DNA from: Streptomyces sp. NBC_00464
Lineage (GTDB): Bacteria > Actinomycetota > Actinomycetes > Streptomycetales > Streptomycetaceae
NCBI RefSeq assembly: GCF_036013915.1
Contig: NZ_CP107899.1
Coordinates: forward strand, 7,096,001-7,160,000
Length of the DNA stretch: 64,000 nucleotides
Reading direction: 5' to 3'
The position numbers were made by a program, and so were the translations under genes. Within the stretch, counting starts at the first letter, position 1; each line of letters opens with the position of its first letter. The notes under the pieces were generated by a model. That model worked only from the letters and a program-made list of their open reading frames with translations, did not search any database and was not told where the DNA came from. Shown here one piece after another: positions 1 to 64,000 of this stretch.

Positions 1-653
1 CGCCGGACACCGCGGGCCTCTCGCAGGGCCAGAAGTTCAAGAAGCACGGCATCCGCGCCTCGCACACCGCCGAGGTCGTCCTGGAGGACGTGCGCGTCCC
101 GGGCCACTGCCTGCTCGGCGGCAAGGAGAAGCTGGACCAGCGCCTGGCCCGGGCCCGCGAGCGTGCCGCCTCCGGTGGCGGCGAGCGCGTGAAGAACGCC
201 GCGATGGCCACGTTCGAGGCGTCCCGCCCGGCCGTCGGCGCGATGGCCGTCGGCACCGCCCGTGCCGCGTACGAGGTCGCGCTGGACTACGCGAAGACCA
301 GGACCCAGTTCGGCCGTCCGATCATCGACAACCAGGGCATCGCCTTCCAGCTCGCCGACATGCGCACCCAGATCGACGCGGCGCGCCTGCTGGTCTGGCG
401 CGCCTCGTGGATGGCGACCGCCGGCAAGCCGTTCGAGTCGGCCGAGGGCTCCATGTCCAAGCTGTACGCGAGCGAGACCGCCAAGAAGGTCACCGCTCAG
501 GCGATCCAGATCCTCGGCGGCAACGGGTTCACCCGTGAGTACCCGGTGGAGCGCATGCACCGCGACGCCGCGATCTACACGATCTTCGAGGGAACGAGCG
601 AGATCCAGCGCCTGGTGATCGCCCGCACGCTGTCCGGGATGCCCATCCGCTGA
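1..653 (+). CDS. Acyl-CoA dehydrogenase, C-terminal part
   Basis: The gene enters from the left edge; the open frame runs from base 3 and ends in TGA at 651-653. It is the C-terminal half of an FAD-dependent acyl-CoA dehydrogenase, which makes the alpha-beta double bond in an acyl-CoA. Visible family marks are the RTQFGRPI segment of the helical domain, the GGNGFTREYPVERMHRDA block, and IFEGTSEIQ near the end, whose Glu is the usual catalytic base in medium-chain-type enzymes. The protein ends 20 residues after that motif, as is normal. The substrate chain length cannot be told from this part. A strong hairpin follows directly. Confidence 0.93.
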   Translation, partial: PDTAGLSQGQKFKKHGIRASHTAEVVLEDVRVPGHCLLGGKEKLDQRLARARERAASGGGERVKNAAMATFEASRPAVGAMAVGTARAAYEVALDYAKTRTQFGRPIIDNQGIAFQLADMRTQIDAARLLVWRASWMATAGKPFESAEGSMSKLYASETAKKVTAQAIQILGGNGFTREYPVERMHRDAAIYTIFEGTSEIQRLVIARTLSGMPIR

Positions 654-674
654 CGCCCCGCAAGGCCGCCGGTC

Positions 675-716
675 CCGGCCCCGCTCCCTGTCGCGCCGAC
701 AGGGGGCGGGGGCCGG
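675..716. terminator. Bidirectional terminator between convergent genes
   Basis: A long GC-rich inverted repeat (CCGGCCCCGC arm, CCCTGTC/GACAGGG inner stem, loop GCGCC) sits between the convergent acyl-CoA dehydrogenase and glutathione peroxidase genes. It has no U-tract, which is usual for Streptomyces terminators. Confidence 0.75.
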
Positions 717-727
717 TGCGAGGATGC

Positions 728-1216
728 TCAGGCGGGGAGCTGCGCCTCGATGGCCGCGACGACCTCCGGGGCCTCCGGCTCCGTCCGGGGGCGGATCCGG
801 GCGACCGGCTCACCCGCGGGGGAGATCAGGAACTTCTCGAAGTTCCACTGGACGTCACCGGCCTCGCCGTCCGCGTCCGCGAGCCGGGTGAGCTCCGTGT
901 AGAGCGGGTGCCTGCCGGCACCGTTGACATCGGTCTTCGCCAGCAGCGGGAAGCTCACCCCGTACGTCGTCGAGCAGAAGGTCTGGATCTCCTCCGAGCT
1001 CCCGGGCTCCTGGCCGCCGAACTGGTTGCACGGCACGCCGAGCACCGTGAAGCCGCGGTCCCCGTACTCCTTCTGGAGCCGCTCCAGACCGGCGTACTGC
1101 GGGGTCAGCCCGCACTTGGAGGCGACGTTCACCAGCAGGACCGCCTGGCCGCTGTAGGCGCCCAGCGTGGTCGGCTCGCCGGTGAGCGTGTGGAGCGGGA
1201 TGTCGTGCAGCGTCAT
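728..1216 (-). CDS. Glutathione peroxidase family protein (thiol peroxidase)
   Basis: A 162-residue thioredoxin-fold peroxidase that reduces hydrogen peroxide or organic hydroperoxides in the cytoplasm. The peroxidatic residue is Cys35 in NVASKCGLTPQY, the active-site Gln is Q69 in CNQFGGQEPG, and the active-site Trp is in VQWNFEKF. A further Cys81 sits where bacterial non-seleno enzymes keep the resolving Cys. Actinobacteria lack glutathione, so thioredoxin or mycothiol-linked reduction is the likely electron source (inference). Length is normal. It is convergent with the upstream dehydrogenase; its start lies 36 bp downstream of the end of the AsnC-type gene on the same strand. Confidence 0.92.
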   Translation of the reverse strand: MTLHDIPLHTLTGEPTTLGAYSGQAVLLVNVASKCGLTPQYAGLERLQKEYGDRGFTVLGVPCNQFGGQEPGSSEEIQTFCSTTYGVSFPLLAKTDVNGAGRHPLYTELTRLADADGEAGDVQWNFEKFLISPAGEPVARIRPRTEPEAPEVVAAIEAQLPA

Positions 1217-1252
1217 GGGTGTCTCCTAGTCATTTGTCTTCCACGGCCATTG

Positions 1253-2257
1253 TCACGCCCAGAGGTTCATCGGTACGAAGCCGGTCGCCCGTCCGTCCGG
1301 ATCCAGCAGCCGGCCCATCAGTTTCACCGCGCGCAGCGCGACCGCGCGGTCGGCGATCCGCAGATGGGGGATGGTCGCGGCGAGGCGGACCTCCAGGGCC
1401 TGGGCATCCACCAGGGACGAGACCCAGACAGTGGCGATCAGATTCTGCGGACCGGCCAGGCCCAGGCACTGCCTGATCTCCGGGAGCTTCGCCAACTCCC
1501 TTGCCGTGGCGTCCAGATGCTCGGCCGCCACGGTCCCGAACAGGGTCACGGCGACCGGTGAGCCGGACAGCGAGCGGGCCAGGTCGCAGCGGAGCACGAG
1601 GCGTCCTGTTTCCAGCAGCCGGTTCAGCCGGCGGCTCGCCGTGTTCACCGAGACGCCGAGGGTCTCGGCGAGTTCGCTGAGGGACATGCGTCCGTTCTCG
1701 CCTATCGCCGTGACGAGCTCGGCGTACTCGGGCAGATGCTGTGTGTCGCCCAGCGCCGACCGGCGGGACGCGGCCAGAGTCTCCTGCTGGCTGCGGCTCA
1801 GGCTCGTCAGCCGCCACACGCTGCCCTCGGTGTAACTGCGGGTGATCAGATGGGCACGGGTCGCCGCGATTCCGGGGGTGGTGCCCAGCCGGTCCACGAT
1901 GTAGCTCGAGAGTGCGCCGAAGCCGGTGGCCATCGCGGTGATCAGGAGGTCGCGCCCGCCCGCCGCGTGCTCCACGGTCACCGCGTGCGGGTCCGCCGAC
2001 AGGAGCTCGGCGACCGCTCCCGCCTGTCCCGGCGCGCAGTCGATCTCGATCAGCGCGCCGGCCCCCGAGCCGCCGTACGGATACGCCGTCACCCAGGCGT
2101 GGCCGGCGGCCCGCAGCCGCTCCCATCGCCGGGCCACGGTCGCGGCATCGACCTCCAGGGCCTTCGCCAGCTCGGTCCAGGGGGCCCGTGGGTTGATCTG
2201 CAGAGCGTTGACCAGGGCCAGGTCCAGCTCGCTGAGTGAGGGCAGATTTTCAGTCAT
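1253..2257 (-). CDS. Lrp/AsnC family transcriptional regulator
   Basis: This 334-residue protein begins with an AsnC-type winged helix (SELDLALVNALQINPRAPWTEL..) and has a second HTH in the middle (LVTAIGENGRMSLSELAETLGVSVNTASRRLNRL). Each half is followed by a RAM-like ligand-sensing region, so it is a tandem two-unit Lrp protein of the sort common in Streptomyces. It is divergent from the amidase-MFS-amidohydrolase operon across 150 bp, which makes that operon its most likely target; the ligand is probably the small molecule handled by the operon (inference). Lrp proteins often also control themselves. Confidence 0.9.
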   Translation of the reverse strand: MTENLPSLSELDLALVNALQINPRAPWTELAKALEVDAATVARRWERLRAAGHAWVTAYPYGGSGAGALIEIDCAPGQAGAVAELLSADPHAVTVEHAAGGRDLLITAMATGFGALSSYIVDRLGTTPGIAATRAHLITRSYTEGSVWRLTSLSRSQQETLAASRRSALGDTQHLPEYAELVTAIGENGRMSLSELAETLGVSVNTASRRLNRLLETGRLVLRCDLARSLSGSPVAVTLFGTVAAEHLDATARELAKLPEIRQCLGLAGPQNLIATVWVSSLVDAQALEVRLAATIPHLRIADRAVALRAVKLMGRLLDPDGRATGFVPMNLWA

Positions 2258-2407
2258 CGAGAGTCCGTACTGACGGGTGCTTTGGGAAAAGACTGCATTC
2301 GATCAAGATTCACGACAGGGATCGGCAATTTCAAGCGGAATGTTGAGCGGAGATTAGCATCGCCGTACCTCATCAGATCCAGCCACATCCGACTCCGGAG
2401 GCGCCGC
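2258..2407. promoter_or_regulatory. Divergent intergenic region, AsnC regulator / amidase operon
   Basis: These 150 bp separate two divergent genes and are clearly more AT-rich than the flanking coding DNA, as expected for back-to-back promoters and a regulator binding site. A GGAGG sequence ends 6 bp before the amidase GTG. No convincing -35/-10 pair or operator could be fixed by eye. Confidence 0.4.
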
Positions 2408-3964
2408 GTGCAGCAGCCTTTCGCCACCCTCGCCGACGCCGCCGCGGCCCTGCGGTCGGGCACCGTCGGCAGCGAGGAACTCGTCACCGCCGCCCTCGCC
2501 GACGCCGAGGTGCTCGATCCGCTGCTCGGTGTGTACGTGACCCGCTTCCCGGAACGGGCGCTGGCCGCCGCCCGGGCGGCCGACTCCCTGCCCGCCGCTG
2601 AACGCGGCCCCCTGCACGGACTGCCCCTCGCGGTGAAGGACAACCTCGCCACCGTCGAGGGCCCGGCCACCGCGCAGAGCCCCGTCCATGACCCGCACTG
2701 GTGGCGCGGGCTCGACGCACCGGCCGTCGCCCGGCTGCGCGGTGCGGGGGCGGTCGTCCTGGGCAAGACCACCATGGCCGAGTACGCCATGGGCCGCCCC
2801 GACCCCGCCCACGACTTTCCGGTGCCCCGCAATCCCTGGGACCCCGAGCGGTGGACCGGCGGATCGAGCACCGGAAACGGTGCGGGCATCGCCTCGGGAC
2901 TCTTCCTGGGGGCCCTCGGCAGCGACACCTCCGGCAGCGTGCGGCTGCCCGCCGCGCTGTGCGGAGCCACCGGCCTCAAGACCACCTTCGGACTGCTGCC
3001 CGTCGACGGCTGCATCCCGCTGAGCCCTTCGCAGGACGTCCTCGGCCCGATGGCCGTCACCGCCCGCGACTGTGGACTCCTCCTCGGCGCGATGACCGGG
3101 CTGCCGCCCAGGGCTCCCGCGCCGGACGGGGTGCGCGGACTGCGCATCGGTGTTCCGTACGGACTGCTCGACGCTCCGGGCGTCACCGCCGAGTGCCGCA
3201 CCGCATTCCAGGACGCGCTGCGAACCCTGCGTGAACTCGGCGCGGAAATAAGGGAGTTCGATCTGCCGGAGTTCGGCGGTCTGCTCGCCGTCAACGCGGT
3301 CACCATGCTCGCCGAAGCCTTCGCCGCGCACAGCGAGCGGCTCGCCGCCGACTGGGACGGGCACGGGCGGGCCTTTCGCAGGCTGGCCGCCGCGGGCGGA
3401 CTCGTCCCGGCACACCTCTACCTCCGCGCCCAGCGCACCCGCGAACAGCTCACCGCACAGCTGCTGGCGCGGATGGACGGCCCCGGCGGCGTCGACCTGA
3501 TCGCCACCCCGACCTGGCCCGCGCCCGCACGGCCGTACGCACAGGAGGCCGCGCCCGGCGAGGAACTCAACCTCACCGGCGTCTGGAACCCCACCGGCTT
3601 CCCGGCCCTCGCCCTTCCCATGGGTGCCGGCCCCACCGGGCTGCCCCTCTCCCTCCAACTGGCCGGCCGCCCCCGCAGCGAGCACACCCTGATCGCCGCG
3701 GGCGACGCCTACCAGTCCGCCACCACCTGGCATCTCCGCCGGGCCGCGCCCGACCCCGGGCAACGGCCCACCCCGCTCCAGGACCCGGACGGCGGGCCGG
3801 CGCACACATCCCCGACGCCGTCCGCAGCCACCCCCGGCGACGCCTTCGCCGATGCCGGGGCCGCACTCGCCGCGATCGGCATTACACCGGGCCCCGCCGA
3901 TCTGGCCTTCGCCCGGACCGTGGCCCGCTCACTCCTCGAAGCGGACCGCAGGCCCGCCGCCTGA
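2408..3964 (+). CDS. Amidase signature family amidohydrolase
   Basis: An amidase-signature enzyme of 518 residues that hydrolyses a carboxamide bond. The Ser-cisSer-Lys triad is visible: Lys77 in GLPLAVKDN, the glycine/serine block WTGGSSTGNGAG near 150-160, and Ser177 in GSDTSGSVRLPAALCG. GTG 2408 is chosen because GGAGG stands 6 bp upstream and the family homology begins right after it; an open frame extends further 5' without a good ribosome-binding site. The last 40 residues (Pro/Ala/Asp-rich) are a non-catalytic tail. It is first gene of an operon with a transporter and a second hydrolase, suggesting import and stepwise breakdown of an amide-containing compound. Substrate unknown. Confidence 0.9.
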   Translation: MQQPFATLADAAAALRSGTVGSEELVTAALADAEVLDPLLGVYVTRFPERALAAARAADSLPAAERGPLHGLPLAVKDNLATVEGPATAQSPVHDPHWWRGLDAPAVARLRGAGAVVLGKTTMAEYAMGRPDPAHDFPVPRNPWDPERWTGGSSTGNGAGIASGLFLGALGSDTSGSVRLPAALCGATGLKTTFGLLPVDGCIPLSPSQDVLGPMAVTARDCGLLLGAMTGLPPRAPAPDGVRGLRIGVPYGLLDAPGVTAECRTAFQDALRTLRELGAEIREFDLPEFGGLLAVNAVTMLAEAFAAHSERLAADWDGHGRAFRRLAAAGGLVPAHLYLRAQRTREQLTAQLLARMDGPGGVDLIATPTWPAPARPYAQEAAPGEELNLTGVWNPTGFPALALPMGAGPTGLPLSLQLAGRPRSEHTLIAAGDAYQSATTWHLRRAAPDPGQRPTPLQDPDGGPAHTSPTPSAATPGDAFADAGAALAAIGITPGPADLAFARTVARSLLEADRRPAA

Positions 3965-4072
3965 CCCGGCCGGCCGGGGGACCGCCCTCGCCGACACCGC
4001 CCTTTCCCGAATCCCCTGCCCCACCCTCACCCGCCGCGCCCGTGCGCGCGGCCGTGCCCAAGTGGAGAACCC

Positions 4073-5503
4073 ATGTCGCGTATCCAGCCCACCGCGGGCG
4101 CCGGCGCGCCAGGCCTCGGCGCCACCCGTGTCGCCGCGGTCGTCGGATTCCTGGTCTTCGTCGAGCTGACCAGCGGCATCATCCAGGGGATGATGCCGAC
4201 CCTGCTGCCCGAACTCGGCTCCGTACTGCACGTCGGCGCGGGCGACCTCAACTGGGTCAACGCGGCGCAGCTCCTGGCCGCCGCCGTCTCCGTGCCGCTG
4301 TTCGGCCGCCTCGGGGACATGTACGGGCATCGACGGCTGCTGCGGATCGCCGTCCTCTGTCTCGCCGTCGGTTCGGTACTGGTCGCCTGGGCACCCTCGT
4401 TCGAGGTGCTGCTGGTCGGCCGTGTGCTGCAGGGACCGCTCGCCGCGCTCCTGCCCCTGGAGATCGGACTGGTCCGCGACCGGCTGGACGCCGCGGGCGC
4501 CCGGAGCGCCATCGCCATGCTCGTCGGCGCGCTGACCTTCGGCGCCAGCGCCGGCATGGTCATCTCCGGACTGCTCCGTGAGGTCATCTCCTCCGTGCAC
4601 GGCGTCCTGTGGATTCCCGCGGCCGCCACCGTCCTGTGCGCCGGAGTCGTCTTCTTCCTGGTGCCCGAGTCCAAGACCCGGGCCGAGGGCAGGGTCGACT
4701 GGGCCGGCGCCGGACTCCTCAGCGTCGGACTCGCCACGCTGCTGCTCGGCATCTCCCAGGGACCCAAGTGGGGCTGGACCGACGCGGCCACCCTCGCCCT
4801 GTTCGCCGTCGCAGCGGTCACCCTCGTCGTCTGGGTCCTGGTCGAACTCCGCGTCGCCGAGCCGATCGTCGACATCCGCCTCACCGTGCAGCGCACCCTG
4901 CTCCCCGTCTACGCGGCGAGCTTCCTGCTGGGCACCGCCCTCTTCGGCGCCCAGACCGCCCTGGTGCTCTTCGTGTCCTCACCCGCTGACAAGGTCGGAT
5001 ACGGATTCGGCTACGACGCCCTCGGAATCGCCTGGCTGATGCTGCCGTCCGGCGTCATGGCGTTCGTCGCCTCGCTGTTCGCCTCCCGGCTCTTCAAGCT
5101 CATCGGCGGACGCGGCACCCTCGGGCTCAGCGGCGCCCTCATGGCGGTCGGCTATCTGTTCCTGATCGCCGCCCACGACGACCCGTGGCAGTTCGTCGTC
5201 GTCAACGTCATCGTCGGCACGGGCGTCGGTCTCGCCCTCAGCGCGATGCCCGTCCTGATCGTCGACTCCAGCCCGCACGAGCGCACCGCCATCGCGACCG
5301 GGATCTACAACACCGCCAAGACCGTGGGCGGTTCCGTCGCGGGAGCCGTCTTCGCGGCCATCCTCACCGCCCTGACCTTCAAGGGCACCGAGATCCCGAC
5401 GATCGACGCCTACACCACCGTGTGGTGGTGCTGCGCCGGAGTCTCGGTCCTCGTCGCCGTCGCCGCGGCGGTCGTGGCCCGCCCCGCGAAGTCCGCCAAC
5501 TGA
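4073..5503 (+). CDS. MFS transporter, DHA2-like (about 14 TM)
   Basis: A 476-residue integral membrane protein with repeated hydrophobic spans from residue 20 to the C-terminus, consistent with 14 TM helices of the DHA2 branch. The MFS motif A is seen as GRLGDMYGHRRLL around residues 78-90. Ribosome-binding GGAG lies 6 bp before ATG. It follows the amidase by 108 bp and precedes the amidohydrolase by 47 bp in one orientation, so it probably moves the substrate or product of these enzymes. DHA2 proteins are usually drug or metabolite exporters, so export of a compound inactivated by the hydrolases is an alternative. Confidence 0.88.
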   Translation: MSRIQPTAGAGAPGLGATRVAAVVGFLVFVELTSGIIQGMMPTLLPELGSVLHVGAGDLNWVNAAQLLAAAVSVPLFGRLGDMYGHRRLLRIAVLCLAVGSVLVAWAPSFEVLLVGRVLQGPLAALLPLEIGLVRDRLDAAGARSAIAMLVGALTFGASAGMVISGLLREVISSVHGVLWIPAAATVLCAGVVFFLVPESKTRAEGRVDWAGAGLLSVGLATLLLGISQGPKWGWTDAATLALFAVAAVTLVVWVLVELRVAEPIVDIRLTVQRTLLPVYAASFLLGTALFGAQTALVLFVSSPADKVGYGFGYDALGIAWLMLPSGVMAFVASLFASRLFKLIGGRGTLGLSGALMAVGYLFLIAAHDDPWQFVVVNVIVGTGVGLALSAMPVLIVDSSPHERTAIATGIYNTAKTVGGSVAGAVFAAILTALTFKGTEIPTIDAYTTVWWCCAGVSVLVAVAAAVVARPAKSAN

Positions 5504-5550
5504 ACCACCGCCCCGCCCCCTTGCACCCTCTCCAGGGAAGGAACAGCGCC

Positions 5551-6798
5551 ATGCCCGCCCCCACCACCTCCGTACTCCTGTACAACGGCCTCCTCATCGA
5601 CGGCACCGGGAGCGAACCGGTCCTCGACGGTGCGGTCCTCATCGAGGACGGTCTCATCCGGTGGGCGGGCCGCACCGCGGACAGTCCCGCCACCACGGCC
5701 ACGACCCGGCGCATCGACGTACGCGGCGACGCGATACTCCCGGGCTTCATCGACTGTCACGTCCACATGGCGGCCCCCGGAACGGCGATGAGTCACGCCG
5801 AGATCGCCTCCCTGCCGCACAGCCTGCTCACCTTCCTGGCGGGGCCCCGGATGAAGCAGACCCTCGAAGCCGGCGTCACCACCGCGCGGGACCTCGGCGG
5901 CGCCGACGCCGGGCACCGGCGGGCCATCGAATCCGGCCTGCTCGTCGGCCCCCGGCTCCAGGTCGCCATCGCCATGCTCAGCCCCACCGGAGGGCACGGC
6001 GACTTCCGGGCCGGCAACGACCCCCGCCCCAACAGCAACCCCATGGGGCAGCTGGCCGATGGACCCGCCGAATGCCGCAGAGCGGTCCGCGATGTCCTGC
6101 GCCGGGGCGCCGACTGCGTCAAGATCGCGGCGACCGGTGGGGTGTGGAGCCCGACCGACCAGCCCGACGACGACGGGTTCCTGGAGGACGAGATCCGTAC
6201 GATCACGGAGATCGCCGCCGGGCATCGCGGCAAGAAGGTCGCCGCGCACGCCCAGGGCCGCGGCGGCATCCTCAACGCGGTGCGGGGCGGCGTCGCCAGC
6301 GTCGAGCACGGCTACGAGATCGACGACGAGGCCATCGACCTGATGCTGGAACGGGGCATCTTCCTCGTGCCGACGCTCACCACCGCCAACACCGACCCGG
6401 ATCCCGGCAAGGCGGCACCCTGGGCGTACGCGAAGAAGAAGCACTGGCAGGACGTCGCCCGCCGGCACATCCCGCGCGCCATCGAGCGGGGGGTACGGAT
6501 CGCGATGGGTACCGACTGCGGCATCGCCGAGCACGGCACCAACCTGCGCGAGCTCGGGTATCTCGTGGAGTGCGGGATGACCCCGATGGGTGCGGTGCGG
6601 GCCGGTACGGCCGAGGCGGCCGAACTCCTGGGACTCGCCGGCGAGATCGGCACCCTGGAGCCCGGCAAGCGCGCCGACGTCGTGATCGCGCGAGGCAACC
6701 CGCTCGACGACATCAAGTCCCTGGGCGACCCCGGGAACATCCTGCTCGTCATGAAGGACGGCGTCGCCTACAAGGACGTCGACGGGCTCGCCGCCTGA
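5551..6798 (+). CDS. Metal-dependent amidohydrolase (imidazolonepropionase / prolidase-like)
   Basis: A 415-residue amidohydrolase-superfamily TIM-barrel enzyme. The metal site is visible: HxH at residues 70-72 (FIDCHVHMA), a possible carboxylated Lys in CVKIAATGG, His in VAAHAQG and SVEHGYEID, and Asp in MGTDCG. The composite beta-sandwich formed by both termini is present (GDAILPGFIDC and EPGKRADVVIA). It resembles the group that includes Xaa-Pro dipeptidases and aryldialkyl-type hydrolases. ATG 5551 has GGAAGG 10 bp upstream. It is the third gene of the amidase operon. The 3' end overlaps the convergent GNAT gene by 31 bp. Confidence 0.9.
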   Translation: MPAPTTSVLLYNGLLIDGTGSEPVLDGAVLIEDGLIRWAGRTADSPATTATTRRIDVRGDAILPGFIDCHVHMAAPGTAMSHAEIASLPHSLLTFLAGPRMKQTLEAGVTTARDLGGADAGHRRAIESGLLVGPRLQVAIAMLSPTGGHGDFRAGNDPRPNSNPMGQLADGPAECRRAVRDVLRRGADCVKIAATGGVWSPTDQPDDDGFLEDEIRTITEIAAGHRGKKVAAHAQGRGGILNAVRGGVASVEHGYEIDDEAIDLMLERGIFLVPTLTTANTDPDPGKAAPWAYAKKKHWQDVARRHIPRAIERGVRIAMGTDCGIAEHGTNLRELGYLVECGMTPMGAVRAGTAEAAELLGLAGEIGTLEPGKRADVVIARGNPLDDIKSLGDPGNILLVMKDGVAYKDVDGLAA

Positions 6799-7334
6799 GC
6801 GGGCGCCGCACCGTCCCGGCCGACCGCCTTGTAGTAGAAGGTGGTCGGCTTCAGGACACCGGCCGGATCACCGGCGTAGTCCGGAACGGACCCGCACTCC
6901 GTCCAGCCGGCCGAGCGGTACAGCCGCTCGGCCGGACTGCCGCTCTCGGTGTCCAGGATCAGCAGCGTGAGCCCGTCCCCGGCCGCCGAGCGCTCCACCG
7001 CGTCGAGCAGGGCCCGGCCGAGCCCCCGGCCCTGCGCCGACGGGCGGACCATCAGCTTGGCGACCTCGGCGCGGTGACGGGCGTTGGGCAGCGGAGCGGG
7101 GGTCAGAGCGATGGTCCCCGCGATCCGTTCGCCGTCCCGGGCGATCCACACCTGGTGGTGTCCCGCGTCCACGGAGGCGGCACGCTCCCGCCACCAGCAC
7201 GCGGCGGCATCCCGGTCGAGCGGCGCCAGGAACCCCACGGAGGCTCCGCCGTCGACCGTCTCCACCAGGAGGGCGGCCAGCTCATCGGCGTACGTGACCA
7301 GTTCGGGTCCGGTCACCGGGACGATCTCGGTCAT
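6768..7334 (-). CDS. GNAT family N-acetyltransferase
   Basis: A 188-residue acetyltransferase. The acetyl-CoA binding loop is seen in VRPSAQGRGLGRALLDAV (R/Q-x-x-G-x-G/A), and the fold continues with LLILDTESGSPAERLYRSAGW and the terminal beta-strand region. The substrate cannot be inferred. It starts 13 bp after the end of the XRE-cupin regulator gene on the same strand, so the two are probably cotranscribed. The last codons overlap the convergent amidohydrolase gene. Confidence 0.88.
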   Translation of the reverse strand: MTEIVPVTGPELVTYADELAALLVETVDGGASVGFLAPLDRDAAACWWRERAASVDAGHHQVWIARDGERIAGTIALTPAPLPNARHRAEVAKLMVRPSAQGRGLGRALLDAVERSAAGDGLTLLILDTESGSPAERLYRSAGWTECGSVPDYAGDPAGVLKPTTFYYKAVGRDGAAPAQAASPSTSL

Positions 7335-7347
7335 GCGGCAGGTCCTT

Positions 7348-7920
7348 TCACGGTGCGACGATCATCAGTGCGTAGCGGACCCGTTCCGGGCCCGGACAGT
7401 GGAAGCGCGAAGGGCCGCGCAGCCGGAACCGCAGGCAGTCGCCCGGGCCGACCGTGTGCACGGTGGCGTCGACGGTGATCTCGACCGTCCCCTCCAGGAC
7501 CCAGATGTGCTGTTCGAGGCCGGGCACAGGCGGATTCTCGTACGCGATCACGGCACCCGCGTCGAGGATGCCCTCGATGACCTCCGCGCGCAGACCGGCA
7601 TGCGGAGGCGAGACGGACCTGCGCACGAAACCGGACCGCTCGTCCCGCCAGACCGTCTGACGGGAGGCGGGCACCAGCTGCGGCGGCTGCGCCTCCACCT
7701 CCAGCAGCAGCCGGGACATGGTCCGCTCGTGGACGGTGCACAGCCGGCCGAGCTGGGCGGCGGTAGGACTCAGCTCGCCTCGTTCGAGCCGGGACAGCGT
7801 CGAGCGGCTCAACCCGCTGCGCCGGGCCAGCTCGTCCAGCGACCAGCCGCGCTCGACGCGCAGTTCACCGAGCCGCGCCGCGAGCCCGGCCTCGACGGCC
7901 CCGGCCTCATCCCTCTCCAT
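7348..7920 (-). CDS. XRE-type regulator with C-terminal cupin domain
   Basis: A 190-residue regulator with an N-terminal helix-turn-helix (WSLDELARRSGLSRSTLSRL) and a C-terminal cupin barrel (HIWVLEGTVEITVD, GDCLRFRLRGPSRFHCPGP). Such HTH-cupin proteins sense small molecules and control an adjacent gene, here probably the downstream GNAT. ATG 7920 was chosen because homology starts within ten residues; the frame stays open further upstream through low-complexity Arg/Pro-rich sequence that is unlikely to be coding. Confidence 0.87.
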   Translation of the reverse strand: MERDEAGAVEAGLAARLGELRVERGWSLDELARRSGLSRSTLSRLERGELSPTAAQLGRLCTVHERTMSRLLLEVEAQPPQLVPASRQTVWRDERSGFVRRSVSPPHAGLRAEVIEGILDAGAVIAYENPPVPGLEQHIWVLEGTVEITVDATVHTVGPGDCLRFRLRGPSRFHCPGPERVRYALMIVAP

Positions 7921-8102
7921 GCCTCTCACATCAGAGAGGGTATCTCCATTCCGAGATGCTTGGTGGTGCGGTCTTCGCCGGGTGCGCGAAGGCGCCAGGT
8001 TCGTTCTGCCGGTCGGGTGCCGTCGTGTCACGCTTGGAGCGGGGGGTGCCCGGACGGGCACAGCGGTCCCGCCGGGTGGTTTTACTACCCGAGGAGGCCG
8101 GC

Positions 8103-8540
8103 ATGGCCAGTACCAGCAACGAACCGCGAGCCGCCCGTGACACCGCCCCGAGCTCCCGTCATCCGTTCATGACGGGCTGGACCGCCTTCGCCGGGGTGCT
8201 GATGATCTTCGGCGGGGCCATGGCGATCCTGCAGGGGATCGCCGCCATCGCCAAGGACGACGTCTTCGTCGCCACGCGCAACTACGTGTTCCAGTTCAAC
8301 CTGACCGGCTGGGGATGGATCCACCTCATTCTCGGCATCCTCATCGTGCTCGCCGGCTGCGCCCTGTTCACCGGGGCCGTGTGGGCGCGTGTCGTGGGTG
8401 TCGTACTCGCCGGATTCGGCGCGCTCGCCAACTTCCTGTGGCTGCCGCACTACCCGTTGTGGTCCATCGTCCTCATCGCCATCGACGTCTTCATCATCTG
8501 GGCACTCTGCGCGGGGCCCGAGAAGCGGGAAGGGGTCTGA
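8103..8540 (+). CDS. Small four-TM membrane protein (DUF7144-like)
   Basis: A 145-residue protein with a polar N-terminus of about 25 residues followed by four hydrophobic spans (for example GVLMIFGGAMAILQGIAAIA and WIHLILGILIVLAGCALF). The arrangement and the GWTAFAGVLMIFGG start match a family of conserved Streptomyces membrane proteins of unknown function. GAGGAGG lies just before ATG 8103. It is divergent from the XRE-cupin gene and convergent with the ClC gene. Confidence 0.8.
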   Translation: MASTSNEPRAARDTAPSSRHPFMTGWTAFAGVLMIFGGAMAILQGIAAIAKDDVFVATRNYVFQFNLTGWGWIHLILGILIVLAGCALFTGAVWARVVGVVLAGFGALANFLWLPHYPLWSIVLIAIDVFIIWALCAGPEKREGV

Positions 8541-8566
8541 CGGAGCAGCCGTACCTCCTGGGGCAT

Positions 8567-9907
8567 TCACGCTGCGGGCGGCTCCTTCGTGAACGCAGCC
8601 GGCGGAGGAGTGATCCGCAGCGTGACGACGTAGGAGACCACCACCGAGACGATCACCAGTGGCATCACGGTGAGCCCCTCCGTCCCCAGGAGCAGCGTCG
8701 CCAGCAGCACCGCCGTCATCGGGAGTTTGAGCATGGCCACGCACATTGCCCCGATGCCCATGGCGAATCCGGATGTCGGGTTCAGCCCGGGGAGGTGGGA
8801 GAGCGCGAGGCCGCCGGCCGCGCCGACGAACATCGCCGGGAAGATCGGACCACCCCGGAACGCGCTCAGGGAGGCGCAGTAGGCCAGCGACTTGCAGACG
8901 ATGAGCACGACCAGGGTGGCCGCCGAATACCGCGCGCTGTCGGCGAGCAGCGGGTCCAGGTCGTGCTGGCCCGAATACAGCACCTGGGATGCGGACTTCC
9001 CGGTGCCCTCGGCGTACACGAGCGCGAGCACCCCGACGACGAGGCCCATCACCGCGGTGGCCACCACCGTCCGCCGCTCCACCCTCGACTGAAGGAACAG
9101 CGCCAGCCGGTGGATTCCCGCGCCCACGAGTGCGGCACCCAGTCCGAGGGCGATGGCCCAGCCGAATTCGGCGACGGTGGGGCTGTCGGCGTGCGGCACG
9201 TGGTGGAGCGCCAGCGAGTACGTCCCCAGGCCCGTCCACGAGCCGAGGCCCGTGAAGATGAGCGCCCCGATTCCGGCCGCCAGGAGTCCGGGCACCAGTG
9301 CCACCCCGAGCATCATCCCGGCCAGCCCCGAGGCCTCCATCAGCAGGAACGCACCGAGAAGCGGAGAACCCAGCAGCGCGCTGACGGCGGCGAAGCTGCC
9401 CGCGGCGCCCACCACGGCGACCGCCCCCGGGTCGATGTCCGGCTTGATCAGCCGCACCGCCCACACGGCCAGGCCCCCGCCGAGCGCGATGAGGGGTGCC
9501 TCCGGGCCGAGCACCGCGCCGAGTCCGAGACTGGCGAGCGCCGCGAGAGCGATGCCCGGCAGCTGCGCGGCCGACGGCGGGCCGGTGCTCACCAGCCCCT
9601 CGGCCGGCTTGTGCCCGCCGCGGCCGGGGAGATACCGGACGGCCAGTCCCGCCAGCAGCCCCGCCACGCCGAGCAGCGGCACCGGCCACCACGAGGGCGT
9701 GGCGGTGAAGCCGAGGGCATCGGGCAGGTCGTCGTACGTGAGTGACTGGAGTTCGGAGACCAGGGCGAGGAAGCCGAAGGCCGCCGCCGAGACCGGAACA
9801 CCGAGGACTGCCACCATCACGAGCAGGACCGCGTAGCCGCGGGTGCGGATCAGGGTGACGGGATCCGGTGGCTGGGCGGGGGGCGTTCCGGCTGGCTCGG
9901 CCGTCAT
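8567..9907 (-). CDS. ClC family chloride channel / proton-chloride antiporter
   Basis: A 446-residue polytopic membrane protein of the ClC family. The second signature region is GAVLGPEAPLIALGGG (GxEGP-like, here GPEAP), and the third is AFRGGPIFPAMFVGAAGG (GxFxP-like), both lining the anion path. Hydrophobic spans cover nearly the whole length. ATG 9907 gives a normal N-terminus with a short cytoplasmic segment (MTAEPAGTPP). It is transcribed leftward and ends 26 bp from the convergent membrane-protein gene. Ion selectivity and exchanger versus channel activity cannot be read with certainty. Confidence 0.87.
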   Translation of the reverse strand: MTAEPAGTPPAQPPDPVTLIRTRGYAVLLVMVAVLGVPVSAAAFGFLALVSELQSLTYDDLPDALGFTATPSWWPVPLLGVAGLLAGLAVRYLPGRGGHKPAEGLVSTGPPSAAQLPGIALAALASLGLGAVLGPEAPLIALGGGLAVWAVRLIKPDIDPGAVAVVGAAGSFAAVSALLGSPLLGAFLLMEASGLAGMMLGVALVPGLLAAGIGALIFTGLGSWTGLGTYSLALHHVPHADSPTVAEFGWAIALGLGAALVGAGIHRLALFLQSRVERRTVVATAVMGLVVGVLALVYAEGTGKSASQVLYSGQHDLDPLLADSARYSAATLVVLIVCKSLAYCASLSAFRGGPIFPAMFVGAAGGLALSHLPGLNPTSGFAMGIGAMCVAMLKLPMTAVLLATLLLGTEGLTVMPLVIVSVVVSYVVTLRITPPPAAFTKEPPAA

Positions 9908-10056
9908 GCGCGTTGTCTCCTCGGCGTCGCGAATCCCCTGTGAGCGCCCTGTCGTCAAGGCGTCCTCAAGGTGATACCACGATGCGGTGATTTGGGTGAT
10001 GTGTCCGCGCTGTGCGAGTGCGGCGCGAACCGTGCCGGCCGACCCGGCGGGCAGGG

Positions 10057-11493
10057 TCAGACGCCTTCGCCCGCCGGGTCGGCCGAGGGCAGCCGGCCGG
10101 ACCGCACCGCGTCGACAAGAGCCTGATGGTCCCGCTCGTTCCGGTCGGCGTACGACTCCGCGAACTGCTGGAGCGCCCGGTCGAACACCTCGCCGCGGCC
10201 CAGGTACGCCGCGATCGCGATCCGGTCTCCGGACCGGGCGTGGGCACGGGCCAGCGTGGCCCCGCAGACTTCTCCGAACACGCCGAGCCCGCGCGGGATC
10301 ATCAGCTCCGGCTGGACGATGCCCTTCCAGTCGCGCAGCTGGCGGATGTAGAAGTCCCGGCGCCGGCCGTCGATCCCGTCCACCCGCTCCCAGCCCAGGA
10401 AGATGTCGCTCGCCGCCTGCATCAGCCGCTGTCCCGCGACCACCCGGCTGCCCTGGTTCCGGTACCGGCTCGCCCCCACGTACGGGGCGAGCACCGAGGT
10501 GTCCGCCTCCTTGGCCTGCAGGAAGAGCGGGTCCCCGCTGTCCCGCCCGAGCAGGAGGATGATCCAGCACCTCGTGCCGACGCTGCCCACACCGACCACC
10601 TTGCGGGCCACGTCGACGAGCCGGAACCCGGAAAGGAGGGCGCGCCGGTCGGAAGCCAGACTCTGGCCGTATCCGTCGATCAGCCGGCGGAACTGCTCCT
10701 CGAACGCATGGCGCTCCACGTCCGGCAGCAGATCGGCGACCGGGACGAGCAGGGGCGGGTCCGCGGCGATCCGGCGCCGCCCGTCGACCACTTCGGTGAG
10801 CTTGTCGAACGCCTGCAGACTGTCCCGGGTACGGGCCTTGGCCATGGCACGGGCCACCTCCTTGCGGCCGCGCTTCCTCAGCTGCTCCGTCGCCACGGCG
10901 CGCAGCCGGTCCGCGTCCGTCCGCGCGTACCAGACGTCGAGGTTGCGCATGCCCGCGAACCGGATCATCCACTCCCGGTACGACCTGACCGAGGCCCGCA
11001 CGACGGCGGCGCGCTCCCGGTCACTGAAACCGTTCGCCCGCCCCGCGATGACGAGGCTGGCCGCCAGCCGTTTGACGTCCCACTCCCAGGGGCCGGGCAG
11101 CGTCTCGTCGAAGTCGTTGATGTCGAAGAGCAACTGCCGCTCCGGTGAGGCCAGCAGCCGGAAGTTCAGCAGGTGAGCGTCCCCGCACAGCTGCGCCCTG
11201 ATCCCGGAGACAGGAGTGCCGGCCAGATCGGCGGCCATGATCGCGGCCGCCCCGCGGTAGAAGCGGAACGGGGACTCCGTCATGCGCCCGTAGCGGATCG
11301 GGACGAGCTCCGGCACCCTGGACGCCGACTGCGCCCGAAGGACGTCCAGTGGGTCCGGACGGCCGGTCGACGGCTCGAACACCGCATGGCTCGACCGCGG
11401 CACCGCGCGCCGGGCCGCCTTGCCGCGCGCCGCCCGCTCGTCGGGCGTGGGGAACTCGCCGCCGTACCGTACCGGGCTGATGTCCTGCGGCAT
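10057..11493 (-). CDS. DUF2252 domain-containing protein
   Basis: A 478-residue cytoplasmic protein covered by the DUF2252 domain. Marks include FYRGAAAIMAADL, CGDAHLLNFRLL, FDINDFDETLPGPWEWDVKRLA and a C-terminal Asp/His-rich part. The order HGDAH-like then DxNDFDE resembles the catalytic core of aminoglycoside phosphotransferase-type kinases, so a kinase-like activity is possible but unproven. The gene stands alone, leftward, with 137 bp to the antiporter gene upstream. Confidence 0.85.
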   Translation of the reverse strand: MPQDISPVRYGGEFPTPDERAARGKAARRAVPRSSHAVFEPSTGRPDPLDVLRAQSASRVPELVPIRYGRMTESPFRFYRGAAAIMAADLAGTPVSGIRAQLCGDAHLLNFRLLASPERQLLFDINDFDETLPGPWEWDVKRLAASLVIAGRANGFSDRERAAVVRASVRSYREWMIRFAGMRNLDVWYARTDADRLRAVATEQLRKRGRKEVARAMAKARTRDSLQAFDKLTEVVDGRRRIAADPPLLVPVADLLPDVERHAFEEQFRRLIDGYGQSLASDRRALLSGFRLVDVARKVVGVGSVGTRCWIILLLGRDSGDPLFLQAKEADTSVLAPYVGASRYRNQGSRVVAGQRLMQAASDIFLGWERVDGIDGRRRDFYIRQLRDWKGIVQPELMIPRGLGVFGEVCGATLARAHARSGDRIAIAAYLGRGEVFDRALQQFAESYADRNERDHQALVDAVRSGRLPSADPAGEGV

Positions 11494-11630
11494 CGGGAAT
11501 CCTCCTGAACGCTGCGCAGGCAGGAAGGGAGGACGCTGCCCGGCTCCTTCCGATCATCGCCGGTCGGCGCGATTCCGGCACCAGCAGCGCGGCCGATCCG
11601 TGCCGGAGCCCGGCTCGGCGCGCCCGGCGG

Positions 11631-13400
11631 TCAGACCGCCGGGGCGCCGACGGGCGGACTCAGCAGGACGACGGTGTCACCCGTGTCCGGGGCCGGGGTG
11701 AGCGAGTCGGTGACCGGCACGAGCCGGCCGTCCGGGCGCACCACGAAGAGCAACTGGTGACCCGCCGGCACCGGGCCGTCGGAGGTCCGCGTCACCACGC
11801 GCGCCCCTCTCTCGTACCGGCGGGCCAGCTCGCGCCCGGTGAGTCCGGCGCCGAAGAGCGATTCACCACCGGTGTACGGAGCCACCACTCCGTGGCGGGA
11901 GGAAGGCGGCCCGAGACGGTGGACGGCGCCCTCGACGCTCTCCCGGAGCGTCATGGAGGCGAGCGCGTTGAAATCGTCCTCGTCGGTGAGCAGCAGCACT
12001 CCTGTGATCCCCTCCAGCTCCGCACCGGCACCGGTGGCCGACGCGAGGAGTTCGCCGGGCGCCAGCTTCAGTCCGGCTTCCTCGATCCGCGCCCGCTCAC
12101 CGTCGGCGCCCGCCCACATCAGGACGTCCAGTCCCGCCGAGCGCAGGGCGCAGGCAAGATCCACCGCCCATGGCGCACCGCCTACCAGCAACGGCCTGGA
12201 ACGTGCCGGGCGCAGCACGCCCAGCCGCCTGGCCACCGGGAACGCCGTCAGTCCGTACAGCGTGACCGTGGCGACGATCACCACGAACGTCGCCGGGAGG
12301 ACGCGCTGGGCACCGGCGATGTCGTGGTCGACCAGCTCGGCCGAGAAGGTGGAGGCCGTCGCCGCCGCGACGATGCCGCGCGGCGCCATCCAGCCGATGA
12401 ACCACCGTTCCCCGCGCGGTACATCGGTACGCAGGGTGGCGAGCTGCGCCACCAACGGCCTGGTCACCAGCACGAGCAGGGCGACCAGCGCGAGCGACGG
12501 CAGTACCACGTGCCGCAGCGACGCCGGTGTGACCGTGGCCGAGATGGAGATGAACAGCAGTCCGATGATCAGTGAGACCAGGGTGTCGAAGAAGGGCCGC
12601 CGCGCAGGGAGATCCAGACCCGGCAGATTGGCCATGGCCATCCCCATCACCACGGCGGAGATCAGACCCGTGTCGTCCCGCAGCGCGTCACAGGCGGCCG
12701 CCACGCCGATCACGGCGGCGAGCTGCACGGAGGTGGCCAGCTCCTCGCTCAGCCGCACCTGACGGAGCAGCAGCCACAGCACGCCGGCACCGGCCGCGCC
12801 GCCCGCCACGCCCACCGCCGTACTGGCCGCGAACCCGGCCACCTGACTGCCGAACCCCGGCCGGTCACCCGCGAGGACCCCGTGGAAGACGAGCGCCCCC
12901 AGGATGCCGCCGACCGGGTCGATCAGCGACCCCTCCCAGATGAGGACGCGCTGCAACCGCTCGGTGGGCCGGACGAAGTTGAGCAGCGGCCCCACGACGG
13001 TCGGCCCGGACACGACCAGGATCGCCGCGAGCATCACCGCCGCCCGCATCGACATGTCCAGGACCGGTACGGCGAACAGCGCGGCGGACACCACGGTCAG
13101 CAGCGTCCCCAGCCAGAGCAGCCGGACCACGACGCGGCGCGTGTGGCCTTTGAGCCTCTTGAGGTCCAGCCCCAGACCGGCGTCGTACAGGATCACCGCC
13201 ACCGCCAGGGACACCAGCGGCGAGAAGGAACTGCCCAGCAGCCGCTCGGGATCGACGTCATCGGTGAGTGCCCCCGCGGTGAAGCCGACCGGCAGCAGGA
13301 CGAGCAGCGCCGGGACGCGCAGCCGGCTCGCCAGCAGCTGTGAACCGACCGCGAGCACCACGATCAGCCCGATGCCCACGAGTACCTGATCCGCCGTCAT
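11631..13400 (-). CDS. CPA1-type sodium (potassium)/proton antiporter with regulatory C-terminus
   Basis: A 589-residue protein: about 12 TM helices occupy residues 1-410, with the exchanger signatures LYDAGLGLDL and SLIDPVGGILGALVF (the latter with the ND/DP-type ion-binding motif). Residues 420-589 form a soluble tail resembling TrkA-N/TrkA-C nucleotide-sensing regions (RPLLVGGAPWAVDLACALRSAG). It exchanges monovalent cations for protons across the cytoplasmic membrane. ATG 13400 is preceded by AGGAGG. Leftward, apparently monocistronic. Confidence 0.87.
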   Translation of the reverse strand: MTADQVLVGIGLIVVLAVGSQLLASRLRVPALLVLLPVGFTAGALTDDVDPERLLGSSFSPLVSLAVAVILYDAGLGLDLKRLKGHTRRVVVRLLWLGTLLTVVSAALFAVPVLDMSMRAAVMLAAILVVSGPTVVGPLLNFVRPTERLQRVLIWEGSLIDPVGGILGALVFHGVLAGDRPGFGSQVAGFAASTAVGVAGGAAGAGVLWLLLRQVRLSEELATSVQLAAVIGVAAACDALRDDTGLISAVVMGMAMANLPGLDLPARRPFFDTLVSLIIGLLFISISATVTPASLRHVVLPSLALVALLVLVTRPLVAQLATLRTDVPRGERWFIGWMAPRGIVAAATASTFSAELVDHDIAGAQRVLPATFVVIVATVTLYGLTAFPVARRLGVLRPARSRPLLVGGAPWAVDLACALRSAGLDVLMWAGADGERARIEEAGLKLAPGELLASATGAGAELEGITGVLLLTDEDDFNALASMTLRESVEGAVHRLGPPSSRHGVVAPYTGGESLFGAGLTGRELARRYERGARVVTRTSDGPVPAGHQLLFVVRPDGRLVPVTDSLTPAPDTGDTVVLLSPPVGAPAV

Positions 13401-13610
13401 TGCCGCCTCCTGTGGCGCGAGCGCCGGGGCAGCGGTCGCGACCCGCGGAGCACCGCGTGCGACCACCATCCGTGGCGGCGCACGGCCGGGATGCGAGGGC
13501 TCGCTCCGACGGGCTCCCCGGCACCCCGGTATCCGCCGTATGGGCTAACGGAGTCCGCGGCGGCCGGTGGTGAGCCGCTGAGGGAGTGCGTCACGCTCCG
13601 GGCGCACGGC

Positions 13611-14300
13611 TCACTTCCCGTCGTCCCAGGGGGTGCCCATCCAGCTGTCGAACGTCCGGATCAGCGCCGACAGCGCGGCCGCCAGCCGCAGGTCGGCCCA
13701 CTGCGCGTGCACCTGGACCTCGTCCTCGTCGGAGCGGAACTCCATCGGGACCTCCTGGCCCGCACGCCAGATGATGCGCCGCGGTCCGCGCGCCACATCA
13801 CCGCTGCCGCTCAGCAGACTGCCCACGCCGATGGCCACCTGAACGGGGAACAGCAGCCACCACACGTACCACCAGAAGATCCGGCCCTTGAATCCGACCG
13901 CCTCCGGGCAGCCGGTCTGGGCGACCGTCCACCGGGTCCGCAGACCCTTGCCCGACAGTGCCTTCTCCCGTACGAGAGTGCCGACGAGTTCACCCTGCCC
14001 ACCCCACACCTGATACACCGACACACCCTCGCCCGCCGACGTGGTGACGAGCGTGGCCAGCCGGGAACGGCGCTCAGGGCCGTCCCAGAGGACGAAGGAC
14101 CGGGCACCCGTCTTCCGTGCCGCGAGATACGCCGGTATGCCACCCTGCGGCAGTTCGCGCTCCAGATACGCGACCACGTGGAACGGGCCCCTGGACGTGT
14201 CGGTGACGACGTGGCGAAAGCCCTCGGCCACACCCGGCAGGATCACCTCCCCGGCTTTGCCGTTCTTGGGCAGGGCCACTACTTTCAGAGCGCTGAGCAC
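13611..14300 (-). CDS. Conserved hypothetical protein with one hydrophobic patch
   Basis: A 229-residue protein. The first 120 residues look like a soluble mixed alpha/beta domain; residues about 140-165 (IFWWYVWWLLFPVQVAIG) are strongly aromatic and hydrophobic and may contact or span the membrane. No recognised catalytic motif is seen. It has Streptomyces-like codon use and belongs to the host. Divergent from the DUF6011 gene with 67 bp between. Confidence 0.7.
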   Translation of the reverse strand: MLSALKVVALPKNGKAGEVILPGVAEGFRHVVTDTSRGPFHVVAYLERELPQGGIPAYLAARKTGARSFVLWDGPERRSRLATLVTTSAGEGVSVYQVWGGQGELVGTLVREKALSGKGLRTRWTVAQTGCPEAVGFKGRIFWWYVWWLLFPVQVAIGVGSLLSGSGDVARGPRRIIWRAGQEVPMEFRSDEDEVQVHAQWADLRLAAALSALIRTFDSWMGTPWDDGK

Positions 14301-14367
14301 GTGCGACTCCTCCGTTGTGCGCGGTCAGGACGTCGAAGCGTAGACGGGCACCTGAGAGGATCGACGC

Positions 14368-14589
14368 GTGGAGTCCCCAGAAGTCGCCCCCGACGCCGAG
14401 CCGCTGCCCGGAACCGCCGCCACCGGCCGCCGCCCCGTGCGCTGCCGCCTGTGCGGACGCCCGCTCACCGGCACGGCCTCACGCCGTACCGGCCTCGGCC
14501 CCTCCTGCGACGCCAAACTGCACCCGGCACCGCCCGACATCCGCACCCGCCGCCACGAGGTCGAGCAGGAACCGCTGCCGGGCACCTGA
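14368..14589 (+). CDS. DUF6011 family small zinc-ribbon protein
   Basis: A 73-residue protein starting at GTG. Residues 25-51 hold the DUF6011 pattern CRLCGRPLTG..S..G.GPSCDAKL with three Cys suited to metal binding. Function unknown. It reads toward the truncated tesB gene; the two stop codons are 4 bp apart. Confidence 0.75.
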   Translation: MESPEVAPDAEPLPGTAATGRRPVRCRLCGRPLTGTASRRTGLGPSCDAKLHPAPPDIRTRRHEVEQEPLPGT

Positions 14590-14593
14590 GCCG

Positions 14594-14800
14594 TCAGGAC
14601 GGCTGCTCGCCCAGCCGCCGGAACAGTCCCTCCTGCACCACCGACACCAGCAGATTGCCCTCGCGGTCGTAGATCCTGCCGCGCGCAAGACCCCGCCCGC
14701 CGGTCGCCACCGGGGACTCCTGGTCGTACAGGAACCACTCGTCGGCCCGGAACGGCCGGTGGAACCACATCGCGTGGTCGCAAGAGTAGAATTCACGCAC
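14594..14800 (-). pseudogene. tesB: Acyl-CoA thioesterase II, 3' fragment cut by prophage
   Basis: The last 60-65 codons of a TesB-type hotdog thioesterase read leftward and end at 14594. DHAMWFHRPFRADEWFLYDQ and GRGLARGRIYDREGNLL..VVQEGL are the characteristic C-terminal block of the second hotdog domain. Upstream of the CDHAMW segment the family similarity stops and the sequence becomes the antisense of the integrase gene, so the 5' two thirds of tesB must lie beyond the other end of the prophage. The exact junction base cannot be set without the empty site; 14800 is approximate. Confidence 0.85.
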
Positions 14801-14822
14801 CGTTTGACTAGGGAGGGCGTCC
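14780..14822. other. attL region of the prophage (approximate)
   Basis: Host tesB coding sequence changes to phage sequence in this interval, directly before the integrase start codon. Large serine integrases usually have attP next to int, so after integration attL falls exactly here. The 2-bp crossover core cannot be identified from one junction. Confidence 0.65.
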
Positions 14823-16586
14823 ATGGAAGCTACTAGTGCAGCGGAACCACGGCGTCGGCAGGTACGGCACTCTCGCCGGCCGACGCTGGCCGCAAGTGCG
14901 GCAGGAGACCGATGGATCGTGTACGTGCGACTGAGTCGCGACACCGACGAGAGTACGTCCGTTGAGCGGCAATCGGAGGAGGGTCGTCGCTGGGTTGAAG
15001 ACGTCGCCCACGGCGTCGTTGTGGAGGTAGTCGTTGACACGGACGTATCGGGGGAGGTGTCGCCCTGGAACCGCAAGAACCTGGCGCAGTGGCTCGTCTC
15101 AGTCCCACCGAAACCCTTTGACGGCATGGTGGCACTGCGGGTCGACCGTTGGGCGCGTCGCGTGGTGTGGTTCTCCGGCCTGCTGGACTGGTGCAGGGAT
15201 AACGGCAAACGGATCAACACCGTGCGCATGAACATCGACCCGACCACCCGAGAAGGAAGGATGTTCGCGGGCATCGCCGCAATGTTCGCGGAAAACGAGC
15301 TGGAAGTCATCAAAGAGCGTGCCCAGGAGACGCGAGACACTCTCCGGCAAATGGGCCGCTGGCCCGGCGGAAGGGTTCCGTACGGCCGTGTCAAAACCCA
15401 TCTCGGAAAGGATCCGGAGACCGGCAAATCCCTGGGATGGAAGCTTGGCGACCACGCGCATCGGTGTGACGTCATCCGGCGAGCCGCAGACAACATCTTC
15501 GGGCTGAACGGGCATTCACCCACAACCCCGCACGCTGAGGTCCAGCGACTCAACCGCGAAGGGGAGCCGACCGAATCAGACTGCCGCCTCATTGACGCGG
15601 GCAAGGAGCCCAAGGGGACCAAATGGCTCCGTGAGACGTTGGTTCGTATTCTTCTCAACCCCACGACTGCCGGCGTCATCACGGACCACGAGGGGCGAAT
15701 CGTGCGCGGAGATGACGGGCTGCCTGTACTCGTCGCTCGGCCCATCCTCACCCTGGACGAGCAAGACCAACTTCGCGAACTGATCGAGTCGACGCCACAG
15801 AGCGAGACGCAGCGATCTCGTACTGACAAGCCGCGGAGGAAGAACTCCGGGCCCCTCTCGTACGCGCAGAACTGCTACGAGTGCGGCGGGAGCATGTACC
15901 GGGATGGCTCCACCGAGCCCGGCAGCGATGGCTACCGACGAGGGCTGAGGTATCGATGCCCTTCACGCTCCAAGGGACTTGACTGCCCAGGTGTGAACAT
16001 CGTCGCGGATCCCGTGGAGAAGTGGGCAGGGGAGGAGTTCCTCCGCCGACACGGACGCATGCGGCACGTCACGGAGGAGTACGTCCCAGGCATCAGCTAC
16101 GCCAACGACATCAAGGCCGCGGAAGACGCTCTGGACGCCCTGGAAGCTGACCGGCGAGCGGGTGTGTACACGGCGGAGGCGGCCGTTGCGCGCTTCCGAA
16201 CCCAACACGCCAGCCTGACGGAGCGGCTGGAGCGCCTGCGGAGTCTGCCGACGCGGGAGGCGACGACGGTGGTCAAGGACACCGGACGCACCATTGCCAC
16301 GGAGTGGCACAGGCACAACGAACTCATCCTCCGGTCAACGGCGGTCAACGAGGACGGAGAGTTCATCGTCGACGACCCGGAGGAGCGCAAAGCGCTGCGA
16401 GAGCGGGGCGAGAAAGGACACAACGAGCTGTATCGGCTCTTCCGTGTTCGCGTCGAAGTGAAGCGCGCTCCGGTCAAGGGGGCTAGGTCGTTCAGTCCTG
16501 GCCGGCTGGTGTTCACGTATCAGCCAGTGGACGACCCGGCAGCTGAGCAACTGGAGGCGATCTTGGACGAGGAAATGGCCGACTAA
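14823..16586 (+). CDS. int: Large serine integrase
   Basis: A 587-residue site-specific recombinase that joins phage attP to host attB. The resolvase/invertase catalytic domain begins near residue 31 (WIVYVRLSRDTDES), with Ser38 as nucleophile, and includes VALRVDRWARR with the conserved catalytic arginines. The recombinase domain follows (GRWPGGRVPYGR..), then a zinc ribbon (NCYECGGSMYRDG..RYRCPSRSKGLDCPG) and a coiled-coil region at about 430-480 (KAAEDALDALEADRR..). GGGAGGG lies 6 bp before ATG. It is the first prophage gene, reading away from attL. Integration needs only this protein; excision should also need the gp3-like factor at 56152. Confidence 0.96.
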   Translation: MEATSAAEPRRRQVRHSRRPTLAASAAGDRWIVYVRLSRDTDESTSVERQSEEGRRWVEDVAHGVVVEVVVDTDVSGEVSPWNRKNLAQWLVSVPPKPFDGMVALRVDRWARRVVWFSGLLDWCRDNGKRINTVRMNIDPTTREGRMFAGIAAMFAENELEVIKERAQETRDTLRQMGRWPGGRVPYGRVKTHLGKDPETGKSLGWKLGDHAHRCDVIRRAADNIFGLNGHSPTTPHAEVQRLNREGEPTESDCRLIDAGKEPKGTKWLRETLVRILLNPTTAGVITDHEGRIVRGDDGLPVLVARPILTLDEQDQLRELIESTPQSETQRSRTDKPRRKNSGPLSYAQNCYECGGSMYRDGSTEPGSDGYRRGLRYRCPSRSKGLDCPGVNIVADPVEKWAGEEFLRRHGRMRHVTEEYVPGISYANDIKAAEDALDALEADRRAGVYTAEAAVARFRTQHASLTERLERLRSLPTREATTVVKDTGRTIATEWHRHNELILRSTAVNEDGEFIVDDPEERKALRERGEKGHNELYRLFRVRVEVKRAPVKGARSFSPGRLVFTYQPVDDPAAEQLEAILDEEMAD

Positions 16587-16696
16587 AGATAACGGTAGGG
16601 TAACGATGAATCGGTGATCAAGCGGACGCGCTTGCGGCTCGTCGGCCCCTCGTCGCGCCTCCTCCGCCCCTCGTCGACGAGCCTCCGCCGCCTCAG

Positions 16697-16722
16697 TTAT
16701 CCACAGGCGCCTGTGGATAACT
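16697..16722. repeat. Perfect palindrome of two inverted DnaA-like boxes
   Basis: A 26-bp perfect palindrome with half-site GTTATCCACAGGC. Each half contains TTATCCACA, which is the classical DnaA box and one base from the usual Streptomyces form TTGTCCACA. It could bind host DnaA or act as a hairpin or operator. Only one palindrome is seen, so a full replication origin is not supported by this alone. Confidence 0.7.
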
Positions 16723-16772
16723 ACAGAGAGTGCCAAGAGGCGCTGAAACTGTAGCTCTGCGTAGCTAGACGA

Positions 16773-16899
16773 GCTGAACTCTGGCCAAAAAGCCAAACTA
16801 ACCCCTTATTTCACTTCTCTCTAGACGCGTTAAGGAGAGAAGGAAAATAGGGGGTTAGTTTGGCTTTTTGGCCTCGATCTGTCCGGGGGAGGAGGAGAC
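16773..16899. repeat. 127-bp direct repeat, copy 1, with long hairpin
   Basis: This sequence is identical base for base to 47224-47350. Inside it, 16783-16821 and 16835-16873 form a 39-bp-arm inverted repeat: the outer 23 bp (beginning GGCCAAAAAGCC) pair perfectly, and the inner part has one G-U pair and two adjacent mismatches. The loop is 13 nt (TAGACGCGTTAAG). The repeat ends in GGGGGAGGAGGAGAC. No protein is encoded. A GTGAAAC element starts 13 bp after the repeat. Confidence 0.92.
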
Positions 16900-16912
16900 C
16901 ATGATCATTCCC

Positions 16913-16934
16913 GTGAAACGCTTCCGCCATAACA
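16913..16934 (+). promoter_or_regulatory. Shortened copy of the phage promoter motif
   Basis: GTGAAAC is followed after 8 bp by CATAAC, where the other three copies have 18 bp between the same elements. The difference is exactly 10 bp, about one helical turn. It lies upstream of the tRNA cluster, right after the 127-bp repeat as at 47369. With so short a spacer it may be inactive. Confidence 0.45.
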
Positions 16935-17069
16935 ACAGTAGAAGGGAAGAACGGCGGCGCCGGCGAATGGCGCGGCGCCCGCTTCCCCCTGACGGCCGGC
17001 AGCGTTCCCGTGCTCCCCGCACTCTCCTCCGGGTAGAGCGTGGTTGAGCGCTGCTGGCCGTGTTTGTCT

Positions 17070-17147
17070 TCCTCCGTAGCTCAGTAGCAGAGCACCGGGC
17101 CGGCCTGGAACCAACGGTTGTCGCGGGTGCAAGTCCCGCCGGGGGAA
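17070..17147 (+). tRNA. tRNA-like gene with abnormal anticodon arm (identity unclear)
   Basis: The acceptor stem (TCCTCCG / CGGGGGA), D-arm (GCTC..GAGC) and T-arm (GCGGG TGCAAGT CCCGC) are complete and pair well. The stretch between D and T arms (17094-17122) is six bases longer than normal and no 5-bp anticodon stem with a 7-base loop can be drawn: only CCG/CGG at the ends pairs. An alternative fold has a mini-hairpin AACC-AAC-GGTT as a variable arm. It may be an altered or decayed tRNA. CCA is not encoded. Confidence 0.55.
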
Positions 17148-17175
17148 CTGGACGAGGCGGAGCGATGCGCACGCT

Positions 17176-17262
17176 TGCGCGGTAGCTCAGTCAGGAAGAG
17201 CAACCCTCCATACCTTCGGGTCACTGGAGGGCCGGTCACGGGTTCGAATCCCGTCCGCGACG
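17176..17262 (+). tRNA. tRNA-like gene with hairpin inserted in the anticodon loop
   Basis: The T-arm (ACGGG TTCGAAT CCCGT) and D-arm (GCTC..GAGC) are canonical. The acceptor pairs over five bases (CGCGG/CCGCG) with two mismatches at its end. The anticodon stem CCCTCC/GGAGGG is strong, but encloses 16 bases containing ACC-TTCG-GGT, a stable UUCG hairpin, instead of a 7-base loop. Removing nine bases would restore a normal loop, so a small insertion is the simplest description. The anticodon is therefore uncertain. Confidence 0.55.
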
Positions 17263-17350
17263 CCTCGTCTTCGACGTCATGCACTCCGGGACCTCTCGGA
17301 GCCAGCCTCTGACGTCTATCACTCACCCTGCCCCTTGTGGGCAGGGTTTT

Positions 17351-17423
17351 GCTTCCGTAGCTCAGTGGTTAGAGCGTCCGCCTGTCGAGCGGAGGGGCGT
17401 CGGTTCGAATCCGATCGGGAGCG
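17351..17423 (+). tRNA. tRNA-Asp (GTC)
   Basis: Complete cloverleaf: acceptor GCTTCCG/CGGGAGC, anticodon arm TCCGC-CTGTCGA-GCGGA with anticodon GTC, T-arm GTCGG TTCGAAT CCGAT. CCA is not encoded, as in the other genes of the cluster. Confidence 0.93.
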
Positions 17424-17543
17424 CGTCGGGGTCGCCAGTGCCGCAGTTGATCCTGCGGGGAGTGAGGGCGACGAAGCGGGAGGGTACCCCGCTGCTGTCC
17501 ACGAGGTGCCGGCAACGGGGCTCAAATGCCGTGGACAGCTCAA

Positions 17544-17618
17544 GGTCTCGTAGCTCAGTCTGGATAGAGCACCGGATTACGGATCCGGGTGTCGGAGGTT
17601 CGAATCCTTCCGGGACCA
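17544..17618 (+). tRNA. tRNA-Arg (ACG)
   Basis: Complete cloverleaf: acceptor GGTCTCG/CGGGACC, anticodon arm CCGGA-TTACGGA-TCCGG with anticodon ACG, which would be edited to ICG by the host deaminase and read CGU, CGC and CGA. The T-arm is GGAGG TTCGAAT CCTTC. Confidence 0.93.
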
Positions 17619-17628
17619 CACAGTGCAC

Positions 17629-17700
17629 GCCTAGCTAGCTCAGCGGTAGAGCGCCGGTTTCATACGCCGGAGGTCGGTGGTTCGAGTCCATCGCTTGGCA
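17629..17700 (+). tRNA. tRNA-Met (CAT)
   Basis: Anticodon arm CCGGT-TTCATAC-GCCGG with anticodon CAT; T-arm GGTGG TTCGAGT CCATC. The acceptor GCCTAGC/GCTTGGC has one U-U mismatch at the fourth pair. The first acceptor pair is G-C, so it is not a typical initiator; an Ile-CAU (lysidine) identity cannot be ruled out. Confidence 0.85.
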
Positions 17701-17774
17701 CTGACGGACGGTCGTAGGCGAGGGGAAACCATCGCACCCGGAGAACAGTCCGGTGACACTGCGGCCGACGTCGA

Positions 17775-17845
17775 TCGGATGTCGCCTAGTGGTATGGCAG
17801 CGGTCTCCAAAGCCGCCTACGGGGGTTCGATTCCCTCCATCCGGG
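17775..17845 (+). tRNA. tRNA-Trp (CCA)
   Basis: Anticodon arm GCGGT-CTCCAAA-GCCGC with anticodon CCA; T-arm GGGGG TTCGATT CCCTC; acceptor TCGGATG/CATCCGG starting with a U-G wobble. The D-stem is three bp (GCC/GGC). Confidence 0.88.
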
Positions 17846-17904
17846 CAAGGCCCCATAACCGTCCCTGTAGCGCTCCGGCGCCGATCAGACGGCTGGGGCC
17901 CCAA

Positions 17905-17984
17905 GCGTTGAGCCCTGGGAGGCAAGCGGGCCTGTAAAGCCTGCGCTGGAGACGGCTGGCGTGGTTCGATTCCACGGCGACGCA
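17905..17984 (+). tRNA. tRNA-Tyr (GTA), long variable arm
   Basis: Anticodon arm GCGGGC-CTGTAAA-GCCTGC with anticodon GTA, followed by a long variable arm as in class II bacterial tRNA-Tyr. T-arm CGTGG TTCGATT CCACG; acceptor GCGTTGA/GCGACGC with one mismatch at the inner end. Confidence 0.88.
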
Positions 17985-18058
17985 CAAGGACGTCAGGTGA
18001 CGCTACTCGCGAGGGTTCACCACTGGACGCTGACCGGTCCAGCATCTGACGTCCCCAA

Positions 18059-18131
18059 GCCCCTGTAGCTCAGCCGGAAGAGCGCCTCTCTCGTAAAGAG
18101 GATGTCGCGGGTTCGACTCCTGCCAGGGGCT
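18059..18131 (+). tRNA. tRNA-Thr (CGT)
   Basis: Acceptor GCCCCTG/CAGGGGC, anticodon arm CCTCT-CTCGTAA-AGAGG with anticodon CGT, T-arm GCGGG TTCGACT CCTGC. All stems pair. Confidence 0.93.
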
Positions 18132-18134
18132 CTA

Positions 18135-18209
18135 CGGGATATGGCGCAGCTTGGTTAGCGCATCCGCTTTGGGAGCGGAGGGCCGCAGGTTCGAATCCTG
18201 CTATCCCGA
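18135..18209 (+). tRNA. tRNA-Pro (TGG)
   Basis: Acceptor CGGGATA/TATCCCG, anticodon arm TCCGC-TTTGGGA-GCGGA with anticodon TGG, T-arm GCAGG TTCGAAT CCTGC. It follows tRNA-Thr by 3 bp, so the two must be processed from one transcript. Confidence 0.93.
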
Positions 18210-18217
18210 CACACACG

Positions 18218-18256
18218 CAGGCCCGCCAGGGAGGAGCGATCCCCTGAGCGGGCCTG
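18218..18256. terminator. Bidirectional terminator after the tRNA cluster
   Basis: The stem CAGGCCCGC / GCGGGCCTG (9 bp) with an inner AGGG/CCCT pair stands between the last rightward tRNA and the end of the leftward small gene, serving both. Confidence 0.7.
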
Positions 18257-18263
18257 AGCTACG

Positions 18264-18506
18264 TCACGGCCCGACGCGCCTGAACGTCAGCATGACCCGC
18301 CCGCCGGCCGGATGAGGCTCGCTGTACTCCAGCTTCCACCCCGCCATTTCGATGCGGGTGACGAGCCGCTCCGACTTGTGGATGCCACCGACGGCAACGC
18401 GGTTGTGAACCGCCAGCCCCCGCTTGTGCGCCCTCAGGGCTGCAGGATCGGGCGTGAGCGGCGCAGGCACGCCGGCTATGTGCTTCCCGAAGAGCTTGAA
18501 CTCCAC
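18264..18506 (-). CDS. Small phage protein of unknown function, the only leftward phage gene
   Basis: An 80-residue basic protein (VEFKLFGKHIAG..) with no recognised motif. GTG 18506 is chosen because AAAGGGGGA stands upstream; the frame is open further but through low-complexity Arg/Ser sequence. It is convergent with the tRNA cluster and divergent from the endonuclease VII gene, so it has its own promoter. A leftward gene in a rightward prophage suggests expression in the lysogen or a regulatory role (inference). Confidence 0.65.
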   Translation of the reverse strand: MEFKLFGKHIAGVPAPLTPDPAALRAHKRGLAVHNRVAVGGIHKSERLVTRIEMAGWKLEYSEPHPAGGRVMLTFRRVGP

Positions 18507-18618
18507 GACGTCCCCCTTTGAGCGGCCCCCTGCCGCGGATGACGACCAGCGTACGCGCGAAGACGACTTGAGGAAGCGCGACAACCACATAAGCGCCTTC
18601 GGCTGATCCCCGGAGGAA

Positions 18619-18654
18619 GAGAGCCCCTGCCGTCCTCAAGCGGTGGGGGCTCTC
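18619..18654 (+). terminator. Hairpin ahead of the endonuclease VII gene
   Basis: Stem GAGAGCCCC / GGGGCTCTC (9 bp, loop 18) ends 20 bp before ATG 18675. It could stop read-through from the left or act as a leader structure in the endonuclease mRNA. Confidence 0.5.
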
Positions 18655-18674
18655 GCACGTCTTGAGGACTGACG

Positions 18675-19415
18675 ATGGCTGAGAAGATTTGCGCGTTCGA
18701 CGAGTGCGGACCTGCACGGAAGCTGACTCGCGGCCTGTGTAGCGCTCACTATGAGCAGCAGCGACTCGGTAAGCCGTTAACACCGCGACGGCATAAGCGT
18801 GCTGACCTAAGCCCCGTACTCCCGTGCGCGTTCCCGGACTGCGGGAAGCCTACGGTTTCGCGCAGCTGGTGCTGCGGCCACTACGACCAGTGGCGTGCCG
18901 GCGGTGAAATGCGAGCCCTGCGGGAGCGTAGAGCGTCGGGATCGGCTTTGATCCGGGATGACGCGGGCCGGAAACAGTGCTCGACGTGCGCTGAGTGGCT
19001 TTACACCGATGCGTACGTGGCGGACACCAGCGCACTGGATGGGCTAGCTGGGCAGTGCAAAGCCTGTGTGCGTGATTCCCGGCTGACGGCCAGGTTCGGT
19101 GTTGACGCGGCCCGGTATGACACGTTGCTGTCGAATCAGGGCGGAGTCTGCGCCATATGCAAGCGGCCCGATCCCGCAGGGAGGGCGCTGGCGGTAGATC
19201 ACGACCACACGTGCTGCCCCGCTGTTGGGGTGTCGTGCGGTAAGTGCGTCCGCGGACTTCTGTGCTGGCCATGCAACGTAGGAATTGGGCACCTTCGTGA
19301 CGATGTGAGCGTGCTTGAATCCGCTATCCATTACTTGACGAGGAGTCATGGCCACGCAGTGGAGCAACTCCCACAGGAAGGGCCGTCTGCCGAAGAACTG
19401 GGCGTCGCTGCGTAG
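18675..19415 (+). CDS. Recombination endonuclease VII-type HNH nuclease
   Basis: A 246-residue protein. Residues 130-225 carry the endonuclease VII pattern: GVCAICKRPD, then VDHDHTCC..CGKCVRGLLCWPCNVGIG with the His-metal catalytic site and zinc-binding Cys. The N-terminal half has several CxxC and CGHY pairs (CAFDECGPARKLTRGLCSAHY, CAFPDCGKP..CCGHY) forming two further zinc-finger repeats. T4 endonuclease VII resolves branched DNA before packaging; the place next to the terminase block suits that. It overlaps the next HNH gene by 68 bp. Confidence 0.88.
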   Translation: MAEKICAFDECGPARKLTRGLCSAHYEQQRLGKPLTPRRHKRADLSPVLPCAFPDCGKPTVSRSWCCGHYDQWRAGGEMRALRERRASGSALIRDDAGRKQCSTCAEWLYTDAYVADTSALDGLAGQCKACVRDSRLTARFGVDAARYDTLLSNQGGVCAICKRPDPAGRALAVDHDHTCCPAVGVSCGKCVRGLLCWPCNVGIGHLRDDVSVLESAIHYLTRSHGHAVEQLPQEGPSAEELGVAA

Positions 19416-19659
19416 GCGCGTACTGCGTCGCGACAATCACTCATGCATGACGCTCTTCTCCGACGGCCGACGATGTGGCCTACCTGCGAATCAGGTGGAC
19501 CACATCGAGGCAGGAGACGACCATCGCATTGAGGCGCTGCAGAGCCTGTGCTCTTGGTGCCACACGCAGAAGTCCTCAGCTGAGGGAGGCACAGCAGCCG
19601 CACTCACGAGGGCCTCTGTGCACAGGCCCCCTTCTGTACACCCTGCCCTGGAGGACTGA
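19348..19659 (+). CDS. HNH endonuclease (packaging-associated)
   Basis: A 103-residue HNH protein with LRRRVLRRDNHSCM, NQVDHIEAGDDHRIEALQSLCSWCH and a basic N-terminus. Small HNH proteins of this type lie next to terminase genes in many cos phages and are needed for cos cleavage by the terminase (family knowledge, HK97 gp74-like). The start lies inside the 3' end of the endonuclease VII gene in another frame. The stop overlaps the next ATG (TGATG). Confidence 0.85.
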   Translation: MATQWSNSHRKGRLPKNWASLRRRVLRRDNHSCMTLFSDGRRCGLPANQVDHIEAGDDHRIEALQSLCSWCHTQKSSAEGGTAAALTRASVHRPPSVHPALED

Positions 19660-19865
19660 TGGTGGAGCGCATACGTACCCGCCTGCGTGGGTGGGCCAAG
19701 GGTGGAGGTGTCATGCCGCCACTGCCGCCTACCACGGTGGGTGTAGTGCTGAGCCCTGCACGTGTAGTTCTGTGGTGTGCATGTGCTGACGTACATAGCA
19801 GCGGGTGTGACATGCGTGCCCGCACATACGCCCGCCTGCTAGCCCACCCACAGGCACGCCCATGA
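19659..19865 (+). CDS. Small hypothetical protein
   Basis: A 68-residue frame coupled at both ends: ATG overlaps the HNH stop and its stop overlaps the next ATG (ATGA). The product has a central hydrophobic stretch (VGVVLSPARVVLWCACA) but no recognised motif. The coupling is the main support. Confidence 0.45.
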   Translation: MVERIRTRLRGWAKGGGVMPPLPPTTVGVVLSPARVVLWCACADVHSSGCDMRARTYARLLAHPQARP

Positions 19866-20119
19866 GCGGCGCCCATGTGGTGCTGGAGGAGGCAGAGGAC
19901 ACAGGCGAGGATGGACTCAGCATCACACGCGTGATCGTCAACGGTGTTGATGTTGGTCGACTTGCGAAGCCTCCGAAGATCGCAGTCGGAACTCAAGCAG
20001 ACCGAACGCTGACGACTGTGACGATCACTCTCGTGCCAGCTCGCCTGGAGATCCGCGGCGAGCATGCTGACGGTGATCGTCGCGAGGCTCGCGCCGGCTT
20101 CACTGCGAAGATCGACTAG
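19862..20119 (+). CDS. Small phage protein, unknown function
   Basis: An 85-residue acidic protein with an N-terminal half predicted as beta strands (ITRVIVNGVDVGRL, TTVTITLVPARLEI). No family recognised. Translationally coupled to the preceding small gene; the 268 bp after it are non-coding. Confidence 0.6.
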   Translation: MSGAHVVLEEAEDTGEDGLSITRVIVNGVDVGRLAKPPKIAVGTQADRTLTTVTITLVPARLEIRGEHADGDRREARAGFTAKID

Positions 20120-20387
20120 CCCCATCCCAGGGGGGTGACCCCCGCCGGCCCGATACGAAGACCGTAAGAGTGCTGGTGTCCGCTGTCTGTACGGGTCTGG
20201 GACTTCGAAATGAGGCCGCGGAGCCGGCCCTCCTGGCAGGCCGTCAGGCGCCCACACAGGGCCTCCTGGGGGGCATCTGAGGGGCGTGGGAGGCGGTTTA
20301 CCGTAACGCGCCGGGGGCTTGACGACGCTCTGAAGAGTCGCAGGTCAGACCGTGTATTACCGTAACGCGCCGTGCTAGGATGGGGTC
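20120..20387 (+). promoter_or_regulatory. Non-coding region before the late block, with repeated TTACCGTAA sites
   Basis: No gene is seen. A tight hairpin GGGGG-TGA-CCCCC lies at 20131-20143. Two copies of the 16-mer TTACCGTAACGCGCCG occur at 20298-20313 and 20357-20372; each starts with the palindrome TTAC-C-GTAA. The second copy overlaps the place expected for a promoter (TAGGAT as -10, 16 bp before ATG 20388). The interval between HNH and terminase genes is also where the cos or pac site would be expected, but none can be pointed to by eye. Confidence 0.55.
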
Positions 20388-20993
20388 ATGGAGAAGGAGA
20401 ACGTAGTCTGCGCCTGGTGCCCGGAGCCGCTGAAGGCCAGCCGCTCGCACCGCGCACGCTTCTGCTCCACTCGTTGCCGCATGGCGTCGCACCGCGCATC
20501 CAAGAACAACCCGTTCCCCATCGAGCTGACGACCCGCGACAGGTGGATCCGACGCTCACCCACGAAGGTCCCGCTGACGGTCCGCGACATGCCGGCCTCC
20601 AGCACCGACCCGCGGACGTGGAGCAGCTACAAGGACGCCTCCGCCTCGTCGGCCGGCGTCGGTCTGGGCTTCGTGCTGAGCGACGTCGACGACATCGCGT
20701 GCATCGACCTTGACCACTGTCTCAACCCGCTCACGGGCCGCCTGGCGCCGTGGGCAGCAGCCATTGTGCGCGACGCGGGCACCACCTACGTAGAGGTGTC
20801 CCCGTCCGGCGACGGACTGCACATCTGGGGCCGCGCGGACGTCCGACAGGGACGCCGCATCCGACGCCCCGACGGTACGGCCGTGGAGATCTACGGGACC
20901 GGCCGGTACATCGCAATGACGGGACGCCGACATGGCTCTTCCCCGTCGATCCTCGCGGACCTTTCCGCGGTGGTGACCAAGCTGACGGCGTAG
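20388..20993 (+). CDS. Primase-polymerase-like protein with N-terminal zinc finger
   Basis: A 201-residue protein. Residues 8-35 form a zinc finger (CAWCPEPLKASR..RFCSTRCR). The remainder resembles the prim-pol (archaeo-eukaryotic primase) fold: DDIACIDLDHC supplies the metal-binding acidic pair, and VEVSPSGDGLHIWGRAD the conserved Ser/His segment. It lacks a helicase part. It begins the late cluster, just before terminase, apart from the primase-helicase at 61145. It might prime a special replication mode or be a stand-alone nucleotide-binding protein. Confidence 0.65.
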   Translation: MEKENVVCAWCPEPLKASRSHRARFCSTRCRMASHRASKNNPFPIELTTRDRWIRRSPTKVPLTVRDMPASSTDPRTWSSYKDASASSAGVGLGFVLSDVDDIACIDLDHCLNPLTGRLAPWAAAIVRDAGTTYVEVSPSGDGLHIWGRADVRQGRRIRRPDGTAVEIYGTGRYIAMTGRRHGSSPSILADLSAVVTKLTA

Positions 20994-21041
20994 CTCCCGA
21001 CATGGGACGACGACCGTCGTCCCTACCCGGGAGGTATCCGT

Positions 21042-21224
21042 ATGTGCTCGCATCCCGACCACGAGGTCGTGACGCTCCCCGACGGCAGCGTTGACGAGAC
21101 GCACGTCTTCACCGACGCAGAGATGGCAGACTATGAGCGCGCGCTAGGCGACGCGCTCCGGCGCATGCGCGGCGAAAGCGGCCCTGCGGTGTCTGTCTTC
21201 GTGACCACGTCGGACGGTGACTGA
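21042..21224 (+). CDS. Small acidic phage protein
   Basis: A 60-residue acidic protein of unknown function (MCSHPDHEVVTLPDG..). GGGAGG lies 8 bp before ATG and the stop overlaps the terminase start (TGATGG), so translation is coupled to terS. Confidence 0.6.
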   Translation: MCSHPDHEVVTLPDGSVDETHVFTDAEMADYERALGDALRRMRGESGPAVSVFVTTSDGD

Positions 21225-21685
21225 TGGCCGGCCGTGGACCCGCCCCAAAGGACCCAACCAAGCGACGCCGGCGCAACGCCGCAGACCCGGAGACGGTCAT
21301 CACCGCCGACGACGAGATTCGCGGCCCTGAGCTGCCGGACGGCGTCCTAGGCGCCGACAAGGACGGTAACGACTACGAGTGGCATCCCATGACCGTCGCT
21401 TGGTGGCAGACCTGGCGTGAGTCACCGCAGGCATCCACGTTCACCGCCACCGACTGGGCTTTCCTCTTGGACACGGCACTCATGCACACCTCAATGTGGT
21501 CCAAGGGTCAGTGGACGCTTGCCGCCGAAGTGCGCCTGAGAGCCGCCAAGTTCGGCGCTACGCCGGAGGACAGGGCCCGTCTGAAGCTCAAGGTCGACGA
21601 CCCCGTGAGCGCCCCGCAGAGGCCCGTACAGGCTCCTCAGAACGTCTCTGACATCAACTCACGACGAGCGAGGCTGACCGGCTAA
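21224..21685 (+). CDS. terS: Terminase small subunit
   Basis: A 153-residue DNA-recognition subunit of the packaging motor. It starts with the typical basic GRGPAPKDPTKRRRRN segment and has a central helical region (TWRESPQASTFTATDW..LLDTALMHTSMWSKG) seen in actinophage small terminases. It lies immediately before terL and should bind the cos or pac site. Confidence 0.82.
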   Translation: MAGRGPAPKDPTKRRRRNAADPETVITADDEIRGPELPDGVLGADKDGNDYEWHPMTVAWWQTWRESPQASTFTATDWAFLLDTALMHTSMWSKGQWTLAAEVRLRAAKFGATPEDRARLKLKVDDPVSAPQRPVQAPQNVSDINSRRARLTG

Positions 21686-21705
21686 CCAAACGAGAGGGGG
21701 CGTCG

Positions 21706-23424
21706 ATGCCGCACGTCACGGTACGCGCCCCCGGACACGACCGCTCCCGCTCTCTGGGCTGGCTCGCGGTCGCGTGGATGGAGTACTTCGTTGTTCATGG
21801 CCCTGGCGACGTCCAGGGCATGCCGGTCTCCCACGGCGACGAGTACACAGGCTTTGTCGTCGACTGCTACGCACTGGGCGAGGGCGGTAAAGACGACGGC
21901 CGCATGATGTACGACAGTGCCTTCTTCTCCCGCCCGAAGGGCTGCGACAAGAGCGGACTGGGCGCGCGGCTCGGCCTCTTCGAGGCTCTCGGACCGTGCC
22001 GGTTCTACGGTTGGGCAGAGGGCGGGGAGGTCTACGAGGACCCGTGGGGTTTGGGCTTCCGCTACACCTACGAGGCCGGCGAGCCGATGGGCCGCCCGGT
22101 CACCGTGCCGTACCTCCGGATCATGGCCACTGAGGAGGGCCAGACCGGAAATGTGTACGACACGATTCATTTCAACCTGACCGACGACGCCGCGCGGCTG
22201 AGCCACGTTCCGAACGTTGACCCGGGCTTGACGAAGATCAACCTTCCTGACGGCGGAGAGATCACGCCGTCAACCGCCTCCAGCTCCTCGAAGGACGGCG
22301 GCAAGGAGACGTGGGTCTGCTTCGATGAGACTCACCTCTACAACACCCCCGAACTCCGCCGCATGTACGCCACGGTGACGCGTAACCTCCGCAAGCGGAA
22401 GAAGATCGCTCAGACGTGGTACCTCGAAACGACCACGATGTTCGCCCCCGGGCAGGACTCCGTCGCAGAGCGTACGTACGAAGAGGCTGAAGCGATCCGC
22501 GAGGGGCGCAAGAAGCGTGGCCGCGCGAGGTTGATGTACGACCACCGTTACGGCGTCGTCAAGGATCTGAAGGATGAGCAGCAGCTCCGCGCGGCCCTCC
22601 GCGACGCATATGGCGACGCCATGGAGTGGATCGACGAAGACACGCTGGTCGATGATTTCTACGACCTCCGTAACGACTCCGCGGACGGTAAGCGGTACTT
22701 CCTGAACTCCCGGACGTCCTCCTCCGATGCGTGGATGGATCCGGACGCTTGGGAGCTATGCCGCCGCCCGGAGCAGATCGACGCTGGCGAACTAGTGACC
22801 CTCGGCTTCGACGGCTCCATCAACGACGACGCAACCGCGCTTGTCGCGTGCCGCGTATCTGACGGCCACCTGCAATTGCTCGGCTGCTGGGAGAAGCCGG
22901 AAGGCCCCGAGGGCGAAGGCTGGCAAGTCGACCGTGAATCGGTGGACAGCGCCGTTGCGCGCGCCTTCGACCGCTACGAGGTCGCGGGTTTCTACTGTGA
23001 CCCGCCCAAGTGGCAGGACTACGTGGATAAGTGGACCGCGGAGCATGGCGAAGGGCTCCAGATCAGCGCCACACAGGCTCGCCCGCTGGAGTGGTGGACG
23101 ACGCGCCCGACGGCCATGGAACACGCCCTGGACCGCTTCGTGGAGGCCGTCGACGACAAGGCACTCTCCTACGCCGGCACCGACAAGGCGGACGACGAAG
23201 AGCCCTACTCGAAGTTGGGTGCCACGCTCACCCGCCACGTGCTGAACGCCAAGCGGCGCCCGATGGGCCGCAACCACATCGGCATTGGCAAGGAACACCC
23301 CAAGTCACCGAAGAAGATCGACGCCGCCATGAGCGCCACGCTCGCCTACGAGTGCCGCGCGGACGCCGTCGCAGCAGGAATCACCAAGCGTAAGAAGCGG
23401 ACTGGCCGCCTTCGCGCATTCTGA
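21706..23424 (+). CDS. terL: Terminase large subunit (ATPase-nuclease)
   Basis: A 572-residue packaging motor. The N-terminal ATPase has a deviant Walker A around residues 74-85 (FFSRPKGCDKSG) and Walker B near 203 (WVCFDETHLY). The C-terminal RNase H-like nuclease starts near 365 (LGFDGSINDDAT, first catalytic Asp) and continues through FYCDPPKWQDY. It pumps DNA into the prohead and cuts concatemers. Followed by the portal gene after 13 bp. Confidence 0.92.
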   Translation: MPHVTVRAPGHDRSRSLGWLAVAWMEYFVVHGPGDVQGMPVSHGDEYTGFVVDCYALGEGGKDDGRMMYDSAFFSRPKGCDKSGLGARLGLFEALGPCRFYGWAEGGEVYEDPWGLGFRYTYEAGEPMGRPVTVPYLRIMATEEGQTGNVYDTIHFNLTDDAARLSHVPNVDPGLTKINLPDGGEITPSTASSSSKDGGKETWVCFDETHLYNTPELRRMYATVTRNLRKRKKIAQTWYLETTTMFAPGQDSVAERTYEEAEAIREGRKKRGRARLMYDHRYGVVKDLKDEQQLRAALRDAYGDAMEWIDEDTLVDDFYDLRNDSADGKRYFLNSRTSSSDAWMDPDAWELCRRPEQIDAGELVTLGFDGSINDDATALVACRVSDGHLQLLGCWEKPEGPEGEGWQVDRESVDSAVARAFDRYEVAGFYCDPPKWQDYVDKWTAEHGEGLQISATQARPLEWWTTRPTAMEHALDRFVEAVDDKALSYAGTDKADDEEPYSKLGATLTRHVLNAKRRPMGRNHIGIGKEHPKSPKKIDAAMSATLAYECRADAVAAGITKRKKRTGRLRAF

Positions 23425-23437
23425 GGAGGGTCCACTA

Positions 23438-24952
23438 GTGCCTATCGATGCCACGCAGGTGGAGTCTCCCGGATGGTGGCTCAAGCGACTCGGGAAGAAA
23501 CTGCTGGACGAGCGCGACGACTCCCGTCCGGACTGCAACGGAGAGATCACTCCGGGCCTGGACACCCTGAAGCGCTACGCCGAAGGGCGCGCGCCTCTGC
23601 CGCACGTACCCGGAGTCGACCCGGCAGAAGTTGCCGCGTGGATGAAGGACGCTCGCACCAACTGGACGAGCCTCGTCATTGACTCCCCGACGGAGCGCAT
23701 GGGCGTCGACGGCTTCCGTTTCGGAGCTGCGAAGGGCGGCAAGTCCGCCAAGACCGCGGACGACGACGCAAACCGCATCTGGCAGGAAAACCAGATGGAC
23801 GCGGACAGCGATCTCGTCCACTACGGCGCCCTGTCGCAGCGACGCGCCTTCGTCCTTGTCGAGAAGGGCGACGACGGCCGGCCCGTGCTGACCCATGAGA
23901 CGCCCTACCAAGTGGCCGTGGAGTACGAGCCCGGCAACCGTCGCAAGATCCGCGCGGGGCTGAAGCTCCGGCGCGACGATTGGACTGGCGGGACGGTGGC
24001 CACCCTGTGGACTCCCGACATGAACTACGGCTTCACCGCCAAGACTGCCAACCCCGCCTTCTACGACAGCACGGCAACGCTGCGGCAGTGGGATGCGCTC
24101 TCGCTGCCCACCCTCACTGACGGACAGTGGACGAACGAGCTGAGAGCCGTCCCCCTCGTCCCGTTCGTCAACCGCCGGAACCGCTCCCTGGACGGCTTCG
24201 CGGAGCACGAGGACGTGCTTTCGATTCAGAACCGGATCAACCTTTCGCTGATCAATTTGATTGCCGCGATGAAATACGGTGCTTTCCGCCAGCGGTACGC
24301 CGCCGGCCTGGAGGTCGATGAGGACCCGATCACGGGTGCTGCGATCCAGCCGTTCCAGCTGGACATCCGGAAGCTCTGGACCGTCGACAGTCCCGACGTG
24401 AAGTTCGGGGAGTTTGCCGCAACGGACCTCGTCCCATACGTGCGTGCCGTGGAGGCTGCAGTCCAAGACCTGGCCGCCATCAGCCGCACGCCTCCTCACT
24501 ACCTGATCGGCGCCGTAGTCAACGTCTCCGGCGACGCTCTGAAGGCCGCGGAAACCGGACTGATCAGCAAAGTCCGCGACCGTCAGCGCACGTTCGGCGA
24601 CAGCTGGGAGAGCGTCATGCGCCTGGCCTTCAAGGTCACTGGCGACGAGGACAAGGCAACGTCGTTCGACGCTGAGACCCTCTGGCGTGACCCTGAGTCC
24701 CGCACGATCTCTGAGCTTGCCGACGCAGCCGTGAAGAAGGCCAGTGCCGGCGTCCCGTGGCGTCAGCGCATGGAGGATATGGGCTACACACCATCGCAGA
24801 TCGACCGCATGGAGATCGACCGCGCGGCCGACGCTCTGAACGCCGCACCCGCGGAAGACCCGCAGCCGGCGTCCCTCCAGGCCAAGCGCGAGGCCAAGCA
24901 GCCCACGGACAAGCCCGTGATCGGACGTGAAGATGTCCCTGACGCGGCTTGA
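23438..24952 (+). CDS. Portal protein (SPP1 gp6 type)
   Basis: A 504-residue protein starting at GTG after GAGGAGGG. It forms the dodecameric portal at the DNA entry vertex. Marks are WWLKRLGKKLLDERDD at the start, FRFGAAKGGKSAKTADDDANRIWQ, the VPFVNR segment, the long central helix region and RTPPHYLIGAVVNVSGDALKAAE near 350. The C-terminal tail is acidic and Ala/Pro-rich. Its end overlaps the MuF-like gene by 20 bp. Confidence 0.9.
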   Translation: MPIDATQVESPGWWLKRLGKKLLDERDDSRPDCNGEITPGLDTLKRYAEGRAPLPHVPGVDPAEVAAWMKDARTNWTSLVIDSPTERMGVDGFRFGAAKGGKSAKTADDDANRIWQENQMDADSDLVHYGALSQRRAFVLVEKGDDGRPVLTHETPYQVAVEYEPGNRRKIRAGLKLRRDDWTGGTVATLWTPDMNYGFTAKTANPAFYDSTATLRQWDALSLPTLTDGQWTNELRAVPLVPFVNRRNRSLDGFAEHEDVLSIQNRINLSLINLIAAMKYGAFRQRYAAGLEVDEDPITGAAIQPFQLDIRKLWTVDSPDVKFGEFAATDLVPYVRAVEAAVQDLAAISRTPPHYLIGAVVNVSGDALKAAETGLISKVRDRQRTFGDSWESVMRLAFKVTGDEDKATSFDAETLWRDPESRTISELADAAVKKASAGVPWRQRMEDMGYTPSQIDRMEIDRAADALNAAPAEDPQPASLQAKREAKQPTDKPVIGREDVPDAA

Positions 24953-25742
24953 CCGCCAGTACGGGACAGCAGTCCGCAACACCTGGGCGACGACCCTAGG
25001 ACGCACCTCGCGCGTATGGACCGATCTCGGCTCCTGGCGTGAGGGCGATGTCCGACGCTTCGAGCGGACCGCGCTGCCTGTACTCCTGGCCGGACAGCGA
25101 CGAGTGGCGAGCCTGACAACAACCTACCTTGAGCAGCTCTACCGCGAGATTGACGGCACCGGGCCCCGCGTGGACCTGGACTTCGACAGGGTGACCGGAC
25201 GTGCGCTTCGCGACGTCGACCCCGAAGAGGTCTATCGGAGGCCGTTCAAGGATGTGTGGGCGGCTCTCGGCAACGACGAGTCGCTTGACGTCGCTCTGGA
25301 CCGCGGAGCGCACCGCCTAGAGACGATCGCTAAAACCGACCTGCAGCTAGCGCGGACGCACACCGTGCGCGAGGTCGGCGACGACATGCCGCGCTTCGAG
25401 TACACCGTTCGTGAGCTGCAGGGGGAGTACGACTGTGCTCTCTGCATGATCGCCTCCACGCAGCGCTACCGGAAACGGGACCTGGCGCCGATCCATCCCG
25501 GCTGTGACTGCCTCGTCAAGCTCGTGACGGCCGACGAGGATCCGGGCCAGGTCGTCGACGAAGAGAAGCTTGAGCGCATTCACGACCTCGTTGGAGAGGC
25601 TCTTGGGAAGAGCGACCGCGGAGGGCGAGCGGTCGACTACCGAAAGATCATCATCGCCAACGATCACGGCGAGATCGGGCCCGTTCTGGGCTTCAAGGGA
25701 CAGCACTTCACATCCCGCACTGACATCAACCTTCCGACCTGA
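24933..25742 (+). CDS. MuF-like minor head protein
   Basis: A 269-residue protein of the phage head morphogenesis (MuF) class, which enters the prohead with the portal. Supporting segments are LQLARTHTVREVGDD and the Cys/His-rich CALCMIASTQRYRKRDLAPIHPGCDC, the usual C-terminal signature. ATG 24933 is preferred over GTG 24927 on spacing from a GGA sequence. The last 50 residues (YRKIIIANDHGEIGPVLGF..) are a small appended region. No ADP-ribosyltransferase or nuclease toxin domain is visible. Confidence 0.83.
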   Translation: MSLTRLDRQYGTAVRNTWATTLGRTSRVWTDLGSWREGDVRRFERTALPVLLAGQRRVASLTTTYLEQLYREIDGTGPRVDLDFDRVTGRALRDVDPEEVYRRPFKDVWAALGNDESLDVALDRGAHRLETIAKTDLQLARTHTVREVGDDMPRFEYTVRELQGEYDCALCMIASTQRYRKRDLAPIHPGCDCLVKLVTADEDPGQVVDEEKLERIHDLVGEALGKSDRGGRAVDYRKIIIANDHGEIGPVLGFKGQHFTSRTDINLPT

Positions 25743-25783
25743 CGCCCGCCACGGGCTGACGACTCCCGACAGGGGAAATCACC

Positions 25784-26335
25784 ATGCCTGAGCCAGAGAC
25801 TCCGCCGGCCATCAACGAGCACGGCTACCCGGACGCAACTCCCGTCGCCGAGATGACCACCGATCATCAGGTGGCCTACTGGCGGCACTACGCCCGCAAG
25901 CATGAAGCGACCGCCAAGGCGGCTCCGGACGCTGCGGAGCTGGAGCGCCTTCGCGCCGCGGAAGCAGAGCTTGCCACCCGCAAGGCCGCTGACCTCACCG
26001 ACGCAGAGCGGCTCCAGGCAGAAAAGGACGCTGCGGAGACTGCCCGCCTGACCGCTGAGCGCGAGCGGGATGAGGCGCGAGCGGACGCTCTGCGCATCAC
26101 CGTGGCGGCTGAGAAGGGCCTCACTCCTGTGCAGGCCAAGCGCCTCCAGGGCTCCACGAAGGAGGAACTGGAGGCCGACGCGGACGATCTGCTGAGCCAC
26201 TTCGCTCCCTCCAACCTCGGCACCCCTCCGCCTCCGCATCGCGCGGGTGGCGACCGTGGGGGCGACGTAGGCGGCAACACCCGCACCACGGCAACCGGCG
26301 CGGACCTGTACCGCCAGCGTCACGGCAAGAACTAA
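25784..26335 (+). CDS. Capsid scaffolding protein
   Basis: A 183-residue very charged protein. Residues 40-115 are nearly all Ala/Glu/Arg/Lys helix (AELERLRAAEAELATRKAAD..), the coiled-coil expected of a scaffold, with a Gly/Pro-rich C-terminus. Its place between the MuF-like and decoration genes is the standard one. It guides capsid assembly and leaves before DNA packaging. Confidence 0.85.
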   Translation: MPEPETPPAINEHGYPDATPVAEMTTDHQVAYWRHYARKHEATAKAAPDAAELERLRAAEAELATRKAADLTDAERLQAEKDAAETARLTAERERDEARADALRITVAAEKGLTPVQAKRLQGSTKEELEADADDLLSHFAPSNLGTPPPPHRAGGDRGGDVGGNTRTTATGADLYRQRHGKN

Positions 26336-26360
26336 CCGACCCCTCACAGGAGGATCGTTC

Positions 26361-26759
26361 ATGAATCTCGGACTCATCACTGAGAGCTTCTCTCAGGACC
26401 GGCGTGACTGGCTGGCGGGTGCGCACGGTACGGACATCGCTCCGTCCGTGACGCTGGACGTCAGCAAGTTCACCTCCGGCACCCACTACCCGGACGGCTA
26501 CATCAAGAGCGGCATCCCACTGGGCAAGATCACGACCGGCGGGAAGTACGGCCCCTACGACGACGCTGCGAGCGACGGACGTCAGACCTGCGTCGGGTTT
26601 CTCTACACGGGCGTGGAGGTCGTGACCAAGCGCGGCCAGGTGCTCACGTCTGCTGTCGCATCCATGCTCGTCCACTGCGCGGTCAAGGAGTCCAAGCTCC
26701 CCGTCGCTGTCGACACCGCCGGCAAGACCGACCTTGGCGCTCGCGTCATCTTCGTCTGA
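26361..26759 (+). CDS. Head decoration protein (lambda gpD-like)
   Basis: A 132-residue beta-rich protein placed just before the major capsid gene. VTLDVSKFTSGTHYPDGYIKSGIPLGKI and ARVIFV at the end follow the pattern of trimeric capsid-stabilising proteins. It is inferred to sit on the outer capsid surface after expansion. Confidence 0.8.
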   Translation: MNLGLITESFSQDRRDWLAGAHGTDIAPSVTLDVSKFTSGTHYPDGYIKSGIPLGKITTGGKYGPYDDAASDGRQTCVGFLYTGVEVVTKRGQVLTSAVASMLVHCAVKESKLPVAVDTAGKTDLGARVIFV

Positions 26760-26777
26760 GAGAGGTAACAACCAACT

Positions 26778-27794
26778 ATGCAGCTCATTGACGAGTTCGC
26801 GACCCCGGCGGAGCTGACCGGGTACGCCCGTGCGGCCCTGGCCGACCGTGACGAGAATCAGCTCACGCTGGACCGCTGGCTCCCGAACCGGACCATCAAC
26901 GATCTCTCCTACCGCTTCACGCGCGGTGGCGGCGGTCTGACCGAGGCTGCGGTGTTCCGCGCCTACGACGCGTCGGCCGACGTCGGCGTCCGTCCCGGTG
27001 GCGCGCGAGTGTCCGGCGAACTGCCGCCCATCTCGCGGAAGATCCCTGTCGGCGAGTACGAGCGCATCAAGCGCCGGAACGTCGACACCCAGAACGCTGA
27101 GATCCGTGACGCCATGCTGGACGACGGCGTGCGACTCGCCCGTCAGATCGAAGCCCGTATGGAGCTGGCGCGCGGTGAGGCCCTCTTCAACGGCAGCGTC
27201 AACCTGAACGAGAACGGCGTACAGGCCGGCGTCGACTTCGGTCGAAACGCTGCGCACTCCGTCACGGCGTCGACCCCGTGGAGCACCTTCGGTTCGGCGG
27301 ACGCCTATGGCGACCTGACCACCTGGCTGGACACGTACAACGCCACGAACGGTCAGCTCCCCGCGTACACCCTGATGTCTCGCACCGCCTACAACTGGCT
27401 GCGCCGGAACACCGGGCTGACGAAGCTCGCGAACTCGCTGAACCCGCCCACCGTGCTGACGCGCGATGCGCTGAACACCGTGCTCGGCGACTACGACATC
27501 CCGCCCGTGCTCATCTACGACGCGCAGGTGTCCGTGAACGGCGTGGCGACGCGAGTCACCCCCGTGGACAAGATCCTATTCCTGCCGGCGCAGGGTGACG
27601 CGCTGGGACAGACCCTGTGGGGCGTCCCCGTGGAGGCGGACGACGCGCGATACGGCCTGGCTGGCGACGCTGCCGGCGTGGCTGTCGGCGCATACAAGAC
27701 GGAGGACCCCCAGACCGTGTGGACCCGTGCGACCGCCATCGCTCTCCCTGTCGTGGCGGCTCCCGACCTCACGTTCGTCGCCGACGTCCTCTGA
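26778..27794 (+). CDS. Major capsid protein
   Basis: A 338-residue protein of the lambda gpE-like HK97 fold family. The start MQLIDEFATPAELTGYAR, the DRWLPNRTINDLSYRF block and the long spine helix (DAMLDDGVRLARQIEARMELARGEALFNG) are typical. The C-terminal part has VEADDARYGLAGDAAGVAVGAYKTEDPQ. It forms the capsomers of the head. No protease gene is seen, consistent with scaffold-type assembly. Confidence 0.92.
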   Translation: MQLIDEFATPAELTGYARAALADRDENQLTLDRWLPNRTINDLSYRFTRGGGGLTEAAVFRAYDASADVGVRPGGARVSGELPPISRKIPVGEYERIKRRNVDTQNAEIRDAMLDDGVRLARQIEARMELARGEALFNGSVNLNENGVQAGVDFGRNAAHSVTASTPWSTFGSADAYGDLTTWLDTYNATNGQLPAYTLMSRTAYNWLRRNTGLTKLANSLNPPTVLTRDALNTVLGDYDIPPVLIYDAQVSVNGVATRVTPVDKILFLPAQGDALGQTLWGVPVEADDARYGLAGDAAGVAVGAYKTEDPQTVWTRATAIALPVVAAPDLTFVADVL

Positions 27795-27817
27795 CCTGAA
27801 ACGCGAGGCATTCACGC

Positions 27818-28060
27818 ATGGCAACCCTGAAGACGAACGTCCACGTGACGGATGAGAACGGGCGCGCCCACGTGTTCGGCCCCGCGGACGAGGTCCCGGA
27901 GTGGGCACAGGCGCTCATCACCAACCCGAAGGCGTGGCTGGAGCCGCCCATTGCAAGTCGACTCACGGAGCCCGCTCCGGTGCCGGCCGCGAAGAAGGCT
28001 CCAGCCAAGCGCGCTCCGGCGCGACGGAAGGCGGCTGGTGATGCTGTTTCTGACGGCTGA
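27818..28060 (+). CDS. Small head-region protein
   Basis: An 80-residue protein: a short folded part (MATLKTNVHVTDENGRAHVFGPADEVPEW) and a disordered Ala/Lys/Pro tail (AAKKAPAKRAPARRKAAG). Proteins of this shape stand after the capsid gene in many actinophages; the role is unknown. Its 3' end overlaps the next gene by 20 bp. Confidence 0.7.
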   Translation: MATLKTNVHVTDENGRAHVFGPADEVPEWAQALITNPKAWLEPPIASRLTEPAPVPAAKKAPAKRAPARRKAAGDAVSDG

Positions 28061-28418
28061 GCTTCGCGCCCTCCTCGGTACGCCGATCAGTGACGAGCGA
28101 GCGGAACTGGCGCACGAGCTGGCGGAGGACGCCATCCGTGGCGAGGTGGGGGCTCGGATCTCCGTCCCTCCGCAGCATGGCATCAAGTCTGTGGCTCTCA
28201 GCATCGCTGCCCGCATCCTGACCAACCCTCAGGGGCTTCGGTCGGAGCAGGCGGGCGGCATGCTGCAGTCCTACGCGGACTCGCAGACAGGCGTGATCCT
28301 GTCTGACGACGAGCGGCGCCGACTCCGACGAGCCGTCGGCATGGCATCGGGTGCGGGGATGCTGAACATCGCCCCCGCAGAGACCCGCATCTCTACGTAC
28401 CCCTGGCGGCAGGCATGA
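28041..28418 (+). CDS. Head-tail connector (adaptor) protein
   Basis: A 125-residue mostly helical protein (TPISDERAELAHELAEDAIRGEVGA..VALSIAARILTNPQG) with the form of gp6/gp15-type adaptors that bind beneath the portal. ATG 28041 follows directly on the overlap with the preceding gene. Confidence 0.75.
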   Translation: MLFLTAELRALLGTPISDERAELAHELAEDAIRGEVGARISVPPQHGIKSVALSIAARILTNPQGLRSEQAGGMLQSYADSQTGVILSDDERRRLRRAVGMASGAGMLNIAPAETRISTYPWRQA

Positions 28419-28774
28419 GCCTGATCGCGGCCCTGATGTCGGCCACTTGGTACATCGAGCGCGCGGGGGAGCGGGTACGGGACTCTACGGGGTCGTGGGT
28501 GCCCGGTCCCCGCGTGCGCATCCGCGTCGACAATTGCGCAGTCATGAGCCCGTACGGCGTGACGGTCGGCTCGTCCTCGGAGACGCATGAGGCGAGCGAC
28601 ACCGTCGAGACACGACGCGTGTTCGCGGCCCCTCTCGGCACCGACGTCCGCCCGTCCGACCGCATCGCCAACGAGGACGGCTCGGAGGTGTGGGAGGTAG
28701 TCGGCCGACCGCTGATCTTCCCGCTGACGTCGCTTGCGCGCGTGGAGGCGACCCTCAAGGAGGTGACTGGCTGA
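28415..28774 (+). CDS. Head closure protein
   Basis: A 119-residue protein rich in beta strands, fitting the stopper position. Segments such as RVRIRVDNCAVMSPYG and VFAAPLGTDVRPSDRI resemble gp16/FII-type closure proteins in fold pattern. Assignment rests on size and gene order. It overlaps its neighbours by 1-4 bp. Confidence 0.7.
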   Translation: MSLIAALMSATWYIERAGERVRDSTGSWVPGPRVRIRVDNCAVMSPYGVTVGSSSETHEASDTVETRRVFAAPLGTDVRPSDRIANEDGSEVWEVVGRPLIFPLTSLARVEATLKEVTG

Positions 28775-29133
28775 TGGCGTACCGATCGAAGTACGCCGGC
28801 AAGTACATCGGGCTTGGCCGCATGGTCAGTCGCCCGTGGCTCGCCAAGCCATGCCGAGACGCTGCCGTCAAGATCATGCACGTCGCACAGGCGACGGCAC
28901 CCGTCGGAGATCCGGCGGAGGACAAACACCCCGGTTGGTACAAGCGGTCCTTCGACGTTATCCCGGTCAACAAGAACGTCCCCTTCCGTGGTCAGCCCCG
29001 AATGCGTTTCGGCGCCGCAGTCATCAACACCGCTCCGCACGCCTGGCGCGTGGAAACCGGAGATGGGCGAGTCCCGCGTTATGCAGTGATGCAGCGCGCG
29101 GTGGACACCGTGAAGGCGGTGCACCGTGGTTGA
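28774..29133 (+). CDS. Tail completion protein (HK97 gp10-like)
   Basis: A 119-residue basic protein. AVKIMHVAQATAPVGD..YKRSFDV and the terminal HAWRVETGDGRVPRYAVMQRAVDTV match the general pattern of gp10-type proteins that act at the head-tail joint. ATG 28774 overlaps the previous stop. Confidence 0.75.
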   Translation: MAYRSKYAGKYIGLGRMVSRPWLAKPCRDAAVKIMHVAQATAPVGDPAEDKHPGWYKRSFDVIPVNKNVPFRGQPRMRFGAAVINTAPHAWRVETGDGRVPRYAVMQRAVDTVKAVHRG

Positions 29134-29491
29134 CATCGAGGCAGTACTAGCGCCGTGGCTGGAGCAGACCTTCGACGTCTTCTCTGCTGCCGAGACCCCC
29201 GCGGACCTGGAAGATACGCTTCCCATGATCCGCGTGGAGCGCATAGGCGGGGCGGACGATCGCTTCTCGCTCCATCCCCGCGTTGCCGTCGACGTTTTCG
29301 CCGCAACGGCTGACGAGGCCCGCACCCTAGCTAACAGCGTGCGAGACGCCCTCGTCTTCCTGAGCGGCCCTGTGGGCGCCTCCGTGGTCCGCTCCGTCCG
29401 CTGCGACGCCGGCCCCTCGCGCCAACCCTGGGCGAACGAGGCGATTCACCGACGTGGCGCCACCTACACCGTGAGCCTCCGGGCCGCGTAA
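29126..29491 (+). CDS. Tail terminator protein
   Basis: A 121-residue protein starting at GTG in the end of the preceding gene. VLAPWLEQTFDV..LPMIRVERIGGADDRFSLHPRVAVDVFA follows the pattern of the terminator proteins (lambda gpU-like) that cap the finished tail tube. Order directly before the major tail protein supports this. Confidence 0.75.
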   Translation: MVDIEAVLAPWLEQTFDVFSAAETPADLEDTLPMIRVERIGGADDRFSLHPRVAVDVFAATADEARTLANSVRDALVFLSGPVGASVVRSVRCDAGPSRQPWANEAIHRRGATYTVSLRAA

Positions 29492-29502
29492 CCCCTTCTT
29501 CA

Positions 29503-29526
29503 GCTCCGTGTATCGCTACGCGGAGC
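29503..29526. repeat. Operator-like palindrome, copy 1
   Basis: A 24-bp palindrome (half-site consensus GCTCCGTGTAGC); this copy matches its own reverse complement in 10 of 12 half positions. It lies between the tail terminator and major tail protein genes. As RNA it would also fold into an 8-bp hairpin with the loop TATCGCTA. Sister copies are at 45672 and 56014. Confidence 0.65.
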
Positions 29527-29551
29527 CTCCTACGCATGCCCTGGAGGCATC

Positions 29552-30145
29552 ATGGCGGACACCCGCAATGCCGATCTCACTTTCGGCGCAACTGACTACG
29601 TCGTCTATGCGGCGGCAGTCAACACGACCATGCCAACCGCGTTCGCGGACCCCGCGAGCCCGTGGGTGAACCTGGGCTGGATCACGACCGAAGGCGGTCT
29701 GTTCAAACGCGAGGACGAGACGAAGGACGTCGAAGCGGCGGGCAGCCTGGAGCCGATCCGCACCCTGATGACCAAGTCCGTGAAGTCGGCTCAGGTCACG
29801 TTCCTGGAGGCGATGAACCCCTTCGTCCGCTCCCTGTACGACAACGTGCCGATCGCGGATCTGGAGCCCACGACTGACGTCGTGACGTACGACCTCCCTG
29901 ACAAGCCGGCCGACCTGAGGTACGCGTTCCTCTTCGACACCATGGACGGCGACAAGCGGATGCGGCTCTACGCCCCCAACGGCCTCGTGGTCGAGCGTGG
30001 CGACGAGCAGCCGCAGACCAGCGACGTCATGCCGCTGCAGATGACGTTCAAGTTCTTCAAGGGTGCTGCGAACGCTGCGGCCGTGAAGCGCTCCATCAAG
30101 TACGGCGGGATCGACGTCACGAGCTTCTTCCCCGAGACGCCGTAA
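29552..30145 (+). CDS. Major tail protein
   Basis: A 197-residue protein that stacks as hexamers to make the tail tube. WVNLGWITTEGGLFKREDETKDVEAAGS and the later MPLQMTFKFFKG are typical of actinophage tube proteins. It is flanked by a palindrome upstream and a terminator downstream, fitting separate high expression. CTGGAGG lies 7 bp before ATG. Confidence 0.88.
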   Translation: MADTRNADLTFGATDYVVYAAAVNTTMPTAFADPASPWVNLGWITTEGGLFKREDETKDVEAAGSLEPIRTLMTKSVKSAQVTFLEAMNPFVRSLYDNVPIADLEPTTDVVTYDLPDKPADLRYAFLFDTMDGDKRMRLYAPNGLVVERGDEQPQTSDVMPLQMTFKFFKGAANAAAVKRSIKYGGIDVTSFFPETP

Positions 30146-30152
30146 CACAGCC

Positions 30153-30190
30153 AGCGACGCCCTGTACCGCGCGGGTCCGGGGCGTCGCTT
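30153..30190 (+). terminator. Terminator after the major tail protein gene
   Basis: Stem AGCGACGCC / GGCGTCGCT of 9 bp with a 19-nt loop, 8 bp after the stop codon. It probably lowers transcription into the tail chaperone genes. Confidence 0.65.
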
Positions 30191-30257
30191 CATCCCCATC
30201 AGATCCACAAGACCCGCGCGCAGAACCACAATCACCTGACATAGGAGACCCGCGCCC

Positions 30258-30578
30258 ATGACTGACATCACCCCCGCTGAGGCACAGGAGAACGAGGCGT
30301 CCGAGGAATACGCGACCGTCCCTCTGGACGGCGTGGACCTGCGCATCAAGCCAGCGAACAAGTGGCGGCCGTCGTACCTGCGAGCCCTCCGGAACGGCGA
30401 CTACGACAGCTGGGCGGCCGGCGTGCTGCACGAGGACGACGTCCAGTCCTTCATCGAGCTGGACGCCACCTTCGAGGACATCAATGACTTCACCACGAAG
30501 GCCATGGAGTCCACGGGCGAGGCCCCGGGAAAGTCCTCTGGACGTGCGAAGTCCTCGCGGAGCACGCGGAAGCGCTAG
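30258..30578 (+). CDS. Tail assembly chaperone, short form (gpG-like)
   Basis: A 106-residue acidic protein with YATVPLDGVDLRIKPANKWRPSYLRALRNGDYDSWAAG, typical of upstream tail chaperones, and a basic Ser/Lys/Arg tail. It works with the frameshifted long form to load the tape measure protein during tail assembly. The slippery heptamer at 30527 lies 16 codons before its stop. Confidence 0.87.
   Translation: MTDITPAEAQENEASEEYATVPLDGVDLRIKPANKWRPSYLRALRNGDYDSWAAGVLHEDDVQSFIELDATFEDINDFTTKAMESTGEAPGKSSGRAKSSRSTRKR
30527..30533 (+). other. Programmed -1 frameshift site GGGAAAG
   Basis: The heptamer is in the right phase (CC-G GGA AAG in the zero frame). A shift of -1 continues into an open frame to 30979 without a stop, through VLWTCEVLAEHAEALEAD. 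This matches the canonical X XXY YYZ slippery sequence and the conserved gpG/gpGT arrangement of siphoviruses. Confidence 0.88.
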
Positions 30579-30979
30579 AAGCGGACTTGGCGTTCCGCGG
30601 CATTGACCTCCTGGACGTCTACCGCGGACGCCTGTCGCTGCGCCGGCTGCGGGTGCTGATTCAGCATCTGCCGCCAGAGAGCGCGACGAAGACCGCCCTT
30701 CGCAACGCTTCACCTGAGCCCGATCCATCGGCCCCTGCGCCGGAGTTCCGCCCGGACAAGGCGGCATGGAGTAGCGAAATGATGCTCCTGGCGGACATCA
30801 AAGATCAACTGGTGCTGGCTCGATCCGTGGCCATCGCAGCTGCAGGCGGAACCCCGCCCGACTTCACACCCACACCCCGACCGGGGGTCGCCCCAGCGTC
30901 TGCGTCCCCGAAGCGGATGACTGACGAGATGCGCCGCGCGCTTGACCCGCGGCTGAGAAACCAGCCGAAGGAGGCGTGA
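30533..30979 (+). CDS. Tail assembly chaperone, frameshift extension (gpT part of gpGT)
   Basis: This frame is expected to be made only as a -1 extension of the 30258 product, giving a fusion of about 240 residues. The frame is open from the slippery site, and the first ATG inside it (30587) has no clear ribosome-binding site. The region holds FRGIDLLDVYRGRLSLRRLRVLIQHLPP and a C-terminal EMRRALDPRL segment. It ends by overlapping the tape measure start. Confidence 0.85.
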   Translation, partial: VLWTCEVLAEHAEALEADLAFRGIDLLDVYRGRLSLRRLRVLIQHLPPESATKTALRNASPEPDPSAPAPEFRPDKAAWSSEMMLLADIKDQLVLARSVAIAAAGGTPPDFTPTPRPGVAPASASPKRMTDEMRRALDPRLRNQPKEA

Positions 30980-30981
30980 GG

Positions 30982-33900
30982 ATGCCGGATCTTGACATTG
31001 TGGGCGGTGCGGCGGTCGACGTCGTACCGGTCATCCCCCAGTTCCACACCAAGCTCAAAGCCCTCGTCCTCCCCATCGCTGACAAGGTCGGCGAAGAGGC
31101 CGGCAAGCGCATGGGGGAGGCGATCTCGAAGAACATCGTGATTGCCATCCCGGACGCCATCAATCAGGGCGGGAAGCTGGGCGTCCGCGCGGCTGGCAAG
31201 CAGGGTGACGACGCGGGTGGAGCGTTCGCGCGCTCCATCCGCCGCAAGCTCCAGGCTGCGTTCAAGGCCATGCCGAAGCTGGACATCAGGCTGGGCGACA
31301 CGGGTGTTGATGCCGAACTCGCCCGCATCCGGGCCAAGCTGGAGCAGCTGAGTAGCAAACGGATCGGCATCGACGTCAGCGCGGAGGCCGCGGAAGCGGA
31401 GATCACGCGCCTGGAGGAGAAGCTCCGGGAGCTGGGCGCACAGCATCCGAACGTCGCTGTTCGCGCCGACACCGCCACTGCCCGCGCCGCACTTGCGGAG
31501 ATCCGGGCGGAGATCGCGGCAATCGGCGGTCGAAAGACCGTCACGGTAGAAGTCGACGGCGCGTTTGGTGCCAAGCTCCGCGCAGTCGTGGCGGAGGCGC
31601 AGGCGTCCATCCCAGACATCAACGTCGACGCCGACACCTCGCCGGCACGCGCTGAGATTCAGGGTCTGCGGGCTCGGCTGGAGGCGCTCTCAGACGCTCG
31701 CGTTGGAATCGACATCGACGCCGGGGAAGCTCTGGCGGAGATCACCGCGATCCAAACGCGTCTCGGAGTCCTCAGCATGCAGCGCACTGACATTGACGTC
31801 AGTGTGGACGCTGCTGCCGCCATTGCACAGCTCCAGGCGCTCCGCGCGATGGCGGACGATACCAAGATCTTCCACATCAAGGCACTGGCGGACACCTCCG
31901 GGGCGTCTAGTGCCCTGATGTCTCTCGGCATTCAGATTGTGGCGCTGGCCGCAATTCCTGTAGCTCCCGCGCTTCTCGCTGGTCTCGGCTCCATCGCTGC
32001 GATGGCGACGGCTGCGGGTGCTGGCGTGGGCGCTCTCGCCCTGGCGGCCATTCCCGCCATCAAGGGTGTGACCACCGCCATCACGGCGAAGAAGGCCGCG
32101 GAGGACGAGGCCAACAAGGCGACGGACAACGGCGCCAAGCGTGCAGTCCAGGCAACACAGCGCGCCCTGCAAATGGCTGGCGCTCAGGCGACCCTGTCGG
32201 CCGCACACCGCAACGCAGCACGCGCCGCGGAGCAGGCTAGCCGACAGATAGCCGACGCCGAACGGGCTGTAGGTGACGCCGTGCAGCGTGCCGCGGATCA
32301 GCGTCGGCAGTCTGCGGACACCATCGCTCGCGCGCAGGACGCTCTGACTGCTGCCCACCGAAAGGTGCGTGACGCACAGGCATCTCTGACCGACGCCAAC
32401 GTCAGCGCGCGCCAGGCGGAGCAGGATCTCACGCAGGCCCGTCGCGACGCCGCACAGCAGCTCAAGGACTTGCAGGACCGGCTGACCGACGGCGCCCTGG
32501 ACCAGCGGGAAGCAACTCTCCGCGTCCAGCAGGCGCAGCAGGATCTGAACGAGACCCTGGCGTCGGCTGAGGTCGGCACGGCCACTCAGCTCCAGGTTGA
32601 GGCGGCGCAGCTGGCCTACGACCGGGCGAAGCAGCAGGCCAGGGAGCAGAAGCAGGACTACGCCGACCTGCAGAAGGACGCAGCGAAGCAGACCAAAGCC
32701 GGCGTCGAAGGATCCGACCTCGTCACCGCCGCACACAAGCGCGTGGCCGATGCTCAGAAGGGCGTCAAGGATCAGATCGAGTCGGTAGCCGACGCACAGA
32801 AGGACGTCCGCGACCAGGCGATGGCCGTAGCCGACGCTCAGTCGGACGCCGCCCGCGCGCAGAGTCGCGCAGCTCAGGACGTCGTCGACGCTCAGCGGGG
32901 TGTCTCTGATGCTATGACGGCGTCGGCCGACGCTCAGGTGTCCGCGGCTGAGAGCATCGCCTCCGCGGAACGGGGAGTTGAGTCCGCTCGTCTCTCCGGC
33001 ATCGACACCACCGCCTCCGCGATCACGAAGACTGATGAGTACAGCGAGGCACTCGCGAAGCTGAGCGCCCCACAGCGGGATCTCTTCGACGCCATCGCCG
33101 GTCCGAAGGGCCTGAAGCAGGCATTCGACGACTGGCAGAAGTCTCTACAGCCGGAAGTCCTCCCGCTCTTCACCAACGGCGTGAACGGTATGAAGAACTC
33201 CCTTCCTGGTCTGACACCGCTTGTGATCGGGGCGGCAGCCGGAATTCAGACGCTGATGGAGAAGGCATCGGCACAGATGAAGACGCCGTTTTGGGAAGGC
33301 TTCAAGGCTGACCTGAAAGAGCGCGTCGAACCGGCAGTAGTCGGCTTCGGAACGGCCTTCGGGAACGTCATCAAGGGCATTGCGGGTGTGATCGACGCCT
33401 TCCTTCCGCACATGGACGGAATCGTCACGAAGTCGGACAGCATCACGGGCCGATTCGCCAAGTGGGGGACGAGCCTGAAGGGCAGTCCCGACTTTGAGAA
33501 GTTCCTGGCGTACGTCAAGGAGACCTCCCCCGGACTGGCGTCCTTTATCGGTGACGTCCTGCGTTCTGTGCTGGATCTAGCTAAGGCCATTGCGCCGCTG
33601 TCTCAGACCATGTTCGCCGTAATGAAGCCTATTCTCGACGGAATTTCATGGATAGCCGTCCACTGTCCCGAGGCCGTACAGGCGTTGTGGCTGATGTGGA
33701 CCGCCGTAAAGGCCATCAAATTGATGATGGTCGCCTTCGGCGTCGTCATGGTGGCGTACAAGTCCGCCGTCATCCTGATAACTCTGCTCACGCAGGGGTG
33801 GGCCGCTGCGATGTGGGAGGCCAACCTCGCGTTTGAGGCCAACCCCATTGTCGCGATCGTGACGATTATCCTCGTCGCGATTGGGCTGTTGGTGGCCGGC

Positions 33901-36177
33901 GTCATCTACGCCTATAAGCACTGGGATTGGTTCCGCATAGCGGTCGACACCACGTTCAGCGCCATCGCAACTGCTGCAACCTGGCTGTGGAGCACCATCC
34001 TGCAGCCCACGTTCTCCGCCATCTGGACGGCTCTCAAGGCGGTTGGTGACGTGGCGATGTGGATCTGGACGAACGGCATCAAGCCGGCGTTCGACTTCAT
34101 CGCGGAGGCAACACAGCTGCTGTTCACCGCACTGGTCACAGCTCTTTTGCTCCCCGCCTACCTGGCGTTCCAGGTACTGGGAGGAATCGCTAAGTGGCTG
34201 TGGGAGAAGGCGATCAAGCCCGCCTTCGACTCAATCGGCGAGGCCGCAACGTGGCTGTGGGATGAGGCCATCAGTCCCGCGTTCGGCTTCATCGGCGAAA
34301 AGGCCAAGTGGCTGTACGACAAGGCCATCAAGCCTGCCATGAAGGACGCCGGGGACAAGATCGACGCTTTCGGCGAAGTGGTCGACTGGCTGTGGAAGAA
34401 GGTCATCAAGCCCGTCTTCGACTTCATCGGGGAAAAGGCTGTCTGGCTGTACGACAAGGCCATTAAGCCTCCGATGGACAACATCAAGGCTGCCATGAAA
34501 CTCGTTGCGCTGGCGTTCAAGAGCGCCAAGGACGACATCAAAACGCAGTGGGACAAACTGAAGGAAATCGCTAAGGCACCCGTCAAGTTCATCATCGATC
34601 ACGTCTACAACAAGGGCATCGTCCCGTTGTGGAACGGCGTCGCTGGGATCACGGGCGCGGGCAAGTTGCATAAGATGGACCTGAAGGGGTTCCACACTGG
34701 CGGCATCATGTCCGGCTATTCCCCGGGCCGTGACGATCGCGTCATCGCGGTTGGTGGCGGTGAGGCCGTCATGCGCCCCGAGTGGACGCGTGCAGTTGGC
34801 GCAGACAAGATCAATCAGTGGAATGCTGCTGCCCGTTCAGGCGGCATCAGTGGCGTTCAGCGTGCGATCTCCGACGGAATGCCGGCGTTCAAGGATGGCG
34901 GAGTTGTCGGCTGGGTGAAGAACAAGGCTGGCAAGGTCGGGGACTTCGTCTCTGACGTCGCCGACTATGCCAATCCTGGGAAACTGTTTGACAAGGCGAA
35001 GGGCTTCATCACGGGCCAGCTCAAGGCGCTTCTAACGAATCCTTGGGCGAAGTCCGTTGCCAAGATGCCCGGTCAGATGCTCAACAGCCTGAAGGCCAAG
35101 GCGCTGAGCCTCTTCGACTTCGGAGGCGGTGGCGGTGGCGGAGGCGGCTCCTGGATCAAGCCGGTAAACGCTCCCTACGGGACGCGATTCGGCAAGGCCG
35201 GCCTGATGTGGTCTAGCGGCCGGCACACCGGGCTCGACTTCCCGGCAGCCGTCGGAACAGCGATCAAGGCCGTTGCTGACGGCACCGTGTCGCAGTCGAC
35301 GAGTGGTGGCCCTTACGGCATCCACGGCATGATCAGCCACGGTGGCAACCTGTCGTCGATGTATGCGCACATGAGCAAGATCCTCATGCGTGCGGGCCAG
35401 CACGTGAAGCAGGGTCAGGTGATCGGCCGTGTGGGTGCGACCGGCAACGTCACTGGTCCACACCTCCACCTGGAAGCACGCCTGGGCGGCCACACTGTCG
35501 ATCCAATGCCCTACCTCACCAGTAGCGGTCCGGGCGGCAACGGCGTTTCCGGTGTGCAGCGTTGGCGCGGAGTGGTCAATCAGGCTCTGCGTCTGACGGG
35601 CAACCCCTCGTCGTACGCGAACGTAACGCTGGCGCGCATGAACCAGGAGTCGGGCGGCAACCCTCGCGCAGTCAACAACTGGGACAGCAACGCCCGCGCC
35701 GGCTACCCGTCGACGGGACTCATGCAGGTCATCCGGCCGACGTTCCAGCAGTACGCGGGATCCATGAGCAAGAAGGGGCCGTTCCTCAACGGAGTCTCCG
35801 TCGACCCCCTGGCGAACGTCTACTCCTCCATGCGCTACGCGAAGGCTGCTTACGGCAACCTGGGCAAGGCGTACGGGAAGATCGGCGGCTACGCCAACGG
35901 CGGGTTCCCGCCCGTTGGTGAGTGGTCGGTCGTCGGCGAGAACGGTCCGGAGCTGGCGTTCGGCCTCACTCCGACGCAGGTGATCAGCAACCACGACAGC
36001 CGGAATCTTTTCCGTGAGGCTGCCAGCCAGAAGGGCGGAGCGGTCACGGTGCCCAACATCACCGTGGAGTCGCATACCTACCTGGACGGCCGCGAAGTGG
36101 GCGGCATCATCGACACCCGCATTGAGCTGTACGACGCCGACACAGGCCGTGCGCTCCAGGCGGGTCGCGTTCTCTAA
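30982..36177 (+). CDS. Tape measure protein with M23 peptidase and lytic transglycosylase domains
   Basis: A 1731-residue protein that sets tail length. ATG 30982 is chosen because GAAGGAGG stands 8 bp upstream; GTG 30976 is too close to it. Residues 1-300 contain alpha-helical repeats, 380-680 are long coiled coil rich in Ala/Gln/Asp/Arg, and 870-1000 contain hydrophobic spans. About 1020-1180 hold tandem WLWxxAIKPAFDFIGE-type repeats. An M23 zinc peptidase follows (HTGLDF at about 1415, HLHLEARLGG at about 1494), then an SLT transglycosylase (MNQESGGNP near 1555, STGLMQVIRPTFQQY). The enzymes should open peptidoglycan at infection. Confidence 0.93.
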   Translation: MPDLDIVGGAAVDVVPVIPQFHTKLKALVLPIADKVGEEAGKRMGEAISKNIVIAIPDAINQGGKLGVRAAGKQGDDAGGAFARSIRRKLQAAFKAMPKLDIRLGDTGVDAELARIRAKLEQLSSKRIGIDVSAEAAEAEITRLEEKLRELGAQHPNVAVRADTATARAALAEIRAEIAAIGGRKTVTVEVDGAFGAKLRAVVAEAQASIPDINVDADTSPARAEIQGLRARLEALSDARVGIDIDAGEALAEITAIQTRLGVLSMQRTDIDVSVDAAAAIAQLQALRAMADDTKIFHIKALADTSGASSALMSLGIQIVALAAIPVAPALLAGLGSIAAMATAAGAGVGALALAAIPAIKGVTTAITAKKAAEDEANKATDNGAKRAVQATQRALQMAGAQATLSAAHRNAARAAEQASRQIADAERAVGDAVQRAADQRRQSADTIARAQDALTAAHRKVRDAQASLTDANVSARQAEQDLTQARRDAAQQLKDLQDRLTDGALDQREATLRVQQAQQDLNETLASAEVGTATQLQVEAAQLAYDRAKQQAREQKQDYADLQKDAAKQTKAGVEGSDLVTAAHKRVADAQKGVKDQIESVADAQKDVRDQAMAVADAQSDAARAQSRAAQDVVDAQRGVSDAMTASADAQVSAAESIASAERGVESARLSGIDTTASAITKTDEYSEALAKLSAPQRDLFDAIAGPKGLKQAFDDWQKSLQPEVLPLFTNGVNGMKNSLPGLTPLVIGAAAGIQTLMEKASAQMKTPFWEGFKADLKERVEPAVVGFGTAFGNVIKGIAGVIDAFLPHMDGIVTKSDSITGRFAKWGTSLKGSPDFEKFLAYVKETSPGLASFIGDVLRSVLDLAKAIAPLSQTMFAVMKPILDGISWIAVHCPEAVQALWLMWTAVKAIKLMMVAFGVVMVAYKSAVILITLLTQGWAAAMWEANLAFEANPIVAIVTIILVAIGLLVAGVIYAYKHWDWFRIAVDTTFSAIATAATWLWSTILQPTFSAIWTALKAVGDVAMWIWTNGIKPAFDFIAEATQLLFTALVTALLLPAYLAFQVLGGIAKWLWEKAIKPAFDSIGEAATWLWDEAISPAFGFIGEKAKWLYDKAIKPAMKDAGDKIDAFGEVVDWLWKKVIKPVFDFIGEKAVWLYDKAIKPPMDNIKAAMKLVALAFKSAKDDIKTQWDKLKEIAKAPVKFIIDHVYNKGIVPLWNGVAGITGAGKLHKMDLKGFHTGGIMSGYSPGRDDRVIAVGGGEAVMRPEWTRAVGADKINQWNAAARSGGISGVQRAISDGMPAFKDGGVVGWVKNKAGKVGDFVSDVADYANPGKLFDKAKGFITGQLKALLTNPWAKSVAKMPGQMLNSLKAKALSLFDFGGGGGGGGGSWIKPVNAPYGTRFGKAGLMWSSGRHTGLDFPAAVGTAIKAVADGTVSQSTSGGPYGIHGMISHGGNLSSMYAHMSKILMRAGQHVKQGQVIGRVGATGNVTGPHLHLEARLGGHTVDPMPYLTSSGPGGNGVSGVQRWRGVVNQALRLTGNPSSYANVTLARMNQESGGNPRAVNNWDSNARAGYPSTGLMQVIRPTFQQYAGSMSKKGPFLNGVSVDPLANVYSSMRYAKAAYGNLGKAYGKIGGYANGGFPPVGEWSVVGENGPELAFGLTPTQVISNHDSRNLFREAASQKGGAVTVPNITVESHTYLDGREVGGIIDTRIELYDADTGRALQAGRVL

Positions 36178-36229
36178 AAGCACACGACGCATCCACGGCG
36201 TCGGCAATCGAGACAGGACGGTGGATCTG

Positions 36230-36400
36230 ATGAGCGAGGCACTGCCGGAGCCACTTCCGGAACCCGAGATCGGCCCCTTCCCGGAGCCCGATCCGGATCC
36301 GGGACCGGCGCCTGTGTACACGGCTCCACCTCCGGAGCCCGATCCGTACAACCCGGAGAACCACCCATCCCCGGGTGAGCGAGGTGGTGACGGCGGATGA
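36230..36400 (+). CDS. Short Pro/Glu-rich protein
   Basis: A 56-residue protein made almost only of Pro, Glu, Asp and Gly in PEPEIGPFPEPDPDPGP-like order. It stands between the tape measure and minor tail genes and overlaps the next start (ATGA). Probably an unstructured linker-like or assembly peptide; no function assigned. Confidence 0.6.
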   Translation: MSEALPEPLPEPEIGPFPEPDPDPGPAPVYTAPPPEPDPYNPENHPSPGERGGDGG

Positions 36401-38637
36401 GCGTTGCAGCGAATCTCCTGCCACCAAACACGTCAGGCATCGAGACCGACACGAGCGGCTGGACGGCGGGAGCGAACACCACGCTGTCGAAATCCAGCCG
36501 CTTCTACGTGGGCGCCGCATCTCTCGGGATGACGGCGTCCGCTGCCGGCACTGTCACAGCCACGACGTCCGCGCGCGTGGCTGTGACGACTGGACGCGAG
36601 TACATGGCGTACGCCTATTTCGCGAATGTCGCTGTCGCCGCAGGGCGGACGGCGACTGTACGCGTCGACTGGTATGCAGCCGTGTCCGGAGGGACGGCAG
36701 TCAGCTCCACCACGGCAACGGCCGTGACGCTGCCGTCCACCACTGCATGGATGACTCCACCTCCGATGCTGCTGTCCATGGCGCCAGCGGGGGCGCCGTT
36801 CGCGTCCGTCACCCTCACAATCACCGGACTGACGCTGGGCGCCACGGTGGTAGTAGACGTGATCAGTTTCGGGGTACCCGCCACCATCACGGGCAACCTG
36901 CTCCCATACGCGGTGCAGGGCTGTGAGCTGGACGTCAGTGGGTGGCGCACCTACGGCACGGCGCTGGCGTCGTCGGAGTCCGCCCTGTCGTACGAGGGGT
37001 GGCGCTCACTGAAAGTGGGCAGCTCCGCGGTTGGGTCAGCCCGTGTGGGGACTGACGTGGTGCAGCCAGTGACCCCCGGCGTTGAGTATCACGCCTATGC
37101 GTGGGCGTACGCGCCGGAGGCCAGCGCGGCACAGGTCACGGCGATTCGCTGGTATGCCGCCGATGGCACCTACACCGAGACAGCTGCATCGTGGGTCCTG
37201 CCCGCAGCTCAGTGGACACGGTGCGCGGTCATCGGCACCGCTCCAGTTGGAGCCGTCAACTGTCGCATCATGTTGGACAGTGCATTCAGCTCCACGTCGC
37301 AAGTATGGCGCTACGACCAAATGGCGCTCCGAGTAGCGCCGAAGGCCGCTGGGGAGTTGCTCCCGTACAACGTGGCGGGCATGGAGGTGGACGCCAGCGG
37401 ATGGACGGCCGTCAGCGGCTGCACGATCAGCCGGTCCACGGACTACGCCTATGAGAGCATCGCGTCTCTGCAGGTCATCCCGACAGCTGGCATCGCTGCT
37501 GACACTACGGTGGAACTGGCCATCAAAGTTCCAATCACCCCACGGCAGGGGTATCAGGCGACCCCACGGGTGCGGCTGGGGCCCAGCACCGAGCGTCGTT
37601 ACCTCGTCACTCGCTACACATGGTGCGACGCCGCAGACACGATCCTCCAGTGGACTGATCTGCAGTGGGTGCTGAATCCAACGCCTACCGGCGGTTGGTA
37701 CACCCCCCAGACGAGCACGGTTGCCCCCACCGGAGCTGCCTCGCTGTCCGTGAGTTTCCGAATCGTGTCACCTGAGATTGCTGAATCGATCTACATCGAC
37801 GACGTATCAATCGTGCCTGGCGGCCTAGCGGTGGTGGCTGATGTTGTACCGGAACGGTTCGGCGCCTCGATTTTCGTGCAGGGACTCACCACGGGTGGCT
37901 ACACCTACTGGGGTCTGTGGCGGATGGGGGAGGACGGCTCCATGACAGCCGTTCGCGGGCCCGTGGGTGATCTGTCGCAAGTCTCGATCACTGGCGACAC
38001 GGCTGTTGCTGAAGACTACGAGGCGCCGCTAGGGACCACGGTCACCTACTACCTGAAGGTGTGGACAACGCCGACGTCCTACCGGGCGACCGGATCCCCG
38101 CCCATTGTTATCCCCGAGCCGCCACCCACAGAGATCGTCCTGAAAGATCCCGGGCTCCCGGCAAGGCAAACGACAGCGGTAGTCGCTGCCGGCGGACAGC
38201 CGCAGTGGACGCGGAAAGCACGCCAGGGCGTCAATGCGGTCCGCGGACGCGCACGACCGATCATCATCTCCGACGTGCGTACATCGCGCGAGGGGACGAT
38301 GACGCTCGTCACCGAGACCGCTCAGGATCTGGCGGACATGTGGTGGCTGCTGGAAACCGGAAACACGCTGCTCGTCCAGTGGCCGCACCTCTGGGGTGAG
38401 ACTGACGCCTACGTCCAGATCGGCGACGTCACCGAGGCGCCCATCGTGGACTACGCGGAGTACAGCGATCGCACATGGACGATCCCGCTCGTCGAGGTGG
38501 ATCGCCCCTTCGGTGGCTCCGTCGGTAGCGCCGGCCGCACGTGGCAAACCGTGAACGACAACAACGCCGACTGGATGGCAGTCATGTTCGCCGCTACCTC
38601 GTGGCTGGACGTCTACACCGGAGTGAATGGGGGATAG
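36397..38637 (+). CDS. Minor tail protein with three tandem carbohydrate-binding-like repeats
   Basis: A 746-residue protein. Residues 6-480 consist of three repeats of about 150 residues, each beginning NLLP/ELLPY..G.E.D.SGW and ending with a VDVISFG / YDQMALRV / IDDVSIVPGG strand. This is the pattern of jelly-roll carbohydrate-binding modules. Residues 480-746 form a different, tail-body-like region. The position after the tape measure suits the distal tail tip. The repeats would bind host surface sugars (inference). Confidence 0.8.
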   Translation: MSVAANLLPPNTSGIETDTSGWTAGANTTLSKSSRFYVGAASLGMTASAAGTVTATTSARVAVTTGREYMAYAYFANVAVAAGRTATVRVDWYAAVSGGTAVSSTTATAVTLPSTTAWMTPPPMLLSMAPAGAPFASVTLTITGLTLGATVVVDVISFGVPATITGNLLPYAVQGCELDVSGWRTYGTALASSESALSYEGWRSLKVGSSAVGSARVGTDVVQPVTPGVEYHAYAWAYAPEASAAQVTAIRWYAADGTYTETAASWVLPAAQWTRCAVIGTAPVGAVNCRIMLDSAFSSTSQVWRYDQMALRVAPKAAGELLPYNVAGMEVDASGWTAVSGCTISRSTDYAYESIASLQVIPTAGIAADTTVELAIKVPITPRQGYQATPRVRLGPSTERRYLVTRYTWCDAADTILQWTDLQWVLNPTPTGGWYTPQTSTVAPTGAASLSVSFRIVSPEIAESIYIDDVSIVPGGLAVVADVVPERFGASIFVQGLTTGGYTYWGLWRMGEDGSMTAVRGPVGDLSQVSITGDTAVAEDYEAPLGTTVTYYLKVWTTPTSYRATGSPPIVIPEPPPTEIVLKDPGLPARQTTAVVAAGGQPQWTRKARQGVNAVRGRARPIIISDVRTSREGTMTLVTETAQDLADMWWLLETGNTLLVQWPHLWGETDAYVQIGDVTEAPIVDYAEYSDRTWTIPLVEVDRPFGGSVGSAGRTWQTVNDNNADWMAVMFAATSWLDVYTGVNGG

Positions 38638-38639
38638 GG

Positions 38640-39743
38640 ATGCAGACCGTCACACCGCAGTTCCTGCAGACCCTGACGACGTCCCATTCCATGGTGGCGT
38701 CGGTGACCGCCATGTACGCCGGATCCGTAACCGTGGCCGACCTCCCCATTGCGGATGGGTCGGTCACGGTGGATCGCGGGAGCAAGGTACGTCGCTCGCT
38801 TTCGCTGACGATCGCAGATCCGAAGCGCCTTCCATGGGGAGCGCTAGACCCTCTCGCAGTCTACGGACAGACGCTGATGGTTTCCCGCGGCGTTCGATAC
38901 GCCGGCGGAGCCACGGAGATGATTCCGCTTGGCACGTTTCGCATCAACGAGCCGCAGGGGGACACCCTCCTCGGACCGGTCACGCTCACTGGGCAGTCGT
39001 CGGAGTGCTACATCATCGACGACAAATTCATGGTGCCGACGTCAACCCGTGGCTACACAACCTGCGTTGACGCGATCGAATATCTGATCCGTCAAACACT
39101 TCCCAGTGCCGTAATCGTCAACGCAACGGCAGGCGCGCGAAATCCCTCGTGTGCGGTTATCACTTGGAACGCGAATTCGGACCGTTGGGACGCCGTGCAA
39201 CAAGTGGCGTTGGCAATGCAGGCAGAGATCTACGTCGACGCTCTGGACCGTTTCGTCATCGCTGACGTTCCGCAGGTGCTGACATCACGCGTTGTGTGGG
39301 ACATCGCAGAGGGCGAGGGCGGAACGCTCATGGAATCGTCTCGGCAAATGTCACGCACGGCCGTTTACAACGCCGTTGTGGCAAGCGGAGAAAATACCTC
39401 CTCCAACGTGGCCCCGGTCAGTGCCGTTGCGTACGACACAGGCCCGACGAGCCCCACGCGATGGAGCGGCCCCTTTGGGCACGTTCCGAAATTCATCTCC
39501 TCCGCCCTGTGGACGACCGTCGGAGCCTGCCAGGCAGCTGCGGACTATGCGCTGTTCGACGCCATCGCGCCGAATGTGTCGACGTCGATCGACGCGATTC
39601 CGAATGCCGCGCTGGAAGGCGGTGACTGCATTCGCGTGTCCTACGCCGGCCGCAAGGAGCTGTTCATCGTGCAGTCCGTGACGACACCCCTAACAGCAGA
39701 GGGATCCGCGTCCCTCGTCCTGCGAGGCGGGAAGGAGGAGTAG
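38640..39743 (+). CDS. Minor tail protein (DUF5047-like)
   Basis: A 367-residue tail-tip protein starting MQTVTPQFLQTLTTSHSM. The motif order SVTVDRGSKVRRSLSLTIADP, PLGTFRIN and SSECYIIDDKF matches actinophage minor tail proteins annotated DUF5047, which belong to the baseplate hub group. It directly follows the repeat protein and precedes a small OB-like protein. Confidence 0.8.
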   Translation: MQTVTPQFLQTLTTSHSMVASVTAMYAGSVTVADLPIADGSVTVDRGSKVRRSLSLTIADPKRLPWGALDPLAVYGQTLMVSRGVRYAGGATEMIPLGTFRINEPQGDTLLGPVTLTGQSSECYIIDDKFMVPTSTRGYTTCVDAIEYLIRQTLPSAVIVNATAGARNPSCAVITWNANSDRWDAVQQVALAMQAEIYVDALDRFVIADVPQVLTSRVVWDIAEGEGGTLMESSRQMSRTAVYNAVVASGENTSSNVAPVSAVAYDTGPTSPTRWSGPFGHVPKFISSALWTTVGACQAAADYALFDAIAPNVSTSIDAIPNAALEGGDCIRVSYAGRKELFIVQSVTTPLTAEGSASLVLRGGKEE

Positions 39744-39745
39744 CC

Positions 39746-40003
39746 ATGAACCCTCGTCAGAGGCTCGCAGACGCCGTACAGCGGGCTGCCAGCCGCACCG
39801 TGGTCCAGGAGTCCTCCGGCTGGTGTCTGGCCTCTGTGGCGGCCGTCTACGGGGACGGCACGGTCGACATCATCACCGCCCGCGGACCCATTGCGAAGGT
39901 ACGTCGGCTGAAGGCGTACGCATCCCCGGTAGTTGGCGACACGGTGAAGGTCGATTTCAACCCGGACGGAAATTGGATTGTCGTCGGCGCCCTTGCGTCG
40001 TAA
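39746..40003 (+). CDS. Small tail-tip protein
   Basis: An 85-residue protein with an N-terminal helix and a beta-rich remainder (SGWCLASVAAVYGDGTVDIITARG, VVGDTVKVDFNPDGNWIVVGAL) like an OB-type barrel. Commonly found after the DUF5047 protein; a structural role at the tail tip is likely. Confidence 0.7.
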   Translation: MNPRQRLADAVQRAASRTVVQESSGWCLASVAAVYGDGTVDIITARGPIAKVRRLKAYASPVVGDTVKVDFNPDGNWIVVGALAS

Positions 40004-40024
40004 GGACTTTGAGGAGCACCGAGA

Positions 40025-40633
40025 ATGCCCAAGCCCGATAGCTACGGTCAGAACGTTCAGTACCCGGTACTGTCTGACGCGCCCAACATCGAAACCGCGC
40101 TGCAGGCACTGGTAAACGGAGTCGTTCCGTTGACGGTCATGCGGTTCCCCAACGCCAACGCACGCGCTGCGACGTTGACCGGAAACTACAAACCCGTTCC
40201 AGGGATGATTACCTATCTGGCCGCTGAGGATCGTTGGGAGCGGAGAGACGGCGACAACGTTTGGCGCCCGTTCAGCCCCGGTGTATGGAAGCCGATTGCC
40301 TATACGACGGGATACACGTCGCAATCAGGTTCGCCCGCGTACCGAATCATCAACAACGAGGTGCAGTTGCGCGGAACAATTCGGCGAACGGCAGCAAGCA
40401 CGGACCTCGTGACGAATGTGGACGTTCATTTCGCGACGCTTCCTTCGGAGGCGCGTCCGATCGGCGGGTATCGCTACTTCCTGGCAGCGGCAAACTTCGT
40501 CAACACATCGGGAACGAGCTACTTCTCCGGCCGCATCGGCATTGCTCCTGACGGCAGCATGATCTACGTCATGCCGTTGAACTCGAAGAGCGAATGGCTC
40601 TCCCTGGACGGCATCCGCTTCTCCATCGACTAA
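40025..40633 (+). CDS. Putative tail fibre / tail-tip protein
   Basis: A 202-residue protein. The first 80 residues (NIETALQALVNGVVPLTVMRFPNANARAATL..ITYLAAEDRWERRDG) look like a fibre attachment module, and the C-terminal 110 residues are beta-rich with many Ser, Thr and aromatic residues, suited to receptor binding. No enzymatic motif. A rho-independent terminator follows. Confidence 0.7.
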   Translation: MPKPDSYGQNVQYPVLSDAPNIETALQALVNGVVPLTVMRFPNANARAATLTGNYKPVPGMITYLAAEDRWERRDGDNVWRPFSPGVWKPIAYTTGYTSQSGSPAYRIINNEVQLRGTIRRTAASTDLVTNVDVHFATLPSEARPIGGYRYFLAAANFVNTSGTSYFSGRIGIAPDGSMIYVMPLNSKSEWLSLDGIRFSID

Positions 40634-40662
40634 GCCCCGCGCAGCACTCACGCACAGACCAC

Positions 40663-40686
40663 GCCCCGCAGCGACGGGGCCTTTTT
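40663..40686 (+). terminator. Rho-independent terminator before the endolysin gene
   Basis: Stem GCCCCG / CGGGGC with loop CAGCGA followed by C and five T. One of the few terminators here with a T tract. Confidence 0.85.
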
Positions 40687-40708
40687 CATGCCCTGGAGGG
40701 GATCACCA

Positions 40709-41608
40709 ATGGGTGAAATCTGGATCAAGGAAGCCGAACGACTGGGGGACGGGAGCATCGGAGGCGCAATGGACTCGCCGACGGCGCCCGGTCGTGTCGT
40801 CTGGCACACCACGGAGAGCGGCCACGGTGCCGGTCCGTTCAAGAACGTCGGCGACTACCTGGCCAACATCGGCGCCGAACCTCACATCCTGTACGACCCC
40901 ACCACGGACCGGCTGGGGCAGTACGGGCCGCTCAACGAGTCCGCCCGCGCGCTGAAGAACGACGGCGGGACGCGGACGAACCGCACCGGTCGCGTCTGTA
41001 TCCAGATCGAGGTACTCGCCCGCGCGTCCGCACCGTTCACCGGTTACTGGAAGCCTGGCCCCAATTTCGTCGCCCTCATGCGCGCGATCCGCTCGTGGGG
41101 AGTCCCCGACTCCTGGCCAGGTGGATCGTGCGCTCCTGGCGCGTCTCGTAACCGCACCACGTGGGCGACGAAGGGTGGCCATTACGGTCACTGCCACGTT
41201 CCGGGCAACGACCACTGGGACCCGGGCAACATCGACCGCGCGGCCATCTTGAAGGCTGCTCCGAAGGCGACTCCGGCTCCCGCGACGCCGGCCAAGCCCG
41301 CCAAGCCTGCGACGAAGCCGACGGTCTCTGTCGCGCACCTCAACTCTGCCCGCGCGAAGGACATTCCAGCGGCCACAGGCCACACGACCTACCCCGCAGA
41401 GGTCAGGATCGTTGAAGCGGCCCTGAGGGCGGAGGGACTGCTCTCCTCGAACTACGCGGCCGACGGCTCGTGGGGGACGAAGACGGACGAGGCATACAAC
41501 GCTTTCCGACGTCGTGTGGGTTACACCGGGGACGCTGCGAAGGGCTCCGTCGGCCTGGAGTCGCTGAGGAAGCTCGCTGCCAAGCACGGCTTCACCGCGA
41601 AGGCGTGA
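40709..41608 (+). CDS. Endolysin (N-acetylmuramoyl-L-alanine amidase type)
   Basis: A 299-residue lysin. Residues 28-180 carry an amidase_2/PGRP-like zinc domain: RVVWHTTESG with the first His, and GHYGHCHVPGNDHWDPG with the remaining ligands. A Pro/Ala/Lys linker (about 190-215) leads to a C-terminal peptidoglycan-binding-like region with TYPAEVRIVEAALRAEGLL and FRRRVGYTGDAAKG. ATG 40709 has GGAGGGG 7 bp upstream; an in-frame ATG at 40688 lies before that site and is not used. It lyses the host wall at the end of infection. Confidence 0.88.
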   Translation: MGEIWIKEAERLGDGSIGGAMDSPTAPGRVVWHTTESGHGAGPFKNVGDYLANIGAEPHILYDPTTDRLGQYGPLNESARALKNDGGTRTNRTGRVCIQIEVLARASAPFTGYWKPGPNFVALMRAIRSWGVPDSWPGGSCAPGASRNRTTWATKGGHYGHCHVPGNDHWDPGNIDRAAILKAAPKATPAPATPAKPAKPATKPTVSVAHLNSARAKDIPAATGHTTYPAEVRIVEAALRAEGLLSSNYAADGSWGTKTDEAYNAFRRRVGYTGDAAKGSVGLESLRKLAAKHGFTAKA

Positions 41609-41612
41609 CGAC

Positions 41613-41930
41613 GTGAGCCCTGAGATCCTCGTCGCCATCATCACCGCTGTCTCCGTTCTGGGGGCGGCGGTGGTGGCGGCCTTTCCTGCTCTCCGTCGTA
41701 CCCACAACGCCGTAACGGCACAGGGGGCGGAGACCCGCGCCGCCACCCTGGACGCCCTTGACGTCATGGGGACGCGCCTTCAGGCCCGCTTCGACGCCCG
41801 CATTGACGACGTCCGCAATGACATCGACGACGTGCGCGAGGGCGTCTCCCGCGTCCGCGAGTGGCAGGCCGGCCACGACGCAGAGCACCTCATCATCGTC
41901 CGGCCCCACCGTGGAGGTGACGGCGCATGA
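41613..41930 (+). CDS. Holin candidate / single-TM protein
   Basis: A 105-residue protein starting at GTG with one N-terminal membrane span (EILVAIITAVSVLGAAVVAAF) and a charged coiled-coil C-terminus (RFDARIDDVRNDIDDVREGVSRV). It follows the endolysin by 4 bp, the usual holin place. The shape also fits DUF2746-type proteins. Confidence 0.65.
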   Translation: MSPEILVAIITAVSVLGAAVVAAFPALRRTHNAVTAQGAETRAATLDALDVMGTRLQARFDARIDDVRNDIDDVREGVSRVREWQAGHDAEHLIIVRPHRGGDGA

Positions 41931-43891
41931 CCATGCCCGCAGGAATCGCTACGGTCACTCTGACCGGCCGCTACCTACGACCTGATGGAACCCCGCTGAA
42001 GGGGACCGTCACTATCGCAGCTCCGAGCCTCGTCACGCTCCCCGGAGCGGACACCATCAGCGCCGGATCGGCGTCGGTGACGCTGGACGCAACCGGCGCA
42101 TTCTCCGTCCTCCTGATCGCCACCGACCAGATGGACATGCAGCCCACGGACTGGGCGTATCAGGTCAGCGAGAAGTTCACCGACATTGCGGCTCGTACCT
42201 ACGCCATCCGCCTCCCGTCGGCCGTCCCCATCGTCTCCATCGCGGACATCGCGCCATCGGATCCGTCAACGGGTCAGTACGTACTGGTTCCTGGCCCCAC
42301 AGGGCCAGCAGGAGCATCGATCCTGACGGGCACGGGCACCCCATCGCCGCTCCTGGGCGCCAACGGCGACATGTACGTGGACAAGACCGTCGGGGCTGTG
42401 AAGCTCTACGGTCCGAAGGCGTCCGGCGCCTGGCCCGGAACTGGCGTGGAACTAGGCGGCGGAGGACTGATCTCCACCGTCAACGGACAGACCGGAGCGG
42501 TGTCTCTGACCGCTGCTGACGTCGGGGCCCTCCCGCGGGCCGTGGTTCCCGCAACCTCGCTGCTGTCGTCGTCCCTCTTCTACATCGCACACCGCGGGTC
42601 GGGCGGGGAGTTCCCGGAGCACACGCTAGAAGCGTACGAAGCGGCCGTAGCTGCCGGCGCACGGGCGATCGAGGTGTCCGTACGTCTGACGGCCGACGGA
42701 GTCCCGGTATGCATTCATGACGAGGATCTCTCGCGTACGACGTACGCCACGGGCAACGTCTCCGACTGGAACTACGCGGCCCTGAAGTACAAGGTTCTGA
42801 CGAACGGCCGCCTCATGTTGGGGCAGGGGCGAGTGGACGCTCCCATCCCTACGCTGCGCGAGGTTCTGGACAGGTTCCTTGGCCGTGTCGTCATCTTCCT
42901 GGAGGCCAAGAGCAACCCATCCGTACCGGTCGTCCAGCAGATCCTGACGGACTTCTACCCGCAGGCGAAGGACTCCGTCGTCTGGAAGAACTACTACCAG
43001 GCCACATCCTGGCCGTGGGCGAAGGCGGCCGGCTTCACCACGTGGGCTTACGTCGACGCAGCCACCACGGACGCGCAGATGAACGCGCTGGATCAGTCCC
43101 TGATCGACGCATGGGGCGTTCCGACGCTCACCGCTGACGCTCGCATCACGGCCATCGTCGCCCGCGGGAAGCCAGTCATCGCGTGGGAGGTGCACCGTCG
43201 CAGCGAGCGTGACCGCCTCGTCGGACTGGGCGTCAAGGGCATGATGTGCTCCGAGCTGATCTACGTCAGGCGCAGCGCACCAAGCCGCGTGATCGACGAC
43301 TTCGCCACGCAGGTGAAGGCACCGGGGGACCTCGGGACGATCAACTACGACCAGGCGTCGGCGCTCAAGTTCGACGACACAGGCGCGTCGGCGTACATCA
43401 ACGCCCTGCCCAACCGCAGCGTCGTCATGGGATCGCTGAGCAACCCCACTCCGCCAGCCGCGTACACCCTGAAGTTCGACATGATGTACGAGGGCGTTCC
43501 AGGGGCGACGGAACACGCTGGCGTGGCATTCGGCAAGGCGAGCGACGACACGTATCGCTTCAGCCAGGCGAACGCGTCGGGTGGCTACCACATGGCGATC
43601 CGCGGCAACGGTGACATGCAGTTGTACACCCATGCTGCGGGAGTCACTGCCGGGACGCAGATCGGCTCCACGGTCTCCACCACGGCGCCCACGGCGGGCG
43701 GATGGATGAGCTTCACGATTGCCATGACCGCAACGGACATCACCCTGACGCGGACTGACCTCGCGGTGCCGGTCTCGATCAACGTTGCGAACACTGCATT
43801 CCGCGGCGGGTACTTCCACCTGTCAACGGGATCCGTGGCGTCGACGGCGAACAAGCCGCATTGGCGGAACGTGTCGGTCAGCACTCCATAA
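41927..43891 (+). CDS. Tail protein with glycerophosphodiester phosphodiesterase domain
   Basis: A 654-residue protein. Residues 1-120 form a beta-sandwich-like N-terminus (TVTLTGRYLRPDGTPLKGTVTI). A collagen-like PGPTGPAG follows near 122, then the trimerisation-type VNGQTGAVSLTAADVGALP near 185. A GDPD TIM barrel occupies about 218-440 (YIAHRGSGGEFPEHTLEAY, EVSVRLTADGVPVCIHDED). The C-terminal 200 residues are a concanavalin-like lectin fold. Host-adsorption proteins with GDPD domains cut the glycerol-phosphate backbone of wall teichoic acids, so this is a likely receptor-degrading tail spike. Confidence 0.85.
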   Translation: MTMPAGIATVTLTGRYLRPDGTPLKGTVTIAAPSLVTLPGADTISAGSASVTLDATGAFSVLLIATDQMDMQPTDWAYQVSEKFTDIAARTYAIRLPSAVPIVSIADIAPSDPSTGQYVLVPGPTGPAGASILTGTGTPSPLLGANGDMYVDKTVGAVKLYGPKASGAWPGTGVELGGGGLISTVNGQTGAVSLTAADVGALPRAVVPATSLLSSSLFYIAHRGSGGEFPEHTLEAYEAAVAAGARAIEVSVRLTADGVPVCIHDEDLSRTTYATGNVSDWNYAALKYKVLTNGRLMLGQGRVDAPIPTLREVLDRFLGRVVIFLEAKSNPSVPVVQQILTDFYPQAKDSVVWKNYYQATSWPWAKAAGFTTWAYVDAATTDAQMNALDQSLIDAWGVPTLTADARITAIVARGKPVIAWEVHRRSERDRLVGLGVKGMMCSELIYVRRSAPSRVIDDFATQVKAPGDLGTINYDQASALKFDDTGASAYINALPNRSVVMGSLSNPTPPAAYTLKFDMMYEGVPGATEHAGVAFGKASDDTYRFSQANASGGYHMAIRGNGDMQLYTHAAGVTAGTQIGSTVSTTAPTAGGWMSFTIAMTATDITLTRTDLAVPVSINVANTAFRGGYFHLSTGSVASTANKPHWRNVSVSTP

Positions 43892-43908
43892 GAATCACGG
43901 ACTCCCCG

Positions 43909-43939
43909 TGAAACATCTGCGCCCCACCCCGCCATAACT
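43909..43939 (+). promoter_or_regulatory. Phage promoter motif, copy A
   Basis: GTGAAAC and CATAACT separated by 18 bp, the same arrangement as at 47369 and 56059. In all three the spacer ends ACCCCGC. A short inverted repeat CACGG-ACTCC-CCGTG overlaps the first element. It stands 31 bp before the deoxynucleotide kinase start. Confidence 0.75.
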
Positions 43940-43970
43940 CAGGTACACCGAGTGAAGGGGAGTGGGGCGC

Positions 43971-44576
43971 ATGGGGAACATCGGCATCATGGGGCGGGCC
44001 AGAGTCGGCAAGGACACCGCCGGACAGTGGCTCGTCGACAACCGCGGGTACCGGCGGATCGGGTTCGCGGATGCGCTGAAGGATGCGGCGCTAAAGACGG
44101 ACCCGATCGTGGAGGATCTGGCCGGATACTACGACGTGGTGGAATCCACGAGGCTGTCCGCACTCGTCGGCGAACACGGCTGGGAGCGCGCGAAGGACCG
44201 TGAGCCCGAAGTTCGCCGCATCCTCCAGGAGCTGGGCGCCTCCATCCGTGCCATCGACCCGGAGTTCTGGCTCCGGACGGCACTGAAGAAGGTCCGCGAC
44301 GCCAACGAGGCCGGCGTACCGGTCGTCATCACGGACGTGCGCTACCCCAACGAGGCCAAGTCCCTGCGCGCCGCTGGCTTCCACCTCCTGCACATCGACC
44401 GCCCTGGCGTCCCCCAGCTCACCCACGAATCGGAAGGCGCCCTGACGTCGACGGACGCGGACTACGCGATCACCAACGACGGAACGCGGGAGCTGTTCCT
44501 CTCGAAGCTGCAGATCGCCGTAGCCCACATCTACACCGACGAGTCCCGCCGCCAGTACGCACGATCCCACTCCTAG
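43971..44576 (+). CDS. Deoxynucleoside monophosphate kinase-like protein
   Basis: A 201-residue P-loop kinase. GRARVGKDT at residues 7-15 is the nucleotide-binding loop, and VVITDVRYPNEAKSLRAAGFHLLHIDRPG the second typical block of phage dNMP kinases (T4 gp1-like). It phosphorylates dNMPs for phage DNA synthesis. ATG 43971 is chosen for spacing from GAAGGGGAG. First gene downstream of promoter copy A. Confidence 0.85.
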   Translation: MGNIGIMGRARVGKDTAGQWLVDNRGYRRIGFADALKDAALKTDPIVEDLAGYYDVVESTRLSALVGEHGWERAKDREPEVRRILQELGASIRAIDPEFWLRTALKKVRDANEAGVPVVITDVRYPNEAKSLRAAGFHLLHIDRPGVPQLTHESEGALTSTDADYAITNDGTRELFLSKLQIAVAHIYTDESRRQYARSHS

Positions 44577-44588
44577 AAAGGACGCTGC

Positions 44589-44852
44589 ATGAAGCACTTT
44601 CTCAGCAAGGTCAGAGACGCCGTCAAGGACGTCCCTCTCCGCGTCTACGTCGCCCTCCAGGTCTTCGCCAGTCAGGAGCCCGTCCGCCTCCGGGCGGCTC
44701 TGACGTCGGCAGTCCTGGCGCTGGCGTTCCTCGTACCGTCGATCACGGCGAGCGTGGCCGATCGTGTCGGATTCGTCGGCGCCGTGGTGCTGCCGATCCT
44801 CGTGGCGGAGAGCGCCCGGAAGAAGGTCTCGCCGACCGACGCCGAGAAGTAG
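44589..44852 (+). CDS. Small membrane protein (second holin candidate)
   Basis: An 87-residue protein with two hydrophobic spans (ALTSAVLALAFLVPSITASVA and VGFVGAVVLPILVAESA) after a basic amphipathic N-terminus. Size and form fit a class II holin, but its place after the kinase rather than the lysin leaves the role open. Confidence 0.6.
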   Translation: MKHFLSKVRDAVKDVPLRVYVALQVFASQEPVRLRAALTSAVLALAFLVPSITASVADRVGFVGAVVLPILVAESARKKVSPTDAEK

Positions 44853-44866
44853 AGCGCAGTACCCAA

Positions 44867-44897
44867 CCCCCTGGTTCTCCGGAGCCAGGGGGCTTTT
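44867..44897 (+). terminator. Rho-independent terminator
   Basis: Stem CCCCCTGG / CCAGGGGG followed by CTTTT. It shares the trailing GGGGGCTTTTGGCGTA with the terminator at 61079. Confidence 0.85.
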
Positions 44898-44902
44898 GGC
44901 GT

Positions 44903-45580
44903 ATGGAGACCATGAGTCCGCTGGCGGACAGAACAGCCAGGATGCGGTTCAACAGGGCGATGCGGGAGAAGGGGGTGGAGGCGAAGGCGTGCGGGAGGTG
45001 CTTCGCAGTGAAGGGGTACGGCGGGTTTAGCGTGCAGAGTTCGAGCGCGAGTGGACGGATGACCATCTGTAAGCGCTGCACGTCGGAACGCCGACACCAG
45101 TGGAACGCCAGCAACGCCGAAGGACGGAAGGAGTACAACCGGCGCTGGCGCAAGGGGCACCCCGCCCGGGCAGCACAGCACGATCGCGGGCGTAGCCAGA
45201 GCCCCGAACGACAGGAGTACAACCGGCGCTGGCGAGAGAGTAACCAAGAGCGCCGTAAGGCTCACCTAATAAAGTCTCGGATCCTCTATCGTGCCCGCAA
45301 AGCCGCCGCAACCGTCGTCCCCTTCACCGTCGACGAGATGCTTGCCGACTGGGAGGAATACGACCTCTACGGTTGCGCCTTCTGCGGCGGCCCTTACGAG
45401 GAGATCGAACACCTGATGCCCCTCTCCCGCGGAGGAGAGCACAGCCTCGCCAACATCGTCCCCTCGTGCATCGAGTGCAATCGGGGCGTCGGAGGCAAGC
45501 ACGACCGAAACCCCTACGAGTGGCTGGCCGAACGCTTCCCCAACCTGGCGCCGCTCCTCCTGCCGGTCGACGAAGGTTAA
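44903..45580 (+). CDS. HNH endonuclease, possibly a free-standing homing type
   Basis: A 225-residue protein with an N-terminal zinc knuckle (KACGRCFAVKGYGGF..CKRCTSERR) and, at 150-205, an HNH site: YGCAFCGGPYEEIEHLMPLSRGGEHSLANIVPSCIECN. Residues 70-110 hold two copies of an EYNRRWRxxxP/NxxR repeat. The start may be ATG 44903 or 44912. It stands alone between a terminator and a separate promoter, which suits a selfish homing endonuclease. Confidence 0.85.
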   Translation: METMSPLADRTARMRFNRAMREKGVEAKACGRCFAVKGYGGFSVQSSSASGRMTICKRCTSERRHQWNASNAEGRKEYNRRWRKGHPARAAQHDRGRSQSPERQEYNRRWRESNQERRKAHLIKSRILYRARKAAATVVPFTVDEMLADWEEYDLYGCAFCGGPYEEIEHLMPLSRGGEHSLANIVPSCIECNRGVGGKHDRNPYEWLAERFPNLAPLLLPVDEG

Positions 45581-45671
45581 GGGAACCTTACCTCCCGGCA
45601 AAGCTTTACCCGCGTGGCCTAGGCCCCGTACTCGCCGTAACCGGTGGGTGCGGGGCCTTTTTGCGTTCTGG

Positions 45672-45695
45672 GCTCCGTGGAGCGCTACACGGACG
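45672..45695. repeat. Operator-like palindrome, copy 2
   Basis: The same 24-bp palindrome as at 29503 and 56014, here with 9 of 12 symmetric half positions and the central AGCGCT fully kept. It ends 13 bp before the -35 element of the promoter at 45709. Confidence 0.65.
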
Positions 45696-45708
45696 CCTAC
45701 ATCTATGT

Positions 45709-45737
45709 TTGTGTTGCGCAACCCATGCCCCTACAGT
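45709..45737 (+). promoter_or_regulatory. Promoter for a probably leaderless mRNA
   Basis: TTGTGT and TACAGT are separated by 17 bp, and the ATG of the next gene starts 7 bp after the -10 element, so transcription should start at or near the ATG itself. A perfect GTTGCGCAAC palindrome overlaps the spacer. Leaderless genes are common in Streptomyces. Confidence 0.55.
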
Positions 45738-45743
45738 GCCAGT

Positions 45744-46370
45744 ATGTCGACCTCACCCGGACCGCTCCTTCAGGCGCTGGACGCCCTGTGGGAGCACCTC
45801 CGCACACAGCAGGCGGAACTGCCGGCCGCCCGAATTGCAATCACCCCAACGCCCCCGCCGGCAAAGCACAACCCGGAGCGGTGGACGCGGGACGGAGAGG
45901 TCGTGACGGGCCTTGTCGTCAGCGCGGACACCCTGAAGGAGGGGGCGGACGCAGTCCTGGAACACGTGCTGCACGAGGCTGCTCACGTCTTGTCGTGGGT
46001 CCGTGGGGATCAGGACACCACTACCCGCGGCACCTACCACACAGGCACGTACCTGGCAGCCGCGGAAGAGGTGGGGCTCCGATGGCCGCCTGACGCTCCC
46101 CGCGACCCGCACCGAGGATACGTTTCTCCACGCCTGACCCCCGAGACGCTGACCACGTACACGGCCGACGTCAGAGCGCTGGAGCAGGCCATCCCCCTTG
46201 TGCTCCCACATCTCGTCATCCCCGACGCGCAGACCGCCTACCGGCCGCGGAATCGGCTCTACCTACAGTGCGGATGTGACGATCCGCGCCGGATCCAAAT
46301 GTCTCCACGGGTGGCCGCTCGCGGCCCGGTGATCTGCGGAGTGTGCGAGCAGGCCTTCAAGGAGGCGTGA
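45744..46370 (+). CDS. SprT-like zinc metallopeptidase
   Basis: A 208-residue protein with HEAAHVLSWVRG at residues 76-87, a zinc HExxH site, followed by TTTRGTYHTGTYLAAAEEVGLRW as in SprT-like proteins of actinophages. The C-terminus is a zinc ribbon (LQCGCDDPRRIQ..GPVICGVCEQAF). SprT/Spartan proteins act on DNA-protein crosslinks; a similar DNA-linked role is possible here. ATG 45744 fits the promoter; the frame is open upstream but without similarity. Confidence 0.75.
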   Translation: MSTSPGPLLQALDALWEHLRTQQAELPAARIAITPTPPPAKHNPERWTRDGEVVTGLVVSADTLKEGADAVLEHVLHEAAHVLSWVRGDQDTTTRGTYHTGTYLAAAEEVGLRWPPDAPRDPHRGYVSPRLTPETLTTYTADVRALEQAIPLVLPHLVIPDAQTAYRPRNRLYLQCGCDDPRRIQMSPRVAARGPVICGVCEQAFKEA

Positions 46371-46461
46371 CGAAAGGGGGGTGGGGTATGTATGGTCCGT
46401 GTCAGTGCTCTACGGTACTGTGTGGCCGCCCCCACCCCTGCTGATCTGAGGTTGACGGATA

Positions 46462-47196
46462 ATGACTGCCGGCGAGATGGAGATCCCTAGCGCACGGGAC
46501 GTGGTCCCCTCATTGCAGCTGGACGACATCGCGCACGAGTCTGAACAGACTCTTGTGGCCCGTGGTGTGGCCTATGCCCGGGAGTACGATCAGATCCAGG
46601 GCAAGGCCACGACCCTGGTGAAGAACCTGGCGGTCGTCATCCTGGCTCTGCGGCGGAAGCATGACGACATGCGGGGGACGTCGCACGACTATCGGGAGGC
46701 CGTGGCGGAGATGTACCGCACGGCAAACCTGCCGACGGACAGCAACGCCAGCTTGCAGAGCAACGTCCGATATCACGTGGGCAACGCCTTGCGGCGCCAT
46801 CTGACCACGCGGGAGCTGGAACAGCTCGACCTCAAGACCACGTCGCCCCTGGAGCGGTTCCAGGACAGGCGGAAGACGGACTCCGCAATCGTGCGTGCAG
46901 TGAAGGCCGTTGATACCGCAGCAGCCTCCACCCCTCCGCCGGCAAAGAGTGCAGTCAAGGGGAAGGCGTCGGCATCCACTGCCGCTGCACCCGTGCCCGC
47001 GCCCGTGAAGGCCACCGCCGATCACCTCAGGCTCGTACAGGTGGTGACAAACGTACTGGGGCAGATCAGTACAGACGTGGTGGACCGTCACATGACCGCC
47101 GGACAGCGGGCACGGATGGACGAGGAGTTGGCTGAGGTGCAACGCAGAGTGACGGAATTGCGCCGCCACACGCGAAAGCCCAAGTCAGGCGCCTGA
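46462..47196 (+). CDS. Unidentified phage protein, candidate regulator
   Basis: A 244-residue protein not recognised by motif. The first 140 residues are helical (LAVVILALRRKHDDMRG, EAVAEMYRTANLPTDSN, SNVRYHVGNALRRHLTTREL), a Pro/Ala/Lys linker spans 155-185, and a helical end (ARMDEELAEVQRRVTELRRHTR) could dimerise. The gap before it contains GGGGTGGGG / CCCCACCCC inverted arms around a CAGT..ACTG pair. It sits alone just before the second 127-bp repeat and promoter, so a regulator of that promoter is one idea; there is no direct evidence. Confidence 0.5.
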   Translation: MTAGEMEIPSARDVVPSLQLDDIAHESEQTLVARGVAYAREYDQIQGKATTLVKNLAVVILALRRKHDDMRGTSHDYREAVAEMYRTANLPTDSNASLQSNVRYHVGNALRRHLTTRELEQLDLKTTSPLERFQDRRKTDSAIVRAVKAVDTAAASTPPPAKSAVKGKASASTAAAPVPAPVKATADHLRLVQVVTNVLGQISTDVVDRHMTAGQRARMDEELAEVQRRVTELRRHTRKPKSGA

Positions 47197-47223
47197 TCGT
47201 CGCCCGCATCCTCCGCCTCCCCT

Positions 47224-47350
47224 GCTGAACTCTGGCCAAAAAGCCAAACTAACCCCTTATTTCACTTCTCTCTAGACGCGTTAAGGAGAGAAGGAAAATA
47301 GGGGGTTAGTTTGGCTTTTTGGCCTCGATCTGTCCGGGGGAGGAGGAGAC
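47224..47350. repeat. 127-bp direct repeat, copy 2, with long hairpin
   Basis: Identical to 16773-16899, including the 39-bp-arm inverted repeat and 13-nt loop. It lies after the unidentified gene at 46462, and the GTGAAAC promoter motif follows after 18 bp. Flanking sequences of the two copies are unrelated upstream. Confidence 0.92.
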
Positions 47351-47368
47351 AAAGATCTTGAAAGTGCC

Positions 47369-47400
47369 GTGAAACATTCCCGCTCCACCCCGCCATAACT
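47369..47400 (+). promoter_or_regulatory. Phage promoter motif, copy B
   Basis: GTGAAAC, 18 bp, CATAACT, with spacer ending CACCCCGC as in the other copies. It heads the long run of overlapping genes from the RecB-like nuclease onward, 37 bp before ATG 47438. Confidence 0.75.
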
Positions 47401-47437
47401 AAGGAGACAGCAAGCAACGCGGCGATGTGGAGGCCAG

Positions 47438-48241
47438 ATGGCAGGGGTAAGCACGATCAAGCGCGGCGGAAGCCGCTTCTACGTGGATCCGAGTGACTCG
47501 CGCATCAAGGTGCCCGGCGTGACGAGCGTCGTGGGGATGGAGCCCAAGCCGTTCCTGGTTTTCTGGGCGGCGAACGAAGCGGCCGACGCTGCGGTTGCCA
47601 ACTGGGACATCGTCAGCAAGCTCGTGGAGCGAGACCCTGCCGGCGCGAAGGACTACCTGAAGAACGCCCATCGTCGGAAGTCGAAGGCGGCAAGCGACCT
47701 CGGGTCCTCCGCCCACACCTACTTCGAGAAGCTGGCGCGGGGGGAGGACGTCAACCTGCGCCACGTGCACGCCGACGTACAGCCTCACGTGAGGCACTTC
47801 CGGGAGTTCCTGGACGAGATCCAGCCTGAGTTCATCCACCTGGAGGAGACCGTCTGGGACGACGACATTGCCGTGGCCGGCTCGTTCGACGCCATCGCGA
47901 AGATCGACGGTGAGACGGTGATCATTGACTGGAAGACCTCCAAGGCGGTCTACGAGTCGGTAGCTCTCCAGCTCAGCGCCTATCGCTACGCCACCCGCAT
48001 CATCCTGGCGGAGAGCGGGGAGTCCATCCCGATGCCGGAGATCACGGGCGGCGCCGTGCTCCACGTCCGCCCGGAGGCTTGGGCGTTCCACCCCATCGAG
48101 TGCGGCCGTGAGGTCCATGAGACGTTCAAGGCGCTGCGCGCGGTGTTCGAGTGGGACCGTGAGGGCAAGAAGGGTGTCGTCGGCAAGCCGATCGCGTCCG
48201 GCGGTGTGCGTCTGACGGGAACGGAGCGGAGGGCGGCATGA
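47438..48241 (+). CDS. RecB/Cas4-like PD-(D/E)XK exonuclease
   Basis: A 267-residue nuclease. The catalytic core is AGSFDAIAKIDGETVIIDWKTSK (Asp, then D-x-K), followed by the QxxxY motif in LQLSAYRYAT; an upstream HTYFEKL gives the conserved His. It likely degrades or processes DNA ends for phage recombination or replication. First gene of the promoter-B operon; its stop overlaps the next ATG. Confidence 0.85.
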   Translation: MAGVSTIKRGGSRFYVDPSDSRIKVPGVTSVVGMEPKPFLVFWAANEAADAAVANWDIVSKLVERDPAGAKDYLKNAHRRKSKAASDLGSSAHTYFEKLARGEDVNLRHVHADVQPHVRHFREFLDEIQPEFIHLEETVWDDDIAVAGSFDAIAKIDGETVIIDWKTSKAVYESVALQLSAYRYATRIILAESGESIPMPEITGGAVLHVRPEAWAFHPIECGREVHETFKALRAVFEWDREGKKGVVGKPIASGGVRLTGTERRAA

Positions 48242-48924
48242 GCGACGACCTTCGCACCCGGTACGCCGAAGCCTTGTGCGCGAATGACGGCCTGGACCGG
48301 TCGGTCATCGGCTACGGGGCGCTCTGGGGCGGCTACTTGGAGGCTGCCGACGCCGTTCTGAGCGTCCGCGACGAGGAGTGCTACATGCTGCACTCGCAGC
48401 TGGCGAGCAGCAAGGCCGCCCACGAGGCGGTCTGGCAGCAGCACCAGGAGCGTGGAGCCTGGATCTTCCGGTTGCAGGAAGAGAAGGCAGACCTGCGTGA
48501 CCGTGCCGAGAACGCAGAGAAGGAGCGCGACGAGCACCGCGAGGCCGCCGAAGTGGCGGAGGCCAAGCTCCGGAAGATCGAGCACGGTTGCGAGACGCCG
48601 GAGTCGCACAACTACGGGTGCCCGTGCGACGAACTGGCCACGCTCCGCGAAGCCTACGAGAAGGCTCGCGCCGACGCTGAGCGGTACAAGCGGGCGTACG
48701 AGATGAAGCCGGCAACCATGCGCCTGGAGGGTCCGGGCGTGGAGCGCCTCGTCTGGCACACCACGGCCGGCGCTCGCGACTGGGAATCCAGCGACGTCGT
48801 GACGCCGACGCTGGCGGAGGAGATCGCATCCGCTGCGCCGCTCGGATCACTCGTCAACGACCTCCGAGCAACCATCGTCAGCCAGGCGCGGGAGATCGCG
48901 CGACTCAAGGGGGAGAGCGCATGA
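48238..48924 (+). CDS. Coiled-coil phage protein
   Basis: A 228-residue protein; residues 45-115 are a continuous coiled coil (LQEEKADLRDRAENAEKERDEHREAAEVAEAKL), with a CETPESHNYGCPCDEL Cys motif at 120-135. The C-terminal part includes RLVWHTTAGARDWESSD. Function unknown. Overlaps both neighbours by 4 bp. Confidence 0.7.
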   Translation: MSDDLRTRYAEALCANDGLDRSVIGYGALWGGYLEAADAVLSVRDEECYMLHSQLASSKAAHEAVWQQHQERGAWIFRLQEEKADLRDRAENAEKERDEHREAAEVAEAKLRKIEHGCETPESHNYGCPCDELATLREAYEKARADAERYKRAYEMKPATMRLEGPGVERLVWHTTAGARDWESSDVVTPTLAEEIASAAPLGSLVNDLRATIVSQAREIARLKGESA

Positions 48925-49235
48925 GCGTCCTGGAGGACAAGCTCAGCGACGCGCATCGGCACATCGTCTACGACGGAGATTCGGACATCCCGTACGACGT
49001 GTACCTCGTTCTGGAAGCGCTCGCCGCAGAAGTTCAGGCCCTCCGAGAGGCCGCTACCACACGCGGCCCCGTGGAGTCCGGAGGCATGTCCCGTGTGGAC
49101 GCTCTAAAGGCCGCCCGGGAACACGTCGAAGCCATGTCGACGAACTCCCGCGGCTATCAGGACGGCGTGAAGTTGTCCGACAAGGTGCAGGCGATGGACG
49201 CCTTCGCCAGGTTCCTGATGGGGGAGAGCGCATGA
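48921..49235 (+). CDS. Small phage protein, unknown function
   Basis: A 104-residue acidic protein in two helical parts: MSVLEDKLSDAHRHIVYDGD and SRVDALKAAREHVEAMS..LMGESA. Coupled by ATGA overlaps on both sides. No family recognised. Confidence 0.65.
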   Translation: MSVLEDKLSDAHRHIVYDGDSDIPYDVYLVLEALAAEVQALREAATTRGPVESGGMSRVDALKAAREHVEAMSTNSRGYQDGVKLSDKVQAMDAFARFLMGESA

Positions 49236-49459
49236 CCAACTTCAACAAGCCGACCAACGACCCCAAGACCGGCGCTGCACTGGCCGCCTTCGTGACAGCC
49301 CTGATTCTCCTGCCGCTCCAGGGCTGGTTCTTCATGCTCGCCATGGGCGTTCTCCACGGCATCGCAGCGGCCGTTCCCGCGATCGGCTACGGGGCGACGC
49401 TGCTGCTCATGCTGGGCGTCGACGTCGTGGCCTTCACGGCGAAGAAGTTCCGCAAGTAG
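49232..49459 (+). CDS. Small three-TM membrane protein
   Basis: A 75-residue protein with up to three closely spaced hydrophobic spans (FVTALILLPLQGWFFMLAMG, LHGIAAAVPAIGYGATLLLM, VDVVAFTAKKF). The N-terminus is polar. It could affect the membrane or superinfection; a terminator follows. Confidence 0.65.
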   Translation: MTNFNKPTNDPKTGAALAAFVTALILLPLQGWFFMLAMGVLHGIAAAVPAIGYGATLLLMLGVDVVAFTAKKFRK

Positions 49460-49473
49460 CGCAAGGCACACAC

Positions 49474-49498
49474 GGGGGCGTCCACACCGGGCGCCCCC
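49474..49498 (+). terminator. Hairpin terminator
   Basis: Stem GGGGGCG / CGCCCCC with an 11-nt loop in the 65-bp gap after the membrane protein gene. Confidence 0.65.
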
Positions 49499-49524
49499 TC
49501 TTCGGCATGCGACGAGGAGAGAGC

Positions 49525-49863
49525 ATGAGCTACGACCTGGACGTGTACAGCAGTCCGGAGAAATTCGGGCTGACGTCGGTAGGCGACCTGTCCGATAACG
49601 AGCCTTACGAGTTCAGCATCCTGGCGGTGTGGCAGCGCACGGAGGACGGCGTTCTGTTCTGGGAGACCGACTCCGGGTGCTCCTGCCCGTCACCGTTCGA
49701 GAACCACACGTCGATCAACGACCTGCGTCGCATTGACGACGTCACGGAGTTCGTCCGTGAGGCGCGCTCGTGGGTTCAGGGCCAGGACATCGAGCGCGAC
49801 GACGTGGAGCGGCTCGTCCGCAAGGTGCGCCGGCTGGCGAAGAAGCAGGAGGCAGCAGCATGA
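49525..49863 (+). CDS. Small acidic phage protein
   Basis: A 112-residue protein. The start SYDLDVYSSPEKFGLTSVGDL and the DSGCSCPSPFENHTSINDL block are features also seen in actinophage proteins of unknown role. ATG 49525 has GAGGAGAGAG upstream. It overlaps the RNA ligase start. Confidence 0.65.
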   Translation: MSYDLDVYSSPEKFGLTSVGDLSDNEPYEFSILAVWQRTEDGVLFWETDSGCSCPSPFENHTSINDLRRIDDVTEFVREARSWVQGQDIERDDVERLVRKVRRLAKKQEAAA

Positions 49864-50456
49864 CCGACTTCAACCCCGACTTCCGCGAGTGGCCCAAGAC
49901 TCCGCGGCTCTTCCGGGACATCGTGATCACGGAGAAGATCGACGGCACCAACGCCGGCCTCCACATCAGCGAGGACGGTCAGGTCGTCGCGCAGTCCCGG
50001 AAGCGGATCATCACGCCGGACAACGACAACTACGGCTTCGCTCGCTGGGCGGCGGAGAACGCCGACGAGCTGGCGCACATCCTCGGTCCGGGGCTCCACT
50101 TCGGCGAGTGGTGGGGGCAGGGGATCCAGCGGCGGTACGGGCTGGAGCAGAAGGTGTTCAGCCTCTTCAACACTGAGCGCTGGTACAAGAACGATGGCGC
50201 CGACACCTCGAAGGAGACGCGCGCCGATCAGTCGTCGCTCGTGGATCAGATCGACGTCGTGCCGGTCCTGTACCAGGGGCCGTTCAGCGAGGCACAGATC
50301 ACGAGCGTCCTCCGCGACCTGAAGGAGGAAGGCAGCTACGCCGCCCCCGGCTTCATGAACCCCGAAGGCATCTGCGTGTATCACTCGCAGACCCGCAGCG
50401 TCTTCAAGGTGACCCTGGACGCCAACGACGCCGGCAAGTGGGAGGCAGCAGCATGA
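49860..50456 (+). CDS. RNA ligase-like nucleotidyltransferase
   Basis: A 198-residue covalent nucleotidyltransferase. Motif I is ITEKIDGTNAGLHI with Lys26 as the adenylated residue; GLHFGEWWG matches motif III; EGICVYH motif IV; and SVFKVTLD motif V. KxDGTN and the small size fit RNA ligases of the Rnl2-like group better than DNA ligases. No separate C-terminal domain is present. In T4, RNA ligase with a kinase repairs tRNAs cut by host anticodon nucleases; this phage carries its own tRNA cluster, so tRNA repair is a fair guess. Confidence 0.78.
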   Translation: MTDFNPDFREWPKTPRLFRDIVITEKIDGTNAGLHISEDGQVVAQSRKRIITPDNDNYGFARWAAENADELAHILGPGLHFGEWWGQGIQRRYGLEQKVFSLFNTERWYKNDGADTSKETRADQSSLVDQIDVVPVLYQGPFSEAQITSVLRDLKEEGSYAAPGFMNPEGICVYHSQTRSVFKVTLDANDAGKWEAAA

Positions 50457-50644
50457 GAAAGACCCTCGCGGCCCTGGCTCTGGCCGGCGCCCTGACCCTG
50501 ACCGCCTGCAGTGCGGAGGATCAGCAGCCCGCCGGCTGCTACGAGATCGACATCGACCATCCGAAGACGCACCGCACGGCGCCGGCGTTCAAGACGCCGA
50601 AGAAGTCCGCCCCGAAGGCCCCTTCGACGACCCGGAGACGCTGA
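50453..50644 (+). CDS. Small lipoprotein
   Basis: A 63-residue protein with a perfect lipoprotein signal: MRK, a hydrophobic core LAALALAGALTL, and lipobox LTAC at residues 16-19. The remaining 44 residues are basic and Pro/Lys-rich. Lipoproteins made from prophages often block receptor use or DNA entry by related phages. It stands in the early operon with ATGA coupling on both sides. Confidence 0.75.
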   Translation: MRKTLAALALAGALTLTACSAEDQQPAGCYEIDIDHPKTHRTAPAFKTPKKSAPKAPSTTRRR

Positions 50645-50730
50645 TGAGCGACGACGACCCGCAGAGATCGCCTGACTGGTGCTGGACGCACGGCTGCCCG
50701 TCTAGCGGGTGCCCGCAGGAGGATCACTGA
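50644..50730 (+). CDS. Very small Cys-rich protein
   Basis: A 28-residue frame beginning in the stop of the lipoprotein gene (TGATGA). It encodes WCWTHGCPSSGCPQED near its end, with three Cys and one His that could bind zinc. Support is the coupling and the non-random composition. Confidence 0.45.
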   Translation: MSDDDPQRSPDWCWTHGCPSSGCPQEDH

Positions 50731-50739
50731 GGAGACCGC

Positions 50740-50928
50740 ATGAACCTCGGAGAGCACGCAGCCGCCATCGAAGCGGCGATCAAGGCAGCAGCTGACGACG
50801 GCTATGAGCTGGACAACGGCCAGGGAGATCCCGTCCACATGGAACTGAACCGGGTCACGGCTGACCGGATCCTCTGCTGCGTCCCGGCGCCGGTTCCGAT
50901 TTCCGCGCCGACGACGTACATCTACTAG
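50740..50928 (+). CDS. Small phage protein, unknown function
   Basis: A 62-residue protein: an amphipathic N-terminal helix (EHAAAIEAAIKAAADDGYEL) and a hydrophobic end. GAGGAGACCGC precedes ATG. It is the last gene before a terminator. Confidence 0.6.
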   Translation: MNLGEHAAAIEAAIKAAADDGYELDNGQGDPVHMELNRVTADRILCCVPAPVPISAPTTYIY

Positions 50929-50956
50929 CTCCGTAAGTCGATTCACGCACCACCCC

Positions 50957-50987
50957 AGCCCCCGGTTGCTTCGGCGCCGGGGGCTTT
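50957..50987 (+). terminator. Rho-independent terminator
   Basis: Stem AGCCCCCGG / CCGGGGGCT with TTC tract, preceded by the shared block AGTCGATTCACGCA. Confidence 0.82.
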
Positions 50988-51016
50988 CGGCGTGTAACCA
51001 CAAGGAGGAGAGAAGC

Positions 51017-51193
51017 ATGAAGCACACACCCACCACCATCCACACCGCCGACGGCTCGCAGGTCACCATCCGCCGGCGCGGGATTGAGTTCGATCTCGAA
51101 ACCCGCAACGCCCGGGGCGAGACGATCTCGACTGTCGTCATGGATTCCGCCGACATGGTGCGGCTCATGGAAGAGATGAGGCGTGCGGCATGA
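51017..51193 (+). CDS. Small phage protein, unknown function
   Basis: A 58-residue beta-rich protein (TTIHTADGSQVTIRRRGIEF..) ending in a helix (MVRLMEEMRRAA). AAGGAGGAG precedes ATG. Overlaps the next gene by 4 bp. Confidence 0.6.
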   Translation: MKHTPTTIHTADGSQVTIRRRGIEFDLETRNARGETISTVVMDSADMVRLMEEMRRAA

Positions 51194-51435
51194 GCGCCAA
51201 TTACCGCGACGCCGACGGCGACGTGTGGATGTGGGACGCCAACAACGAGGGCTACTACACCCGCGACATGGACACCGCCCTGCCGATCGAAGACGTGCGC
51301 GAACTCTACGGCCCCCTGGATGTCCGGGAGGACGGCTCCGACGAGTACGTCCGGGAGCCTGAGTCACTGGAGCAGCTGCTCCGTCGCATCATCCGTGAAG
51401 AGCTGGACCGACGTCTGGGGAAGGTGCACCGATGA
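51190..51435 (+). CDS. phiSA1p31-like small protein
   Basis: An 81-residue protein with YRDADGDVWMWDANNEGYY, then EDVRELYGPLDV. The pattern Y-x-D-x-D-G-D-x-W followed by YGPL recurs in this phage at 57343, 58198 and 59892 and resembles actinophage proteins annotated phiSA1p31-related. Function unknown. Confidence 0.65.
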   Translation: MSANYRDADGDVWMWDANNEGYYTRDMDTALPIEDVRELYGPLDVREDGSDEYVREPESLEQLLRRIIREELDRRLGKVHR

Positions 51436-51689
51436 GCGCGCGAGACGAACTCCTGGCGTACATCGGGGGGTTGAACTACTCGATCTGTAGTGAGCGGTGC
51501 GCGGCCTGCAACTGCGCAGAGTCCGACGCGAAGGAGGCCAGTCAGATGGTTGACGACTTCGCGCACGAGCTGGCGGAGCAGATCCGCACGGAGGTCGCGC
51601 CCCTCGCTGTCTTCCGATCGGAGGATATGCGCGCACTGGTCAAGTACGGCCGACGTCTGGCGAACCTGATCGATCCGGAGGTGCCCTGA
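51432..51689 (+). CDS. Small phage protein with Cys cluster
   Basis: An 85-residue protein. CSERCAACNCAESDAKEA at residues 19-36 has four Cys that could bind a metal; the rest is helical. Coupled to both neighbours. Confidence 0.6.
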   Translation: MSARDELLAYIGGLNYSICSERCAACNCAESDAKEASQMVDDFAHELAEQIRTEVAPLAVFRSEDMRALVKYGRRLANLIDPEVP

Positions 51690-51877
51690 TGACCAACTAC
51701 GGACCGACCCCCATCGACCTCATTCACGACAGCTCCGCGGCCCGCGACTACAAGGCGGCTGCCGGGTGGCTCTGGTACGCGTTGCGGAACGCAGGGGTAC
51801 CGGACGAGCAGATCGCCAACGGTTTGATCACGTACGAGGACTCCATCCATCGGCTGATTTCGGAAGGGCGGCTCTGA
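51689..51877 (+). CDS. Small phage protein, unknown function
   Basis: A 62-residue helical protein (SSAARDYKAAAGWLWYALRNAGV, LITYEDSIHRLISEGRL). Start and stop overlap the adjoining genes by one base. No motif recognised. Confidence 0.58.
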   Translation: MTNYGPTPIDLIHDSSAARDYKAAAGWLWYALRNAGVPDEQIANGLITYEDSIHRLISEGRL

Positions 51878-52062
51878 TGGCAACTATCGACGCCGGCGAC
51901 CCGTCGCCCGAAGCGATCGAGACCGAACGCCAGATGGCGCGCCTGGACCTCTTCCGCCAGGCGCACGGCCTCGTCACTGACCTGGAATGGGGCGAGGCGA
52001 TCAGCGTCTATGACGTGCTCAAAGTCGCGCGGTTCCTTGAGGAGAAGGAGGAGAAGGACTGA
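51877..52062 (+). CDS. Small acidic phage protein
   Basis: A 61-residue acidic helical protein (ETERQMARLDLFRQAHGLV, VYDVLKVARFLEEKEEKD). Coupled at both ends; no family recognised. Confidence 0.58.
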   Translation: MATIDAGDPSPEAIETERQMARLDLFRQAHGLVTDLEWGEAISVYDVLKVARFLEEKEEKD

Positions 52063-52268
52063 TGTGCAGCAAGCGTGACTCACGCACGGGTGGATGGGCC
52101 GTCACGTCCGACTACGCGAATCCCGGGACGCTCTGCCTGGAGGTGAACGAGGGCGGGTACACCGTCGTCCACAACGAGAGCCCGCTCACCGTGGCGCAGT
52201 TGCGTGCGCTGTCGAACGTGATCGACGAAGCGGCGGCGGAGTTGGCCGCGAACTTGCTGGAGGAGTAA
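52062..52268 (+). CDS. Small phage protein, unknown function
   Basis: A 68-residue protein with a beta-like first half (LCLEVNEGGYTVVHNESPL) and a C-terminal helix (LRALSNVIDEAAAELAANLLEE). GGAGGAGAAGGA precedes ATG. Confidence 0.58.
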   Translation: MCSKRDSRTGGWAVTSDYANPGTLCLEVNEGGYTVVHNESPLTVAQLRALSNVIDEAAAELAANLLEE

Positions 52269-52513
52269 TGACCGACGCCGACGAGCACGTCTGTAAGCCG
52301 GGTGCCAGTGAGTACTTCTGCCCGCAGGCCGGAGAGATCGAGTCGGACTGTCACGGCGGGTTTGACGTCTGCTGCGGGCGTCCTGACCTGCACATCGGCG
52401 TGTTGTCTCTCTGCTGGGCACCCGTCGGCTCCGCTGGGTGGCAGCGATGCGTGAAGCCGCCGAAGCACGCGGGTGACTGTGCGCTGAAATACGACCCCAA
52501 GGAGGAGAACTGA
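52268..52513 (+). CDS. Small Cys/His-rich phage protein
   Basis: An 81-residue protein with eight Cys (HVCKPGASEYFCPQ, DCHGGFDVCCGRPDL, RCVKPPKHAGDC) and several His, likely binding one or two zinc ions. Coupled to neighbours; role unknown. Confidence 0.6.
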   Translation: MTDADEHVCKPGASEYFCPQAGEIESDCHGGFDVCCGRPDLHIGVLSLCWAPVGSAGWQRCVKPPKHAGDCALKYDPKEEN

Positions 52514-52671
52514 TGGCAGTCATCAAGTCCACAGGCACCGTCGACGTGGAGCTGACGCTCGCGGAGCTGGAGCTGATCCGGCGCGCGCTGGGGTTGGTCT
52601 ACAACTTCGGCGCAACCAACGACATGGACGACGCTCTCGCGCTCCTGGCTGACCTGGAGGCAACCGCATGA
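52513..52671 (+). CDS. Very small phage protein
   Basis: A 52-residue protein coding frame preceded by AAGGAGGAG and overlapping the next start (ATGA). VDVELTLAELELIRRALGLVY and a DDALALLADLEAT helix suggest a small alpha/beta unit. No function assigned. Confidence 0.6.
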   Translation: MAVIKSTGTVDVELTLAELELIRRALGLVYNFGATNDMDDALALLADLEATA

Positions 52672-52973
52672 GCATGTCCGAACTCGTCGCACTCGGAGCC
52701 CCGGAGCTGCCCGAGGGCTATTTCTACCGGATCCGCCCTTCGCACATCACGGAGGGCCTCTTCGTCGACGTGCGTCGTCAGCGGAGGTTCTTCGGCTCCG
52801 CGGAGCTGGCGGGGACCGTTGTCTACCCGTCGCACTTCCCGAACGGCGGGGAGGCCATCATTCACGGCTGCCAGCGTGCGTTTCAGAAGTGGCAGGAGAC
52901 CGACGCCGTTCGCGCGCTCGTGCGTGAGGCCAATGAGTTCCTCGGAGACCACGACCCGCGGGGAGGCCGCTGA
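52668..52973 (+). CDS. Small phage protein, unknown function
   Basis: A 101-residue protein. LPEGYFYRIRPSHITEGLFVDVRRQRR and EANEFLGDHDPRGGR are its clearest segments; the centre is beta-rich. It overlaps the genes on both sides. Confidence 0.6.
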   Translation: MSMSELVALGAPELPEGYFYRIRPSHITEGLFVDVRRQRRFFGSAELAGTVVYPSHFPNGGEAIIHGCQRAFQKWQETDAVRALVREANEFLGDHDPRGGR

Positions 52974-53185
52974 TGTACGGATCCAAGACACCCACCGTCG
53001 ACGAGCAGCGCGAGGCGTGGGCGAGCGGCCTGATGGAGATTCACGGGACGTTCATCGAGCCCCTCTTCGACACGGCCGACGGCATGAAGCTGGACCTGAT
53101 CGCACGTGGGTGGTCGCCGGACGTCGTCGACTACCTGGCCGGCGCGTGGCTGGCGGCAATGCTGGCGAAGGTGGGAGCAGCGTGA
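52973..53185 (+). CDS. Small phage protein, unknown function
   Basis: A 70-residue helical protein (DEQREAWASGLMEIHGTFIE, VVDYLAGAWLAAMLAKVGAA). It is coupled to the cytosine methyltransferase gene by a 4-bp GTGA overlap. Confidence 0.58.
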   Translation: MYGSKTPTVDEQREAWASGLMEIHGTFIEPLFDTADGMKLDLIARGWSPDVVDYLAGAWLAAMLAKVGAA

Positions 53186-53937
53186 ACAAGGTTCTGACGC
53201 TGGCAGATCACGCCGAGATCCTCGCTCTGATCGCGAAGCTGCGAGCACTTGGCAGACCGCTTCACCTCGATCTCTTCTGCTGCCAGGGCGGAGCGTCGAA
53301 GGGCTACGAGGACGCAGGCTTCAGGGTGTTGGGGGTCGACAAGTTCCCGCAGCCCCACTACATCCACCCTGAACAGTTCGTCCAGGCGGACGCCGTGGAG
53401 TTCGTGCGCAGGTACGGTCACCTCTTCGATTCGATCAGCGCATCCCCGCCGTGCCAGCTCTACAGCAAGACACACCGAATCCAGAAGAACGATCACCCCG
53501 ACCTGATCGGGCCGACGCGAGAGGCGCTGGAGGAGACCGGCCTCCCGTTCGTCATCGAGAACGTCATGGACGCCGCATCGGAACTCCGCAGCCCGCGGAT
53601 GCTGTGCGGCGCCATGTTCAGCCTGGAGACCTACCGGCACAGGCTCTTTGAGCCCGGAGGCGGCTTCTCCTTCGACGCTCCGGAGCATCCGGAGCACGTG
53701 GCGAAGACGACCAAGATGGGCCGGCCCGTGAAGCCGGGGGAGTACATGCACGTAGTCGGCAACTTCACGGGCGTCGACAAGGGGCGTGACGTCATGGAAA
53801 TGCCGTGGGCGACCCGTGACGGCCTGCGCGAGGCAATTCCGCCGGCGTATGCGGAGTACGTGGGTGTTCAGCTGGGCTACCACATCGGCTACGCGCTGGA
53901 CGAGTGGGGCCCGAACAAGTTCGAGGAGGCAGCGTGA
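53182..53937 (+). CDS. C5-cytosine DNA methyltransferase-like protein
   Basis: A 251-residue protein starting at GTG. Motif I (SAM binding) is LDLFCCQGGASKGYEDAGF, motif IV is SASPPCQLYSKTHR with the catalytic Cys, and motif VI is PFVIENVMDA. It is short for a C5 methyltransferase, with a reduced target-recognition part. No restriction enzyme gene is nearby, so it likely protects phage DNA from host restriction. Confidence 0.82.
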   Translation: MNKVLTLADHAEILALIAKLRALGRPLHLDLFCCQGGASKGYEDAGFRVLGVDKFPQPHYIHPEQFVQADAVEFVRRYGHLFDSISASPPCQLYSKTHRIQKNDHPDLIGPTREALEETGLPFVIENVMDAASELRSPRMLCGAMFSLETYRHRLFEPGGGFSFDAPEHPEHVAKTTKMGRPVKPGEYMHVVGNFTGVDKGRDVMEMPWATRDGLREAIPPAYAEYVGVQLGYHIGYALDEWGPNKFEEAA

Positions 53938-54362
53938 CCAACTTCGGCGCATACCTCACCTCATATCGCGAGAACGACCGGACGCACCTCCTCTGTACCG
54001 GCTGCCGACACCACAAGCCGCGGACCGACTTCCGAGAGACGCCCTGGCACGGACGGGCAGCAGCGTGCATCCGCTGCGAGACCTTCCCCGGCCCCGCCGG
54101 CCGCTCGCTCTGGCAGATCGACTACGACGCCCGTATGCACTGGCAGTTGGAGCAGACCCGCCAGAAGCTGCGCGCCTACCAGCGGTACGCCCAGCAGCTC
54201 CGGCTTCAGCGGCTAGTCGACACCATGCCGTGTACTGACGACGCCTTCCGCGCCCACATGCGGCCGTGGGAACTCGTTGTGGAGGCACGCCGGAGGAAGT
54301 GGGCGCCGCTCGTCGCGGAGGCGCTCAGCAAGGCACGCACGCAATTGGAGGAGGAGAAATGA
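53934..54362 (+). CDS. Small zinc-knuckle protein
   Basis: A 142-residue basic protein starting at GTG. LLCTGCRHHKPRTDF and AACIRCETF supply a CxxC..CxxC zinc knuckle of the type found before HNH domains, but no HNH motif follows; the remainder is a basic helix. It may be a DNA-binding protein derived from a nuclease. Confidence 0.62.
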   Translation: MTNFGAYLTSYRENDRTHLLCTGCRHHKPRTDFRETPWHGRAAACIRCETFPGPAGRSLWQIDYDARMHWQLEQTRQKLRAYQRYAQQLRLQRLVDTMPCTDDAFRAHMRPWELVVEARRRKWAPLVAEALSKARTQLEEEK

Positions 54363-54589
54363 CTGAGCCCTACGACATGACCGACGACGTCCAGGATGTT
54401 GCGCTTGACACCCTGGCCGACTGGATCGACGGCTATGCGACACCGGTCGACGGACGCCCGCAGCTCCGGTTCAAGACCGTGGCACTCGCGGAAGACGGCC
54501 ATAGCATTGACGTCCGCGTGGAGACGTGCGACCCGTTCCCGTCCGACCCGCGACACTTCCGCATCACGCTGGCGGTGGAGAAGCTGTGA
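54359..54589 (+). CDS. Small acidic phage protein
   Basis: A 76-residue protein with an acidic N-terminal helix (DDVQDVALDTLADWIDGY) and beta-strand end (FRITLAVEKL). GGAGGAGAA precedes ATG. Function unknown. Confidence 0.58.
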   Translation: MTEPYDMTDDVQDVALDTLADWIDGYATPVDGRPQLRFKTVALAEDGHSIDVRVETCDPFPSDPRHFRITLAVEKL

Positions 54590-55125
54590 CTCCGTTCCCG
54601 GGCGACTTCGCCCTGACCAGGATCCGCGGAGTTACCGGCCGTGCCATCGCTGCCGGCCAGGCGCTCATTGGCGACGCCGCTCCGGTCCAGCACGCGTTCG
54701 TGTACGTCGGTGACGGCATGATTATGCAGGCGATGCCGGGCGGGGCGGAATTGATTCGCCTGGAGGACGCGAGTCCCGTTGTCGAGTGGTCGACGGGACA
54801 CTTCGAGATGGACGGTCAGACGCGGTTCAACATCGCCATGGAGGCGCGTTCCCTCGTCGGCACCCCCTACAGCTACCTGGACTACGCCTCGCTAGCCCTG
54901 GCGCACTTCCGCGTCCGGCCGGCGTGGGTGACCGACTACATCGCGTCGACGGGCCACCTGATCTGTTCCCAGCTCGTGGACGAAGTCTATCTCCGCGCGG
55001 GCGTGCACCTCTTCGACGATGGCCGGCTCCCGGGCGACGTCACGCCGGGGGACCTGTGGAAGCTGCTGAACCCAAAGCGCGTGACTGCGTCGGACCGAGA
55101 CCTGTGGAGGCTGGCGAATGAGTGA
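54586..55125 (+). CDS. Permuted NlpC/P60-like (YiiX-type) cysteine hydrolase
   Basis: A 179-residue protein starting at GTG. A catalytic-type His is in VQHAFVYVGDGMIMQAMPGG (residue 35), and the Cys in GHLICSQLVDEVYLRAGV (about residue 127): His before Cys is the permuted papain-like order. Such enzymes act on peptides or acyl groups. It lies in the early region far from lysis genes and has no signal peptide, so a cytoplasmic target is more likely than the cell wall. Confidence 0.7.
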   Translation: MTPFPGDFALTRIRGVTGRAIAAGQALIGDAAPVQHAFVYVGDGMIMQAMPGGAELIRLEDASPVVEWSTGHFEMDGQTRFNIAMEARSLVGTPYSYLDYASLALAHFRVRPAWVTDYIASTGHLICSQLVDEVYLRAGVHLFDDGRLPGDVTPGDLWKLLNPKRVTASDRDLWRLANE

Positions 55126-56041
55126 GCAGTGTGCGTGTGACGGACAGACGCTGCTTGAGGTCCATGCCTCCGAAGCGTGCTACGACCGTAGCGATGTTCC
55201 GCGATGCGGGCTTGGCCCGACCCTCGAAGAACTGGAGGAGGAGTACGAGCGTGATCGACAGGCGCGCATCGATCGCTACTACCAGGGAGAGAGCGCCGCG
55301 GACATGGCGGAACGCGTTGTCGACCTGGAGGACGAGCTAGGCGGGGAGACAGAGGAGGGGCTCCTTACCGGCATGCACGCTGATGTAGCGGAGGCGCAGG
55401 CCGAGATCGCGCGGCTGAACGCGCTTGTCGATCGGGCCCGCACCAAGACCGAGAGCGTAGAGCGAGCGTACGACGAGGTGGTCCGGGCGCTCAACGCTTC
55501 CGTCGCCGGCGCGGAGCAGTTGGGCAAGGAGTTGAAGGATGCCCGCGCAGACTCCGCCTACTTCGAGGAGTGGGCCACTGGAAACGGCCACCGCCTGAAC
55601 GCCGCACTGGCGGACGTGCAGCGCCTGGAGCGAGCCCTTCGCCTATCGGAAGCCAAGATCGGCGGAGCTGCGCGCTACGTCGATCAGGCAAACGCCAGGT
55701 CCGACATGCTGGAAGGTGCCATGACGGCGTACGAAGGCATCGCGGACGAGCGCGACCGCTACCGCCTTGCCTGGACATCGGCGCGTTTGCGTGCGCGCAG
55801 GCAGGCAGAGACCTTTCGCGGCTGGCGCGGATCGATCTACGAGGTTGCGCGATCCTCGTTCCGCGCCGCCAGCGAGTACCGGCGATCCGCCCACCGCTAC
55901 CGCCTGGCCTGGCTCTCCGCCCGCCGGCGAGCCGCGGACGAGGCCAATTTCGGCATGGAGGCGATGGAGCTGCGGGACGCGGAAATCGTGCGCCTGAAGG
56001 TGGAGCTGGCCGATCTCCGTGCAGCGCTACACGGAGCCTGA
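55118..56041 (+). CDS. Long coiled-coil phage protein
   Basis: A 307-residue protein. After a Cys-containing start (CACDGQTLLEV..CYDRSDVPRCG) it is almost all Ala/Glu/Arg/Leu coiled coil up to the C-terminus (RLKVELADLRAALHGA). Two internal RYRLAW.SAR.RAR-type repeats occur at about 210 and 270. Last gene before promoter copy C; its final codons contain operator-like palindrome copy 3. Confidence 0.65.
   Translation: MSEQCACDGQTLLEVHASEACYDRSDVPRCGLGPTLEELEEEYERDRQARIDRYYQGESAADMAERVVDLEDELGGETEEGLLTGMHADVAEAQAEIARLNALVDRARTKTESVERAYDEVVRALNASVAGAEQLGKELKDARADSAYFEEWATGNGHRLNAALADVQRLERALRLSEAKIGGAARYVDQANARSDMLEGAMTAYEGIADERDRYRLAWTSARLRARRQAETFRGWRGSIYEVARSSFRAASEYRRSAHRYRLAWLSARRRAADEANFGMEAMELRDAEIVRLKVELADLRAALHGA
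56014..56037. repeat. Operator-like palindrome, copy 3
   Basis: The 24-bp palindrome (half-site consensus GCTCCGTGTAGC) with 10 of 12 symmetric half positions, inside the last codons of the coiled-coil gene and 21 bp before the GTGAAAC element of promoter copy C. Confidence 0.65.
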
Positions 56042-56058
56042 ATCTCCCCGAAGTCGAG

Positions 56059-56089
56059 TGAAACATCTCGGCGTTACCCCGCCATAACT
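56059..56089 (+). promoter_or_regulatory. Phage promoter motif, copy C
   Basis: GTGAAAC, 18 bp, CATAACT, with spacer ending TACCCCGC. It precedes the directionality factor gene by about 60 bp of leader. Confidence 0.75.
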
Positions 56090-56151
56090 ACAGAGCGGGG
56101 AGAGAGCAGCCCGCCACATCGAGGCACACACCCAACGAGAGGCACTCACAC

Positions 56152-56922
56152 ATGGCGAACAACCTGCGCTCCATCTTCGAGACCGACCCCGACGCCAAGC
56201 CGAAGCCGCGAACGAAGAACTTCTCCGACGACGTCGTTGGCCGCTTCCGCTCCGGTCGCCTCGTCGGCAAGCAGCCGGAGAGCCTGAACGAGTGGCGCGT
56301 CACCACGGGTGACCCCGCCGTGGCCGACGCAGTGTCGGCGCTCATGGGCGGCACCGCGGAGGAGTGGGACACCGACAAGGAGGACAACCTCCAGATCCTG
56401 ACCGACTCCAAGTCGGTAGAGATCATCATCGACTCGTCCGACGCCATCGACGCGAGCATGAAGAAGTTCGGCTTCCAGGGCCTGGAGCACCACTGCGACG
56501 GCGTGAAGTTCCTGTCCGACGATGACGCCACGTTGGTCGGTACCGCCTGCGGCTGCCCGCCGCTGCTTCAGGACCGCAAGGACCGCGCGAAGAGCGGCAA
56601 GGGTCCGAAGCCCAGCATCGACGTCACGTTCAAGCTGGCGGAGCGGCCGGAGCTGGGCTACTTCCGCTTCAACTCCGGCGGCTGGTCGCTCGTCAACGTC
56701 CTCCACGAGGTGATCGAAGCCGTCGACACCACGGGCGGACGCCAGGAGGACGCGGACGGCAAGGTGACCGACAAGGGCCGGCCGGTCCGCGCGTCGCTGA
56801 CGATCGAACACGTGGAGTTCACCACGAAGGCCGGCGTTCACCGCGAGTACAACATGCCCGTCATCAAGGTGACCGGCGTCTACGAGGCCGCTCAGCTGGC
56901 GGAGCTTCCCGCGGCTGCCTGA
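56152..56922 (+). CDS. phiC31 gp3-like recombination directionality factor
   Basis: A 256-residue protein closely following the pattern of phiC31/phiBT1 gp3: SIFETDPDAKPKPRTKNFSD, VGRFRSGRLVGKQPESLNEW, RVTTGDPAVADAVSALMGG, EHHCDGVKFLSDD, GCPPLLQDRKDRAKSGKGPKP and the C-terminal VEFTTKAGVHREYNMPVIKVTG. In phiC31, gp3 binds the serine integrase and turns it from integration to excision. It has its own promoter and a strong terminator, so it forms a single-gene unit, as expected for a switch that must stay off in the lysogen. Confidence 0.88.
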   Translation: MANNLRSIFETDPDAKPKPRTKNFSDDVVGRFRSGRLVGKQPESLNEWRVTTGDPAVADAVSALMGGTAEEWDTDKEDNLQILTDSKSVEIIIDSSDAIDASMKKFGFQGLEHHCDGVKFLSDDDATLVGTACGCPPLLQDRKDRAKSGKGPKPSIDVTFKLAERPELGYFRFNSGGWSLVNVLHEVIEAVDTTGGRQEDADGKVTDKGRPVRASLTIEHVEFTTKAGVHREYNMPVIKVTGVYEAAQLAELPAAA

Positions 56923-56934
56923 CCGCCCCACCTG

Positions 56935-56971
56935 CGAAGCCCCTTCCAACTAGAGATTGGAAGGGGCTTCG
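56935..56971 (+). terminator. Strong terminator after the directionality factor gene
   Basis: A perfect 15-bp stem (CGAAGCCCCTTCCAA and its complement) with loop CTAGAGA, 13 bp after the stop codon. Confidence 0.85.
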
Positions 56972-57003
56972 TGCTCACAGCATACGCACACAGAGGAGAG
57001 AGC

Positions 57004-57273
57004 ATGGCACGCACGCCTTTGACCGACTTCACGGGCGCGGAGATCCGCCCCGGCAAGCTGATCGTCTACGCCACCCGGCGGGGCAACCGAGTCCGGCAGA
57101 CGGAGGCGGTCGTCGTGGAGACCAAGACGAACCGAGCCGCCGGCCGAGTGGTTCCAGTCCTGACCGTCCGGCCCACCGGCCGTGAGTCGGGCATCAGCGC
57201 TCGCAAGACCGTCGATCTGCGCAACATCGGCGCCGAACACGTCGTCGTCATCGGCGACGCCCCGACCGCCTGA
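57004..57273 (+). CDS. Small basic phage protein
   Basis: An 89-residue protein, basic and beta-rich (LIVYATRRGNRVRQTEAVVVE), perhaps an SH3-like or OB-like nucleic-acid binder. GGAGAGAGC precedes ATG. It stands alone between two terminators. Confidence 0.62.
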   Translation: MARTPLTDFTGAEIRPGKLIVYATRRGNRVRQTEAVVVETKTNRAAGRVVPVLTVRPTGRESGISARKTVDLRNIGAEHVVVIGDAPTA

Positions 57274-57287
57274 CCGACCACACCACT

Positions 57288-57319
57288 AGGCCCCTGCGCA
57301 CCGACGATGCGGGGGCCTT
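57288..57319 (+). terminator. Hairpin terminator
   Basis: Stem AGGCCCC / GGGGCCT extended by GC/GC pairs, loop around CACCGACGAT, in the 69-bp gap between two small genes. Confidence 0.75.
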
Positions 57320-57342
57320 CCGCTTGGCATGGAGGAGAGAAC

Positions 57343-58125
57343 ATGACGGAGTTCAAGGTCGGCGACAAGGTGCGGGCGTTCGGCACCCGTGAGGGCGTGG
57401 TGACTTACGGGCCGATCGCCAGCACGTTCAGCCGGCACACGCTGTACGCCGTGAAGGAGACGGTGAGCGGCAACGAGGTTGCGCACCACGTCGGTGACCT
57501 AAGGGCCGCCCCCGTCGTTCCCGCCTTCGCCGTCGGCGACACGATCACCCTGACGACCCGCGACGATGCCCGCGCCACGGTGGAGTACGGTCCGTTCGAC
57601 AGAGGGGCCGCCTACGCCTCCCGGCCCGGTGTCTACGTCGTCAAGCTCGTGGACCCGCCGGCCGACGACAACCCGCGGACGTTCACGGCGCTGGCGAGCG
57701 TGATGAAGAAGGTGGAGGACGGTACCTACACGTCCCGCGCGGGTATCACGTACAGCCTCGCTGCGAAATACAAAGACCGGCTGGGGTACGTGTGGGCCTT
57801 CACGGGCCTCCACAGCCCGGACGGTGCCCCGCGCATGACGGCGCACGGCAACAGGCAGAACACCGACACCATCGCCGGAATCGAAGAGAGTTTCGGCCCC
57901 CTTCGTGAGGTCGCCGACGAGCCGGCCGATCCCGCGTGGACCTACAACGGCGTGACGTATGCCCCGGGTGTCGACTACATCGACACCGACGGCGACCCCT
58001 GGCGGTTCGCGGTGGTCGACGGCGAACTTCGCGGCGACTACGGGCAGTCCCGCCTTCGCATCACGGCCGACTCGTACGGCATCGACTACGCCGCGAGCAC
58101 CTACGGTCCGTTCGACCACAGCTAG
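57343..58125 (+). CDS. phiSA1p31-like protein with repeated domains
   Basis: A 260-residue protein. The first 60 residues resemble a small barrel (FKVGDKVRAFGTREGVVTYGP). Residues 130-195 and 205-260 are two copies of a repeat G-x-T-Y..Y-x-D-x-x-G-x-x-W-x-F....YGP (GITYSLAAKYKDRLGYVWAF..SFGPLREV; GVTYAPGVDYIDTDGDPWRF..TYGPFDHS). Such repeats mark proteins annotated phiSA1p31-related in Streptomyces and its phages; no function is known. Confidence 0.65.
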   Translation: MTEFKVGDKVRAFGTREGVVTYGPIASTFSRHTLYAVKETVSGNEVAHHVGDLRAAPVVPAFAVGDTITLTTRDDARATVEYGPFDRGAAYASRPGVYVVKLVDPPADDNPRTFTALASVMKKVEDGTYTSRAGITYSLAAKYKDRLGYVWAFTGLHSPDGAPRMTAHGNRQNTDTIAGIEESFGPLREVADEPADPAWTYNGVTYAPGVDYIDTDGDPWRFAVVDGELRGDYGQSRLRITADSYGIDYAASTYGPFDHS

Positions 58126-58132
58126 TTCTCTC

Positions 58133-58160
58133 GCCCCCGGCGCCCACGTGGCCCGGGGGC
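58133..58160 (+). terminator. Hairpin terminator
   Basis: Stem GCCCCCGG / CCGGGGGC, loop of 12 nt, directly after the stop of the 57343 gene. Confidence 0.75.
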
Positions 58161-58197
58161 TGAGTGCGTAGGAGCACAGCCGAGACGAGGAGAGCGC

Positions 58198-58593
58198 ATG
58201 GCTGAGGCACAGTACGAGACCCGCACGAAGACGGTGGAGGAGACGTTCGTCGTTCTCCGGCTGACGGAGGACGAGGCGGACGCGTTGCGGGGGTTCATCG
58301 GACAGGTTTCGTCCAGTGGTGACGTGTACCGCATCCACCAGGCGCTGACCCGACCCGCGAATCCGGAGCCGGCGGCCGACACGTTCGAGTACGAGGGCGT
58401 CACGTACGAGATGGGCGCGACGTACCAGGACCGGGTGGGCGACAAGTTCACCTTCGAAGCCGGCACGGCTGGCCCCGGAGAGACTCCGCGGGGGCGGTTC
58501 TGGGATTCCAACAGAGGCAAGTTCGGGGATTCGTGCTGGACGCTCAGTGAGGTCGTCGACGGATGGGCACCCCTCACGAAGGTCACCGCATGA
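58198..58593 (+). CDS. phiSA1p31-like protein
   Basis: A 131-residue protein. An acidic helical start (TEDEADALRGFIGQV) is followed by one copy of the repeat seen in the previous gene (FEYEGVTYEMGATYQDRVGD..WAPLTKV). GAGGAGAGCGC precedes ATG; the stop overlaps the next gene. Confidence 0.63.
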   Translation: MAEAQYETRTKTVEETFVVLRLTEDEADALRGFIGQVSSSGDVYRIHQALTRPANPEPAADTFEYEGVTYEMGATYQDRVGDKFTFEAGTAGPGETPRGRFWDSNRGKFGDSCWTLSEVVDGWAPLTKVTA

Positions 58594-58784
58594 CCGCCAT
58601 CCACACCATCGACGACGCCAACGCCCCCGCGCTGGGCGACATCCGCACGGCCGGCAAGGACGACGTGATCCGCGTCCGTCGGTCGGCCGTGCAGCGCAAG
58701 GACTTCGCGAAGTACTGGGAGGCCATCGGAGTCGCGCTGAAGCGTGGCGCCGTGGTCGACGTGAGGAACCGGGAGGAGAACTGA
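58590..58784 (+). CDS. Small phage protein, unknown function
   Basis: A 64-residue protein (MTAIHTIDDANAPALGD..) with a basic centre (VIRVRRSAVQRKDFAKYW). Coupled on both sides; no motif recognised. Confidence 0.57.
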   Translation: MTAIHTIDDANAPALGDIRTAGKDDVIRVRRSAVQRKDFAKYWEAIGVALKRGAVVDVRNREEN

Positions 58785-59023
58785 TGCAGGACTCGTTCGG
58801 AACGGCCATCGAAGAGGGCGACTACGTCCTTTCGGCGGCGTCATCCTCCAGCTTCTTCAAGCTGGGCGTCGTCTACTTCGCGCCGTCGGGCCGCCCGATG
58901 ATGGAGGTCACTCGGTCCAACTGGAGCGGCTCAGCCCGGCGCAGCGAAGTCGGGTCCAACGTCCTCGTCCTCCGCAAGGCGGACGGCACCGTGCCGGCGC
59001 ACGTGACGGGGGAGGAGCGCTGA
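58784..59023 (+). CDS. Small phage protein, unknown function
   Basis: A 79-residue beta-rich protein (IEEGDYVLSAASSSSFFKLGVVYF, SNVLVLRKADGT), perhaps a small barrel. GGAGGAGAA precedes ATG. Confidence 0.57.
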   Translation: MQDSFGTAIEEGDYVLSAASSSSFFKLGVVYFAPSGRPMMEVTRSNWSGSARRSEVGSNVLVLRKADGTVPAHVTGEER

Positions 59024-59376
59024 TGGCGACGAACGGCGCACTGAACGACATGGAGCAGTGGCGCTCTGTCGTGGAGTACCAGCAGCGGACGTCCAACCCC
59101 GCCTACGACTGGCAGACCAACCGCGACGTCCCTTACTACCTGGACGAGTACGACGACGAGATCCAGACCGCCGTTCGTGGCCCGTACCAGAGCGCGGGGA
59201 ACGCACGCCGGCAGGCGACCCGTGAAGCCGCGGAGCTGCTGCGCATGGGCTACCGCAGGCCGCCACCCCCGGAGAAGGTCGGCGTCCGCATCGTCCGCAC
59301 GTGCATCGAGCGCGCCTCGCTTGCGTGGGAGCCGTTCGACGAGCGCAACACCGAGACCGGGAAGTGGGGCGGCTGA
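59023..59376 (+). CDS. Small phage protein, unknown function
   Basis: A 117-residue protein with a Tyr/Asp-rich segment (DVPYYLDEYDDEIQ) and a basic helix (SAGNARRQATREAAELLRMG). Coupled on both sides; no motif recognised. Confidence 0.58.
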   Translation: MATNGALNDMEQWRSVVEYQQRTSNPAYDWQTNRDVPYYLDEYDDEIQTAVRGPYQSAGNARRQATREAAELLRMGYRRPPPPEKVGVRIVRTCIERASLAWEPFDERNTETGKWGG

Positions 59377-59591
59377 TGGGCGTCTTCGACGGCAGCGTGT
59401 TCCGGATCCGCGCGCAGTGGGACAACGAACCTGACTGGGACGGGCCTTACACGGTGCAGGTCTACACCGACGACCCGGCGGCCTACTTCGCTCATCAGGA
59501 CCAGCAGCCCGACCACGCCAGCGTTCACGAACTGCACTACACCGTCCGGGACACGGACTTCAGCTACGGCGACTACGTGGAGGCGCCGTGA
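59376..59591 (+). CDS. Small acidic phage protein
   Basis: A 71-residue acidic protein rich in Asp and aromatic residues (QWDNEPDWDGPYTVQVYTDDP). Strong negative charge may indicate a DNA mimic, but this is only a thought from composition. Confidence 0.57.
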   Translation: MGVFDGSVFRIRAQWDNEPDWDGPYTVQVYTDDPAAYFAHQDQQPDHASVHELHYTVRDTDFSYGDYVEAP

Positions 59592-59728
59592 TCGGCGACG
59601 GCCCCGGACTCCACCTCGTCCGCGCTGACCCCGATGAAGAGCCGATCATTGTCGACCGCCCGCGGAGCGTCTACGCCGCGTGGCCCTGGCTGACGGAGGA
59701 GTTCATGAGAAAGGTGGAGAGCGCATGA
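59588..59728 (+). CDS. Very small phage protein
   Basis: A 46-residue frame starting at GTG inside the preceding stop (GTGA) and overlapping the next ATG. LHLVRADPDEEPIIVDRP and YAAWPWLTEEFMRKVES are its segments. The double coupling supports it. Confidence 0.5.
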   Translation: MIGDGPGLHLVRADPDEEPIIVDRPRSVYAAWPWLTEEFMRKVESA

Positions 59729-59895
59729 GGGCCTACCGAAAGTCGGCCACGCTCCATCAGTACTGCGTCTACCTCACCACCGAGGAGCGGGAGCGGCTTC
59801 TCGAAGAGCTGCAACGGGTCATCGATCCCTCCTTCTGGCCGGCACTGTCGCGGCTCTACGCCCACCTGCACGCACCGAGAGGGGAGAGCGTATGA
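59725..59895 (+). CDS. Small phage protein, unknown function
   Basis: A 56-residue protein with a helical core (LTTEERERLLEELQRVIDPSFW). GGTGGAGAG precedes ATG; coupled at both ends. Confidence 0.57.
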   Translation: MRAYRKSATLHQYCVYLTTEERERLLEELQRVIDPSFWPALSRLYAHLHAPRGESV

Positions 59896-60185
59896 GCGAC
59901 CGACAGTTCAAGGACTGCGACGGCGACACGTGGACGGAGTACGAGCCGGGCATGCTGCGCTTCACGCAGTCGGCACGCAGCCAGACCACCACTCTCGGCT
60001 GCACGGCGTCGATCGAAGACGTCAACGAGCAACACGGCCCGCTCACCGAGATCCGCCCCGACGTCGACGTTCGCGCGCTGCTGGCCGGCGTGCTGGAGGA
60101 GTTGGTGGAGGAGCTGACCCGGACTACGGATCTGCCGGGCGTGCTGAGGCGCAAGGCGCTGGAGCTGCGGGAGGGGAGTGCATGA
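59892..60185 (+). CDS. phiSA1p31-like small protein
   Basis: A 97-residue protein with FKDCDGDTWTEYEPGMLRF and IEDVNEQHGPLTEI, paralogous to the product of 51190 in layout, then a helical end (LLAGVLEELVEELTRTTDL). Function unknown. Confidence 0.63.
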   Translation: MSDRQFKDCDGDTWTEYEPGMLRFTQSARSQTTTLGCTASIEDVNEQHGPLTEIRPDVDVRALLAGVLEELVEELTRTTDLPGVLRRKALELREGSA

Positions 60186-60460
60186 GTATGGAAGACCAGT
60201 GCGCTCCGTTTCTCGCGAAGCTCAAGGCCGACCCCTACGCCTCCGTTGTTCCGGACCGTCGGCCGGAGGTGAAGTACCACGCAGGTATCTGGCTGGCGAA
60301 GCTGGCTGTGGGCTACCGCACCTGGGGCGGCGCTCGTGGCGGCGAAATTTACGGACGCACCGCTGACGGCTGGGGGCTGCTCTACCGCGTGGAGTCGGGG
60401 ATGCAGCTCGAAGATCTGCCGTGGAGGAAGGAGCAGGATGGCGAACCCGTCGAAGGCTAA
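60182..60460 (+). CDS. Small phage protein, unknown function
   Basis: A 92-residue protein with several Trp and Gly residues (GIWLAKLAVGYRTWGGARGGE, GWGLLYRVESGMQLED). Its 3' end overlaps the resolvase-like gene by 23 bp. Confidence 0.57.
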   Translation: MSMEDQCAPFLAKLKADPYASVVPDRRPEVKYHAGIWLAKLAVGYRTWGGARGGEIYGRTADGWGLLYRVESGMQLEDLPWRKEQDGEPVEG

Positions 60461-60845
60461 GGGCACCGCCTGGGAGTCCCTCTGGACCGCCTACATCCGT
60501 GAACACCACAACCCCGCAGCCCATCGCAATGTCCAGATGGGCTCGAAGGACATTGGCGACGTCAGCGGCTACTACCTCCACGCTTCAGAGCTGAAGGCGG
60601 AGCGGACGATCACCCTCTCCTCATACATCGAGCAGGCAAACCGGGAGGCCGTCCACGCCGGCGAGCCCTTCGGCTGCGCGGTCGTCAAGCGGCGCATGAA
60701 GGGCGTCGCGGACGGCTACGTCGTGCGCGATGTGGCGACGGACGTGCGGTTGATGAACCGGCTGCGGGACATGGAAGAAGCGCTTCAGGACCGCGACTTC
60801 GACCGCTGGTACGACATCGACAAGGAACACCGGGAGGCAGCGTGA
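60438..60845 (+). CDS. Holliday junction resolvase-like nuclease
   Basis: A 135-residue protein of the Hjc/RecU-like PD-(D/E)XK style found in actinophages. SKAKGTAWESLWTAYIREH gives the conserved N-terminal Glu, HRNVQMGSKDIGDVSGYY the catalytic Asp, and SELKAERTITLSSYIEQA the E-x-K. The C-terminal half includes FGCAVVKRRMKG. It would resolve branched DNA in replication or recombination. Confidence 0.72.
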   Translation: MANPSKAKGTAWESLWTAYIREHHNPAAHRNVQMGSKDIGDVSGYYLHASELKAERTITLSSYIEQANREAVHAGEPFGCAVVKRRMKGVADGYVVRDVATDVRLMNRLRDMEEALQDRDFDRWYDIDKEHREAA

Positions 60846-61051
60846 GACAGCAGGCCGTCATCAGGTTCACCGCGACACTCGTCGTCAAGGAAGACGGCGA
60901 CGGGTACGAGGGCGGGGAGCTGTCCGCGGAGGACGCCCGCGGGTGGGTTGCCCACGTGCTTTCGCGCGGAGACAAGCACGCGTCGCACTTCACGGCGTAC
61001 GGCGCCTCTCCGACGTCAGTGACGTACGAGGAAACCGAGGACGACGAGTAG
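60842..61051 (+). CDS. Small phage protein, unknown function
   Basis: A 69-residue protein starting at GTG, beta-strand then helix (AVIRFTATLVVKEDGDGYEGGEL, AEDARGWVAHVLSRG), with an acidic end. Last gene before a terminator. Confidence 0.57.
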   Translation: MRQQAVIRFTATLVVKEDGDGYEGGELSAEDARGWVAHVLSRGDKHASHFTAYGASPTSVTYEETEDDE

Positions 61052-61078
61052 CCCGCGAGTCGACTCACGCAAGTGCCT

Positions 61079-61110
61079 AGCCCCCTGCCTCTCCGGAGCA
61101 GGGGGCTTTT
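61079..61110 (+). terminator. Rho-independent terminator
   Basis: Stem AGCCCCCTGC / GCAGGGGGCT and TTTT, preceded by AGTCGACTCACGCA and followed by GGCGTAGG as in the other early terminators. Confidence 0.85.
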
Positions 61111-61144
61111 GGCGTAGGAGACCGCCCACGACGGAAGGAGAGCC

Positions 61145-63640
61145 GTGCGACTGACCGACATCCTGGATCGATTCGGCAGGGTCGAACAAGATCACGATGG
61201 CTGGCTGGCTCTGTGCCCTGCGCACCCTGACCGGACACACCCCTCACTCAAGTTGACGCTGAAGTCCGATGGAATGCTCCTCATGGTCTGCCGGACCGGC
61301 TGTGCAAAGTCGGACATCCTGAAGGCTGCCAACCTGACGGCCGCGGACCTCTTCAACGTCGACGGCCAGGGCGTGAAGACCATCAGCGCGAAGGCCCCGG
61401 AGAGCATCGGCCCGGGGGAGATCGCCGGTCTGAGGATGTTCGTCGACGAGACGTCGGCCGCACTGACGGACTCCGCGGAGGCGGTGGCGTACCTGGCTGA
61501 CCGTTTCGGCCTCACCGTGGAGCAGGCGGAAGACCTGGACGTCGGATACGCGGCGCCCGGTGACCGCTCGCAGCCGTGGCTGACGCGGGGGTTTACCCGG
61601 TACCCGCGGCTGACTGTCCCGCTGGCTGGCTTCGACGGAGTGGTTCGCGGCCTCCAGGGTCGCGACCTGTCCGGCAAGTGCCCCGCACGATGGGTGTCGC
61701 TGGCGAACGTCGACGGCAAGACGTGGGCGAAGTACGGCGTCCTCTCCGCCGGCACGGGCTACGACACGATTCTCGTGACCGAAGGGCCGGGGGACGGACT
61801 GACCTCCGTCGGCGTCGGTTATGACGCGCTCATCATCCGCGGTGCCGGCTTGGCCCGTAACGCCGCCCTCGTCGCCGAACTCGTGGAGCAGCTCCGCGGC
61901 CGTGACGTAGTCCTTGCCTTCGACCCCGACGACGCAGGAGCCCGCGGGATTGGCGCCCTGGCAACGGCGCTTGTGGCCGACGGCAACGCTCCGCGGCAGC
62001 TTCCGTTCCCCAACGCCAAGGAGGACTTGACCGACTGGAGGGAGAGGACGCCGGAGACGTTCCCCGCAGAACTGCACACGGCTGTTCGCTCCGCCCCGGT
62101 CGTCGAACTGGAGCAGCCCAAAACGCCTGCACCCACACCGCCGAAGGAGGCTGACATGCCCGCCACTGACGCCGCACTGGACACCATGTCGGAGTCCGCG
62201 CGCAGCCTCTTCGACAACACCGACGTCGGCATTGCCGTCATGCTCCGCGACTTCATCACCGCCAACGGCGGGGGAGTCCGGTACGCCAAGGGGCTCGGCT
62301 ACCTCTGCTGGGACGGCAAGGTGTGGGCGCCGGGAGGCGACAAGGTCCGCGAATACCTCCATCTGATGGGCGCCGAACTGATCGCTTCGGCCGACGACTC
62401 GAAGCGCCGGCTTGCGCTGAAGGCGCTGTCGAACCGAAGCATCGACGCCGTGATGAAGGAGCTGCCGAGTGCGCCGGGAGTGCCCGCGCAAGCCGCGGAC
62501 TTCGACGCGAACCACGAGCTGCTGAGCGTGAAGAACGGGACGGTCAACCTGCGGACGGGCAAACTTCAGCCGCACGCTCCGTCGGATATGATCACCAAGC
62601 GACTCGATGTCGCGTACCACCCGGACGCGCCTGCGGAGCGGTGGGATCAGTTCCTGACGGAGGTGTTCCCGGGACATCCCGATCTCCCCGGATTCATGAA
62701 GCGGCTCGTCGGCTACGGCTGCACCGGGAGCACATCGGAGCACTGCTTCGCCTTCCTCCACGGGCAGGGGAGCAACGGAAAGTCGGTGTTCCTTGACGCG
62801 CTTATCCACGTGTTCAAGGGCGTCACGCAAGCGACGCAGTTCAGCACCTTCGAGAAGTCCGTGAACGTCGGCCAGGCAAGTCCCGAACTGGCGTCCCTCC
62901 GTGGGGCGCGGCTCGTGACTGCGTCGGAAACGGAGAAGTACAGCCGCCTGGCTGAGGCGCTCGTGAAGCAGCTGACGGGAGGCGACCCGATCACGTGCCG
63001 CTTCCTGAACCAGAACCCGTTCACCTACGTGCCGTCGTTCCTCCTCCTTGTGGCCGGCAACTTCAAGCCCGCGATCCTGTCGCAGGACGAGGGGACCTGG
63101 CGTCGGGTCAAGCTGATCCCCTTCGACGCCACGTTCTCCTACGCCCGTGGCAACAAGGACACAACCCTCCCCGCCAAGCTGCGCGAGGAGGCGGAGGGCA
63201 TCCTCGCTTGGTCCGTCGCCGGCGCCGTGGAGTGGTACGCGCAGGGGCTCGGAGAGCCGTCCTCTGTTGCCACTGCCACGCAGGACTACCGGGAGTCGGA
63301 GGACCGCCTACAGGAGTTCCTCAACGCCTGCACCGTCCGCGAGGAGGGCGCGCGGGTAGCCCCCATGGCCATCCGTCGGACCTACGCAGAGTGGGCAGAA
63401 GACGCCGGACTTGACCGCAAGGAGCGGCTGTCGGGGTGGGCCCTCGCGATCGAGCTTGAGTCCCGCGGCTTCAAGAAAGACAAGCGCAAGAGCGCGTGGG
63501 GCTTCAACGGCATCCGGCTCATGACCGACGACGAGCGCGCCCGCGCAAGTCGACTGGCGGAGGACGTCAGCGAGCAGTCAAACGACGTTCCGGCAGGGCC
63601 GACAGACATCTTCGGACAGCAGAAGGGGGACGCAGCATGA
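61145..63640 (+). CDS. Bifunctional primase-helicase
   Basis: An 831-residue replication protein starting at GTG. A CHC2-like zinc finger lies at residues 18-55 (LALCPAHPDRTHPSL, VCRTGC). A TOPRIM domain follows (LVTEGPGDGL near 210, VVLAFDPDDAGARG near 257), then a Pro-rich linker near 325. The D5/SF3-type ATPase has LHGQGSNGKS as Walker A near 538 and FLLLVAGNFKP as sensor; a winged-helix-like end follows (AEDAGLDRKERLSGW). It makes primers and unwinds DNA at the phage fork. The stop overlaps the polymerase start. Confidence 0.9.
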   Translation: MRLTDILDRFGRVEQDHDGWLALCPAHPDRTHPSLKLTLKSDGMLLMVCRTGCAKSDILKAANLTAADLFNVDGQGVKTISAKAPESIGPGEIAGLRMFVDETSAALTDSAEAVAYLADRFGLTVEQAEDLDVGYAAPGDRSQPWLTRGFTRYPRLTVPLAGFDGVVRGLQGRDLSGKCPARWVSLANVDGKTWAKYGVLSAGTGYDTILVTEGPGDGLTSVGVGYDALIIRGAGLARNAALVAELVEQLRGRDVVLAFDPDDAGARGIGALATALVADGNAPRQLPFPNAKEDLTDWRERTPETFPAELHTAVRSAPVVELEQPKTPAPTPPKEADMPATDAALDTMSESARSLFDNTDVGIAVMLRDFITANGGGVRYAKGLGYLCWDGKVWAPGGDKVREYLHLMGAELIASADDSKRRLALKALSNRSIDAVMKELPSAPGVPAQAADFDANHELLSVKNGTVNLRTGKLQPHAPSDMITKRLDVAYHPDAPAERWDQFLTEVFPGHPDLPGFMKRLVGYGCTGSTSEHCFAFLHGQGSNGKSVFLDALIHVFKGVTQATQFSTFEKSVNVGQASPELASLRGARLVTASETEKYSRLAEALVKQLTGGDPITCRFLNQNPFTYVPSFLLLVAGNFKPAILSQDEGTWRRVKLIPFDATFSYARGNKDTTLPAKLREEAEGILAWSVAGAVEWYAQGLGEPSSVATATQDYRESEDRLQEFLNACTVREEGARVAPMAIRRTYAEWAEDAGLDRKERLSGWALAIELESRGFKKDKRKSAWGFNGIRLMTDDERARASRLAEDVSEQSNDVPAGPTDIFGQQKGDAA

Positions 63641-64000
63641 AGTATTTCCCGTACACCATCGCCGGCGACGAGACCATGACCCGCGTCCCGGAGACGGCCG
63701 CAGACCTGGACGAGTTCCGTCGCTGGGTGGAGCGCAAGGCCCGCGCGGGGGAGATGGTCGGGGCAGACACAGAAACGACCGGACTCGACACCTTCAGCCC
63801 GACCTATCGCCTTCGCACGGTACAGCTGGGCGACGCCCGGGACGCGTGGGTGCTCCAGGTCGAGGACCGCCCGCTGCTGCAGGAAGCGGCTCGCTGGGCG
63901 CTCCTGGCGCTCCCGCGGCTGGTGTTCCACAATGCCACCTTCGACCTGCTGGTCCTGGACCGGCACCTAGGGACTCCGCTGGAGGTGATGGGCCCGAAGG
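63640..64000 (+). CDS. Family A DNA polymerase, N-terminal 3'-5' exonuclease part (cut by window end)
   Basis: The first 120 codons are visible. MVGADTETTGLDTF near residue 40 is exonuclease motif I with the catalytic DxE, and LVFHNATFDLLVLDRHLG is motif II. This matches the N-terminal proofreading domain of actinophage DNA polymerase I. GGGGGA precedes ATG, which overlaps the primase-helicase stop. The polymerase domain lies beyond the window. Confidence 0.85.

Follow-up and report, generated by a model that had tools for sequence, protein, structure and literature searches.

Paired long hairpins at two seams of Samy-like Streptomyces phages: sequence signs of concerted evolution and a probable role as transcription stop signals

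The paired element and its surroundings

The window, by which we mean the whole stretch of 64,000 nucleotides analysed here, contains a Samy-like prophage with a serine integrase, tRNAs, terminase, kinase and exonuclease, and its structural genes resemble those of Streptomyces phage Samy. The accessible text of PMC11302927 groups Samy with phiC31; the accessible part of PMC8388888 holds nothing on the prophage. Two intergenic positions carry the same non-coding element (Table 1). At the T site it lies between the integrase gene and the tRNAs with the late genes, and at the R site between a repressor-like gene and the exonuclease with the early genes. Samy gene 32, which shares its matches in relatives with the repressor-like gene, is annotated as a putative immunity repressor.

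Table 1. Features at the two sites of the window prophage
Feature	Position in window	Strand	Basis or remark
T copy, 127-bp element	16773..16899	+	sequence comparison
R copy, 127-bp element	47224..47350	+	sequence comparison
Hairpin of T copy, 91 nt	16783..16873	+	inverted-repeat search and RNA fold
Hairpin of R copy, 91 nt	47234..47324	+	inverted-repeat search
Serine integrase gene, upstream of T copy	14823..16586	+	
tRNA cluster, downstream of T copy	17178..18210	+	
Repressor-like gene, upstream of R copy	46462..47196	+	matches relatives in the stretches that Samy gene 32 also matches
Exonuclease gene, downstream of R copy	47438..48241	+	
Late-side promoter-like block, GTGAAAC-N8-CATAAC	16913..16933	+	after T hairpin
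Early-side promoter-like block, GTGAAAC-N18-CATAAC	47369..47399	+	after R hairpin

The preliminary description had reported two identical 127-bp copies, each with a near-perfect 91-nt inverted repeat, and both statements were confirmed. The exact shared run measures 127 bp, with differing bases adjoining it on both sides, and the next-longest exact direct repeat in the window is only 22 bp. In the host genome, a single 8.47-Mb contig carries both copies. A search of the 8.96-Mb host genome revealed no further copies, all other matches being 15-22 bp long with E >= 3.4. The inverted repeat consists of two 39-nt arms that are 92% complementary and separated by 13 nt, and the identical run exceeds the hairpin by 10 bp upstream and 26 bp downstream. 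At the R site, the hairpin starts 37 nt past the stop codon of the repressor-like gene and ends 44 nt short of GTGAAAC. A suggested role as a repressor stoperator is contradicted by the half-site CAAACTAACCCC, which is confined to the two copies within the window even when two mismatches are allowed. Only tRNAs exceeded the gathering score of any Rfam family in the window, with no match for the hairpin element; the first tRNA after the T hairpin (17178-17259) was found by Rfam and missed by ARAGORN. Internal direct repeats with 57- and 135-nt spacing occur at 34034-34476, within a 1733-aa open frame (30976-36177).

The preliminary description had placed a GTGAAAC promoter element 13-18 bp after each copy. 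The distances hold, at 13 and 18 bp, but the two promoter-like blocks are not alike, because the gap from GTGAAAC to CATAAC measures 8 bp after the T copy and 18 bp after the R copy and at two further sites. We examined this spacing at 28 R and 28 T sites of related phages. The start-to-start distance of the two boxes was 22-25 bp in 23 of 24 called R sites, the one short case (G413) stemming from the search pattern, and 13-15 bp in 19 of 23 called T sites. The late-side block is thus shorter by about one helical turn, and the short spacing is typical of the T site in relatives. The promoter-like element is real and exists in two versions of differing spacing, and the blocks would presumably function as promoters. 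An earlier promoter pattern with another spacer gave five matches, which is chance level, one of them at a block discussed here. The two further GTGAAAC-N18-CATAAC sites lie at 43908, directly preceding a dNMP kinase gene, and at 56058. In Samy, GTCACAT blocks precede the kinase, exonuclease, recombination directionality factor and sigma-factor genes.

The stretch upstream of the T hairpin includes, at 16695-16722, a perfect palindrome of two head-to-head 9-mers (TTATCCACA) that resemble the DnaA box. Of 28 phages, 19 have a DnaA-like 9-mer before their T hairpin, the distance being nearly the same in most, and none of the 28 R sites has one. The palindrome is possibly a replication or DnaA-controlled site.

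Conservation of the pair and concerted evolution

A survey of related phages, as the preliminary description had proposed, showed that Samy and many relatives carry homologous pairs, placed at these two sites. In Samy, one element matches at 26406-26519, between the putative repressor and the exonuclease, and the second at 58654-58759, between the integrase and the tRNAs. A covariance model of the hairpin matched 18 of 19 phage and viral records (phiC31 being the one without a match), with two places in 10 of the 19. It also matched all 20 genomes that had been picked for earlier matches (two places in 11, one in nine) and 16 of 17 further records, 12 of them with two clear places; the second place of G431 is partial, and G397, among the 12, was already counted in an earlier set. 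Combined, two clear places occur in 32 of 55 distinct records, a few of these record handles being the same phage twice, and no record has more than two. The two places lie ~26-32 kb apart. Several records with a single place are fragments, but not G044, a single-contig genome, or G417, which extends ~60 kb past its copy. Two virus records have one place only (G405 and G406), yet genomes that share their R sequence (G414 and G410) show both copies.

A pattern scan yielded 22 stretches in viral contigs and 28 in genome contigs. One viral-contig match (L026), which lacks a phage-protein match, looks like chance, and 13 of the 28 genome-contig matches, from many phyla, were dropped as chance matches to a palindromic pattern; the other 15 are Streptomyces. 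BLAST with the window copy found matches in 14 of 392 Streptomyces genomes, including the window's own.

For a check that depends less on the hairpin, viral contigs were searched with an alignment of 13 exonucleases, and the hairpin was then sought, with E up to 0.1, at the best 80 of 393 loci. Among these 80, all 27 loci with an exonuclease identity of at least 64% carry the R hairpin, 13 of the 27 contigs having been missed by the pattern scan. Below 64% identity, it is present at three of 53 loci, one of them weak (L227, E 0.012). Since the exonuclease queries came from hairpin-bearing phages, this check reduces the bias and does not remove it. At nine of the 53 less similar loci, with 53-59% exonuclease identity (L223, L229, L230, L232-L234, L236, L237 and L239), a different GC-rich hairpin was seen by eye at the R place.

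These findings bear on the origin of the pair. The preliminary description had concluded from the identity of the copies that selection, recent duplication or gene conversion was at work. Identity in the window would also fit a small mobile element or an assembly error. Recent duplication as the origin is ruled out by the same-site pairs in Samy and many relatives, which likewise speak against the other two; moreover, the element has no target-site duplication at its ends and no scattered copies in the genome, so that it does not qualify as a MITE. Taken together, a recent duplication, mobile element or assembly error is extremely improbable. Judged from the relatives, the pair has long existed at these fixed positions, and its identity in the window alone is recent. 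Recent identity is supported by G418, whose exonuclease is the most similar among the relatives: its hairpin and promoter stretches align with the window at only 58-79%, despite 91-99% identity over the exonuclease gene. This viral contig is a mosaic relative (L277 and L278 against window 45900-48800 and 15500-18300): its exonuclease and parts of its tRNA region are 91-100% identical to the window, and its integrase and repressor regions far less so.

Gene conversion gains support from the comparison across phages. We measured distances among 28 phages with both copies, after dropping G395, G399, G400 and G419 as close relatives of others. The mean distance between T and R copies is 0.237 within a phage versus 0.379 between phages, with 0.384 among T copies and 0.369 among R copies, and none of 20000 permutations reached the observed within-phage likeness. 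For 27 of the 56 copies, the partner in the same phage is closer than every opposite-site copy of other phages, and for 22 of the 56 it is the nearest of all copies. The flanks behave differently. In the first 18 phages, the two upstream flanks of one phage differ by 0.732, compared with 0.532 between T flanks and 0.528 between R flanks; for downstream flanks the values are 0.685 within a phage and 0.611 and 0.547 by site. Site-specific flanks beside hairpins that are alike within each phage are, on this sequence comparison, the mark of concerted evolution, which is complete in the window. Identity of the copies is not required, because they have drifted apart in several phages, such as G320 (0.51), G429 (0.44) and G403.

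We infer that the copies are kept alike by gene conversion or exchange and not by parallel selection. Co-selection for one sequence is conceivable as an alternative; against it weighs that the identity continues past the hairpin, by 10 bp on the upstream side and by 26 bp on the downstream side. As to the direction of conversion in the window, R and T copies both occur among the best matches to the window core. Recombination between the copies is directly testable. Deletion by crossing over between them, which had also been raised, is geometrically possible but not supported.

Folding and the proposed role as stop signals

The RNA fold of the 127-mer reaches -70.4 kcal/mol (z = -9.6), which none of 200 shuffles equals, and as DNA the element also folds far better than shuffled sequence. 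Across relatives, 51 of 56 elements have a fold z below -4 and thus the stable predicted stem-loop that an intrinsic terminator would require. The five others are the T copies of G320, G155 and G403 and both copies of G433, which are near-identical yet fold poorly (z 0.1 and -3.4). In G433 (L297 and L298), a different, weakly folding sequence occupies both sites, homogenised although the hairpin has decayed.

Covariation was assessed by counting pairs from fixed anchors, which could be set in 36 of 47 elements. This count replaced a MAFFT alignment that misaligned the inner stem, so that RNAalifold kept only 14 pairs. Outside the search pattern, offset 3 pairs in 26 of 36 elements versus 16.1 in a re-paired control, offset 5 in 25 versus 17.9 and offset 12 in 27 versus 18.1, and the covarying positions show many pair types. 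Several outer offsets equal the control, and at fixed offsets pairing at the inner positions 8-10 falls below it, which we put down to length differences of the inner stem.

The 56 elements also show a modest bias towards the sense strand, although the p values given here ignore relatedness and serve only as guides. The sense RNA folds better in 41 elements versus 15 (p = 0.0007), G.T pairs outnumber A.C pairs by 118 to 84 (p = 0.02), and the T-run is longer at the sense 3' side in 20 versus seven, with 29 ties (p = 0.02). Twenty later-added elements from 10 phages point in the same direction, not significantly (sense fold 12 versus 8, G.T 45 versus A.C 33, T-run 6 versus 4). The G.T excess could alternatively stem from a mutational strand bias. 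The T-run of the window is TTTTT, placed inside the outer stem, and relatives mostly have 3-5 T. When 16000-19000 was scanned for terminators and promoters, the element was not called; its loop of 13 exceeds the scan's loop limit of 8.

Both hairpins lie in the place of an intrinsic terminator, after the integrase or repressor-like gene and before a promoter-like block, with the transcription units taken from gene order. We consider it likely that the paired hairpins are terminator-insulators that separate the early and late operons and are kept alike by recombination. This option of the preliminary description fits best, given the fold, the compensatory pairs, the position and the modest sense-strand bias; the strand bias did not hold at significance in the second set. 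Each copy would form one long stem-loop acting as terminator and insulator at a seam of the phage genome, where RNA polymerase would stop. Transcripts running through the integrase gene would end at the T copy, before the tRNAs and late genes; repressor-side and late transcripts would end at the R copy, short of the early lytic genes. A promoter-like block follows each hairpin. Being two near-identical stretches in one genome, the copies could recombine, either by gene conversion inside that genome or by exchange with another, and so stay alike. From sequence and position, the hairpins probably act as transcription stop signals before the early and late start signals. The pair would then mark the probable boundary of early versus late transcription, and the hairpins are natural terminator candidates for Streptomyces.

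Stems so long and perfect are unusual for terminators. This would suit another RNA role, in which the long stem is cut by RNase III or protects the integrase and repressor transcripts at their 3' ends, and the sense-strand bias fits any RNA role. However, a promoter-like block directly follows both hairpins, and the GC-rich hairpins at the R place of other phages fit a stop signal better; an RNA role other than termination is therefore improbable. Because different GC-rich hairpins occupy this place in some related phages, we suggest that a stop signal at the R place is what matters. Samy and its relatives keep both hairpin sites. According to the accessible text of PMC11302927, the Samy repressor gene is highly expressed in all conditions tested, and >38% of Samy genes fall in the lowest expression class under non-inducing conditions.

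The phiC31-type pair and comparison with known systems

Phage phiC31 is the source of a widely used integrase. In phiC31, phiBT1, TG1, Lilbooboo, Samora, Euratis, Vash and Shawty, two similar elements lie at the same two sites (in phiC31 about 21640-21790 and 40410-40600). Within a genome, the two copies share 74-88% identity over 105-133 bp. Their mean distance is 0.229 within versus 0.307 between phages (2 of 40320 permutations, the observed order included), the Euratis distance being inflated by an automatic cut of its R element that is too long. The phiC31-type elements thus resemble the window pair in site, pairing and concerted evolution within the genome, but differ in their unrelated sequence, their GTGAC repeats and a mostly weak RNA fold. 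The hairpin covariance model R1 gave no match in phiC31 (AJ006589), and no phiC31-type BLAST match was found upstream of the exonuclease in L197-L222. Thirteen of the 16 phiC31-type elements have z values of -2.4 to +0.9, and three of -3.9 to -4.5. Other GC-rich hairpins were seen by eye upstream of the pair at these seams. Because of the mostly weak fold and these other hairpins, the pairing in phiC31 may not concern termination. The phiC31 T element, about 40416-40547, ends ~17 bases before the promoter annotated 'late lytic' (X91149.1 174-194).

Concerted evolution of an unrelated, weakly folding sequence in the phiC31 family raises the question of whether the element acts as DNA, as a matched pair for recombination, module exchange, protein binding or replication. 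The near-identical G433 copies with their decayed fold point the same way, as do the jumps in similarity near both hairpins between the window and the G418 mosaic, the DnaA-like boxes that 19 of 28 phages have before their T element and an endonuclease VII-like protein encoded by the prophage. On the other hand, the R sites lack DnaA-like boxes (0 of 28), the G418 jump lies beside the hairpin and not within it, the copies of several phages have diverged, and compensatory changes and a sense-strand bias accompany the conserved pairing of the stem. We therefore regard a DNA-level site, with termination as a by-product, as rather unlikely. In a broader version, for which we see only a small chance, Samy-like and phiC31-like phages would share a plan in which the seam pair is re-homogenised repeatedly in each lineage, whatever its sequence. 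The matching itself would then be the function, through DNA-level pairing or recombination by which the early and late halves are exchanged or coordinated, with termination again incidental.

Terminators beside phage promoters are already known. New, as far as the literature searched goes, is a long-hairpin pair at two seams that evolves in concert across many lineages: we found no earlier description of one in the open-access literature, a scope outside which most phiC31 work falls. Together, the hairpin pair in many temperate-phage lineages and the unrelated sequence in the phiC31 family present a clear case of a non-coding pair in concerted evolution. Ingham, Hunter and Smith reportedly described in 1995 Rho-independent terminators without poly-U tails in the phiC31 early region, between genes and phage promoters. 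These share with the window hairpins a stem-loop between stop codon and phage promoter, an apparently weak or absent U-tail and a related phage; the window hairpins differ in their 91-nt length, their pairing at two operon seams and their concerted evolution.

Two mycobacteriophage systems offer further comparison, as far as the accessible parts of the sources describe them. Cluster M phages have conserved repeats CR3/CR4 with upstream stem-loops (PMC7953290), likewise intergenic actinophage stem-loops ahead of a repeated element; these repeats lie between many genes of one region, whereas the window pair lies at the ends of the late half. Cluster O phages combine 17-bp inverted repeats with predicted terminators (PMC4351075) and so resemble the window as an actinophage sequence that has both inverted repeats in more than one copy and putative stem-loop terminators, but their repeats are 34 short copies spread genome-wide and their predicted terminator stems measure 12-18 bp.
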